The notes beneath the pieces are model-generated. The model was not told the DNA's origin and made no database searches. It was given only the letters and a program-made list of their open reading frames with translations. 43,968 nucleotides of DNA, taken from the NCBI GenBank assembly GCA_947177405.1, contig CAMWUJ010000020.1:1-43968 (forward strand). Direction: 5' to 3'. The translations under genes were made by a program, and so were the position numbers. Shown here in pieces: positions 1 through 43,968 of this stretch (its first letter is position 1; each line of letters begins with the position of its first letter). The DNA comes from an uncultured Porphyromonadaceae bacterium (GTDB taxonomy: Bacteria > Bacteroidota > Bacteroidia > Bacteroidales > Muribaculaceae).

Positions 1-29
1 AAGCCTGAGTGAAAGCTCAGGCTTTTTTT
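1..29. terminator. Intrinsic terminator of an upstream gene
   Basis: A 9-bp stem (AAGCCTGAG paired with CTCAGGCTT) closes a 6-nt loop and is followed by a run of T. This is a classic rho-independent terminator. It most likely ends a gene lying to the left of the window. The A-rich left arm means it could also work on the minus strand. Confidence 0.85.
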
Positions 30-163
30 ATTGATCTATCCTTATTGATCTCTTTGTTTGTATAATTTAGTAAATACAGCGAAGTTAAACCTTATGCCGC
101 CGATGACCGTGTTGTATATTATTTATTCTTCCTTGAGATGATAAAAATTTTTTAGTTATATTC

Positions 164-194
164 TTTTCCCTTTGCAATTATTTGCTTAAATTTG
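164..194 (+). promoter_or_regulatory. Putative Bacteroidetes-type promoter for the secreted protein gene
   Basis: TAAATTTG at 187-194 matches the Bacteroidetes -7 element TAnnTTTG. The -33 position, 19 nt upstream, reads TTTT at 164-167 and not TTTG, so that half is weak. Transcription would start near 199, giving a leader of about 30 nt before the ATG at 229. Confidence 0.5.
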
Positions 195-228
195 CATTAT
201 TGAATCTAATACACTAAAATCTTTACCT

Positions 229-1791
229 ATGAATAAATTTTTACTTTCAATGGCATTTATTGCCGGTGCTTTCAGCTGGAGTAATGCCGAAACTGTGGTT
301 TTGAAGTCTTCAGAGGCTTCTGATTTTGTCGGCACATTTAGTGAAGAGAAATTGAAAGATGACGGTTCCCTTCAGGAGGCTGCAAAATATCAGCCTATAA
401 GTTCTTTAAAGATCAAAGGATACACGATCTCTTTCTCAAAAGCTGGTGGAGGTACAGAGCCTGCTTTCTATCTGGCTCCTTCTACTCAACCTGATACTGA
501 CCCTCAGATGCGTGTATATAAGAATAACACTATTTCTATTGCCGCTCCTAATGGGGAGTCAATAAGTAAGGTTACTTACGTGGTTAAAGGAAAGACCGAT
601 GGAGTTGAAATGAACGGTAGCTTCGCTGATGGTAAATATACCTGGACTAATGGAACCGGCGGTAATATTCAGATTGTAACTCTTAATGTTACATTAGGTG
701 AAGGGGGAGATACACCCACACCTCCCAATCCTCCTACACCTCCCACTCCTCCGACAGAGGAAAATATCCTGAGTGTGGAAAATGCTGCCGATATTCAGGG
801 TGAGCTTTATGAGGAAGTGATGGGTGATGATGGCAAAGTGAAGAGTGGTCAGAGAGTTCAACCTCTTGAGTCGTTGGAGATAGATGGCTATGTATTCTCT
901 TTCACAAGTGGAACTAATGAAAAGACGGCTCCTGCTTTCTACTGGCCCACTTCTACAAATGCAGACGGTAAGAAATCTATCCGTATTTATGTTGGCAATA
1001 CAATGACTATTACCGCCCCTGCAGGTAAAACCTTCACGTCTCTTGTGTCGACTCCCGATAATAGTTCGGTTGAGACTACCATTTATGCCGGTGAAGCGGT
1101 CAACACCATTACTTATACTGCCACAGGAACTCTCCGTATCAATACTATTAAAGTAGGTACAGGTGAAGTAGAAGTGCCTGAGCAGAAAAAGGGATTCTAT
1201 AAAGGTCTTGAGACAAATGCTGATGACTGGACTCTCGATGTAGGAGAGATTCCTGATGGTTTGAGCTACGTGTGGTCGTATGATTCAAAGTATGGAATTA
1301 AGGCTACAGCATATGTGAATAAAGTGCGTTACGCTACAGATGTATGGGCAATCTCACCCGTGATCGACTTAACTGAAGCTGAGAGTGCCGATCTTAAGTT
1401 CTCCCAGGCTGCTAACTTCCTCTCAGGGAATTTCGATATGATTACTACTGCTATTCGCGAGGAATACGGTGAATGGACTCCTATTACAGTAAGCCCGCTT
1501 CCTTCCGGTGATAGCTGGACATATGTTGACAGCATGGCATCTTTGGTTGATTTCGTTGGAAAGAAGATTCAGATTGGTTTCAATTACAAATCTACCGAAG
1601 AAGTAGCTTCTACTTGGGAAATCAAGAATCTTTCAGTGGAAGGGGCAACTTCAACTTCAGTTCAGGAGATTGAGACTGTAGATACTCCGGCAGAATATTA
1701 TACACTCCAGGGTGTTAAAGTAGCTAATCCCGAAAATGGTATTTTCATCCGCGTTAAGAATGGTAAAGCTACTAAAATATTGATGAAATAA
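229..1791 (+). CDS. Secreted two-repeat protein with a Bacteroidales-type C-terminal tail
   Basis: I do not recognise a named family for the whole protein. A signal peptide covers residues 1-20 (ending SWSNA). Two homologous domains follow, about 24-157 and 181-312. Both contain a YxxSF segment, a 'PAFY' motif, an R-V/I-Y strand and a 'TISIAAPNG / TMTITAPAG' strand. They are separated by a Pro/Thr-rich linker at 161-176. Residues about 330-470 form a third, beta-rich domain reminiscent of 'choice-of-anchor' or jelly-roll domains. The last 30 or so residues (AEYYTLQGVKVANPENG) are the recurrent tail of secreted Bacteroidales proteins, resembling a shortened type IX secretion signal. The gene stands alone between terminators with its own weak promoter. 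An export or surface role is inferred; adhesion or glycan binding is possible, but there is no catalytic motif to support a function. Confidence 0.8.
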   Translation: MNKFLLSMAFIAGAFSWSNAETVVLKSSEASDFVGTFSEEKLKDDGSLQEAAKYQPISSLKIKGYTISFSKAGGGTEPAFYLAPSTQPDTDPQMRVYKNNTISIAAPNGESISKVTYVVKGKTDGVEMNGSFADGKYTWTNGTGGNIQIVTLNVTLGEGGDTPTPPNPPTPPTPPTEENILSVENAADIQGELYEEVMGDDGKVKSGQRVQPLESLEIDGYVFSFTSGTNEKTAPAFYWPTSTNADGKKSIRIYVGNTMTITAPAGKTFTSLVSTPDNSSVETTIYAGEAVNTITYTATGTLRINTIKVGTGEVEVPEQKKGFYKGLETNADDWTLDVGEIPDGLSYVWSYDSKYGIKATAYVNKVRYATDVWAISPVIDLTEAESADLKFSQAANFLSGNFDMITTAIREEYGEWTPITVSPLPSGDSWTYVDSMASLVDFVGKKIQIGFNYKSTEEVASTWEIKNLSVEGATSTSVQEIETVDTPAEYYTLQGVKVANPENGIFIRVKNGKATKILMK

Positions 1792-1811
1792 AAATAGGTC
1801 ATAAATATGAT

Positions 1812-1850
1812 AAAAAGGATATGCCGGCCGATTGGTTGGCATATCTTTTT
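1812..1850 (+). terminator. Intrinsic terminator after the secreted protein gene
   Basis: GATATGCC pairs with GGCATATC. The stem is extended by AAAAAG against CTTTTT with one bulged G, and the right arm runs into TTTTTAATT. It lies 20 nt after the stop codon and isolates this gene from the asparaginase unit. Confidence 0.85.
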
Positions 1851-1926
1851 AATTAGTGTATATTTTTTCATTATAATGCATAATAATGGGAAAATGAATG
1901 TGGATTTTAAATGCACTAAAAGATAA

Positions 1927-1958
1927 TTTGGAATATTGATATTAATTATCTATATTTG
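1927..1958 (+). promoter_or_regulatory. Bacteroidetes-type promoter for ansA
   Basis: TTTG at 1927-1930, a 20-nt spacer and TATATTTG at 1951-1958 match the Bacteroidetes housekeeping consensus (TTTG, 19-21 nt, TAnnTTTG) exactly. The predicted start near 1963 leaves a leader of about 18 nt before the ATG at 1981. Confidence 0.8.
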
Positions 1959-1980
1959 CGCATAGAAACACGCCATAACC

Positions 1981-3036
1981 ATGAATACGAACACCACAGG
2001 ATCAACCAGACCCCGGATCCTGATGATCTATACCGGGGGAACTATCGGCATGAAAGAAAATGTCGAGACGGGAGCTCTTGAGCCTTTTGATTTCAATCAT
2101 CTTCTTGAAAATGTGCCGAGAATAAAGCGATTGGCTTATGATATTGATAACTATCAATTTGAAGATCCTATAGATTCTTCAGCTATGGAGCCTGCCCATT
2201 GGCAACAGATAGCACGTGTTGTAGAGAATAACTACGATAGTTATGATGGATTTGTGGTTCTTCATGGCACTGATACGATGGCTTATACAGCTTCGGCTCT
2301 CAGCTTTATGTTTGAGAATCTAAGAAAACCTGTAGTAATTACCGGAAGTCAGCTTCCAATCGGAGAGGTGCGCACTGATGGCGAAGAAAATCTTATCACG
2401 GCACTCCAGATCGCTGCTGCCAAGGATCTGAATGGAGAGCCGGTGGTGCAGGAGGTGGCTATATTGTTCGAGGACTATCTTTGGAGAGGTAACCGCGCCA
2501 CAAAACATTCTTCGGATAATTTCAATGCTTTCAAGAGTAGTAATTATCCACGTTTGGCAAAAGTGGGGCTTGGAATCACCTATAGGAGAGAAGTTATGTG
2601 GAGAAATCCCGGCCATGACCCTTTCCATGTGAAATATGGTATGGATACTAATGTGGCTTACATGGATCTTTTCCCGGGAATAAATGAAAATTTCGTGCGT
2701 CATCTCCTTTCTGCACCCGGACTTAAGGGTGTGGTGATGAAAACGTTCGGTTCCGGTAATGGCCCGACGGCTCCTTGGTTCCTTGATGCTGTGAAGAAAG
2801 CGATCGACAAAGGTTTGGTTATTGTAAATGTGTCGCAATGTGAAAACGGCACCGTGCTCCCCACAAGATATGGAGCCGGGTTCGGACTTGAAAAGGCCGG
2901 TGTGATTTCAGGTCATGATCTTACTTCAGAAGCTGCCATTACCAAACTGATGTTTCTTTTCGGACAGGGTATGTCATCGGATGAAGTGAAAGTGGCGATG
3001 GAACATTCCTTATCAGGGGAGATGAATGAACAATAA
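1981..3036 (+). CDS. ansA: Type I (cytoplasmic) L-asparaginase
   Basis: Hydrolyses L-asparagine to aspartate and ammonia. The amidase nucleophile motif TGGTIGM is at residues 18-24, with Thr21 as the likely nucleophile. The second signature, HGTDTM, is at 95-100 and supplies the Thr97/Asp98 pair. The 351-residue length and the lack of a signal peptide fit the cytoplasmic AnsA class and not the periplasmic type II enzyme. A clear promoter lies just upstream. The MATE exporter gene starts 18 nt downstream, so the two are probably cotranscribed. Assignment to asparaginase is firm. Substrate preference for Asn over Gln is taken from the family. Confidence 0.95.
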   Translation: MNTNTTGSTRPRILMIYTGGTIGMKENVETGALEPFDFNHLLENVPRIKRLAYDIDNYQFEDPIDSSAMEPAHWQQIARVVENNYDSYDGFVVLHGTDTMAYTASALSFMFENLRKPVVITGSQLPIGEVRTDGEENLITALQIAAAKDLNGEPVVQEVAILFEDYLWRGNRATKHSSDNFNAFKSSNYPRLAKVGLGITYRREVMWRNPGHDPFHVKYGMDTNVAYMDLFPGINENFVRHLLSAPGLKGVVMKTFGSGNGPTAPWFLDAVKKAIDKGLVIVNVSQCENGTVLPTRYGAGFGLEKAGVISGHDLTSEAAITKLMFLFGQGMSSDEVKVAMEHSLSGEMNEQ

Positions 3037-3054
3037 AATCAAAACTAAAACCAT

Positions 3055-4440
3055 TTGGACCTAAATATTAATCTGAACAAGGAGATATTGCGACTTGCGG
3101 CACCGGCGATTATCAATAATATCACGGTGCCGCTCTTGGGTCTTTGTGACACTGCTATTGCCGGCCATCTGGGGGCAGCATCTTATCTGGGAGCCATTGC
3201 GGTTGGGTCGATGATGCTTAATGTGTTTTTCTGGCTCGCCGGCTTTTTACGGATGGGTACAACAGGACTTACAGCACGCAGTCTGGGACGTGGCAGCATA
3301 AGGCAATGCAAGGAAGTGTTGAGGAAATCAATGATGATGGTCTGTATCATTTCCATTGTTGTGATAATGGCGCGTAGTCCTCTACTGGATACTCTTCTAT
3401 ATCTAATCAAACCATCTGAAGATTCAGCACGTCTGGCAGGACTATATTTTAGTATTGGAGTGTGGTGGGTGCCGGCACAGCTGATTATAATGACTGTAAG
3501 CGGATGGTTCATCGGTTTGCAATCCACAGTTGTGCCAATGACAATCGCCATCTTTACCAATGTCATAAATATCGTACTTTCAATACTGTTCGCATTCGTT
3601 CTTCATAAAGGTTTTGAGGGCATAGCTTTCGGCACTTTATGTGCCAACTGGATTGGAGCATTAGCCGCAATCATTTGGGCATTGAGTCGATACAGGAGAC
3701 TGGAGAATAGATTCACAAATACCATCTCCAATGGAGCAGGAAAAAACAGAGAAGAGAAGAATGAAAGTGGCCCCGGGCACGGCAATTATATTGGTGAAAC
3801 GAGGATAAGATGGCGCGAACTCTTCTCTGTAAACGGAGCCTTATTCGTTCGTTCGGCTTGCATAATGGCTGTCACTCTAACGGTCACCTCGGTCGGGGCG
3901 AGATTGGGAGAACTCACGTTGGCGGCAAATGCGGTGATAATGCAATTTTTCTTTTTCTTCTCATATTTTATGGACGGATTCGCATTCAGTGGAGAAGCTT
4001 TAGTCGGGAAATTCAATGGTATGCGCAGACCGGACATGGTGGTGAAAACGATGTCGGCCCTCTGCAAATGGGGAGGAGGGATGGCGTTGGTGTTCTTCAT
4101 TATCTATTTGTTCGGAAACCGTGAGATAACATCCCTTCTCACAGACACCGAGATTGTGCGACAAGAAATAGAACATTTCAGGATATGGATTCTGCTTCTG
4201 CCACCGGTTACGGTTTCAGCCTTCATATTCGATGGAATATTTGTTGGACTTACTCGTACACGAGACATGATGTGGGTGACCATTGCCGGGGCTTTTTCAT
4301 TTTTCACAATCCTCTTTATAACCGGATTGGAAATGAACAACAACCTTTTATGGGGTGCTTTTGAAACCTATCTCTTTATTCGGGGAGCCGCTTTGGCTGC
4401 AATATTTGTAAATTATTTCAAGAAAGAGGTTCGAAATTAG
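3055..4440 (+). CDS. MATE family multidrug/metabolite exporter (DinF-like)
   Basis: An inner-membrane, cation-coupled exporter of about 12 helices and 461 residues. The N-terminus (NKEILRLAAPAIINNITVPL, then GLCDTAIAGHLG) is characteristic of DinF/NorM-type MATE proteins, and a second MATE half begins at about residue 255. The start is TTG: an in-frame stop lies 6 nt upstream of it, and the next in-frame Met is about 50 residues in, which would remove helix 1. The central cytoplasmic loop carries a hydrophilic segment of roughly 30 residues, rich in Asn, Lys, Glu and Gly (about 222-252). It lies 18 nt after ansA. Substrate is unknown. Confidence 0.9.
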   Translation: MDLNINLNKEILRLAAPAIINNITVPLLGLCDTAIAGHLGAASYLGAIAVGSMMLNVFFWLAGFLRMGTTGLTARSLGRGSIRQCKEVLRKSMMMVCIISIVVIMARSPLLDTLLYLIKPSEDSARLAGLYFSIGVWWVPAQLIIMTVSGWFIGLQSTVVPMTIAIFTNVINIVLSILFAFVLHKGFEGIAFGTLCANWIGALAAIIWALSRYRRLENRFTNTISNGAGKNREEKNESGPGHGNYIGETRIRWRELFSVNGALFVRSACIMAVTLTVTSVGARLGELTLAANAVIMQFFFFFSYFMDGFAFSGEALVGKFNGMRRPDMVVKTMSALCKWGGGMALVFFIIYLFGNREITSLLTDTEIVRQEIEHFRIWILLLPPVTVSAFIFDGIFVGLTRTRDMMWVTIAGAFSFFTILFITGLEMNNNLLWGAFETYLFIRGAALAAIFVNYFKKEVRN

Positions 4441-4460
4441 GATAAAAAGGATTATATTTG
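4430..4460 (+). promoter_or_regulatory. Putative promoter for the DUF3822-rsmD pair
   Basis: TATATTTG at 4453-4460 is a perfect -7 element. At 19 nt upstream the -33 position reads TTCG (4430-4433), one base off TTTG. The -33 element overlaps the last codons of the MATE gene. Transcription would start near 4465, about 40 nt before the TTG start at 4505. Confidence 0.6.
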
Positions 4461-4504
4461 TAGTGAAATAGAAAATTAGCAAATAAACAGTTAAAAAACT
4501 TCAA

Positions 4505-5341
4505 TTGGAAGATTCTTCAACATATAGGGCAGTCAGGATAGATGACACAGCTAATTGGCGGCTTATAATCAACATGAGCCGGACCGGCATGTCAGCTTAT
4601 CTGAAAAATGAAGAGGATCCCATGGATCCGGTCATCACAATCTTTTCACATAACTGGACACGAGATGACGATAGTCTTCTGAGAAAAATCGAGACCGTGG
4701 TTTATGATCATCCTCAGCTTCTTGATGATTTTTCTACAGAGATAATAATAAATACCGAGAGGGCATTATGGATTCCACGCAGGATAGTGGAGCCGGCTCC
4801 CGGAAAAGAGGACGATGGCATTGAAAGAGATGAGACCGACCTTTATAACATCGCCTACAATGCAGAGCCGGAGGATATCTTCACCGATGAGATTGATGAT
4901 AAGATATGTGTGTATAGTATGGTGGCCGGTCTTCAATCTTTTATCCGGCGCACTCTTCCCGGTGCACGCACGTGGTGTCAGCAGACACTGGCTGTGAGAC
5001 GTTTTTCGGAACAAGTGTCAGATATGCCTCGGCTTTATGTGGATATACGTGATGAAGAGGCTGATTATTACGGCTTTGATGGAAAGAAACTATTGTTTGC
5101 CGCAACTCACGGCTGGCGCGATAAAATGGATATAGTTTACCACATATACAATTTCATGGAGCTTTGGCATCTTGACCATTCGGATACACAGGTGATGGTT
5201 TCGGGCAAGAAGGAGATACGTAACGAGCTTATGAAAATTCTTAGAAATCAGCTTCAGTATGTGATGTTGACTATGCTTCCTTCTTCAGTGTCGAAATCGG
5301 ATCTTCCTGTGGCTGTAGGTCTTGTGATTGCCAGAAGATAG
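4505..5341 (+). CDS. DUF3822 family protein
   Basis: A 278-residue soluble protein with no signal peptide, resembling the DUF3822 family, which in Bacteroidetes commonly sits directly before rsmD. Members have an actin-like/ASKHA-type fold by family description; biochemical function is unknown to me. The start is TTG: an in-frame TAA lies about 20 nt upstream, and the next Met (residue 24) would cut into the conserved N-terminal strand (NWRLIINMSRTGMSAYL). The -7 promoter element 45 nt upstream supports this start. It precedes rsmD by 29 nt, so a role linked to ribosome or RNA modification is possible, but this is only inferred from position. Confidence 0.8.
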   Translation: MEDSSTYRAVRIDDTANWRLIINMSRTGMSAYLKNEEDPMDPVITIFSHNWTRDDDSLLRKIETVVYDHPQLLDDFSTEIIINTERALWIPRRIVEPAPGKEDDGIERDETDLYNIAYNAEPEDIFTDEIDDKICVYSMVAGLQSFIRRTLPGARTWCQQTLAVRRFSEQVSDMPRLYVDIRDEEADYYGFDGKKLLFAATHGWRDKMDIVYHIYNFMELWHLDHSDTQVMVSGKKEIRNELMKILRNQLQYVMLTMLPSSVSKSDLPVAVGLVIARR

Positions 5342-5370
5342 AATTAATAATTGGGGCAAAAGGATAAAAT

Positions 5371-5952
5371 ATGAGAATAATACGAGGGAAATACGGGAAA
5401 AGACGTTTTGAAGTGCCTAAAAATATAACGGCCCGGCCCACCACTGATTTTGCCCGCGAGAATCTCTTTAATGTGATAGAGAATCTCACAGATCTTGAAG
5501 GTAAGAGCGCATTGGATCTCTTTGCCGGGACGGGAGCTGTGAGCTGGGAGTTCGTTAGCAGAGGATGTGGTGAGGTCACAGCTGTCGAGCAGGCTCGCGT
5601 ACAGGCTATGTTTATCAAGAGCGTGAAAGAGAAGCTTGGCGACACCGTCTTGAAGCTAATCAAGGGAGATGTATTCATCTTTCTCGAAAGAGCTAAAGAG
5701 AGTTATGACATCATCTTTGCCGATCCTCCTTATAATCATCCTCGGTTTGCGGAGATTCCCGGTAAAATTCTAAATTCCAAAGCTGTCGGGCCCGGTACAC
5801 TGGTAATAATCGAGCATAATAAAGATCATGACTTCAGCCGTCTTCCGGGATTCAGGCGACATCTGGCCTACGGAAGTGTGAACTTCTCAATCTTTGAGAT
5901 TGAAGGCGATGAGAAGTCGGGTACACCCGACAAGACTATGACCGAAGAATAG
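5371..5952 (+). CDS. rsmD: 16S rRNA (guanine(966)-N2)-methyltransferase
   Basis: Methylates the N2 of G966 in 16S rRNA of the small subunit, using S-adenosylmethionine. The N-terminus MRIIRGKYGKRRF is the typical RsmD start. The SAM-binding motif I, DLFAGTGAV, begins at Asp49. The catalytic amino-methylase motif DPPY is at residues 118-121. The length of 193 residues is normal for the family. It is downstream of the DUF3822 gene and probably in the same unit; ribBA follows after 50 nt. Confidence 0.93.
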   Translation: MRIIRGKYGKRRFEVPKNITARPTTDFARENLFNVIENLTDLEGKSALDLFAGTGAVSWEFVSRGCGEVTAVEQARVQAMFIKSVKEKLGDTVLKLIKGDVFIFLERAKESYDIIFADPPYNHPRFAEIPGKILNSKAVGPGTLVIIEHNKDHDFSRLPGFRRHLAYGSVNFSIFEIEGDEKSGTPDKTMTEE

Positions 5953-6002
5953 AAAATTTTGTGATCAGGTCTGATTCAATAAACTTAGAAAAATATTGAA
6001 AC

Positions 6003-7208
6003 ATGATAAAATTAGATAGAATCGAAGATGCGTTGGAAGATTTCCGACAGGGAAAGTTTGTAATTGTAGTTGACGACGAGGATCGCGAGAATGAAGGCGA
6101 CCTTATAATAGCGGCCGAGAAGGTGACTCCCGAAGATGTCAACTTTATGCTGAAGAACGCCAGAGGCGTGCTCTGCGTGCCCATCACTCTGGAGCGCTGC
6201 AAGGAGCTTGATCTTGCGCCTCAGGTGAGCGACAACACATCTGTGCTGGGCACTCCTTTTACAGTCACCGTAGATAAACTTGAAGGATGTTCCACCGGTG
6301 TATCGATCGAAGACCGTGCCGCCACCATTCGCGCATTGGCTGATCCGGCATCAACTCCAGCCACTTTCGGGCGCCCGGGGCATATCAACCCTCTCTACGC
6401 ACAGGACAGGGGTGTGCTTCAACGTGCAGGACATACAGAGGCCGGAGTGGATATGGCTCGTCTGGCCGGGCTTGAACCCACTGCAGCCCTTATGGAGATC
6501 ATGAGTGATGACGGAAGCATGGCGCGTCTGCCTGAGCTTCGTCAGAAAGCGGATGAATGGGGTCTAAAACTTATCAGTATCCGTGATCTCATAGAATATC
6601 GTCTTAAGAACGATACTCTTGTGGAGCGAGGCGAAGAGGTGGATCTCCCCACTCAATACGGTCATTTCCGTCTTATCCCCTTCCGTCAGAAAGATAACGG
6701 TCTTGAACATATTGCGCTCATAAAAGGAGATGTGGCTGATGGTGAACCGGTTCTGGTGCGTGTCCATTCCTCATGCATGACAGGAGACATCTTCGGATCC
6801 AAGAGATGCGAGTGTGGCGAACAGCTTCATCTTGCCATGCAAGCAATTGAGAAAGAGGGTCGAGGTGCCGTGATATATTTAAATCAAGAAGGTCGAGGTA
6901 TTGGTCTGATGGATAAGATACGCGCCTACAAACTTCAGGAAAATGGTTACGACACCGTGGATGCAAATCTTCATCTGGGCCATAAAGCTGATGAGAGGGA
7001 TTATGGAGTGGGAGCCAATATCCTTCATTCCTTAGGTATTAAGAAGATGCGTCTCATGAGCAATAATCCCGTGAAGAGAATCGGTCTTGAGGGATTCGGA
7101 ATTGAAATCACAGAGAACGTCCCCCTTGAAGTGGAACCGAATGAATATAACGCAAAGTATATGCACACCAAGAAAGAGAGAATGGGGCATATCTTGAAAA
7201 TGAGCTGA
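6003..7208 (+). CDS. ribBA: Bifunctional 3,4-dihydroxy-2-butanone-4-phosphate synthase / GTP cyclohydrolase II
   Basis: Catalyses the two entry reactions of riboflavin synthesis. Residues 1 to about 200 form the RibB domain, which makes 3,4-dihydroxy-2-butanone 4-phosphate from ribulose 5-phosphate. It has the acidic metal-binding motif [10 protein letters not shown] and the [14 protein letters not shown] segment. Residues about 205-401 form the RibA domain, which opens GTP. Its zinc ligands are Cys258, Cys269 and Cys271 (spacing as in E. coli RibA), followed by [16 protein letters not shown]. Both domains look intact, so it should be bifunctional. No FMN riboswitch is apparent in the 50-nt upstream gap. 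No other rib genes are in the window. Confidence 0.96.
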
Positions 7209-7276
7209 TCCCGGATAGGTAACTGCGAATTTAAATCAGTAACAATGAATATATAAGGATAGCATTGAATCAAGCA

Positions 7277-10048
7277 ATGAAAAAAATCTTTATCACCGGA
7301 CTCCTCGCTTTCTCGACCTCGCTGATACCTCATGCGGAGAAAAAGATTCTTGACCATACATCTTTCGACGACTGGAAGAAGGTGGTGAATGATTCCTTGT
7401 CGAAAGACGGTGCATGGGGGGCGTATGAGGTGAATCCTCAGGAAGGGGATGGAGTACTCACTTTCTATTCCACTAAAGATAGCCGGCGTGTGACCCTCTC
7501 ACGCGGATATTGTGCCTCATTTACTTCGGATGGTAAATGGGCATTGGCTTTGGTCAAGCCGTTGTTTCAACAGACCCGCGATGCGAAGATCAAAAAACTG
7601 AGCGAATATGAGATGCCGGCGGATTCATTAGCTATCGTGGATCTTTTGACGCTTTCCATAGATCGTATCCCTTATGTCAAGGATTATAAAATTGGTAAAA
7701 ACGGGACAGATTGGGTAGCTTATACTTCATGCGACACTACATTGATGCCGGCAGATTCTCTTCTTGGAAAAGAGAGGGGACGACCTGTAGTGGTGCGTAA
7801 TCTTAAAAGGAAGGAGAGCAAGGTGATCAAGAATGTGGCTCATTATGTATTCAGTAATGATGGTCAGCGTCTGGCTCTGACATTAAGGAAAGCAAAAGGA
7901 GACAGCCTATCTACTGCTGGGGTGGGTGTGATGTTTATGCCTGAAACATCATTTGTCTTGCTTGATAGAGACAAGACTTTCTATGGCGCCCCGGTATTTG
8001 ATGAAAGTGGCAACCGGTTAGCTTTTATTGCTTCCAATGATACAATAGAGTCGGGTACCAGGGATACATCTCTGTTTTATTCCGATCTGTCTCATGAAAT
8101 GAGAACCCCGGTGGAGTTCACATTGGATATGAAAGGATCCGACGGCACCCCTCTGAGACCTAATCAATACACAGTTCCTAAATTCTCTCATAACGGGAGA
8201 AGATTGATTGGAGGGGTTGCTCCGGTGATTGCCCCTGATGATACCACAAAATATGATTTTGAAACTGCAGAACTTGATATCTGGCGATGGGATGCTCCGT
8301 TCACGCCTCCGCAGGAGAGAAATAATCTGGAGGAGACAAGGAAACTGAATTTCCCGGTTGTGATTGATCTTTCAACCGGACGAAAGACACTTGTGACATC
8401 CAATCCACTCGCCTCTGTCCAGGCTCCCGACCGGTGGGATGGAGATAATGTGCTGATTCTTGATCCTACCGACGATATAATCTCCACACAATGGAATTAT
8501 TATGCAGACGAGACGATGAACGTACTCAATCTCTTTGACGGCAGTAATGTGGAAATCGGTAAGTGTCATGTGAATGAATGTCAGCTTTCACCCTGTGATA
8601 AATATGTGGTTTGGTTCAGGGATAAGAATTTCTATACTTATAATATCGCTACCGGAACTGTTGTGAATATCAGCGACCGTATCCCATATCCGGTATGGAA
8701 TGATACAGATGATCATCCGGCCATTCCTATGCCTTTCGAGTCCCCTTTCTGGAGCAAGGATGACAAGGAGATCCTCGTATATGACCGTTATGATATCTGG
8801 GCTCTTGATCCTGAAGGGAGGAAAGAACCGGTATGCCTCACCAAAGGCGAGGGAAGGAAGCGGAATCTGCGTTTCAGATATATTGATACGGATTCCGAAC
8901 AAAGATTCGTGACTGAAGGAGAGGAGATGCTTCTTGAAGTATTCGATTACAAAGATAAATATAACGGTCTCGCTACATTGAAGTATTCTCCGAGAGGTTC
9001 CATGCCAAAGTTAGACATGCTTAATGGTTTTTCATACACACAGGTAAACAAGGCAAAGGATGCGCAGGTATATAGCTGGGTCAAGGCCAACTTCTCAACA
9101 TCTCCGGATGTGTGGTGTTGCCGGGGAACAGACTTCATGAAGGCCGTTAAACTTAGTGATGCCAATCCACAGATGAAAGATTACCGTTGGGGCACGGCAC
9201 AGCTCGTGAAATGGAACGCTTACGACGGGAAGGAATCTGAAGGAGTGTTATATGTGCCTGACGATATCGACCCCGATAAGAAATATCCGATGCTATGTGT
9301 GTTTTATGAGACAGGGTCGGAGAGGCTTTACAACCATTTCAATATGGAACCCTCATGGAGCTGGGTGAACTATCCATTTTATGTGAGCAGGGGCTATGTG
9401 ATTTTCGTTCCCGACATTCACTACACCGCCGGTGTGCCTGGAGAGAGTTGTTATAACTATGTTTGTTCCGGTGCTGAGGAGATGTGTCGAAGATATCCCT
9501 GGATAGATAAAGATAGAATAGGAATCGACGGGCAGAGCTGGGGTGGATATCAGACAGCATATCTTGTGACCCGTACCGATATGTTCGCCTGCGCCGGATC
9601 CGGTGCTCCTGTCTCCAACATGACTTCCGCTTTCGGAGGTATCAGATGGGAATCCGGTGATTCCCGACAGGCTCAATATGAAGTTGGACAAAGCCGTATC
9701 GGACGCAACCTGTGGGAAGCCCCTGAACTTTATATACTGAACTCCCCGGTGTTTCATGCAAATCGTGTGAAAACACCTCTGCTTATCATGCATAATGATG
9801 GAGATGGTGCCGTGCCATGGTATCAGGGTATTGAGATGTTCATGGCGTTGCGAAGACTGAATAAACCTGTATGGATGCTTCAGTATAACGGGGAGGCGCA
9901 CAATATTGTAAAACGGAAAAACAGGAAAGACATAACTGTCAGGCTTCAGCAATTCTTCGATCATTATCTCAAAGGGGACCCGATGCCTAAATGGATGAAA
10001 GAGGGGATTCCTATGATAAGGAAAGGACAGGAAATGAATTATGAATGA
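7277..10048 (+). CDS. Secreted S9-family (prolyl oligopeptidase-like) serine peptidase
   Basis: A peptidase of about 923 residues, probably periplasmic. I place the start at the ATG at 7277, giving MKKIFITGLLAFSTSLIPHA, a good signal peptide. A TTG four codons upstream (7265) is the alternative. The long N-terminal part has repeated WD/beta-propeller-like segments, as in DPP4-type enzymes. The C-terminal alpha/beta hydrolase domain starts at about 640. The triad is visible: Ser754 in GQSWGGY, Asp843 in HNDGDGAVPW, and His875 in GEAHN. The family cleaves short peptides, often after proline. The stop overlaps the DUF1460 gene start by 4 nt (ATGA), so the two are likely translationally coupled. 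Confidence 0.9.
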   Translation: MKKIFITGLLAFSTSLIPHAEKKILDHTSFDDWKKVVNDSLSKDGAWGAYEVNPQEGDGVLTFYSTKDSRRVTLSRGYCASFTSDGKWALALVKPLFQQTRDAKIKKLSEYEMPADSLAIVDLLTLSIDRIPYVKDYKIGKNGTDWVAYTSCDTTLMPADSLLGKERGRPVVVRNLKRKESKVIKNVAHYVFSNDGQRLALTLRKAKGDSLSTAGVGVMFMPETSFVLLDRDKTFYGAPVFDESGNRLAFIASNDTIESGTRDTSLFYSDLSHEMRTPVEFTLDMKGSDGTPLRPNQYTVPKFSHNGRRLIGGVAPVIAPDDTTKYDFETAELDIWRWDAPFTPPQERNNLEETRKLNFPVVIDLSTGRKTLVTSNPLASVQAPDRWDGDNVLILDPTDDIISTQWNYYADETMNVLNLFDGSNVEIGKCHVNECQLSPCDKYVVWFRDKNFYTYNIATGTVVNISDRIPYPVWNDTDDHPAIPMPFESPFWSKDDKEILVYDRYDIWALDPEGRKEPVCLTKGEGRKRNLRFRYIDTDSEQRFVTEGEEMLLEVFDYKDKYNGLATLKYSPRGSMPKLDMLNGFSYTQVNKAKDAQVYSWVKANFSTSPDVWCCRGTDFMKAVKLSDANPQMKDYRWGTAQLVKWNAYDGKESEGVLYVPDDIDPDKKYPMLCVFYETGSERLYNHFNMEPSWSWVNYPFYVSRGYVIFVPDIHYTAGVPGESCYNYVCSGAEEMCRRYPWIDKDRIGIDGQSWGGYQTAYLVTRTDMFACAGSGAPVSNMTSAFGGIRWESGDSRQAQYEVGQSRIGRNLWEAPELYILNSPVFHANRVKTPLLIMHNDGDGAVPWYQGIEMFMALRRLNKPVWMLQYNGEAHNIVKRKNRKDITVRLQQFFDHYLKGDPMPKWMKEGIPMIRKGQEMNYE

Positions 10049-10920
10049 AAAATGATAAGATGAGATATAACTGTAGCAGATGCATTATTCTTCTCGGCCT
10101 ATTTATATGGGGGGCTTTTACTGTTAAGGGAAACAGTATCCACTGTGACCGCGACACTACATTGGCACTCGCTCTCATTCGGGAGAATTTCACTCCCGGT
10201 GGAGATCCCGGATCAATTGCGGGAAAAGTGGCAGAATCATTGGTCGGCACACCTGTGGAAGACGTGACAATGATGGATTCAATCGGATCGCTTTCCATCA
10301 GAGTTGACGGATTCGATGACATGACTTTCCTCAATACAGTGGCAGCGATTTCGCGTCTCGCCACTTCTCCGGGGCATAAAAGAATCAATGAATTAGGCGC
10401 CGAAATTGAAAACCTTTCATATCGCCGTGGTGAGGACCATGGATTCCCATCCAAAATGGTTTATTTTTCCGATTGGGTGGTTGATAATAAATCGAGAAAG
10501 AATGTGGTGGAACTCACAGAAAATTATTCCGATAATTTTCGTACTAAATCGCTTGATAAAGTGACCCGTCAACGGGATAAATACCGGGCGTTGAGAGATT
10601 CCGACGCGTATGAAGGACAGAAGATGGTGGAGATGGGTTTCCGTACACATAAGGTGCCTCACCTTAAAAGAGAGACTGCCTCTGAAAAGAAAGTGCTCGA
10701 TGATATGAAGGATGGTGATATTGTGGTGCTTCTAACTCCCGACCCTTCCACCGATGCTCTTGAAATAGGATTTGTAAGAAAACGTGAAGATGGTTTCCAC
10801 TTCGTTCATCCATCCACTGAAACCGGAAAGGTAGTTGAGGAGAAAGATATTCTCGGGAGATACATCAAAAGGAATGCAAAACGCGCTTACGGATGGAGAT
10901 GGCTCCGTCTGGCAAAGTAA
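10045..10920 (+). CDS. Exported DUF1460 (amidase-like) protein with catalytic residues replaced
   Basis: A 291-residue exported protein. A Met at residue 6 gives MRYNCSRCIILLGLFIWGAF, a signal-anchor or signal peptide, so 10060 is an alternative start. The architecture fits DUF1460, a Cys peptidase-like family related to N-acetylmuramoyl-L-alanine amidases: a 'VDGFDxMTF' block at about 87-95, 'YFSDWVVDN' at 140-148, 'DMKDGDIVVLLT' at about 220-231, and an 'IGFVRK...FHFVHPST' region at 241-258. In family members as I recall them, the first block reads LDCTTF and the later one SHVGIA. Here Asp92 sits where the catalytic Cys is expected and Glu240 where the His is expected, so it may be a pseudoenzyme. 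It overlaps the S9 peptidase gene by ATGA and is 21 nt before ispE. Confidence 0.7.
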   Translation: MKNDKMRYNCSRCIILLGLFIWGAFTVKGNSIHCDRDTTLALALIRENFTPGGDPGSIAGKVAESLVGTPVEDVTMMDSIGSLSIRVDGFDDMTFLNTVAAISRLATSPGHKRINELGAEIENLSYRRGEDHGFPSKMVYFSDWVVDNKSRKNVVELTENYSDNFRTKSLDKVTRQRDKYRALRDSDAYEGQKMVEMGFRTHKVPHLKRETASEKKVLDDMKDGDIVVLLTPDPSTDALEIGFVRKREDGFHFVHPSTETGKVVEEKDILGRYIKRNAKRAYGWRWLRLAK

Positions 10921-10941
10921 TAACTCAAGCCGTTCTCGGTC

Positions 10942-11865
10942 ATGATTAAATTTGTCAATGCTAAAATCAATATTGGATTGCAGATTGTGAGAAAGCGTCC
11001 CGATGGCTATCATGATCTGCAAACAGTTTTTTACCCGGTAGGGATCAATGCCGGAACGGATAGAAATCCAATCTCCTTCTGCGATATTCTTGAGCTTGTG
11101 CCCGGGAAGAGAAATTCGTTCGGCTTACCTTCCGGACCGCACCCGGAATCACTCATGCCCGAGATTATATTCAAGGGGCGTAAAATAGACTGCGAGCCCG
11201 ACAAGAATCTTGTATATAAGGCTGCTGACCTGTTCTGCAGAGAAACAGGGGCAAATCTTTCAGGTTATCGTCTTATTCTTGACAAACACCTTCCTGATGG
11301 TGCAGGAATGGGTGGAGGAAGCGCAGATGCCGCTTTTACCCTTTCGATTCTCGCCGACTTTTTATGTAAACTCTATCCCGAGAATCCGATATCGGAAGAA
11401 GAACTTTTGCGTATGGGACTTGCGCTTGGTGCCGACTGTCCGTTCTTTATTATCAACCGCCCCTGTTATGCAGAAGGGGTAGGAGAGAGACTTGAAGAAT
11501 TACCTCTTTCTTTAACCGGCTATTGCTTGCTTGTGGTTAAACCTGCAGTGTATATCTCCACGAGGGAGGCTTTTGCCGGGGTGACTCCTGCTGAGTCCAA
11601 CTTTGATCTCCGGGATCTCCCATCAATCCCGGTGGAGGAATGGAAAGGTGTGGTAAAGAATGATTTTGAAGATTCGATCTTTCCTAAATTTCCATTATTA
11701 GCGGATATAAAGGAATCCCTCTATCGATTCGGGGCTGCCTACGCTTCGCTCACCGGCAGTGGGAGCTGTATTTACGGTATCTTTAAATCTACGGAGAATG
11801 CAGAGAAAGCCAGGATTGAATTCGATAGTCTTTCAACCATAGAGGCTGTTTATTTGTTGAAATAA
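10942..11865 (+). CDS. ispE: 4-diphosphocytidyl-2-C-methyl-D-erythritol kinase
   Basis: The GHMP-family kinase of the MEP isoprenoid pathway; it phosphorylates CDP-methylerythritol at the 2-hydroxyl. The N-terminus (MIKFVNAKINIGLQIVRKRPDGYHDLQTVFYPV) carries the conserved Lys/Asn and the 'RPDGYH' substrate loop. The glycine-rich ATP loop GAGMGGGSADAA is near residue 120, and the third GHMP motif is 'LTGSGSCIYGIF' near the C-terminus. At 307 residues it is slightly longer than E. coli IspE, with extra residues at about 34-60. It follows the DUF1460 gene by 21 nt. Confidence 0.95.
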   Translation: MIKFVNAKINIGLQIVRKRPDGYHDLQTVFYPVGINAGTDRNPISFCDILELVPGKRNSFGLPSGPHPESLMPEIIFKGRKIDCEPDKNLVYKAADLFCRETGANLSGYRLILDKHLPDGAGMGGGSADAAFTLSILADFLCKLYPENPISEEELLRMGLALGADCPFFIINRPCYAEGVGERLEELPLSLTGYCLLVVKPAVYISTREAFAGVTPAESNFDLRDLPSIPVEEWKGVVKNDFEDSIFPKFPLLADIKESLYRFGAAYASLTGSGSCIYGIFKSTENAEKARIEFDSLSTIEAVYLLK

Positions 11866-11998
11866 TACCCGGGAGAAGATAATCGGGCGAGGCATAGTTT
11901 CCGTCGATTACATTTGAAGTTGTTTAAACAGCTTCTTTTGAAAACCATACGGGAATTATTTATTTAACAAATTTTGGCAAAGAATTTGTAATAACAAT

Positions 11999-12643
11999 AT
12001 GGGAAAGAACAAGCATAGGCGGAGATTTTTTAAACCCCGTCGTGGTAATTATAAACAGACTATGGAAGATAATCAGAATAAAAATGTAGAAGAGCAGTCA
12101 CCTGAGGCTGTTGTGATAGACGATATAAATGCCACTCCGGCTGAGGATCAGAGAGCCGAAGAGGTTGTGGCAGAGGGTGCCGATACTGCTGAGGATGAAG
12201 TGGCCAAACTGAAAGAGGAAGTAGCCAAAGAGAAGAAGGAGTATCTTTTCCTTATGGCTGAATTTGACAATTTCCGTAAGCGTACTCTTAAGGAGAAATC
12301 AGAATTGATAAAGAATGCCGCTGAATCAGCCTTCAAGGGGCTTCTCCCGATTGTGGATGACTTTGAGAGAGCCTTGAAAGCAACTGAGAACAGTGAAGAT
12401 GCAGGTTCAATCCGTGAGGGTATGGATCTGATTTATAAGAAACTCAAGAAATATATGGAACAGAATGGTGTGAAGGAGATGAATCCTGATGACAAGGATT
12501 TCGACTCCGATCGTCATGAGGCAATTTCAGCTGTACCTGTTCCGGATGAGGAGATGAAAGGAAAGATTCTCGATACTGTAGAGAAAGGATATACCATCAA
12601 CGACAAGGTGCTTCGTCATGCTAAAGTAGTCGTAGGCCAGTAA
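11999..12643 (+). CDS. grpE: GrpE, nucleotide exchange factor for DnaK
   Basis: Drives ADP release from DnaK. An acidic N-terminal region leads into a long coiled coil (about 65-115: AEDEVAKLKEEVAKEKKEY, then FLMAEFDNFRKRTLKEK). A C-terminal beta domain follows, ending 'GYTINDKVLRHAKVVVG', the GrpE signature. The annotated ATG at 11999 gives a basic leader (GKNKHRRRFFKPRRGNYKQ). The ATG at 12062 (MEDNQNKN) is an equally plausible start and fits the usual acidic N-terminus better. The 133-nt gap upstream has no CIRCE operator. TTTG at 11937 with TATTTAAC 20 nt on is only a poor promoter match. dnaJ starts 53 nt downstream; dnaK is not in the window. Confidence 0.93.
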   Translation: MGKNKHRRRFFKPRRGNYKQTMEDNQNKNVEEQSPEAVVIDDINATPAEDQRAEEVVAEGADTAEDEVAKLKEEVAKEKKEYLFLMAEFDNFRKRTLKEKSELIKNAAESAFKGLLPIVDDFERALKATENSEDAGSIREGMDLIYKKLKKYMEQNGVKEMNPDDKDFDSDRHEAISAVPVPDEEMKGKILDTVEKGYTINDKVLRHAKVVVGQ

Positions 12644-12696
12644 ACATGTTGAATCGCTGATATCCACTAAACAACAAACAGGCTAAAATCAAGACT

Positions 12697-13905
12697 ATGG
12701 CAGAGAAGAGAGATTACTATGAAGTGCTTGGCGTTGGGAAAAACGCCACGGCAGATGAAATAAAGAAAGCCTATCGAAAGATGGCTATCAAATATCACCC
12801 CGATAAATATGCACAGAGTTCGGAGGATGAGAAAAAAGCCGCTGAGGAGAAATTCAAGGAAGCTGCAGAGGCATACGATGTATTGAGCGATGCCGACAAG
12901 AGAGCCCGTTATGACCAGTTCGGCCATTCAATGGGTCAGTCGTTCGGTGGCGGAGCCGGTGGTGGAAGCTACGGATTCGGAGGCGGAATGTCAATGGAAG
13001 ATATCTTTGCACACTTCGGCGATATTTTCGGCGATATGGGCGGTGGATTTTCCGGAGGGTACAGCAGTGGCGGAGGTGCCCGTCAGCGCAAGCATGTAAA
13101 TAAAGGCACAGATCTGCGTATCACTGTGAAGGTGACCTTGAAGGACATAATGAACGGTGTGGATAAGAAGCTTAAGATTCCAAAGATGGTGGCTTGCTCG
13201 CATTGTAACGGTACTGGAGCTAAGGATGGCACTGCTTTCAAGACTTGTCCCCGTTGTCATGGATCGGGCTATGTAGAGACTGTGCAACAGACTTTCATGG
13301 GTGCTATGCGGAGCACAACCGTTTGTCCTGAATGTAACGGTGAGGGAAAGATTATTTCCGAGCCTTGCACCTATTGCGGAGGCACCGGTGTGGAGAAAAA
13401 AGAGGAGATCGTGGAATTCCACATCCCTGCCGGAGTTGAGGACGGTATGGTACTTACCATGCGCGGTCAAGGAAATGCGCCCCGTCACGGTGGCGTGAAC
13501 GGCGACCTTCTCATCAAGATTCAGGAGGAGAAGGATCCCGATCTTATTCGAGAAGGAGATGACTTGATTTATAACCTTATGCTTGATATCCCGACAGCTG
13601 TATTGGGAGGGTCGGCAGAGGTGCCGATGGTTGAAGGAAAGGCCCGTGTGAAGATTGCTCCCGGAACGCAACCCGGAAAGGTGCTCCGTCTCCGTGGAAA
13701 GGGACTTCCCAAGTTCCAAAGCTCAACCAAGGGCGACCTTCTTGTCAATGTTATGGTATATATGCCCGAGAATCTCAATGATACTGAAAAAGCCGCAATC
13801 GAGAGCCTGAAGGATAACCCCAATATTGTTCCCGACAAGTCAACTTCAAAACGAATATTCTCCCGTCTGCGCCATATCTTCAATAAGGAGAACCGAGGCG
13901 TATGA
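12697..13905 (+). CDS. dnaJ: Chaperone DnaJ (type I Hsp40)
   Basis: Co-chaperone that stimulates DnaK ATPase and delivers clients. The J domain is at residues 1-75 with the essential HPD at 34-36. A Gly/Phe-rich region covers about 78-132. Four CxxCxGxG zinc modules lie between 167 and 231 ([32 protein letters not shown]) and bind two zinc ions. The C-terminal client-binding domain follows. At 402 residues it is a full-length type I DnaJ. It forms a grpE-dnaJ pair closed by a strong terminator 46 nt after the stop. Confidence 0.97.
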
Positions 13906-13950
13906 TTGAAAAATAATAGTTTCAAAAAGTTAAGAAATATAAAAAGAAAG

Positions 13951-13979
13951 AAAAGTCGCTGTGTCAACAGCGACTTTTT
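13951..13979 (+). terminator. Intrinsic terminator after grpE-dnaJ
   Basis: An 11-bp perfect stem (AAAAGTCGCTG with CAGCGACTTTT) and a 6-nt loop, followed by further T. The T-rich right side runs directly into TATCTTTG at 13982, a possible -7 element for the sigma factor gene, so termination and initiation signals are adjacent. Confidence 0.9.
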
Positions 13980-13981
13980 AT

Positions 13982-13989
13982 TATCTTTG
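13982..13989 (+). promoter_or_regulatory. Possible -7 element for the ECF sigma factor gene
   Basis: TATCTTTG fits TAnnTTTG, but no TTTG is found at the right distance upstream, where the terminator stem lies. If used, transcription starts near 13994, giving a leader of about 83 nt. That leader contains a small hairpin, AAGTTG (14004-14009) with CAACTT (14016-14021). The missing -33 element makes this tentative; an alternative sigma factor could supply the recognition. Confidence 0.35.
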
Positions 13990-14076
13990 TCATCAAATTA
14001 TCGAAGTTGCATAAACAACTTGGTCCTTTTTCCAGGCGGCAGAGATGCCCCCGTATGATTAATCAATAAACTTGAT

Positions 14077-14643
14077 ATGAGCTACGAGCCCCCTATCGAC
14101 GAGAAGCAACTCGTGAAAGACCTCCAGAATCCGAAGACTGCAAAGGCCGGCTTCGACACTCTGATGCGCAGATATGGAGAACAGATATACTGGCAGATCC
14201 GAAAAATGGTGATGAGCCATGACGATGCCAACGACCTTCTGCAGAATTGTTTTCTTAAGGCCTGGAATAATCTGCACAATTTCCGTGGAGAAGCCAAACT
14301 CTCAACCTGGCTCTATAAGATTGCAGTGAATGAAACAATAAATTTCCTTAATAAGGAGCGACACCGCAACAATGTGTCGGCTGATGACGATGATTCTTTC
14401 CTTCTTAACAGTATTGAAGCCGATGAATATTTTGATGGCGATGATGCGCAGATCAAACTTCAGGAAGCAATACTGACCTTGCCTGAGAAGCAACGTCTGG
14501 TATTCAATATGAAATATTACGATGAGATGAAATATGAAGAGATGTCGGAGATATTAGGCACTTCTGTAGGAGCCCTCAAGGCATCGTATCATCATGCAGT
14601 GAAAAAGGTGACCCAATACATCGAGAAACAGGAGATTAGCTGA
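14077..14643 (+). CDS. ECF-type sigma-70 family RNA polymerase sigma factor
   Basis: A 188-residue extracytoplasmic-function sigma factor. Region 2 spans about 24-95 and includes 'DDANDLLQNCFLKAWNNLHNFRGEAKLSTWLYKIA', with the core-binding and -10-recognition residues. Region 4 spans about 128-180 and includes 'LPEKQRLVFNMKYYDEMKYEEMSEIL' and the helix-turn-helix 'TSVGALKASYHHAVKKV'. The short acidic linker and the lack of regions 1 and 3 define the ECF class. A transmembrane protein, a Spy-like protein and a macroglobulin follow on the same strand. This suggests an envelope-stress sigma factor, which is an inference from context. An 18-bp inverted repeat lies just downstream. Confidence 0.93.
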   Translation: MSYEPPIDEKQLVKDLQNPKTAKAGFDTLMRRYGEQIYWQIRKMVMSHDDANDLLQNCFLKAWNNLHNFRGEAKLSTWLYKIAVNETINFLNKERHRNNVSADDDDSFLLNSIEADEYFDGDDAQIKLQEAILTLPEKQRLVFNMKYYDEMKYEEMSEILGTSVGALKASYHHAVKKVTQYIEKQEIS

Positions 14644-14680
14644 TTGTCGATAAAGGGATGATCCAAGAGAGCCGGTAGGA

Positions 14681-14742
14681 ATTAATATTCCGATGATTTC
14701 GGGAATCCATTGCGCGATTCGGGGAATCATCGGAATATTAAT
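14681..14742. repeat. Long inverted repeat between the sigma factor and the membrane-protein gene
   Basis: The left arm ATTAATATTCCGATGATT (14681-14698) is the exact reverse complement of 14725-14742. Inside the 26-nt spacer, GAATC (14703-14707) pairs with GATTC (14716-14720), making a two-tiered hairpin. There is no T-run after it, so it is not a standard intrinsic terminator. It could act as an mRNA stability or attenuation element, or as a binding site for a dimeric protein. Confidence 0.8.
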
Positions 14743-14886
14743 TTATGTGGTTGCTGAAATCAAGAATCTATATTATTGTCATAGAAAATAAAAAATAAGA
14801 AATAAAATCATGTCATATTAAACCATCAAACTTTCCTCGTGTCATAGAGAAAAGAAAAATAAAAATAAGGATAAATTTATATAAAT

Positions 14887-15342
14887 ATGACTAAGGAAGA
14901 AAGGTTAAAAGAAGTATTCGGTAAAGAGGCCGGTTTTAAAGTGCCGGATGGATATTTCGAGTCCTTCTATAAGAATATGGAGGAAAGCCTTCCTGCCTAT
15001 AAAGAGGCTCCAAAATCGGCGGATCCTACCATTTGGCAGAGGGTGAAGCCTTATATCTATATGGCAGCCATGTTTGCCGGTATATGGGTCATGATGAAAG
15101 TGTTCCATACTGTTTATCAGGATTCAACTTTAAATATTGACAATCCTCCTGAACATATCGCCATGCTGATGGCCAGTGACCCTGATCTGGATCTCTATTC
15201 CGAGGATGATTATTCCTCAGATGTGGACCTTGACTCGGTATTGGGAGAGGTTGACGACATTTCAGAATTCGGAAAGGAAATCGGAATCCAGTTGCAACCG
15301 GATTATAGTAACATTGATGTCGAAAAAGTGATTGGAAATTAA
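14887..15342 (+). CDS. Single-span membrane protein, candidate sigma-factor regulator
   Basis: A 151-residue protein of no family I can name. The cytoplasmic N-terminal part (1-56) contains 'FKVPDGYFESFYKNMEE'. A VPxGYF motif of this kind recurs in small Bacteroidales membrane proteins encoded next to ECF sigma factors. One transmembrane segment follows at about 57-77 (YIYMAAMFAGIWVMMKVF). The C-terminal part is strongly acidic (DPDLDLYSEDDYSSDVDLDS). The topology fits an anti-sigma factor: a cytoplasmic contact region, one span and an external sensor. There is no zinc-binding ZAS motif (HxxxCxxC). An anti-sigma role is inferred from the neighbour and topology only. A long, A-rich, 243-nt intergenic region with a big inverted repeat separates it from the sigma gene. 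Confidence 0.6.
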   Translation: MTKEERLKEVFGKEAGFKVPDGYFESFYKNMEESLPAYKEAPKSADPTIWQRVKPYIYMAAMFAGIWVMMKVFHTVYQDSTLNIDNPPEHIAMLMASDPDLDLYSEDDYSSDVDLDSVLGEVDDISEFGKEIGIQLQPDYSNIDVEKVIGN

Positions 15343-15409
15343 TATGTAATATGGCGATACGGCAATAGGATAAACTATGTCGGAAGCGCCTTACAAAAAG
15401 AAAAATATT

Positions 15410-15856
15410 ATGAAGAAATATTGTCTGTTGATTTTATTGGCTATCTTCGCGGCAATCCCGATGATGGCGCAGGAGAAAACCGGGCTCACTCCTGAGAAAC
15501 GCAAGGAGTTTCGTGATTTCAAGTTTAAGTTTCTTGCCCAGGAGATGAAGCTATCGGGAGAAACTCAGAAGAAATTCTTTGAGGTCTATAACCAGTTGTG
15601 CGATGAGCGCTATGATCTTCGTCACGAGATGAAGGCGATAAACCATAAGATTAAAGCCAAGACAGCCACAGACGCAGACTATACCGAGCTCAACAAGCTT
15701 AAGGATAAAGAGGCCGAGATCGAAAAGAAATACGATGCAAAGTTCGCCACATTCCTTTCAGCAAAAGAGATATATCAGTTGAAAGAAGCAGAAGCTACTT
15801 TCAAACAAAAGGTGAAGGAATTCAAGGAGAAGAAGAAAATGGAAAAAAATAAGTGA
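15410..15856 (+). CDS. Small periplasmic helical protein, Spy/CpxP-like
   Basis: The start is placed at the ATG at 15410, giving the signal peptide MKKYCLLILLAIFAAIPMMAQ; an upstream in-frame ATG at 15377 would bury it. The mature part (about 128 residues) is almost wholly alpha-helical and highly charged. It begins 'LTPEKRKEFRDFKFKFLAQEMKLSG' and ends in a Lys-rich helix (FKEKKKMEKNK). Charged helical hairpins of this size following an ECF sigma factor resemble Spy/CpxP/ZraP periplasmic chaperone or sensor proteins, although the exact LTxxQ motif is not present. The macroglobulin gene starts 18 nt downstream, so they are probably cotranscribed. Function is inferred. Confidence 0.6.
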   Translation: MKKYCLLILLAIFAAIPMMAQEKTGLTPEKRKEFRDFKFKFLAQEMKLSGETQKKFFEVYNQLCDERYDLRHEMKAINHKIKAKTATDADYTELNKLKDKEAEIEKKYDAKFATFLSAKEIYQLKEAEATFKQKVKEFKEKKKMEKNK

Positions 15857-15874
15857 TAATCCATTGAATTATCT

Positions 15875-18800
15875 ATGAAACATAAATATACAATATTTAA
15901 GGTCTGCCTCATGTGGACCTTTTTGTTTTTTATAGCCTTTGGCTCTTTTGCGGCCCGTCAATCGAAGGGGAGTAAAAAAACGGGATCTTTCGATTCTCCC
16001 GACTTTGCCTTTCCGACGGAGGTGTCGGCCACAGCTCGTGGAGAATTGAAAAAGGCTCTGAATGAGAATAAGAGTGTGAGGGCTCTCCAAGCTGTGATGC
16101 AGATTGTGATAGCCGAAGATCTTGTATCAGATTCGAATGTGCAAAAAGGACTGGATCTGATCGACTCAGTGTCAAAGCTTCTGCCCGAACCATACGCTTC
16201 ATTAGGCTGTCTCCTGCAGGCAAGGGTCTATAATGACATTTACAATGCCAATAGGTGGGTTTATAATCAGCGATCTATCCCGATGAATCCTGTACCTGAA
16301 GATGTGAAGGAATGGAGCAGGGATATTTTCTCACGTAAGGTGGTGGAGCTTGTGGAGAAAAGCCGGAAAGGCTTTGATGCTGCGCGCCTTTCGAGTGTGG
16401 AGATTATCGCTCCTCTTATCACCAATGCCGAACAAGCTAAAGATCAGGGTCTGACTGTTTATGACTTCATGACCATACGGGGTATCAACTCCCTTACTCC
16501 ATTTTCCGGTTCGGGTGCGAATAATACTATCCCCTTTTTTGAAGCAGGGGCAAAGGGAAATCGTACTACGGAACTGGACGCTTCTGCTATGGTAAAGAAA
16601 TTACTTTCTGAAAACCTTGAATGGCATAGCAAAAAGGGAGCTTCGAGAAGTGGAGCTTTTATGGAATTCTTTTCATTAGGATTTCAGGATGAGGAGGACG
16701 ATAATGGAAAAAAACGAATCAAACAACTTATAGAGACTTATAAAGATACCCCCTGGTGTGTTCCATTCATAATGACAGGAAGAAATTATGTGTCTCCTTC
16801 CGATATTGATTCTTACAGGAAATTATATAAGTTTTCTTCTGATTATCTTGGCCGTTTCCCGGAAGCTATTGATGCCAAAGGATTAAAAGGTATGCTTACA
16901 AACATGATGGCTGAGAGTGTAGAAATCTCGGCAGCTGCCCAGATTATTCCGGGTCGTGAGACAGAGGGATTGGTCACATCCTCAAATCTTGGGGAATTCT
17001 ATATACTTGCCCTGAAATTGGGGGAGGATGCTTTGAAAAAGAATCCTACAGAAGCAAGTCTGACAATCGGGAGTAAACCTGCAGCCTCAGTGAAGATATC
17101 GGTGAAGGGAGAGGAGACAGACCTGCCATTCTCAGATGAAAGTAAATTCAAGCTTCCTGCACTTGAGAGCGGAGTATATGCATTGGTAGCTTCCCGCACA
17201 GCCGACCGAACAGGAATCATACGCAATGTGAACGAAAGGTCCACAGTTCCGGTGATGCTTGTAAGTCGTCTTTCTTATTTCACTACCGCCGGTAAAAATG
17301 GCGGTAAGGATTCGTCATGGCTTTTTATCACAGAGGGTTCCAATGGGGCTCCTGTGGAAGGGGCAATGGTGAAGTTTACCCCGGCTTGGGATTCCCGGGA
17401 TTGGAAAGAGTCCACGGCAAAGACAGATAAGGAAGGGAAAGTGCAGATACCTTCAGGAAGCTATAATTTTTCGGCTTCTTTAAAAAAGGATTTCATAACA
17501 GGGTATGCCTATACCGAACGTTATGACCGGAATACAAGCAGGGAAACCGAAGGTCAGCTTTTCACAAGCCTTTCCATCTATCGACCCGGCGACAAGATCT
17601 CTTTTTCGGGAGTGGCATATTCTCGAAAAGGGGTTGAATTGCAAATGGCTCCCGATCGAGAGGTAAGTATTGTCCTCAGAGATGCAAATTATCAGGCTTG
17701 CGATACACTAAATGTTAAGACCGATAAGTTCGGACGTCTGAACGGAGAATTCACACTCCCTTCTGACGGTCTGTTGGGTTCCTGGTCACTTGTATTGATG
17801 GATGGTTCGAATTCAATAGGTCATGTTTCATTTGAAGTGGCTGAATACAAGGCACCAACATTCTATGTGGCTGCTGATACAGATGGAGATGAAAACTACA
17901 AAGGGGAAGTCATAAGGATTTCGGGAGAGGTTCGCACATATTCAGGAATACCGATGGCTGACGCTGAGGTGAAATATGATATAAAATATCAGCCATGTTA
18001 TTGGATCAGATATTCTGCAGGAGGAAACGCCTCGTATGGTGGTACACTTAAGACAGACAGTAAAGGAAAATTTGAGATTGATCTTCCTACATCCAATCTC
18101 AAAGGTACACGCTATGCACTTGGTAACTATCGACTCAATATAACAGCCACCAACTCGGCGGGTGAGACTCAGACGGCCAATCCTCTGTCGTTCTCTATTG
18201 GAGAAGCATTCAGGATTATTCCTAAGTTCAGAGAAAAAATCGAGATAGGTAATAAAGAGGAAATGACAGCCTCTGCCGGGGTATATGATATGCTTGATCG
18301 TCCTGTGAAGAAAACCATCTATTATAAGTTGGAATCTATGCCTGATTCAGTAGTGAAGGCTCGGGGTGATTTTGAAGCAGGACGTTTCCCTATTGACTTT
18401 TCATCTCTTGCATCCGGAGAATATAGAGTGATATTTTCATTGAATCAGGAATTCAAGGATACGCAGAATGAGCCAAATACCGATGTCCACTTCATAGTGT
18501 GGCGACGTTCCGACAAGAAGCCTCCTGTAGCCACTTCTTTATGGGTGCCCGAATCACGCATTATTGTTCCTTCAGATTCCGGGGAAAAGGTTGAAGTCAA
18601 GGTGGGAAGTTCTTATGCTGACAGCCGTATTTTTGCTATGTTCTCTGATTCGGAAGGTGTCTATGACAGCAAGTGGCTTTCAGTATCAAATGGCATTGTG
18701 GAGGTTCCGGTGAAAGTCCCCGGTGAGATGGGGCGTACCAAAGTTTTCTTTGCCGCAACCCATGACCTTGAGAGTATAACTACCGATGTCACACTTATTC

Positions 18801-21637
18801 CTGAGATTCAGACAAAAGGTGTGGAAATCAAGGCGGAAACATTCCGCGATCGTATCACTCCCGGAGGTTCAGAGGAATGGAAGTTCGTATTCACTTTTTC
18901 GGATAAAAAGCTGGCGGGAATACCGGTGATGGCCGTGATGAGCAATAAAGCTCTCAATGCGTTGGCTCCATTCAACTGGGCTTTCAATCCTTACGGGTCG
19001 CTTTATTGGAGTGTTCCCGGCCGTATCGGTATGAAATATTCAGGCATTACATCCTGGTCTTATAGACCCGGAAAGGTGGCGAGTGAGTCGATATCTCATC
19101 CGGATATGCCTGATTGGAACACCTACGGTCAGTCATTATATGGATATGGTCGTCTCGGAGGGATACATATCCGTGGAGCATACGCAGGGGCACCGGTTAA
19201 AAACATGGCTTTAAAAAGCACATCGTCTGCAAAGGAAGAGTCGGCTGAAGAAGAGGTGGCTGTGGCTGCGGATATGGTGTCAAATGAGATGAAAGTCATG
19301 GCAACCGTGGATTCCTCAGGAGTATTGGAAGAGCCTGCAATGATCGTTGAAGGGAACGGTGGATCCAATTCTCAATCCTCAGATGAGGGTGAATCTCTGC
19401 GCGAGATAGACTGCCCGCTCGCGTTTTTCATGTCTGTTCTCCTCACGGATTCCGAAGGAACAGCCTCCCTCGACTTTGAAGTGCCTGATTTCAACGGAAC
19501 ATGGCAGCTGCAAGTAATGGGATATACTTCTGACTTGCGTGGAGCGGTTATTAAAAAAGATGCGATAAGCTCCAAGCCGGTTATGGCTCAGCTTAACGCT
19601 CCCCGTTTCGTGCGTACCGGAGATCAAATTGTTGTCAAAGGCACAATCTTCAACAATACTGACGATGCGGCTCCCATATCGGGTCTTATCGAGTTGTTCA
19701 ATCCCACCGATGGAAAAGTAATTGCCTCATCAGAATCAACGGTTGAATATGTGGATGCAATGGGTTCGCGAACCATAAGCGTGGAATTCATTGTGCCTTC
19801 TGATTTGAATATGTTGGGAGTCAGGATATATGGAAAGGGAAAAAGTAGCAAAGATGGAGAGCAGACAATTGTGCCTGTCTATCCTTCATCGACCCCTGTG
19901 ATTGAGGGAGTGCCTTTCTGGATAGCTCCGGGAGAGAAGAGCTTCTCTATGTCAATCCCAAAAGAACGCGATAACGGAGTGACCACTCTGTCCTATACGG
20001 ATAATCCGATTTGGGAATGTGTCACCGCATTGCCGGCGATGATGAATCCTGATTCAGAGAATGTACTTGCGAAAAGCAACGCACTCTATTCAACAGCACT
20101 TGTCGCAGGACTTCTCGATAAGTATCCTTCATTATCTCGGGCATTGAAGATTTTTGCGGATCCTGTCAACAGTCCCGACTCAACATTGATTTCCAATCTG
20201 GAAAAGAATTCTTCATTGAAAGCCGTTTCACTCAATAACACTCCATGGGTGATGGATGCTAAGTCCCAGACCCTGCGGATGGCTTCTCTGACCGACTATA
20301 CCGATGAAAGTAAAAGCCGGAAAGCAATCGAAGATATTGTTGGCGGACTTTTAAAACTTCAGAATAAGGATGGAGGATGGAGCTGGTGTGATGGCACTCC
20401 TTCAAGCGAATGGATCACCATGCAGGTTATCGAACGTCTATCCATGCTCCATTCCGCCGGTTTTCTGCCGGCTAAATGTGAGAACGCAGCAAGGAAAGGA
20501 ATGTCTTATATTGATTCTGAGATTGTAAAGGAATGGAAGAAAACAGGAGCTTCCAAGTATTCATATATCGGCCTTCTCGAATATCTGTATATTCGTTCAA
20601 ACTGGAAAAATGTCTCGACATCCGGAGACTTCTCCCGTATCAAGAAGCGTGCCATTGAAGATATATCCAAAGAATGGAAATCCATGGATATTTATGATAA
20701 GGCCACAGCTGCTATGTTGCTGAACCGTGAAAATGAGAAGAGTGTAGCCCGGCTGGTGATGGAGTCGCTATCCCAGTATGCTTCCCACTCCAAGGAGAAA
20801 GGAATGTGGTATGACAATCTCCCGTCCGGTTTCCGTGGACGCGGAAAGCTTCTCACCACTGCGCAAGTGCTGAGTGCCCTGCATGAAATTTCTCCATCCG
20901 CTCCAGAAGTCAATCAGCTTCGACAATGGATTCTTATGTCAAAACAAGTGGAAGACTGGGGAGACGGTTCTATAGCGGCGCAGCTTGTCAATGCCATTCT
21001 GTCAACCGGAACCGATTGGACTGTGACATCCTCGGCCCCCGAGATTCTTATCAATGGAGAAAGGATTGAAGTTGATAATATCGCCCGTCTCACCGGATCA
21101 CTCACTGTATCCCTTACCGGAAAGAGTGGAGAATTAAAGATTACACGTGATGCAGTGGGCCCGGCATGGGGGGGAATAGTGAGTCAGTATGTGTCTCCGA
21201 TTGCTGACGTGAAGGAAATGAAGACTCCTCAATTGTCGGTTACAAAGAATCTATATGTTATTACCAATGATAAGGATGGCACTACCGCTTCGTCGGCATC
21301 TTTGAAGGTAGGAGATCGTGTGAGAGTTACGATCACCTTAAAATGCGACCGCGACCTTCAGTATGTTGCGCTTATCGACAATCGCAGTGCTTGTTTGGAG
21401 CCGGCAGACCAGATATCGGGATATACCTCTTCAGACGGAGTATGGATGTACAGAGAGGTGCGAAACACAGCTACCAATCTTTTCATTCCGTTCCTTTCAA
21501 AGGGGACCCACGTGATAAGCTATGATTGTTTTGTGGATCGTGAAGGGGAATATTCCCTCGGAATAGCCACCGCACAGAGCCAGTATGCACCGGTAATCAC
21601 TTCTCATTCCGCCGGAAAAGTTATTGTGGTGAAGTAA
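15875..21637 (+). CDS. Alpha-2-macroglobulin-like protein (MG2/A2M domains, no thioester)
   Basis: A 1920-residue exported protein with a signal peptide at residues 1-26 (ending GSFAA). An MG2-type domain contains 'SLSIYRPGDKISFSGVAYS' near 562-580. More beta-sandwich MG domains follow. A low-complexity Ser/Glu-rich stretch runs from about 1113 to 1175. The A2M signature region follows ('CPLAFFMSVLLTDSEG', then 'FNGTWQLQVMGYT') at about 1178-1220, and a helical thioester-domain-like part at about 1375-1680 contains 'DGGWSWCDG'. The CxEQ thioester motif is absent: the equivalent stretch reads PIWECVTALPAMM. Bacterial macroglobulins trap or inhibit foreign proteases in the periplasm; this one would have to act without covalent capture. 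It is the last gene of the ECF-sigma cluster and ends at a bidirectional terminator. Confidence 0.9.
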   Translation: MKHKYTIFKVCLMWTFLFFIAFGSFAARQSKGSKKTGSFDSPDFAFPTEVSATARGELKKALNENKSVRALQAVMQIVIAEDLVSDSNVQKGLDLIDSVSKLLPEPYASLGCLLQARVYNDIYNANRWVYNQRSIPMNPVPEDVKEWSRDIFSRKVVELVEKSRKGFDAARLSSVEIIAPLITNAEQAKDQGLTVYDFMTIRGINSLTPFSGSGANNTIPFFEAGAKGNRTTELDASAMVKKLLSENLEWHSKKGASRSGAFMEFFSLGFQDEEDDNGKKRIKQLIETYKDTPWCVPFIMTGRNYVSPSDIDSYRKLYKFSSDYLGRFPEAIDAKGLKGMLTNMMAESVEISAAAQIIPGRETEGLVTSSNLGEFYILALKLGEDALKKNPTEASLTIGSKPAASVKISVKGEETDLPFSDESKFKLPALESGVYALVASRTADRTGIIRNVNERSTVPVMLVSRLSYFTTAGKNGGKDSSWLFITEGSNGAPVEGAMVKFTPAWDSRDWKESTAKTDKEGKVQIPSGSYNFSASLKKDFITGYAYTERYDRNTSRETEGQLFTSLSIYRPGDKISFSGVAYSRKGVELQMAPDREVSIVLRDANYQACDTLNVKTDKFGRLNGEFTLPSDGLLGSWSLVLMDGSNSIGHVSFEVAEYKAPTFYVAADTDGDENYKGEVIRISGEVRTYSGIPMADAEVKYDIKYQPCYWIRYSAGGNASYGGTLKTDSKGKFEIDLPTSNLKGTRYALGNYRLNITATNSAGETQTANPLSFSIGEAFRIIPKFREKIEIGNKEEMTASAGVYDMLDRPVKKTIYYKLESMPDSVVKARGDFEAGRFPIDFSSLASGEYRVIFSLNQEFKDTQNEPNTDVHFIVWRRSDKKPPVATSLWVPESRIIVPSDSGEKVEVKVGSSYADSRIFAMFSDSEGVYDSKWLSVSNGIVEVPVKVPGEMGRTKVFFAATHDLESITTDVTLIPEIQTKGVEIKAETFRDRITPGGSEEWKFVFTFSDKKLAGIPVMAVMSNKALNALAPFNWAFNPYGSLYWSVPGRIGMKYSGITSWSYRPGKVASESISHPDMPDWNTYGQSLYGYGRLGGIHIRGAYAGAPVKNMALKSTSSAKEESAEEEVAVAADMVSNEMKVMATVDSSGVLEEPAMIVEGNGGSNSQSSDEGESLREIDCPLAFFMSVLLTDSEGTASLDFEVPDFNGTWQLQVMGYTSDLRGAVIKKDAISSKPVMAQLNAPRFVRTGDQIVVKGTIFNNTDDAAPISGLIELFNPTDGKVIASSESTVEYVDAMGSRTISVEFIVPSDLNMLGVRIYGKGKSSKDGEQTIVPVYPSSTPVIEGVPFWIAPGEKSFSMSIPKERDNGVTTLSYTDNPIWECVTALPAMMNPDSENVLAKSNALYSTALVAGLLDKYPSLSRALKIFADPVNSPDSTLISNLEKNSSLKAVSLNNTPWVMDAKSQTLRMASLTDYTDESKSRKAIEDIVGGLLKLQNKDGGWSWCDGTPSSEWITMQVIERLSMLHSAGFLPAKCENAARKGMSYIDSEIVKEWKKTGASKYSYIGLLEYLYIRSNWKNVSTSGDFSRIKKRAIEDISKEWKSMDIYDKATAAMLLNRENEKSVARLVMESLSQYASHSKEKGMWYDNLPSGFRGRGKLLTTAQVLSALHEISPSAPEVNQLRQWILMSKQVEDWGDGSIAAQLVNAILSTGTDWTVTSSAPEILINGERIEVDNIARLTGSLTVSLTGKSGELKITRDAVGPAWGGIVSQYVSPIADVKEMKTPQLSVTKNLYVITNDKDGTTASSASLKVGDRVRVTITLKCDRDLQYVALIDNRSACLEPADQISGYTSSDGVWMYREVRNTATNLFIPFLSKGTHVISYDCFVDREGEYSLGIATAQSQYAPVITSHSAGKVIVVK

Positions 21638-21657
21638 GGATTATTTTGATATGATGC

Positions 21658-21686
21658 AAAAAGAGGAGCTATGGCTCCTCTTTTTT
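21658..21686. terminator. Bidirectional terminator between convergent genes
   Basis: AAAAAGAGGAGC (21658-21669) pairs perfectly with GCTCCTCTTTTT (21674-21685) around a TATG loop. With A and T tracts on both sides it can end both the macroglobulin transcript (plus) and the RNase Z transcript (minus), whose stop codons flank it. Confidence 0.93.
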
Positions 21687-21723
21687 GTATCACCACGTCA
21701 GTATTGAGAAGTTATATGGGTAA

Positions 21724-22638
21724 TCAGTCTAATGGAGTGACCAACCCCTCTTTGTTGAGTATAACATCCGGAAAAATTTCAAGAGCCTCCTTTAAAAAAA
21801 TCGAGTCATCGTGATATCTGGATGAGTAATGACCGGTGAGAAGTCTTTTCGCACCCGATTCGAGAGCCACTTTGGCGGCTTCTTTTGCCGTGGAATGTCC
21901 TCTTGGGGCGGCTTCATTCTTATGAGCCTCTGTATAGGTGGTCTCATGGAAAAGAAGATCCACCGGGCCTATCTTTTCAGCCAGTTCAGGGAAATAGGCC
22001 GTATCGCTTATATGTGCGTAACTCAGAGAAGGGGAGGGGGGAGTGGTGAGACGTTCGTTGGGAACAATCGTTCCGTCAGGTTTCATAAAATCCGCACCCT
22101 CTTTTATTCTGTTGATCATAGAGAACGGGATCTGATGAAAATCTATCATGTCCCGCTTGATATGGCGCGGCTTCTCCTTCTCTTCAAATATATAACCCAC
22201 TGTCGGCACCCTGTGATGAAGCGGGATAGTCCTGACCCGTAGAGATTTGGTTTCTAAAATAACGGCCTCTTCCGGTTCAATCACATTAAATTTGACCTCC
22301 AATGGTGAATCCCCTCCGAAAAAATAAAATATTTTCTGGAGTATCTTTTTCCCTTCGGCAAAGGTATGAATTGTCAGATCGCCACCTGCACCGCTCAGAC
22401 CGAGAGTTGAAACAAGACCGGGAAGCCCCAGCACGTGGTCTCCGTGAAGATGCGTGAGGAAGATATGCCGCAGACGCGAGAATTTAAGTCTTTGTCGTTG
22501 AAATGCGAGCTGTGCGCCCTCACCGCAGTCGATCATGAACAGGTTGTCGCGATAGTCAACAACGGTAGAGGAGGGCTGATGTCGTAAAGTGGGTTTGGCC
22601 GAACCACAGCCTAAAGTGTGTATCTTGAATGTACTCAT
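21724..22638 (-). CDS. rnz: Ribonuclease Z (tRNA 3' endonuclease)
   Basis: Metallo-beta-lactamase-fold endonuclease that removes tRNA 3' trailers. The N-terminus contains 'LGCGSAKPTLRHQPSS'. The metal-binding motif HxHxDH is THLHGDHVLGLPGL, at about residues 64-77. 'SYAHISDTAYF' (about 209-219) supplies another ligand, 'FHETTY' lies downstream, and 'GHSTAKEAAKVA' and 'LTGHYSSRY' lie near the C-terminus. The 304-residue length fits the short form. It is the only minus-strand gene in the window, divergent from the TonB receptor with 94 nt between start codons. Confidence 0.95.
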   Translation of the reverse strand: MSTFKIHTLGCGSAKPTLRHQPSSTVVDYRDNLFMIDCGEGAQLAFQRQRLKFSRLRHIFLTHLHGDHVLGLPGLVSTLGLSGAGGDLTIHTFAEGKKILQKIFYFFGGDSPLEVKFNVIEPEEAVILETKSLRVRTIPLHHRVPTVGYIFEEKEKPRHIKRDMIDFHQIPFSMINRIKEGADFMKPDGTIVPNERLTTPPSPSLSYAHISDTAYFPELAEKIGPVDLLFHETTYTEAHKNEAAPRGHSTAKEAAKVALESGAKRLLTGHYSSRYHDDSIFLKEALEIFPDVILNKEGLVTPLD

Positions 22639-22673
22639 TAAATGACTACGTTATAAAATCCTAAAAAATGATG

Positions 22674-22705
22674 ATTGCAAATGGGAAGGAGAAAAGTTAA
22701 TTTTG
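22674..22705 (+). promoter_or_regulatory. Putative promoter for the TonB-receptor gene
   Basis: ATTG (22674-22677), a 20-nt spacer and TAATTTTG (22698-22705) fit TTTG/TAnnTTTG with one mismatch. Transcription would begin near 22711, about 22 nt before the TTG start. A second -7 match, TATATTTG at 22718-22725, has no partner at the right spacing and would give a near-leaderless mRNA. Confidence 0.6.
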
Positions 22706-22732
22706 CAGTATAAACCATATATTTGATTAACG

Positions 22733-24967
22733 TTGAATCCACTTCTGATATTGCTTGGTATTTCGGCAGCCACAGTTTCGCGCGAAACTGTGGCCGACAG
22801 TATATCCGTGCAGCTCCTCGATGAGCTTAACGTCGTGTCAGTGAAGCAGGAAGCCAAACTTCGGGCAGAAGCCGTGTCGGCTACTGTGATTGATAGTTCG
22901 GATATAGAGGAGCTGGGAATAGTAGGAATGAAAGGAGCCTCCAACGTGGTGCCTAATTTCTATATCCCCGATTATGGCTCACGCATCACATCCTCAATTT
23001 ATGTGAGAGGAATAGGAGCACGCATGGATCAGCCGGCTGTGGGCTTGAACGTTGACAATGTGCCATATCTTAACAAAGATGCGTATGATTTCGACATTGC
23101 CGACATTGCATCGATAGAGATGCTCCGTGGCCCTCAATCCACTCTCTTCGGTAGAAACACTATGGGAGGACTTATTAATATCACCACACTGTCTCCTATG
23201 TCATGGCAGGGATGGCGCGGGGTGTTGCAGGCCGGGAGCGGCAATAATTACAAGTTGGCTGCAGGATGGTATGGACGTCCCCGGCAGAATTTCGCCTCAT
23301 CTGTCAATGTGAACGGATCGTACTTAGGTGGATATTTCACAAATGAATATGATGGAAAGAAACTCGACCATGAGGTATCCGGGGCTCTTCGATGGAAAAT
23401 GATATGGCATCCTTCTTCTGAGATTAGCCTTCAGAATGTATTCTCCATGTCATTGCTCCGACAAGGCGGTTACCCGTATGAATATATAGATACCGGAAAG
23501 ATAAGCTATAACGATGATTGCTTCTATCATCGGTTCACTCTCAATGATGGAATCACTCTCGGATATAGGGGCGACGGATTCTTTCTCACTTCCATAACGG
23601 CCGTGCAGCATATTGATGACAATATGACCCTCGATCAGGATTTCCTTCCTTTGCCATATTTCACATTGACACAGAAAAAGAAGGAGACAGCTGTAACGGA
23701 AGATGTGGTGATCAAGGGGGATGCTGCGGAAGGTAAATATCGTTGGCTGACAGGGGTGTTCGCTTTTCATAAACATCTCGACATGCACGCTCCCGTCACT
23801 TTCAAAGACCAGGGGATAGCCTCTTTGATTGAACAACATAGAAATGATGCCAATCCTTATTATCCCATTTCCTGGGACAGCAGGGAATTTCCTCTTAACA
23901 GTGATTTTACAATCCCTACGACAGGATGTGCGCTATATCACGAGTCAAGATATGCCACGGGGCCATGGCATTTCACGGCAGGTATCCGTCTTGATTATGA
24001 GGTGTCGATCTTGAAATTTGAGAGCCGTTGCCATACGGGCTACGAAATTATGCAGCGACAGGACGACGGTATGCTACTTCCATATAAACATATAGATATT
24101 TCCATAGATGATTCAGGCCGACTTAAGCGACATTATTTCAATTGGATGCCACGCCTGAGTGTGCTTTACGATTTCAACGGAACGGTGGACGGTAATGTGT
24201 ATGGAGTGGTGTCAAAAGGATATAAGGCCGGAGGATTTAATACCCAGATGTTCAGCGAAGTGCTTCAGGGAAGACTGATGGGAATAATGGGGATTGGATC
24301 GCATCATGATGTAGATGAGATTGTGGGATATAAACCGGAATATAGCTGGAATTATGAAATCGGATCTCATTTAGGATTTGCAGGAGGACGTGTGTCGCTT
24401 GATTTATCAGCGTTTTATATCGATTGTCGAAATCAGCAGATGACCACTTTCCCTGATGGCACTACCACGGGACGTATCATGACCAATGCCGGAAAAACGA
24501 GGAGTCTGGGAGGTGAGATCTCGGTGCAGACTATGCTTGCGCAGAATTTATCACTCAACGCATCATACGGTTATACCAATGCCCGTTTTGTGGATTATTT
24601 TGATGGAAAGAATCAATATAAAGGGAAATTTATCCCGTATGCCCCACAAAACACACTTTTTTTTCAAGCATTGTTCAATATTCCTTTGAAAAATCAGTTT
24701 TTAGGTATAAGGAATATTGGCTTCGATGCAAATTTGCGTGGCACGGGCCGTATCTACTGGAATGAAAGTAATTCCCGGATGCAGCCTTTCTATGCGGAGT
24801 TGGGAGCCTCAGTCACTCTTGAAGGTTCTAATTGGGATTTGCGGATTTGGGGCGAGAACCTTACTAACGCAAGGTTTCACACTTTCTATTTCATGTCGAT
24901 GGGTAATGAATTCGTGCAACGCGGAAAACCTGTCAGAGGAGGTGTGACCTTAAGATTGAATTTTTAA
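22733..24967 (+). CDS. TonB-dependent outer-membrane receptor
   Basis: A 744-residue outer-membrane gated porin for an unknown ligand. The start must be TTG at 22733 or a non-standard codon, because an in-frame TGA lies at 22724. The leader is short (LLILLGISAATVSRETVA). A TonB-box-like stretch, 'LDELNVVSV', follows. The plug domain covers about 35-160 with 'SIYVRGIGARMDQPAVGLNVDNVPY' and 'IEMLRGPQSTLFGRNTMGGLINI'. The beta-barrel runs to the terminal Phe (GGVTLRLNF). There is no N-terminal carboxypeptidase-like domain and no SusD partner, which argues against a Sus-type glycan system; a siderophore, haem or cobalamin-like ligand is more likely (inference). A 26-bp palindrome sits at codons 13-21. 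A lipoprotein gene follows 42 nt downstream. Confidence 0.92.
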   Translation: MNPLLILLGISAATVSRETVADSISVQLLDELNVVSVKQEAKLRAEAVSATVIDSSDIEELGIVGMKGASNVVPNFYIPDYGSRITSSIYVRGIGARMDQPAVGLNVDNVPYLNKDAYDFDIADIASIEMLRGPQSTLFGRNTMGGLINITTLSPMSWQGWRGVLQAGSGNNYKLAAGWYGRPRQNFASSVNVNGSYLGGYFTNEYDGKKLDHEVSGALRWKMIWHPSSEISLQNVFSMSLLRQGGYPYEYIDTGKISYNDDCFYHRFTLNDGITLGYRGDGFFLTSITAVQHIDDNMTLDQDFLPLPYFTLTQKKKETAVTEDVVIKGDAAEGKYRWLTGVFAFHKHLDMHAPVTFKDQGIASLIEQHRNDANPYYPISWDSREFPLNSDFTIPTTGCALYHESRYATGPWHFTAGIRLDYEVSILKFESRCHTGYEIMQRQDDGMLLPYKHIDISIDDSGRLKRHYFNWMPRLSVLYDFNGTVDGNVYGVVSKGYKAGGFNTQMFSEVLQGRLMGIMGIGSHHDVDEIVGYKPEYSWNYEIGSHLGFAGGRVSLDLSAFYIDCRNQQMTTFPDGTTTGRIMTNAGKTRSLGGEISVQTMLAQNLSLNASYGYTNARFVDYFDGKNQYKGKFIPYAPQNTLFFQALFNIPLKNQFLGIRNIGFDANLRGTGRIYWNESNSRMQPFYAELGASVTLEGSNWDLRIWGENLTNARFHTFYFMSMGNEFVQRGKPVRGGVTLRLNF
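22769..22794. repeat. 26-bp perfect palindrome with a parS-like core
   Basis: The half-site GCCACAGTTTCGC (22769-22781) is followed directly by its exact reverse complement (22782-22794). The core reads GTTTC-GCGC-GAAAC, the arms of the ParB site parS (GTTTC-ACGT-GAAAC) with two symmetric central changes. It lies inside the TonB-receptor coding region, about 58 nt after the predicted transcription start. It could be a protein-binding site or, as RNA, a hairpin near the start codon. Confidence 0.85.
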
Positions 24968-25009
24968 ATACTACTATAAAAAAGTACTTACATCAATGGA
25001 TCAGAGTCT

Positions 25010-25963
25010 ATGAAAAAAAATTTACTATTTTGCTGTATCGCCGTGGCCGGATTGGCGATGAGTTCTTGTAAAAAAGAACCCGAAAATAAATTCAGTTTTT
25101 CCGTGTCCACCTACAATTACGTCTCCTTCCTCGACGACAGCCATGACCCCGTCATCAAGAGAGGTTATTATAACTATAACTTCGATGCTATCAATAACAA
25201 GGTGGTAATTTCCACCGATATGGTTGACTTGGGAGATGACAACGATTCGAGATTTGTAACTGATCCATTCCCTTATAATTCCTCGATTGTCAATTTCAAT
25301 GGAGACTACTCCCCGGTATATTACGGAAGTGATCTTAATCCGTGCACAGATATAAACGGGCAGCCGATCAAGAATCTCCGTTTTGAACTCACACCCATAT
25401 ATTACGTGCCTCCCACAATATCCTATACCCCCGATCCTACCTCTCCTCTTCCTCAACCCGATCTCAGCTATCGTGAGCGTCCCAACGGTATGAGTGGAGT
25501 GGCACCAAAGATGCTTTACGATGTAGGAGATAAATACAGGGTATATACTTTCTGGCCCGACTTATATTATAAAGGAGTGACCAAGACATCAGTGAACGGT
25601 GTTGAGGATAGCTCCTTCGAGAGTCAGGATGTGGGATATCGTCTTAAATTCAGAATCAGCGAGAAGAAAGTGGATGTTGTAATGTATAATGTCCAGTTTA
25701 ATCCAAATATGCCTAAGATGGAATGTCTGATTCTTCCCGACCTTGATGTTAAGTTTACTAATAATGGCTTTATAGTTGAAGATAGAAATATCGTTCCTCT
25801 CTATGTGGAAGGTGATCATATTCTGGAGAATCCGCGTTTCCCATTCACCACTTTCAAGTTTACAGCCGAGACCAATATGGTGGAAGGTAATTGCGAGTTC
25901 ACGGTTGCCGGCAGATTCTCGGGAAGCTTCGTGGGAAGATACATGGAATTTGTCGTCCGTTAA
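25010..25963 (+). CDS. Outer-membrane lipoprotein of unknown function
   Basis: A 317-residue lipoprotein. The signal peptide is MKKNLLFCCIAVAGLAMSSC, with the lipobox Cys at residue 20 followed by KKEPENK. I do not recognise the family. The mature part is rich in Tyr, Asn, Asp and Pro and looks beta-stranded, without catalytic motifs. The charged residues just after Cys20 do not closely match the known Bacteroidetes surface-export signal. It lies 42 nt after the TonB-receptor gene and probably shares its transcript, so a ligand-binding partner role at the outer membrane is plausible (compare haem-binding HmuY-type lipoproteins beside TonB receptors), but no sequence similarity is claimed. A terminator lies 30 nt downstream. 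Confidence 0.75.
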   Translation: MKKNLLFCCIAVAGLAMSSCKKEPENKFSFSVSTYNYVSFLDDSHDPVIKRGYYNYNFDAINNKVVISTDMVDLGDDNDSRFVTDPFPYNSSIVNFNGDYSPVYYGSDLNPCTDINGQPIKNLRFELTPIYYVPPTISYTPDPTSPLPQPDLSYRERPNGMSGVAPKMLYDVGDKYRVYTFWPDLYYKGVTKTSVNGVEDSSFESQDVGYRLKFRISEKKVDVVMYNVQFNPNMPKMECLILPDLDVKFTNNGFIVEDRNIVPLYVEGDHILENPRFPFTTFKFTAETNMVEGNCEFTVAGRFSGSFVGRYMEFVVR

Positions 25964-25992
25964 GAAAATGTGTTAAAAAACATAAAAAAATT

Positions 25993-26039
25993 AGCCCCGT
26001 TCCTATTCAAAATCGATGAAAATAGGGATGGGGTTTTTT
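25993..26039 (+). terminator. Intrinsic terminator before the nuo/atp locus
   Basis: The left arm AGCCCCGTTCCTATT pairs with AATAGGGATGGGGTT (13-15 bp including G-T pairs), and TTTTTTG follows. It ends the TonB-receptor/lipoprotein unit. The T-tract and the next G at 26037-26040 double as the -33 element of the nuoA promoter. Confidence 0.88.
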
Positions 26040-26067
26040 GTTGATTAAGAAATTTTGAGTACCTTTG
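26037..26067 (+). promoter_or_regulatory. Promoter of the nuo-atp-nuo locus
   Basis: TTTG (26037-26040), a 19-nt spacer and TACCTTTG (26060-26067) match the Bacteroidetes consensus exactly. Transcription should begin near 26072, giving a leader of about 67 nt. The leader holds a near-palindrome, TTAG-G-ATTAAT-CTAA, at 26103-26117. I found no other consensus promoter in the gaps between genes as far as the end of nuoN. Confidence 0.82.
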
Positions 26068-26138
26068 CAGAGAGAAATGCGGATCTTAACCGTGAAACAC
26101 AATTAGGATTAATCTAACTAATTAAATAATAAGGATTT

Positions 26139-26510
26139 ATGAATCTATTGCTGGAGATAGGCAATGGTGTGCTTTCAATTACGGCCATGCTCACGGGTAT
26201 CGGCCTCGTTTTCGCTGCGCTATTGATTGCCAAATTGATTTCTCCGAGATCGTTCTCAGTTAAGAAATCAGAGCCATACGAATGTGGTATCCCGACCAGA
26301 GGTGAATCTATGATTCAGTTTAAGGCCGGATATTATATTTTCGCAATCCTTTTTCTGATTTTCGACGTGGAGACTATTTTTCTTTATCCATGGTCAGTGG
26401 TGATGCGTGGTCTCGGCCCGCAGGGAATCCTGTGCATCGTTATTTTTATGTTTGTGCTTATAATGGGCCTGGCATATGCTTGGCGGAAAGGAGCTCTTAA
26501 ATGGGAATAG
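26139..26510 (+). CDS. nuoA: NADH-quinone oxidoreductase (complex I) subunit A
   Basis: A 123-residue inner-membrane subunit with three transmembrane helices, near the quinone site at the junction of the membrane and peripheral arms. The conserved loop 'EPYECGIPTRGESMIQFKAGYYIFAILFLIFDVETIFLYPW' contains the family Cys and the helix-2 Asp/Glu pair. It is the first gene of the locus. Its last 10 nt overlap nuoB, indicating translational coupling. Confidence 0.96.
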   Translation: MNLLLEIGNGVLSITAMLTGIGLVFAALLIAKLISPRSFSVKKSEPYECGIPTRGESMIQFKAGYYIFAILFLIFDVETIFLYPWSVVMRGLGPQGILCIVIFMFVLIMGLAYAWRKGALKWE

Positions 26511-27115
26511 ACAAGATAAAAAGCATGTCGCGCGACGACTTCAAGGACAACGAGTATATCGACAAGCTCGTTGAAGAGCTTAATGCCACCGGTGCTAATG
26601 TGATGGTGGGCAAGATGGACGATCTTATCAACTGGGGTCGCGCCAATTCTCTTTGGCCTCTTTGTTTCGGTACATCCTGTTGCGCCATCGAGTTTATGAG
26701 CCTCGGTGCCGCTCGCTATGATATGGCGCGTTTCGGATTTGAGGTGGCCCGTAACTCACCTCGTCAGGCCGACTATATCATGGTTCAGGGAACTATCGTC
26801 CATCGTATGGCTCCCGTGATGCGTCGCCTCTATGAGCAGGTAGCCGAGCCTAAATATGTGATAGCATGCGGTGGCTGCGCCGTTTCAGGTGGCCCTTTCA
26901 AGAAAAGCTATTGTGTGGTGAATGGTGTGGATGAGATTCTTCCTGTGGATGTTTATATCCCGGGTTGTCCACCGCGTCCTGAAGCTATGTTCTACGGCCT
27001 GATGCAGCTCCAGCGCAAGATAAAGGTTGAGAGATTCTTCGGTGGTGCCAACCGTAAGGAGAAAATTGAGGAATTTTTCAAACAGCATCCCGAGGAAAAA
27101 GGTCATATTGGATAA
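26501..27115 (+). CDS. nuoB: Complex I subunit B (cluster N2)
   Basis: Carries the terminal [4Fe-4S] cluster N2 that reduces quinone. Ligands are the tandem Cys60-Cys61 (FGTSCCAIEFM), a Cys in CGGCAVSGGPF (123/126), and Cys156 in YIPGCPPRPEA. The length of 204 residues is normal. The first 10 nt overlap nuoA. nuoCD starts 37 nt downstream. Confidence 0.97.
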   Translation: MGIDKIKSMSRDDFKDNEYIDKLVEELNATGANVMVGKMDDLINWGRANSLWPLCFGTSCCAIEFMSLGAARYDMARFGFEVARNSPRQADYIMVQGTIVHRMAPVMRRLYEQVAEPKYVIACGGCAVSGGPFKKSYCVVNGVDEILPVDVYIPGCPPRPEAMFYGLMQLQRKIKVERFFGGANRKEKIEEFFKQHPEEKGHIG

Positions 27116-27152
27116 TAAAGCCGAGAGGCGATTTTAACAACGAACTGCTAAA

Positions 27153-28781
27153 ATGAGCGACATTAAAGATATAATCGTTAAAGTATGCCCGTCGGCTACA
27201 TTTGAAGAGGCTGATGTCCTTATGGTCAATGTGCCTGAGAAAGACTGGTATGACTTCGCTAAGGAATTGAAGAATAACCGCGAGCTCGATTTTGATGTCC
27301 TTACCGCTTTGGTCGGTATGGACTGGACGGAGACTGTCGGGGTTGTATATTATTTCACTTCCACTTCACATCACTGGGAGATGCTTTCCGTAAAAGTGGT
27401 GTGCGAGAATAGAGATGATGCATACATTCATAGTGTGAGCGACCTTTGGAAAGTGGCAAACTTCCAGGAGCGTGAGGCTTATGACCTGCTCGGAATCAAG
27501 TTTATCAACCATCCCGATATGCGACGTTTCTTCCTTCGTAATGACTGGGTGGGTCATCCTCTTCGTAAAGATTATGACGCAGATCCGAAACTTAACCCCA
27601 TCCGTCTTGATGATGAGGTGAATGAAGACGATTCCCGAATGTATATAGAGGAGGGTGGAAAGATTGTCGAGAAACCCTGTAAGGTATTCAAGGATGATGA
27701 TTATGTGGTGAATATAGGTCCGCAGCATCCATCCACACATGGAGTGATGCGTTTCCGCACTGCAATCGACGGTGAGGAGGTGAAGAAGGTGGATGTAGTT
27801 TCCGGATATATTCATCGTGGAATCGAGAAGCTTTGTGAAGATCTTACTTATCCTCAGATTCTGCATTTCACCGACCGTATGGATTATATGTCGGCTCATC
27901 AGAATCGTCATTGTCTATGTATGTGTATCGAGAAGGGTCTCGGTCTTGAAGTTCCCCGTCGTGCACAGGTGATACGTGTCATGATGGATGAACTCATGCG
28001 TATCTCGTCACATCTTCTTTCCTTCGGGTGTACAGCCATGGACCTTGGAGCCACAACCGCTTTCTTCTATGGTTTCCGTGAGCGTGAGATGGTGCTTGAT
28101 ATATTCGAGAAGACTTGTGGAGCCCGGATGTCGATGAACTATAATGTCATTGGTGGTGTTATAGCTGATCTCCACCCTGATTTCTGCAAGGATGTAAAGC
28201 ATCTCATAGAAATAATGCCCGAGCGTCTTAAGGAGTATCATAAGGTATTCTCCGGAAATATCATTGCAAAGAACCGTCTTAAAGGAGTAGGAATATTGCC
28301 TAAGGAAGATGCCGTGAACTACTGTATCACAGGCCCCAGTGGACGAGGTTCGAACTGGAGCTGCGACTGCCGCAAGAAACATCCTTATTCCGTATATCCG
28401 GAGCTTGACTTCGAGGAAGTGCTTTTGGATGGATGCGATTCCTACAGCCGTTATATGGTGCGTATGAAAGAGATCGAGCAGAGCTGCAAGATTCTTGCGC
28501 AGCTTGTGGATAATATCCCCGAGGGGGATATCCGTGCGCAGGTTCCCAAGATTGTAAAGCTCCCCGTGGGTCATTGGTATCAGCAGGTGGAGGCCAGCCG
28601 TGGAACATTCGGTGTATATATCGAATCGGACGGTGGAAAGAATCCTTACCGTGTGCATTTCCAGAGCCCTTGCTTCAATCTCGTGGGGGTGATGGATCTT
28701 TGTTGCCGTGGCAACATGATTGCCGACCTTATCACCATCGGCGCGGCACTTGACTTCGTAATCCCCGATATCGACAGATAA
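27153..28781 (+). CDS. nuoCD: Complex I fused subunits C and D
   Basis: A 542-residue fusion. Residues 1 to about 165 are NuoC (30-kDa subunit) with 'EREAYDLLGIKFINHPDMRRFFLRNDW'. A short acidic linker follows. Residues about 175-542 are NuoD (49-kDa subunit), with 'GPQHPSTHGVMRF' and 'HRGIEKLCEDLTYPQ', which line the quinone cavity and contact cluster N2. The fusion is known in several bacterial groups. In 14-subunit operons the next genes would be nuoE-F-G; here nuoH follows after 37 nt, so the NADH-oxidising module is missing. Confidence 0.96.
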   Translation: MSDIKDIIVKVCPSATFEEADVLMVNVPEKDWYDFAKELKNNRELDFDVLTALVGMDWTETVGVVYYFTSTSHHWEMLSVKVVCENRDDAYIHSVSDLWKVANFQEREAYDLLGIKFINHPDMRRFFLRNDWVGHPLRKDYDADPKLNPIRLDDEVNEDDSRMYIEEGGKIVEKPCKVFKDDDYVVNIGPQHPSTHGVMRFRTAIDGEEVKKVDVVSGYIHRGIEKLCEDLTYPQILHFTDRMDYMSAHQNRHCLCMCIEKGLGLEVPRRAQVIRVMMDELMRISSHLLSFGCTAMDLGATTAFFYGFREREMVLDIFEKTCGARMSMNYNVIGGVIADLHPDFCKDVKHLIEIMPERLKEYHKVFSGNIIAKNRLKGVGILPKEDAVNYCITGPSGRGSNWSCDCRKKHPYSVYPELDFEEVLLDGCDSYSRYMVRMKEIEQSCKILAQLVDNIPEGDIRAQVPKIVKLPVGHWYQQVEASRGTFGVYIESDGGKNPYRVHFQSPCFNLVGVMDLCCRGNMIADLITIGAALDFVIPDIDR

Positions 28782-28818
28782 TTCATATAGAAGTATAATC
28801 CAAATACAACTAACCAAA

Positions 28819-29898
28819 ATGTTTAATTTCGGACAATGGACAGCGGCCTTTAATTCATGGCTCATGGGTCTCGGCACTCCCGAATGGCTCGGGATTACCA
28901 TCGAGTGCGTAATAATAGCTGTTCTCATCCTTCTCACTTATACAGTTCTCGCACTGTTCTATATCCTCTATGAACGTAAGCTCTGCGCTTGGTTCCAGTG
29001 TCGCCTTGGTCCTATGCGTGTCGGCCCCTGGGGATTGCTGCAGGTCTTTGCAGATATGTTCAAGATTCTGATAAAGGAGCTTATATCACTTAAAGATACC
29101 GACCGGTTCCTCTTCAAGCTCGCTCCTTATATCCTCATTACTTCTTCAGTGGTGATGCTCGCCTGTCTCCCTTGGGGTAACGGTCTCCAGATTATCAATT
29201 GGAACATAGGTATTTTCTTCGTCTTAGCAGTTAGCTCTGTCGGTGTTCTGGGTATTCTCCTTGCCGGATGGGCTTCCAATAATAAATATACACTTATCGG
29301 TGCGATGCGAAGCGGTGCGCAGATGGTGAGCTACGAGCTTTCTCTCGGTCTTTCAATCATCACCATCATCGTGTTGTCAGGAACCATGAATATCAATGAT
29401 ATAGTGCTTGAACAGGCTAATGGATGGTTCATCTTCAAGGGCCATATTCCTGCCATCATTGCTTGTATAATCTATATCATTGCTGCCACAGCGGAGACCA
29501 ACCGTGGTCCGTTCGACCTTCCCGAGGCCGAGCATGAGTTGACTGCAGGTTATCACACAGAGTATTCAGGTATTCACTTCGGATTCTTTTATCTTGCCGA
29601 ATACCTTAATCTCTTCATCGTATCAGGTATAGCATCTCTGATGTTCCTTGGTGGATGGATGCCCCTCCATATCCCCGGGTGGGATGGCTTCAACGCAGTG
29701 ATGAACTGGATTCCTTCCATTGTATGGTTCATAGGAAAAGCATTCTTTATCTCCTTTGTCATCATCTGGTTCAAGTGGACTTTCCCCCGAGTGAGAATCG
29801 ACCAGATGCTTGCTTTCGAATGGAAGTATCTCATGCCTTTCTCACTTGCCAACCTTCTTCTCATGACATTGTGCGTGGCATTCGGATGGCATTTTTAA
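28819..29898 (+). CDS. nuoH: Complex I subunit H (quinone-site membrane subunit)
   Basis: A 359-residue, eight- or nine-helix membrane subunit that forms the quinone channel with NuoB/NuoD. Signatures: 'YERKLCAWFQCRLGPMRVGPWGLLQVFADMFKILIKE' near the N-terminus, and 'AETNRGPFDLPEAEHELTAGYHTEYSG' at about 220-246, an acidic loop essential for coupling. It ends the first nuo block. atpD begins only 40 nt downstream with no visible terminator or TAnnTTTG promoter between. Confidence 0.96.
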   Translation: MFNFGQWTAAFNSWLMGLGTPEWLGITIECVIIAVLILLTYTVLALFYILYERKLCAWFQCRLGPMRVGPWGLLQVFADMFKILIKELISLKDTDRFLFKLAPYILITSSVVMLACLPWGNGLQIINWNIGIFFVLAVSSVGVLGILLAGWASNNKYTLIGAMRSGAQMVSYELSLGLSIITIIVLSGTMNINDIVLEQANGWFIFKGHIPAIIACIIYIIAATAETNRGPFDLPEAEHELTAGYHTEYSGIHFGFFYLAEYLNLFIVSGIASLMFLGGWMPLHIPGWDGFNAVMNWIPSIVWFIGKAFFISFVIIWFKWTFPRVRIDQMLAFEWKYLMPFSLANLLLMTLCVAFGWHF

Positions 29899-29935
29899 AA
29901 AGTAAAAAAATAACGACCCTATAAGACTCTAATAA

Positions 29936-31441
<1,506 letters not shown>

Positions 31442-31498
31442 ATTTTAGTAAATGAAGTTTCGTTGAAAAACGACGCTTTTTAAAACGTAAAGAGAGTA

Positions 31499-31732
31499 AT
31501 GACACTTGAGATTATATCAGCTCATGAGATAACTTTTAAAGGCGAGGTGGAGTCGGTCACTCTGCCAGGTATGCTTGGCTCTTTTACCGTGTTGAGAAAC
31601 CACGCATCCTTGATTTCAGTCCTCGTGGCCGGGGATGTGAAGTATCTGGCCGGTGGTGAGACTCATTCCATTTCAATAAAGGGAGGTATCGCCGACGTGA
31701 ATAATAATGTGATTTCAGTGTGCATTTACTAA
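31499..31732 (+). CDS. atpC: F1Fo ATP synthase subunit epsilon, short form
   Basis: A 77-residue protein that aligns with only the N-terminal beta-sandwich domain of epsilon (MTLEIISAHEITFKGEVESVTLPGMLGSFTVLRNHASLIS). The usual bacterial subunit is about 130-140 residues, with a C-terminal helical hairpin that can inhibit ATP hydrolysis; that hairpin is absent. The stop is clean and atpB starts 11 nt later, so this is a native short form and not a frameshift. Short epsilon is, as I recall, common in Bacteroidetes. Confidence 0.9.
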   Translation: MTLEIISAHEITFKGEVESVTLPGMLGSFTVLRNHASLISVLVAGDVKYLAGGETHSISIKGGIADVNNNVISVCIY

Positions 31733-31743
31733 ACTCATATAAG

Positions 31744-33096
31744 ATGTCGAAAAGATTATCCAAAATATTGTTCCTCCTGGCGATTCTGGTTGCCGCTCCG
31801 TTCAAAGGCTTTGCGGAAGGGGGCGATGGACATGCCGAAGAAGAGAACCTTGATGTGAAGGAAATAATTTTCGAGCATCTTGGCGACGGCTATGGCTGGG
31901 AGGTGCCTTTTGCCCATGCCTATCGCATCCCACTTCCTGTGATTGTGAAGGCAGAAGATGGAAAATGGTTCTGTTTCTCTTCTTCCTCGCTTTCCAAGGT
32001 GGAATCGGTAGAGCATGACGGAAAGACTCATGCCGAAGCTGTTCCGGTAGTTAAGACAATCGATCGTGATGGCAAGACTTATTCTTTTGTGATCGCTCAT
32101 GTGAGCACACATAAGGATAAGGTGGTCCAGATATTCCCCTTGGATGCAAATCAGGAGCAGGAAGTGGCCAAAGAGGTTGCTGCCGCAAAGGCCCAGGGAC
32201 CTGTTAAGGGGGGCTGGCCTGTTATAGATGGATATGTATGTGTCGATGGTGTATATTATCGTGAATATCGCCCGTTGGATATTTCCATCACCAAGAATGT
32301 TGCAGCGCTCTTCATTTCCACTGCAATTGTGCTTTTGATTGTCATGTCGCTGGTGAGATTCTATCGTCGCCGTGGTCTCAAGGCTCCGAGAAAGGGCATG
32401 GGATTTATGGAACTTCTTGTCTCTTTCGTTTATGAGGGCACAATTAAGGCCACTCTCGGAGAGAATGCAAAGAAGTTTGCTCCTTACCTTCTTACATGCT
32501 TCTTTTTCATCCTTATAATGAACCTGCTTGGTCTGATCGTTATCTTCCCGGGAGGCGCTAACCTTACAGGAAATATTGCTATAACGCTTGTGTTAGCAGT
32601 GATGACTTTCGTGATGACCAATGTATTCGGTACAAAACATTATTGGAAGGAGATATTCTGGCCCGATGTTCCTTTGTGGTTGAAGTGTCCGCTTCCAATC
32701 ATGCAGTTTATCGAGATTTTCGGTATGTTCACCAAGCCGGCTGCATTGTGTGTGCGTCTCTTCGCCAATATGATGGGAGGACACATGATTGTAATCACTC
32801 TCACTCTCTTGATCTTTATCTTCGCGGCATTCGGAGCGGCGGTTGCAGGTGCCACAACAGTGGTTTCGATACTATTCTCACTCTTCATGCTTGCCCTTGA
32901 TGTGTTGGTCAGCTTTATCCAGGCCTATGTGTTCACCACGCTTTCCACAATCTTCATAGGAATGGCGGTTGAGCATGGAGATCATGAACATGCCAAGGAA
33001 CATCCCCATACTGCACAGGGAGAAGCTGATGCCGCAGAGGCTGAAGCGCAGAAGGAGAGATTCGCAAAGGAAGCAGCCTCGATGGATTTAAAATAA
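31744..33096 (+). CDS. atpB: F1Fo ATP synthase subunit a with extended N-terminus
   Basis: Proton-channel stator subunit. I place the start at the ATG at 31744 (MSKRLSKILFLLAILVAAPF); an upstream in-frame ATG at 31720 overlaps atpC. A signal peptide covers 1-25. A periplasmic domain follows at about 26-180 ('EIIFEHLGDGYGWEVPFAHA' at its start). The membrane part begins at about 190. The essential Arg is Arg338 in ALCVRLFANMMGGH. A His/Glu/Ala-rich C-terminal tail (EHGDHEHAKEHPHT) ends the protein. At 450 residues it is far longer than E. coli AtpB (271). An N-terminal domain is typical of Bacteroidetes, though this one seems large. atpE starts 69 nt later. Confidence 0.93.
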   Translation: MSKRLSKILFLLAILVAAPFKGFAEGGDGHAEEENLDVKEIIFEHLGDGYGWEVPFAHAYRIPLPVIVKAEDGKWFCFSSSSLSKVESVEHDGKTHAEAVPVVKTIDRDGKTYSFVIAHVSTHKDKVVQIFPLDANQEQEVAKEVAAAKAQGPVKGGWPVIDGYVCVDGVYYREYRPLDISITKNVAALFISTAIVLLIVMSLVRFYRRRGLKAPRKGMGFMELLVSFVYEGTIKATLGENAKKFAPYLLTCFFFILIMNLLGLIVIFPGGANLTGNIAITLVLAVMTFVMTNVFGTKHYWKEIFWPDVPLWLKCPLPIMQFIEIFGMFTKPAALCVRLFANMMGGHMIVITLTLLIFIFAAFGAAVAGATTVVSILFSLFMLALDVLVSFIQAYVFTTLSTIFIGMAVEHGDHEHAKEHPHTAQGEADAAEAEAQKERFAKEAASMDLK

Positions 33097-33112
33097 ATGG
33101 AGCTTTTAGCTC

Positions 33113-33418
<306 letters not shown>

Positions 33419-33420
<2 letters not shown>

Positions 33421-33481
33421 ATTTTCCATACCTGTATTCAGGCGCCGGCGGCGTCAACCGACACCGCCGGTGTGGAAATTT
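33419..33481 (+). promoter_or_regulatory. Structured RNA element between atpE and atpF
   Basis: The gap can fold into a closed three-way junction. The outer stem is AAATTT(T)CCA (33419-33428) with TGGAAATTT (33473-33481). A small hairpin is CCTG (33431-33434) with CAGG (33439-33442). A long GC hairpin is CGCCGGCGG (33443-33451) with CCGCCGGTG (33464-33472), extended by GTC-AACC-GAC at its tip. No T-tract follows, so it is not a standard terminator. It may protect or process the atpE message. Confidence 0.6.
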
Positions 33482-33495
33482 AAATTATTAAGAGA

Positions 33496-33990
33496 ATGGA
33501 ATTATTCACGCCTGATTTCGGCTTGGTTTTCTGGATGTTCATAGCTTTCATCCTGTTGTTCCTCGTGCTTGCGAAATGGGGTTGGCCTGTTATCATCAAG
33601 AGTATGGAGAGCAGGGCCAATACCATCGACCAAGGTGTGGAGGATGCCAGGAAAGCAAAGGAACAGCTTGACAATGCCCGAGAGGAAGCAAAGAAATATG
33701 TGGAGGAAGCGCAGGCCAAACAGGCTGAGATGCTCCGTGATGCCGCAAAGATGAAAACAGAGATCATCGAGCAGGCAAAGCAGGAGGCAGCCGAGGCAGC
33801 CCGTCGCGAAATGGATGCCGCAAAGCTTTCTATCGAGCAGGCACGCAAGGAAGCTGAGCTTCAATTTAGAAATGAAGTCGGTAAGTTCTCGATCGACATC
33901 GCTGAAAAAATGGTCCGCGACCAGATGAAAAGTGATGATGCGCAGAAAAGACTTGTCGATAAGTTATTAGACGAAATAGAGAAAAACTGA
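33496..33990 (+). CDS. atpF: F1Fo ATP synthase subunit b
   Basis: A 164-residue peripheral-stalk protein. One N-terminal transmembrane helix (residues about 8-30, GLVFWMFIAFILLFLVLAKW) is followed by a long charged, Ala/Glu/Lys-rich coiled coil that dimerises and contacts AtpH. Only one b gene is present, so a homodimeric stalk is expected. It is 7 nt before atpH. Confidence 0.95.
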   Translation: MELFTPDFGLVFWMFIAFILLFLVLAKWGWPVIIKSMESRANTIDQGVEDARKAKEQLDNAREEAKKYVEEAQAKQAEMLRDAAKMKTEIIEQAKQEAAEAARREMDAAKLSIEQARKEAELQFRNEVGKFSIDIAEKMVRDQMKSDDAQKRLVDKLLDEIEKN

Positions 33991-33997
33991 TAAGCTG

Positions 33998-34543
33998 ATG
34001 ATATCCGGATTAATACCCCACAGATATGCCAAGGCGCTTTATAAGTTCGCCTTGGAGACCCGGAGTGCCGACAGGGTCTATGATGAGATGAAGGCCGTGA
34101 TAGCCTCTTTTCAGAAGAATCCCGAGCTCTCCAAGGTGTTGTCCAATCCGTTTGTCGAGGCGGCCGACAAGGAGAAGCTCCTTATCGCCGCTGCCGGAAA
34201 TAATCCGGGTGACGATTACAAGCGCTTTGTCAGACTTATTCTCGATCATAAGAGAGAAGAGTTCGCTTATCTCATGGCTTATGCCTATCGCGACATATAC
34301 CGGAAGGAGAACAATATCTCCCAGGTGAGAATTGTGACTGCCGTCAAGCTTGGCGAAGCTGAAATGAAGAAGTTGCGCGATATAGTGGAGAAATCGTTCA
34401 GGAATACCACTTTCGAATATTCCGAATCAGTTGATCCCGATCTTATCGGTGGCTTCATCATAGATGTTGACTCCGTGAGAATGGATGCCTCCTTGAGTAA
34501 TGAACTCGAACAATTACGTCAAACCCTCATAAGAAGCAATTAA
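33998..34543 (+). CDS. atpH: F1Fo ATP synthase subunit delta
   Basis: A 181-residue OSCP-type protein joining the peripheral stalk to the top of F1. The N-terminal helical domain starts with '[15 protein letters not shown]', a family hallmark. The C-terminal part contains '[30 protein letters not shown]', the conserved OSCP C-terminal motif. Spacing to atpF is 7 nt and to atpA is 4 nt, so translation is likely coupled. Confidence 0.95.
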
Positions 34544-34547
34544 GAAA

Positions 34548-36134
34548 ATGCTTAATCCCAGCGAAATATCAGATGTTTTGAAACAAGAGCTCGAAAACAT
34601 CAATTCAAAGGTCAAATTTGAAGAAGTCGGCACTGTCCTCAGTGTCGGTGATGGCGTGGCTCACGTCTATGGACTGGAGAATGTAAGAAGTAATGAGCTC
34701 GTAGAATTTGAGAATGGCGCCAAGGGCGTGGCTCTCAACCTTGAGGAAAGCAACGTCGGTGTTGTGCTGCTCGACAAAGTAAACTCCGTTACGGAGAATA
34801 TGTCGGTGAAGCGCACGGGTGAGATTGCTTCAATTCCTGTAGGGGAGGGGCTGCTTGGCCGAGTCATTAATATTCTTGGTGATCCTATTGATGGCAAAGG
34901 CCCGATCGAAGGTGAACGCTTCAATCTGCCTCTTGACCGCAAGGCTCCCGGTGTGATCTATCGTCAGCCGGTGAACCAGCCTTTGCAGACCGGCCTTAAG
35001 GCTGTCGATTCAATGATTCCTATTGGTCGTGGCCAGCGTGAGCTTATCATCGGTGACCGTCAGGTAGGTAAGACAGCAATTGCTATCGACACCATTATCA
35101 ACCAGCGTGAAAACTTTGAGAAAGGTAAGCCGGTATATTGTATTTATGTGGCTATCGGGCAGAAAGCATCCACAGTGGCATCAATTGTAAATACATTGAC
35201 CAAATATGGTGCGATGGAATATACGGTGATTGTGGCTGCAAATGCTTCCGACTCCGCTACTTCCCGCTATTATGCTCCCTTTGCGGGGTGTGCTATCGGA
35301 GAGTTCTTCCGCGATTCAGGTCGTGATGCCCTTATTGTTTATGATGATTTGTCAAAGCAGGCGGTGGCATATCGTGAGATATCACTTATCCTTAAGCGTC
35401 CTTCAGGACGTGAGGCATATCCCGGCGATATTTTCTATCTCCATTCTCGTCTGCTTGAACGTGCCGCACGTATCATTACGGACCAAAAAGTGGCCGAGGA
35501 GATGAACGATCTTCCGGAGGTTATGAAACCTCTGGTGAAGGGTGGTGGTTCGTTGACCGCGCTTCCTATTATCGAGACACAGGCGGGCGACGTTTCAGCT
35601 TATATCCCAACCAACGTAATCTCCATTACAGACGGTCAGATCTTCCTTGAGACCAACCTATTCAACCAGGGTATCCGCCCGGCGATCAATGTAGGTATTT
35701 CCGTTTCCCGTGTGGGTGGTAATGCTCAGATAAAGGCGATGAAGAAGGTGGCCGGTACGTTGAAAATAGCACAGGCACAGTATCGTGAACTTGAATCATT
35801 CACCAAGTTCGGTGGAGATATCGACCCTGTGACAGCTCGTGTCATCGATCGCGGTAGAAAGAACCAGCAACTCCTTATCCAGCCCCAGTATCATCCGTGG
35901 CCTGTGGAGAATGAGATCGCTGTGATCTATTGCGGTGTGAACGGCCTTCTTGAGAATGTGCCTCTCGACAGCGTGCATGATTTTGAAGAGCAGTTCCTTC
36001 AGCAGCTTAAGATGACTTTCCCCACAGCCCTTGATGAGCTGAGAAAAGGTGTGCTCTCTCAGGAAGTTGAAGACCAGCTCACAAAGGTTGCGACTGAAGT
36101 TGCCAACCGCATAGCTTCAGCAAGCAAGAAATAA
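34548..36134 (+). CDS. atpA: F1Fo ATP synthase subunit alpha
   Basis: The regulatory nucleotide-binding F1 subunit, 528 residues. Walker A is GDRQVGKT with Lys175. The alpha/beta signature is '[14 protein letters not shown]', and the N-terminal crown begins '[19 protein letters not shown]'. Length and motifs are normal. It follows atpH by 4 nt and precedes atpG by 34 nt. Confidence 0.97.
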
Positions 36135-36168
36135 ATTATAATAACAGCGTAACAACACTCATAAAAGC

Positions 36169-37056
36169 ATGGCGACCCTACGGGAATTAAAAACGCGTAT
36201 CGGATCTGTGGCATCCAGTGAGAAAATCACAGGTGCCATGAAAATGATCTCTTCCGCTAAGGTGCATCAAAATGAGCAGGCATTAAAGAAACTTGCTCCT
36301 TTCAGAAATCAGATTCAGTCGATTCTGGGACACATCCTCTCTACCGATGAGAATTTTAATTCTCCTCTGATAGAGAAGAGAGAGGTTAAAAATGCCTCAG
36401 TAATTGTATATGGTTCTGACGATGGCTTGTGCGGAGCGTATAATATGAATATCTTCAAAGGGTTTCTCGTTGAGCTAAATAAGATTAAAGAGACCTATGG
36501 GAGAGACGTGAAGATCACGGTCTATCCTGTAGGCTCGAAAATCGCAAAGGCCGTGAAGCGTCTTGAAAGCGATTTGCTCGAAGTTAAAATTCCCCAGGGA
36601 ATCGACAGCAAGATGAAAGGTGAGACAGTAACAGATTTCACCCGTAAACTCCGTGATTCCTTTATCATCGGCGAGACTGATCTTGTGGAGGTGGTATATA
36701 TGAGATTCATCTCAATGGGGCGTCAGGTGCTCGACTGCGAGCAGCTTTTCCCCGTTGTGGCAGATGAACTTCTGAAAGGGGAATCGCGTGAGGAAGAAAA
36801 TCAGCTCTATATCTTTGAGCCGGACCCCAACACGATCTTCAATGAGGTTCTCCCGATGTTTGTCACATCGACAATGCAGGAGATAACTGTGGAAAACCGT
36901 GCTTCTGAACAGGCTGCAAGGGTAATGGCTATGCAGGCTGCCAACGACAATGCGAAAAAGCTGTTCGATCAGTTGCAGCTTGAGTATAATAAGTTGCGTC
37001 AGGAAAGCATCACCACTGAGCTACTTGATATTCTTGGAGGTCAGGTGGAGAGGTAA
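36169..37056 (+). CDS. atpG: F1Fo ATP synthase subunit gamma
   Basis: The rotating central shaft, 295 residues. The N-terminal helix contains 'LRELKTRIGSVASSEKITGAMKMISSAKV', and the C-terminal helix contains 'ENRASEQAARVMAMQAANDNAKKLFDQLQLEYNKLRQESITTELLDILGG'-like residues that form the coiled coil. The central Rossmann-like part carries the 'SDDGLCGAYN' motif. It is the last atp gene; nuoI starts 39 nt later with no terminator between. Confidence 0.96.
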   Translation: MATLRELKTRIGSVASSEKITGAMKMISSAKVHQNEQALKKLAPFRNQIQSILGHILSTDENFNSPLIEKREVKNASVIVYGSDDGLCGAYNMNIFKGFLVELNKIKETYGRDVKITVYPVGSKIAKAVKRLESDLLEVKIPQGIDSKMKGETVTDFTRKLRDSFIIGETDLVEVVYMRFISMGRQVLDCEQLFPVVADELLKGESREEENQLYIFEPDPNTIFNEVLPMFVTSTMQEITVENRASEQAARVMAMQAANDNAKKLFDQLQLEYNKLRQESITTELLDILGGQVER

Positions 37057-37095
37057 CGAAGTAAAATTGACTTCAATAATTCAGAACAACACATA

Positions 37096-37626
37096 ATGGG
37101 TAGTATAAAAGAATATTTCAGTTCTGTCGGCAGTGGTGTCAAGAGTCTGCTCACCGGTATGGGGGTCACAGGAAAGGAATTTGTGACTCCAAAGATTACC
37201 GAGCAGTATCCCGAGAATAGGGCCACTCTTGATATTTCGGATCGATTCAGAGCTGAATTGACATTGAAATATGATGCCGAAGGTCGCCACAGATGTATCG
37301 CCTGCGGTATATGTCAGATGAATTGTCCCAACGGCACCATTACTCTTAAGACAAAGATGGTGGAATTGCCCGACGGAAAGAAGAAAAGAAAACTTGACGA
37401 GTATCTTTATGATTTGGGAAGCTGCACATTCTGTATGCTTTGTGTCACAACCTGTCCTCAGGATGCACTGGAATTTTCCAACGATTTCGAGCAGGCAGTC
37501 TTTACTCGCGACAAGCTTGTGAAGAAATTGAATTATCGTCCGGAAGTTCCTGATCCCGTGCCCGCTCCCAAGCCGGCTCCAAAACCTGCAGCCGCCAAAG
37601 ATAATGAAGCGAAAAAAGAAAATTAA
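37096..37626 (+). CDS. nuoI: Complex I subunit I (two [4Fe-4S] ferredoxin-like)
   Basis: A 176-residue peripheral subunit carrying clusters N6a/N6b. The first CxxCxxCxxxCP motif is CIACGICQMNCP with Cys67, 70, 73 and 77. The second is CTFCMLCVTTCP with Cys110, 113, 116 and 120. The C-terminus is a Pro/Ala/Lys-rich tail (PVPAPKPAPKPAAAK) that looks disordered. Without NuoE/F/G this subunit is the most exposed Fe-S entry point and so the likely docking site for an alternative electron donor such as ferredoxin (inference). It opens the second nuo block after the atp genes; nuoJ follows after 13 nt. Confidence 0.96.
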   Translation: MGSIKEYFSSVGSGVKSLLTGMGVTGKEFVTPKITEQYPENRATLDISDRFRAELTLKYDAEGRHRCIACGICQMNCPNGTITLKTKMVELPDGKKKRKLDEYLYDLGSCTFCMLCVTTCPQDALEFSNDFEQAVFTRDKLVKKLNYRPEVPDPVPAPKPAPKPAAAKDNEAKKEN

Positions 37627-37639
37627 AACATCAATATAA

Positions 37640-38167
37640 ATGGATTCAGTCGCAAATATAATCTTATATTTTATCGTGGCTATCGCAATGGTCGTGTTTT
37701 CCGTGATGACTGTCACAACTCGTAAGATCTTGCGCTCGGCCACATATCTGCTTTTTGTGCTCCTGTCTACAGCCTTCTTCTATTTCCAGTTGGGGTATCA
37801 ATTTCTTGGAGCCGTGCAGATTGCGGTCTATGCAGGTGGCATTATGGTGCTCTTTGTATTCTCTATCTTGCTTACAAGACATCCTGACGAGAAAGCGGCA
37901 TTGCTCACTCATCACAAACGTTTCCTTGGCATTTCACTGTCGGTTGTATCGCTTGTAGTTCTGCTCTTTGCCCTCTTCAAGATGCCGCTGCTGCATGGGA
38001 AGTCGCTCACTGAGATGATTGCTGCCGGCAATGACATCACAATGCAGGAGATTGGTCACGCTCTGGTAGGGACGGAGAAGTTCCAGTATCTTCTTCCGTT
38101 TGAGGCAGTCAGTGTTTTGCTTTTAGCATGTATAATCGGCGGCGTGGTTGTTGCCCGTAAAAGATAA
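37640..38167 (+). CDS. nuoJ: Complex I subunit J
   Basis: A 175-residue membrane subunit with five transmembrane helices, part of the E-channel next to the quinone site. 'LGAVQIAVYAGGIMVLFVFSILL' is the conserved helix 3 with its pi-bulge region. The C-terminal helix ends 'LLLACIIGGVVVARKR'. It sits 5 nt before nuoK. Confidence 0.95.
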   Translation: MDSVANIILYFIVAIAMVVFSVMTVTTRKILRSATYLLFVLLSTAFFYFQLGYQFLGAVQIAVYAGGIMVLFVFSILLTRHPDEKAALLTHHKRFLGISLSVVSLVVLLFALFKMPLLHGKSLTEMIAAGNDITMQEIGHALVGTEKFQYLLPFEAVSVLLLACIIGGVVVARKR

Positions 38168-38172
38168 GTATC

Positions 38173-38484
38173 ATGGATTTGAGTATGTTATGGTATCTTG
38201 TGCCGAGCGTGATAATGTTCACGGCCGGTGTATTCGGGTTTGTGACCCGGAAAAATATGATCGCGATGCTCATCTCGCTTGAGCTTATCCTTAATTCCGC
38301 TGATCTGAATTTCGTGATTTTCAACCGTTTCCTTTTCCCCGGTCAGATGGAGGGTATGATTTTCACCCTCTTTGCCATCGCTATCGCGGCAGCTGAGACT
38401 GCAGTGGCAATTGCGATTATCATAAACATCTATCGTTCGATTGGAAACACAGATATTAACTCTGCAAAAGAAATGCGCCACTGA
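38173..38484 (+). CDS. nuoK: Complex I subunit K
   Basis: A 103-residue, three-helix antiporter-like membrane subunit. The two buried glutamates needed for proton transfer are visible in 'LISLELILNSADLNFVIF' (helix 2) and 'IAIAAAETAVAIAIIINIYR' (helix 3). It lies 5 nt after nuoJ and 27 nt before nuoL. Confidence 0.95.
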   Translation: MDLSMLWYLVPSVIMFTAGVFGFVTRKNMIAMLISLELILNSADLNFVIFNRFLFPGQMEGMIFTLFAIAIAAAETAVAIAIIINIYRSIGNTDINSAKEMRH

Positions 38485-38511
38485 TCTCTCAGAGGCTAAA
38501 AAGAAAAAAGT

Positions 38512-40443
38512 ATGGGCATAACACTTCCTATATTGATTCTTGCGATTCCTTTCACAATGTTCCTTGTGCTGGGAATCGGCGGCGTGAAGATGCCGCGCAA
38601 GGTGGCCGGTGTGATCGGTATCCTTGCCAATGCTACTCTTCTTGCTATCTGTTATACCGTCGCTTTCCGCTATTTCTTTAGTGGTGACCCGCAGTTTATT
38701 AATGCTGAGGGTGTGCGTCAGCAGTTGCAGGTGTTTGATGTGACCTGGCTCGCTTTCACTGAAAGGCTTGTTGTCAACATCGGTTTCCTTCTTGATCCTA
38801 TTTGTGCGATGATGCTTGTGGTAATATCCACTATTTCGTTCATGGTTCACCTCTACAGTTGGGGTTATATGGAGCATGAGCCCGGATTCCAGCGTTATTA
38901 TGCATTCCTTGCTCTCTTCACATTCTCAATGCTCGGCCTTGTGGTAGCAACCAACATTTTCCAGATGTATATCTTCTGGGAGCTTGTGGGTGTCTCCTCA
39001 TTCCTTCTGATCGGCTTCTTCTATAAACTCCCCTCGGCGGTATCTGCTTCCAAGAAAGCATTTATCGTGACACGTTTCGCCGATCTCGGAATGTTGCTCG
39101 GTATCCTCGTGCTTACATTCTATTTCCCGAGCTTCAATTTTATCGACCTTACTTCAAACACCGGTTCAGTAGTTGCTTCCATGGGTGGAGCTTCTTTCCT
39201 TGGAGCTTCCGTGCTCACATGGGCTCTCGTGCTAATCTTCACCGGAGGTATGGGTAAGTCAGCGATGATGCCCCTTCATATCTGGCTTCCCGATGCAATG
39301 GAAGGTCCTACTCCCGTGTCGGCTCTTATCCATGCCGCCACAATGGTTGTGGCCGGTGTATATCTTGTAGCCAGAATGTTCCCCTTGTATCTGTGCGAGG
39401 AGAGCGCATTGCAGTTTATCACATGGGTGGGCGCGATTACGGCTTTCTATGCAGCGGTAGTGGCATGCTGCCAGATCGACATCAAGAGAATCCTTGCATT
39501 CTCCACTATCTCTCAGATTGCATTTATGATGGTATCGCTCGGTGTGGCACGTCCCGACCTTCACGAAGGTCTCGGATATATGGCCTCCATGTTCCATCTG
39601 TTCACTCACGCGATGTTCAAGGCTCTTCTCTTCCTTGGTGCAGGTGCTTTGATCCATGCGGTGCATAGCAATAACTATACCGCCATGGGTGGCCTCCGCA
39701 AATATATGCCTATCACCCATTGGACTTTCCTTATCGGATGTCTTGCGATTGCCGGTATCTGGCCTTTCTCCGGTTTCTTCTCAAAAGATGAGATGCTGAG
39801 CGCGATGTTCTCGCTTTCACCTTTCTGGGGTTACTGGATGACAATGGTTGCAGGTCTCACTGCGTTCTATATGTTCCGTATGTATTTCCTTGTGTTCTGG
39901 TGGGAGGAGAATCCTCATTACAAGGATCACAAGCCACACGACGCACCCTGGCAGATGTCGGTTCCTCTGATTATTCTTGCTTTGGTTTCTTGTGTGGCAG
40001 GTTTCATACCTTTCGGTCATTTTGTGACCTGGAACCGCGAAGCATACAATATCCATATCAATCCGCAGGTTGCAGCCACCTCTCTCTCAGTGGCTATCAT
40101 AGCGATTGCATTTGCTGCATGGCTCTATCTTAAGAAGAATGATAAGCCGGCGATGATGCGTCAGGCGCTTCCAGCACTGTGGCAGGCCGCCCACCGTCGT
40201 TTCTACTGGGATGAAATCTATCTTTTCATCACACGTAAGATAATATTCGGTGGGATCTGTAAGGGAATCGCTTGGTTCGATCGTCATGTGATTGATGCCA
40301 CTATGGATGCTTTCGCTTCAGTGACCCAATATGTGTCGGTTAAGATCAAGGGTATGCAGAGCGGTAGTGTTCAGACTTATGTGATATGGTATTTCCTCGG
40401 CGCTTTAGTGCTTGCAGCTATCACATGGCTTTGCATAATTTAA
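38512..40443 (+). CDS. nuoL: Complex I subunit L (proton-pumping antiporter-like)
   Basis: A 643-residue distal proton-pumping subunit. The key Glu is in 'IFWELVGVSSFLLIGFF' and the key Lys in 'GGMGKSAMMPLHIWLPDAMEGPTPVSALIHAATMVVAGVYL'. The C-terminal region (about 540-643) holds the amphipathic lateral helix that clamps the membrane arm, with 'RFYWDEIYLFIT' before it, and the final anchor helix. Length is in the normal range. Confidence 0.96.
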   Translation: MGITLPILILAIPFTMFLVLGIGGVKMPRKVAGVIGILANATLLAICYTVAFRYFFSGDPQFINAEGVRQQLQVFDVTWLAFTERLVVNIGFLLDPICAMMLVVISTISFMVHLYSWGYMEHEPGFQRYYAFLALFTFSMLGLVVATNIFQMYIFWELVGVSSFLLIGFFYKLPSAVSASKKAFIVTRFADLGMLLGILVLTFYFPSFNFIDLTSNTGSVVASMGGASFLGASVLTWALVLIFTGGMGKSAMMPLHIWLPDAMEGPTPVSALIHAATMVVAGVYLVARMFPLYLCEESALQFITWVGAITAFYAAVVACCQIDIKRILAFSTISQIAFMMVSLGVARPDLHEGLGYMASMFHLFTHAMFKALLFLGAGALIHAVHSNNYTAMGGLRKYMPITHWTFLIGCLAIAGIWPFSGFFSKDEMLSAMFSLSPFWGYWMTMVAGLTAFYMFRMYFLVFWWEENPHYKDHKPHDAPWQMSVPLIILALVSCVAGFIPFGHFVTWNREAYNIHINPQVAATSLSVAIIAIAFAAWLYLKKNDKPAMMRQALPALWQAAHRRFYWDEIYLFITRKIIFGGICKGIAWFDRHVIDATMDAFASVTQYVSVKIKGMQSGSVQTYVIWYFLGALVLAAITWLCII

Positions 40444-40475
40444 TAATTCATATTGCTTAGTAATAACGTTACATC

Positions 40476-41990
40476 ATGTTTAGTAATATCTTAATCTGGT
40501 TTGTTATAGTCCCCGTCTTGATGATGATCGGGCTCGCTTTCTGCGACAACAGCAATATGAAGGCGATCCGCGGGGTTATGGTGGCCGGTTCGACAGTACT
40601 CCTTGCCATGTCAATATGGCTTGTGGTGGATTTCCTCGGACTTCGAGCTGCCGGTGACACATCCGAAATGCTCTATATGGGAAGCTGGATGTGGTACGCA
40701 CCACTTAATATCCATCTTGCCGTAGGTGTGGATGGTATTTCTGTCCTGATGCTACTCCTCTCCGGTATCATCGTTTTTGCCGGCACATTCGCATCATGGA
40801 AGATTGACCCGCTGCCCAAGAATTTCTTCCTTTGGTTCTGCCTCCTTTCTACCGGTGTATTCGGTTTCTTTATCTCTATCGACATGTTCACCATGTTCAT
40901 GTTCTATGAGGTGGCACTTATCCCGATGTATCTTCTTATCGGTGTTTGGGGCACAGGACGCAAGGAGTATTCAGCAATGAAGCTTACCCTTATGCTTATG
41001 GGTGGTTCTGCATTCCTAATGCTCGGCCTTCTTGGAATATATTGGCATGGCACGCCTGAGGGTGGTGTTCATACCTGGAATATTCTTGAGATATCCCATA
41101 ATGCTTCAATTGATCCGAGTTGGCAGAATCTTCTTTTCTGCTTCACATTCGTTGGCTTCGGTGTGCTTGGCGCGATGTTCCCCTTCCATACATGGTCACC
41201 CGACGGTCATGCATGTGCTCCGACAGCAGTTTCGATGCTTCATGCAGGTGTGCTTATGAAACTTGGTGGTTACGGATGCTTCCGTATCGCCATCTTCCTT
41301 TGCCCCGCAGCAGCACAGGAGCTCTCATGGATATTCATCATCCTTACCGGTATCTCAGTGGTTTACGGTGCATTCTCGGCTTGTGTTCAGACCGACCTCA
41401 AGTATATCAACGCCTATTCTTCGGTATCACACTGTGGTATGGTGTTGTTTGCAATCCTGATGCTTAATCAGACAGCCATGACAGGTGGAATCCTCCAGAT
41501 GCTCTCACATGGTCTGATGACAGCACTCTTCTTTGCATTAATCGGTATGATCTACGGACGCACACATACACGTGACATACGCGAGATGGGCGGAATGATG
41601 CAGATAATGCCTTATCTTGGAGTGTGCTATATGATCGCCGGTTTCGCATCATTAGGTCTGCCCGGTCTGTCGGGATTCGTGGCTGAGATGACAATCTTCT
41701 TCGGAGCCTTCGAGCACAGCGAGCTCTTCTATCGATTCTTTGTAATCGCCGGCACCTCATCAATTGTAATCACCGCGGTATATATCCTCCGCGTTGTGGG
41801 CAAGGTGATTCTTGGTCCGGTGCAGAATGAGCACCACCGTGAGCTCACTGATGCTGCATGGTGGGAGCGTCTTGCCACTGTCACTCTTATCGTCTGTCTG
41901 GCCGGCATAGGTTTCTTCCCCAATTGGCTCAACGAAACCATACGGGTTAGCTTCGAACCTATCATCAATGCATTGAACTCCGTTTTCTAA
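40476..41990 (+). CDS. nuoM: Complex I subunit M (proton-pumping antiporter-like)
   Basis: A 504-residue proton-pumping subunit of about 14 helices. The conserved Glu is in 'MFYEVALIPMYLLIGVWG'. The conserved helix-break region is 'GAMFPFHTWSPDGHACAPTAVSMLHAGVLMKLGGYG', with its Lys, and 'GLSGFVAEMTIF' follows. It lies 32 nt after nuoL and 32 nt before nuoN. Confidence 0.96.
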   Translation: MFSNILIWFVIVPVLMMIGLAFCDNSNMKAIRGVMVAGSTVLLAMSIWLVVDFLGLRAAGDTSEMLYMGSWMWYAPLNIHLAVGVDGISVLMLLLSGIIVFAGTFASWKIDPLPKNFFLWFCLLSTGVFGFFISIDMFTMFMFYEVALIPMYLLIGVWGTGRKEYSAMKLTLMLMGGSAFLMLGLLGIYWHGTPEGGVHTWNILEISHNASIDPSWQNLLFCFTFVGFGVLGAMFPFHTWSPDGHACAPTAVSMLHAGVLMKLGGYGCFRIAIFLCPAAAQELSWIFIILTGISVVYGAFSACVQTDLKYINAYSSVSHCGMVLFAILMLNQTAMTGGILQMLSHGLMTALFFALIGMIYGRTHTRDIREMGGMMQIMPYLGVCYMIAGFASLGLPGLSGFVAEMTIFFGAFEHSELFYRFFVIAGTSSIVITAVYILRVVGKVILGPVQNEHHRELTDAAWWERLATVTLIVCLAGIGFFPNWLNETIRVSFEPIINALNSVF

Positions 41991-42022
41991 TCGACAATTC
42001 AGAATTATAAACAATAATAACA

Positions 42023-43483
42023 ATGGATTATTCACAATTTGGGGCGATGTTGCCCGAGCTCATAATTCTGGGTCTGTTCTTCGTGGTCTTCCTTGCCGAT
42101 ACATTCAGCAAGGAGGGAGAAAAGAAATGGCTCACTCCCTTCACAACTATTCTTTTCTTGCTTTCCACTGTTGCCATCTGGCTGATACCTGCTTCCGGAG
42201 AAACAATCTTCGGAGGGATGTATGTGGACGACACGGCATGCAAGGCCATGAAAGCTATTTTGAATATAGGTGTGTTCATAGTATTCCTTCAGGCTGCCGA
42301 ATGGACTGAAAGCGATGAGATGATTGTTCGCAAGGGAGAGTTCTACGAGTTGATTCTGGTAACTCTCTTCGGAATGTATCTCATGATATCAGCACGCCAT
42401 TTCCTTATTTTCATCATTGGTCTGGAATCCGCCTCGTTACCTCTTGCTGCTCTGGTGGCCTTCAATAAGAAACATTATGAGAGCCATGAGGCTGCAATAA
42501 AGTATATTCTTACCGCGGTGTTCTCTTCAGCTATCCTGATGGCCGGTCTTTCATATATATATGCTCTTTCCGGAGGTTCACTATATTTTGCAGATATAGC
42601 AAAGGCTGTGACTGAGGGCACAAGAAGCGGACTTCTGATTGTTGGGCTGGCTTTCCTTATCGCCGGTATCGGTTTCAAGTTGTCGCTTGTTCCTTTCCAT
42701 CTCTGGACAGCCGATGTATATCAGGGAGCACCTACAGCAGTGACCAGCTATCTTTCTGTGGTATCTAAAGGGGCTGCGGCTTATGCATTCTTCATTATCT
42801 TTGTCCAGGTGTTCGGTGCCGTATTCAGCGATCTCTGGGAGTGGATGATGTATGCTGTGATCATTCTTACCATTACAGTGGGTAACCTCTTCGCAATGCG
42901 TCAGAAGAATATGAAACGCTTTATGGCATTCTCTTCTATCTCGCAGGCAGGTTACATCATGCTTGGTGTGATGGCAGGCAATCTTGGTCTGGCGTCGATG
43001 ATGTTCTATATCTTCGTATATATTGTCAGCAACCTTGGTGCCTTTGCCGTGATCGCAGCCATCGAGAGCAAGACCGGCAAAGTTGGAATGGATGACTACG
43101 ACGGTCTCCATAAGACCAATCCCTGGCTTTCGTTTGTGATGACATTAGCGATGTTCTCGCTTGCAGGTATTCCTCCATTCGCAGGATTCTTTAGTAAGAT
43201 TCTTATCTTTACTTCAGTCACTGCAAGCAACTCAATGGCATTGTATATGCTCGTATTAGTAGCCCTGATCAACACTATTATCTCTCTTTATTATTATCTT
43301 CTTGTGGTTAAAGCCATCTGGATCAAGCCTGGGGAAGCAAAGATTGAGAGATTTGACAGCACTCGCTGCGAGAGAGTAGGATTGGTGATATGCGTTCTTG
43401 GTATAGTATTCTTCGGTCTCGTACCCTACATCTACGATTATTGCTACGAGGCGGTAAAGACGGCATATGGGATTCTCATCTGA
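42023..43483 (+). CDS. nuoN: Complex I subunit N (proton-pumping antiporter-like)
   Basis: A 486-residue proton-pumping subunit. 'GLESASLPLAALVAFNKKHYESHEAAIKYIL' includes the conserved acidic residue, 'SLVPFHLWTADVYQGAPTAVTSYLSVVSKGAA' the central Lys region, and 'LAGIPPFAGFFSKILIF' a later family motif. It is the last gene of the nuo/atp locus; a strong terminator follows 52 nt after the stop. Confidence 0.96.
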   Translation: MDYSQFGAMLPELIILGLFFVVFLADTFSKEGEKKWLTPFTTILFLLSTVAIWLIPASGETIFGGMYVDDTACKAMKAILNIGVFIVFLQAAEWTESDEMIVRKGEFYELILVTLFGMYLMISARHFLIFIIGLESASLPLAALVAFNKKHYESHEAAIKYILTAVFSSAILMAGLSYIYALSGGSLYFADIAKAVTEGTRSGLLIVGLAFLIAGIGFKLSLVPFHLWTADVYQGAPTAVTSYLSVVSKGAAAYAFFIIFVQVFGAVFSDLWEWMMYAVIILTITVGNLFAMRQKNMKRFMAFSSISQAGYIMLGVMAGNLGLASMMFYIFVYIVSNLGAFAVIAAIESKTGKVGMDDYDGLHKTNPWLSFVMTLAMFSLAGIPPFAGFFSKILIFTSVTASNSMALYMLVLVALINTIISLYYYLLVVKAIWIKPGEAKIERFDSTRCERVGLVICVLGIVFFGLVPYIYDYCYEAVKTAYGILI

Positions 43484-43534
43484 TTGAGATAAGACTTTAG
43501 AAGACACAAAACAATATATCGATCATAGTTTCCG

Positions 43535-43571
43535 GAGACGCATCTTTTTAGGATGCGTCTCTTTTATTTTT
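43535..43571 (+). terminator. Intrinsic terminator closing the nuo-atp-nuo locus
   Basis: GAGACGCATC (43535-43544) pairs with GATGCGTCTC (43552-43561), a perfect 10-bp stem with a T-rich 7-nt loop, followed by TTTTATTTTT. It is the first clear terminator after 26039, and so defines a unit of about 17.5 kb. Confidence 0.93.
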
Positions 43572-43613
43572 GCTTGAAATCGTATAAATCCAAAGTAATC
43601 GTAAGAAAAAAGC

Positions 43614-43645
43614 TTTGGTGAAATAAAATAATTGCGTTACCTTTG
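43614..43645 (+). promoter_or_regulatory. Bacteroidetes-type promoter for the downstream lipoprotein gene
   Basis: TTTG (43614-43617), a 20-nt spacer and TACCTTTG (43638-43645) are an exact consensus match. The predicted start near 43650 gives a leader of about 40 nt before the ATG at 43689. Confidence 0.8.
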
Positions 43646-43688
43646 TGTAGGAAATATGGTTCTATAACCATAATGATTTATCTCCATC

Positions 43689-43968
43689 ATGAAAGGAAAC
43701 CTTACGCGCAAAATCCACTCCAATCATCTGCTGCCTGTCATCAACCTGTTGGCTATCCTGCTTCTTATAACGGGTTGTACCCGATCGTATAAGAAGAATT
43801 CCGTGCTTACCGGTATCAACCGGGAGTTATCGCAAACCGACATATCCCAAGAGTGGGCTTCTACACTGCATGACTCATTGAGAAAGATGGATATCACCAC
43901 ACTCTCGGATAGTGAGCGCCATTACCGCGATTTCCTTCTAATCAAAAGCGCCGATAAGGCTTATATCA
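43689..43968 (+). CDS. Lipoprotein, N-terminal part (cut by the window edge)
   Basis: The first 93 codons are present and open to the window end. The signal peptide has a basic start (MKGNLTRKIHSN), a hydrophobic core (LLAILLLI) and the lipobox ITGC, with the Cys near residue 30. The following 'LTTLSDSERHYRDFLLIKSADKAYI'-like stretch resembles the start of Bacteroidales TPR-containing lipoproteins/regulators, in which 'L..AERAYY.LLL.KA.DKAYI' repeats open the TPR region. TPR identity is therefore a guess from the N-terminus; the C-terminal output domain, if any, lies outside the window. Confidence 0.7.
   Translation, partial: MKGNLTRKIHSNHLLPVINLLAILLLITGCTRSYKKNSVLTGINRELSQTDISQEWASTLHDSLRKMDITTLSDSERHYRDFLLIKSADKAYI

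Follow-up and report, generated by a model that had tools for sequence, protein, structure and literature searches.

The genes for a complete F-type ATP synthase that are embedded between nuoH and nuoI of a complex I gene set raise the question whether the two enzymes are made from a single transcript, and by which events such an arrangement came into being. The locus lies in positions 1 to 43,968 of contig CAMWUJ010000020.1 (assembly GCA_947177405.1) from an uncultured bacterium; this whole stretch of 43,968 nucleotides is referred to here as the window. Judged from comparisons with related genomes, the atp set was probably relocated once into the nuo genes of a headless complex I, and the resulting 18 genes would form one transcription unit of about 17.5 kb in which, at least in the Muribaculaceae, the atp promoter would subsequently have been lost. 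The genome itself can be assigned to this family by the titles of the best 80 of 390 AtpG relatives and by its position among them in both of the trees described below, an assignment that takes the family name from record titles and does not amount to formal classification.

Gene order and transcription signals in the window

The 18 open reading frames of the locus all lie on the + strand and follow the order nuoA-B-CD-H, atpD-C-B-E-F-H-A-G, nuoI-J-K-L-M-N. They were named by the best NCBIfam profile matches to the window's reading frames, and these names agree with the first-pass annotation for 18 of 18. For the small subunits NuoA, NuoI, NuoJ and AtpC, the expected families were still the best matches, even though the scores stayed below the NCBIfam cut-offs. 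The first block (26139-29898) consists of nuoA (26139-26510; NADH-quinone oxidoreductase subunit A, 1.9e-31, below the model cut-offs), nuoB (26501-27115; NF011391, above cut-off), nuoCD (27153-28781), a fusion of C and D with its C stretch (25-143) matching TIGR01961 below and its D stretch (184-542) matching NF004739 above cut-off, and nuoH (28819-29898; NF004741, above cut-off). The atp block (29939-37056) begins with atpD for the beta subunit (29939-31441; P-loop GGAGVGKT; TIGR01039, above cut-off) and atpC for a short 77-aa form of epsilon (31499-31732), which with 59.7 bits slightly misses the TIGR01216 cut-off of 67.25. It continues, with all matches above cut-off, through atpB (a, 31744-33096; TIGR01131, and Pfam ATP-synt_A), atpE (c, 33166-33420; TIGR01260), atpF (b, 33496-33990; TIGR01144), atpH (delta, 33998-34543; NF009964), atpA (alpha, 34548-36134; P-loop GDRQVGKT; TIGR00962) and atpG (gamma, 36169-37056; TIGR01146). 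The atpB gene probably starts at the ATG at 31744 rather than at the GTG at 31720, where the reading frame opens. The last block (37096-43483) is made up of nuoI (37096-37626), which has two C-x2-C-x2-C-x3-CP motifs and scores 102 bits against the TIGR01971 cut-off of 113, nuoJ (37640-38167; E 7.7e-22, below the model cut-offs), and, each above cut-off, nuoK (38173-38484; NF004320), nuoL (38512-40443; NF005141), nuoM (40476-41990; TIGR01972) and nuoN (42023-43483; TIGR01770). All eight subunits of the F-type ATP synthase are thus encoded, with the catalytic P-loops present.

The two junctions between the sets are short. Just 40 nt separate nuoH from atpD (29898/29939; junction 29899-29938) and 39 nt separate atpG from nuoI (37056/37096; junction 37057-37095), as had been claimed beforehand, and the gaps within the nuo and atp sets of the window range from -13 to 75 nt. 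A Bacteroidetes-type promoter, TTTG-N19-TACCTTTG, is predicted from its motif upstream of nuoA (26037-26067, + strand), and the hairpin scan found an intrinsic-terminator-like structure of 13 pairs with a T-rich tail after nuoN (43534-43562, + strand), so that the promoter and the terminator announced by the first-pass annotation were both recovered. Its further claim that neither junction contains a TAnnTTTG motif or a terminator was likewise borne out: among all + strand occurrences of TAnnTTTG in the window, none falls into the nuoH-atpD or the atpG-nuoI junction, and neither has a terminator-like hairpin. The closest TAnnTTTG upstream of nuoI, at 36810, is located within atpG and reads as atpG codons. 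One strand, short gaps, a promoter at the head, and junctions free of promoter motif and terminator are together the layout of a single operon.

Two further elements in the window speak against a clean one-unit picture. A sigma-70 type match of 11/12 positions, the consensus being of the E. coli type, is present at 28771-28799 before nuoH, and a weak terminator-like hairpin of 5 pairs is found at 31461-31475 between atpD and atpC. The scan for E. coli-type promoters yielded 37 matches in the window versus 31.9 expected and is uninformative here; the hairpin scan yielded 20 versus 15.9 expected.

Spread and origin of the nested order

The first-pass annotation had called for a search of the nuoH-atpD and atpG-nuoI neighborhoods, and both adjacencies recur. 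When named genomes were searched with AtpG, 390 relatives turned up. The best 80 (62-87% identity), titled Muribaculaceae, Porphyromonadaceae, Bacteroidales, Bacteroides sp. and similar, were kept, and their loci were read by tblastn with the proteins of the window. The gene atpG is followed by nuoI in 80/80 of these named loci, and nuoH adjoins atpD in 70/70 of those holding both genes, with gaps of 24-137 nt; the complete 18-gene set is contained in 54 of the 80. In the Muribaculaceae, the median gap is 61 nt for nuoH-atpD and 45 nt for atpG-nuoI. The nested order is thus far beyond chance, as it is displayed by every related locus examined, as far as that locus reaches.

Across the order, PF00146 matched in 208 of 344 genomes, and the 133 with a best E < 1e-105 were followed; 122 of these 133 strong-NuoH genomes also possess AtpD at E <= 1e-120. 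Judged by the NuoH matches listed, among which second NuoH copies may have been missed, 27 of the 122 genomes with both genes are nested, 91 are not adjacent, and four (G056, G074, G204, G309) are undecided, their NuoH position being absent among the matches listed. The nested calls rest on coordinates plus sequence in 18 genomes, on sequence only in three, and on coordinates only in six. The non-adjacent calls rest on coordinates in 88 genomes and on the sequence of the atpD region in three (G045, G258, G327), and a contig edge may mask adjacency in some members of this class, e.g., in G249 with its partial AtpD match. Hence, the initial view that nuo and atp are normally separate in Bacteroidales holds for 91/122 genomes and fails for the 27/122 nested ones, with four undecided.

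The nested genomes fall into seven family codes, namely f1, to which the window belongs, f22, f28, f60, f68, f88, and f109. All 20 of 20 nested loci from the six other families keep this order over the extent that each of them covers; one of them (L095) stops at atpE, which puts its atpG-nuoI junction out of reach, and two (L091 and L098) carry the full order in single-contig genomes. In separate nuo loci, nuoH is directly followed by nuoI in 15/15 cases, and the gap between them ranges from -4 to 250 nt. Outside the order, 54 were taken from the 131 phylum genomes that gave a match, a total which includes the window's own, and 51 of the 54 possess AtpD; AtpD adjoins a listed NuoH on the same strand in 0/51 of these genomes. 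In four of them (G384, G394, G507, G512), NuoH and AtpD are encoded on opposite strands at a distance of 7 to 22 kb.

Two trees bear on the number of times nesting arose. The nuo tree was built from five joined Nuo proteins and 51 rows, 37 of them nested and including 16 of the 80 named loci; L111, which has a much more distant complex I, was left out. The AtpD tree comprises 62 rows, again with 37 nested ones and the same 16 named loci. All nested rows are found on one side of a single branch, with an SH-aLRT support of 100 in the nuo tree and a support of 90 in the AtpD tree. The separate family f106 stands next to the nested rows in the AtpD tree and together with f59 and f9 in the nuo tree. 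Both are quick trees calculated without bootstraps, and their midpoint root serves for drawing only. Since the nested rows cluster and all separate families sampled have the other state, one gain of nesting is likely the simplest reading of these data. In an ancestor of the seven Bacteroidales families, an intact atp operon would have moved once to the place between nuoH and nuoI. Horizontal acquisition of the atp set was considered and rejected because the AtpD and Nuo trees both unite the nested families, a comparison that stops short of a full congruence test.

One transcription unit or separate expression

We counted TAnnTTTG in the 150 nt upstream of each gene and compared the counts, which for the Muribaculaceae include the window, with first-order Markov resamples. 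Before atpD, the motif is present in 17/24 separate relatives (3.4 expected), in 2/71 nested Muribaculaceae loci (4.1 expected), which is below expectation, and in 4/20 loci of the other nested families (2.0 expected). The difference between separate and nested Muribaculaceae loci corresponds to a Fisher p of about 2e-11, a value that overstates independence since the rows are related by descent. When a TTG positioned 18 to 23 nt further upstream is required in addition, the counts are 6/24, 2/71, and 1/20, respectively. Before nuoA, TAnnTTTG is found in 29/29 Muribaculaceae-type loci (4.3 expected), 25 of them with the upstream TTG (0.4 expected), in 8/20 other nested loci (2.9 expected), and in 8/14 separate ones (1.7 expected). 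For the Muribaculaceae sample of this gene, 32 of the 80 named relatives were queried and 30 gave a locus; one (L157) was dropped as too short, leaving 29, of which one (L164) is a second nuoA copy within its genome. Before nuoI, the motif occurs within 150 nt in 0/81 Muribaculaceae and 1/19 other nested loci; when 350 nt are considered, it occurs in 21/81 Muribaculaceae loci, inside atpG. Before nuoB, within nuoA, 16/56 Muribaculaceae loci have TAnnTTTG (5.0 expected), 0 of them with the upstream TTG.

Together, the near absence of the atpD motif from nested loci (2/71 versus 17/24 in separate ones) and the retention of the nuoA motif (29/29) favor one transcript, and the proposal of the first-pass annotation that pump and turbine genes share a transcription unit is likely to be right. 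A single transcript of about 17.5 kb would start at the promoter before nuoA and end at the terminator after nuoN. After the relocation, the promoter of the atp operon would have disappeared, in the Muribaculaceae at least, and expression of the ATP synthase would therefore have come to depend on the nuo promoter; in this family, the atp set is likely read from the promoter before nuoA. The levels of complex I and ATP synthase should then rise and fall together with the activity of that promoter. The idea that such a transcript would also provide a fixed stoichiometry finds no support, as a shared mRNA does not set subunit ratios. The F1Fo complex requires multiple copies of several of its subunits, and translation is adjusted individually for each gene, so that fixed ratios do not follow from one mRNA.

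We consider it unlikely, yet worth taking seriously, that the neighborhood is simply frozen, in the sense that nesting arose once by chance and persisted while atp and nuo are expressed separately from unrecognized internal promoters. The single origin to which the nuo and AtpD trees point would fit such a history, as the conservation of the order then counts as one event; in addition, the other nested families show TAnnTTTG before atpD in 4/20 loci and before nuoA in just 8/20, so that the promoter contrast is weak outside the Muribaculaceae. A limit on the one-transcript reading itself is that Bacteroidetes promoters need not show a clear TAnnTTTG, the motif being absent before 7/24 separate atpD genes. 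Against a frozen neighborhood, the junction gaps have remained short despite deep divergence, the Muribaculaceae motif count before atpD lies below expectation while that before nuoA is complete, and the full motif is seldom present inside the coding sequences of nuoH (2/71) and atpG (0/81). Terminators contribute little to this decision. In the Muribaculaceae, terminator-like hairpins follow nuoH in 1/71, atpG in 0/81, and nuoN in 19/65 loci; in the other nested families, they follow atpG in 3/19, nuoJ in 7/19, and nuoN in 7/18. As the scan misses most expected ends, recovering the one after nuoN in just 19/65 loci, it is a weak witness, and its silence elsewhere says little.

In the Muribaculaceae, NuoI carries a long tail rich in Ala, Pro, and Lys, and AtpB is enlarged. 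A more far-reaching version of the one-transcript reading would use these features: in an ancestor of the seven families, the atp operon would have entered the nuo operon and given up its promoter, complex I, which relatives such as B. fragilis express weakly and can dispense with, would have become obligatorily co-made with ATP synthase, and the Muribaculaceae pair would by now be physically coupled via the NuoI tail and the enlarged AtpB. We regard this combination as very improbable. It is hardly credible, too, that nesting serves physical assembly as such, the two enzymes being synthesized next to each other in the membrane and associating there; the adjacency of the genes is the sole point in favor of it, and the six other nested families lack the tails at their loci, so that these are not tied to nesting. 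An assembly or binning error that fused two contigs can be dismissed, since, although the window stems from a 142-contig, 92%-complete assembly, independent assemblies display the same order, within the extent of each, in 80/80 loci, which include the records named Isolate-036 and Isolate-037 (L008, L031), and the single-contig genomes of other families do so as well.

Type of complex I and comparison with known systems

Relocation followed by loss of the atp promoter, the reading we prefer, would tie the ATP synthase to a particular type of complex I. The locus encodes an 11-subunit set in ten genes, C and D being fused: NuoA, B, C, D, H, and I to N. No NuoE, F, or G gene is present in the nuo/atp locus, and PF01512 (NuoF/RnfC) had no match in the genome assembly, whose completeness is 91.6%; the same search gave matches in 9 of 14 control genomes. 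By its gene content, this complex I is the headless form, with 11 subunits and lacking NuoE, F, and G. Identification as an ordinary NADH-driven enzyme was rejected because a NuoF-type protein was not found in the 91.6%-complete assembly. The proton pump of the first-pass annotation, lacking NuoEFG, is a headless complex I rather than an enzyme that dehydrogenates NADH in the customary way. The genes nqrA-D are present in the genome on a different contig. A c subunit of the Na+ type is marked by a Gln and a Glu-Ser pair; inspected by eye, the c subunit of the window has neither.

Literature on relatives suggests how these parts may work together. The headless complex I would receive its electrons from reduced ferredoxin or from some other donor, pass them to menaquinone and pump protons, which the ATP synthase would use, and NADH would be handled by the Na+-NQR encoded elsewhere in the genome. 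In the excerpts of the respective papers, the headless NUO of Bacteroides fragilis has no NADH:quinone activity, NADH being oxidized by NQR and NDH2, and its electron donor is called unknown by the authors (PMC7002350), the donor of the Phocaeicola vulgatus complex is given as reduced ferredoxin (PMC11405475), and for Prevotella the headless complex is raised as a possible converter of sodium to proton gradients (PMC6560451). If there is one transcript, it provides a reason to study the electron donor of headless complex I.

With this comparison, nesting becomes an instance of operon fusion that can be put to the test, with likely one relocation and then loss of the inner promoter in one family. 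The Muribaculaceae are the family formerly called S24-7 or 'Ca. Homeothermaceae'. For S24-7, an F-type ATP synthase integrated in the complex I locus was described by Ormerod et al. (2016; PMC4936053), and the nested arrangement has hence been in print since 2016. As far as the excerpts of that paper extend, the S24-7 locus resembles that of the window in its embedded atp genes and in encoding 11 of 14 complex I subunits, with NuoEFG lacking, and an Nqr is present in addition. The same excerpts report a genome, H5, that at 85% completeness is without complex I and ATP synthase together, an absence taken as true by the authors because similarly complete genomes hold complex I. Among the matches listed from open-licence full texts, no other description of nesting was recognized by title or start of abstract, and no transcription-start paper on Muribaculum was among the 10 of 3,254 matches listed. 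The promoter comparison, the spread to six other families, and the single origin with its tree of events do not appear in the excerpts of PMC4936053 and would go beyond it. Collectively, the arrangement is real, family-wide, and already reported, and the single operon predicted from it is supported by the sequence comparisons.

The eight-gene order of the atp set equals that of the Bacteroidetes atp unit, beta-epsilon-a-c-b-delta-alpha-gamma, which the excerpts of PMC5709465 treat as a unit of its own, without mention of neighboring complex I genes. The nuo operon of B. fragilis resembles that of the window in lacking nuoEFG, with NADH oxidized by NQR and NDH2; the excerpts of PMC7002350 differ in that they mention no atp genes in the operon and name only the three missing genes. 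In rich medium, that operon is reported there to have poor expression, and no competitive colonization defect followed when it was deleted. If the nested genes are indeed read as one transcript, the ATP synthase of the Muribaculaceae could, unlike that of B. fragilis, not be made without headless complex I, and the B. fragilis-type freedom to under-express or lose nuo would be gone in nested families.

Longer AtpB and NuoI in Muribaculaceae than in the other nested families

The window's atpB gene (31744-33096) encodes an enlarged AtpB, a protein with a median length of 436.5 aa in the Muribaculaceae (n = 72) as opposed to 359 aa in the other families with nested atp genes (n = 19), an excess of about 75 aa. 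As judged by eye, extra residues follow the signal-like N-terminus and precede the first conserved membrane segment, and a charged tail makes up a further part of the additional length. The protein encoded by nuoI (37096-37626) carries a long, Ala/Pro/Lys-rich C-terminal tail that is shared by the Muribaculaceae-type loci L002-L081 (the 80 best of 390 AtpG relatives). NuoI has a median length of 209 aa in the Muribaculaceae (range 164-265, n = 80), and the other nested families, with their shorter NuoI (median 154 aa, range 148-162, n = 19), do not have the tail.

The atpC-atpB junction

In eight of the nine checked loci with separate atp and nuo sets (L106, L112, L123-L127 and L137), the space from atpC to atpB contains an additional ORF encoding 119-142 aa. 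By eye, its product appears hydrophobic and AtpI-like. This gap is small in nested loci (medians of 12 and 23 nt), and likewise in the separate family f106 (L102, L104).

Neighbouring genes and a possible ferredoxin outlet

The window also encodes an alpha-2-macroglobulin-like protein of 1920 aa (15875-21637; MG2, A2M and bMG10 domains). A gene at 25010-25963, flanked by one for a TonB-dependent receptor-like protein and by the nuoA promoter, has a 317-aa product that matched no NCBIfam or Pfam model at E 0.001. Genome G368, the source of locus L050, holds two NuoA matches on different contigs, reflecting either a duplicate or a mixed bin.

A PF01512 search found no RnfC-type protein in the bacterium's own, approximately 92% complete assembly, and NqrB was the sole NqrB/RnfD-type match to PF03116. 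For Phocaeicola vulgatus, by contrast, PMC11405475 lists rnf genes. If RnfC is truly missing from this bacterium, its ferredoxin could discharge at the membrane mainly through headless complex I.
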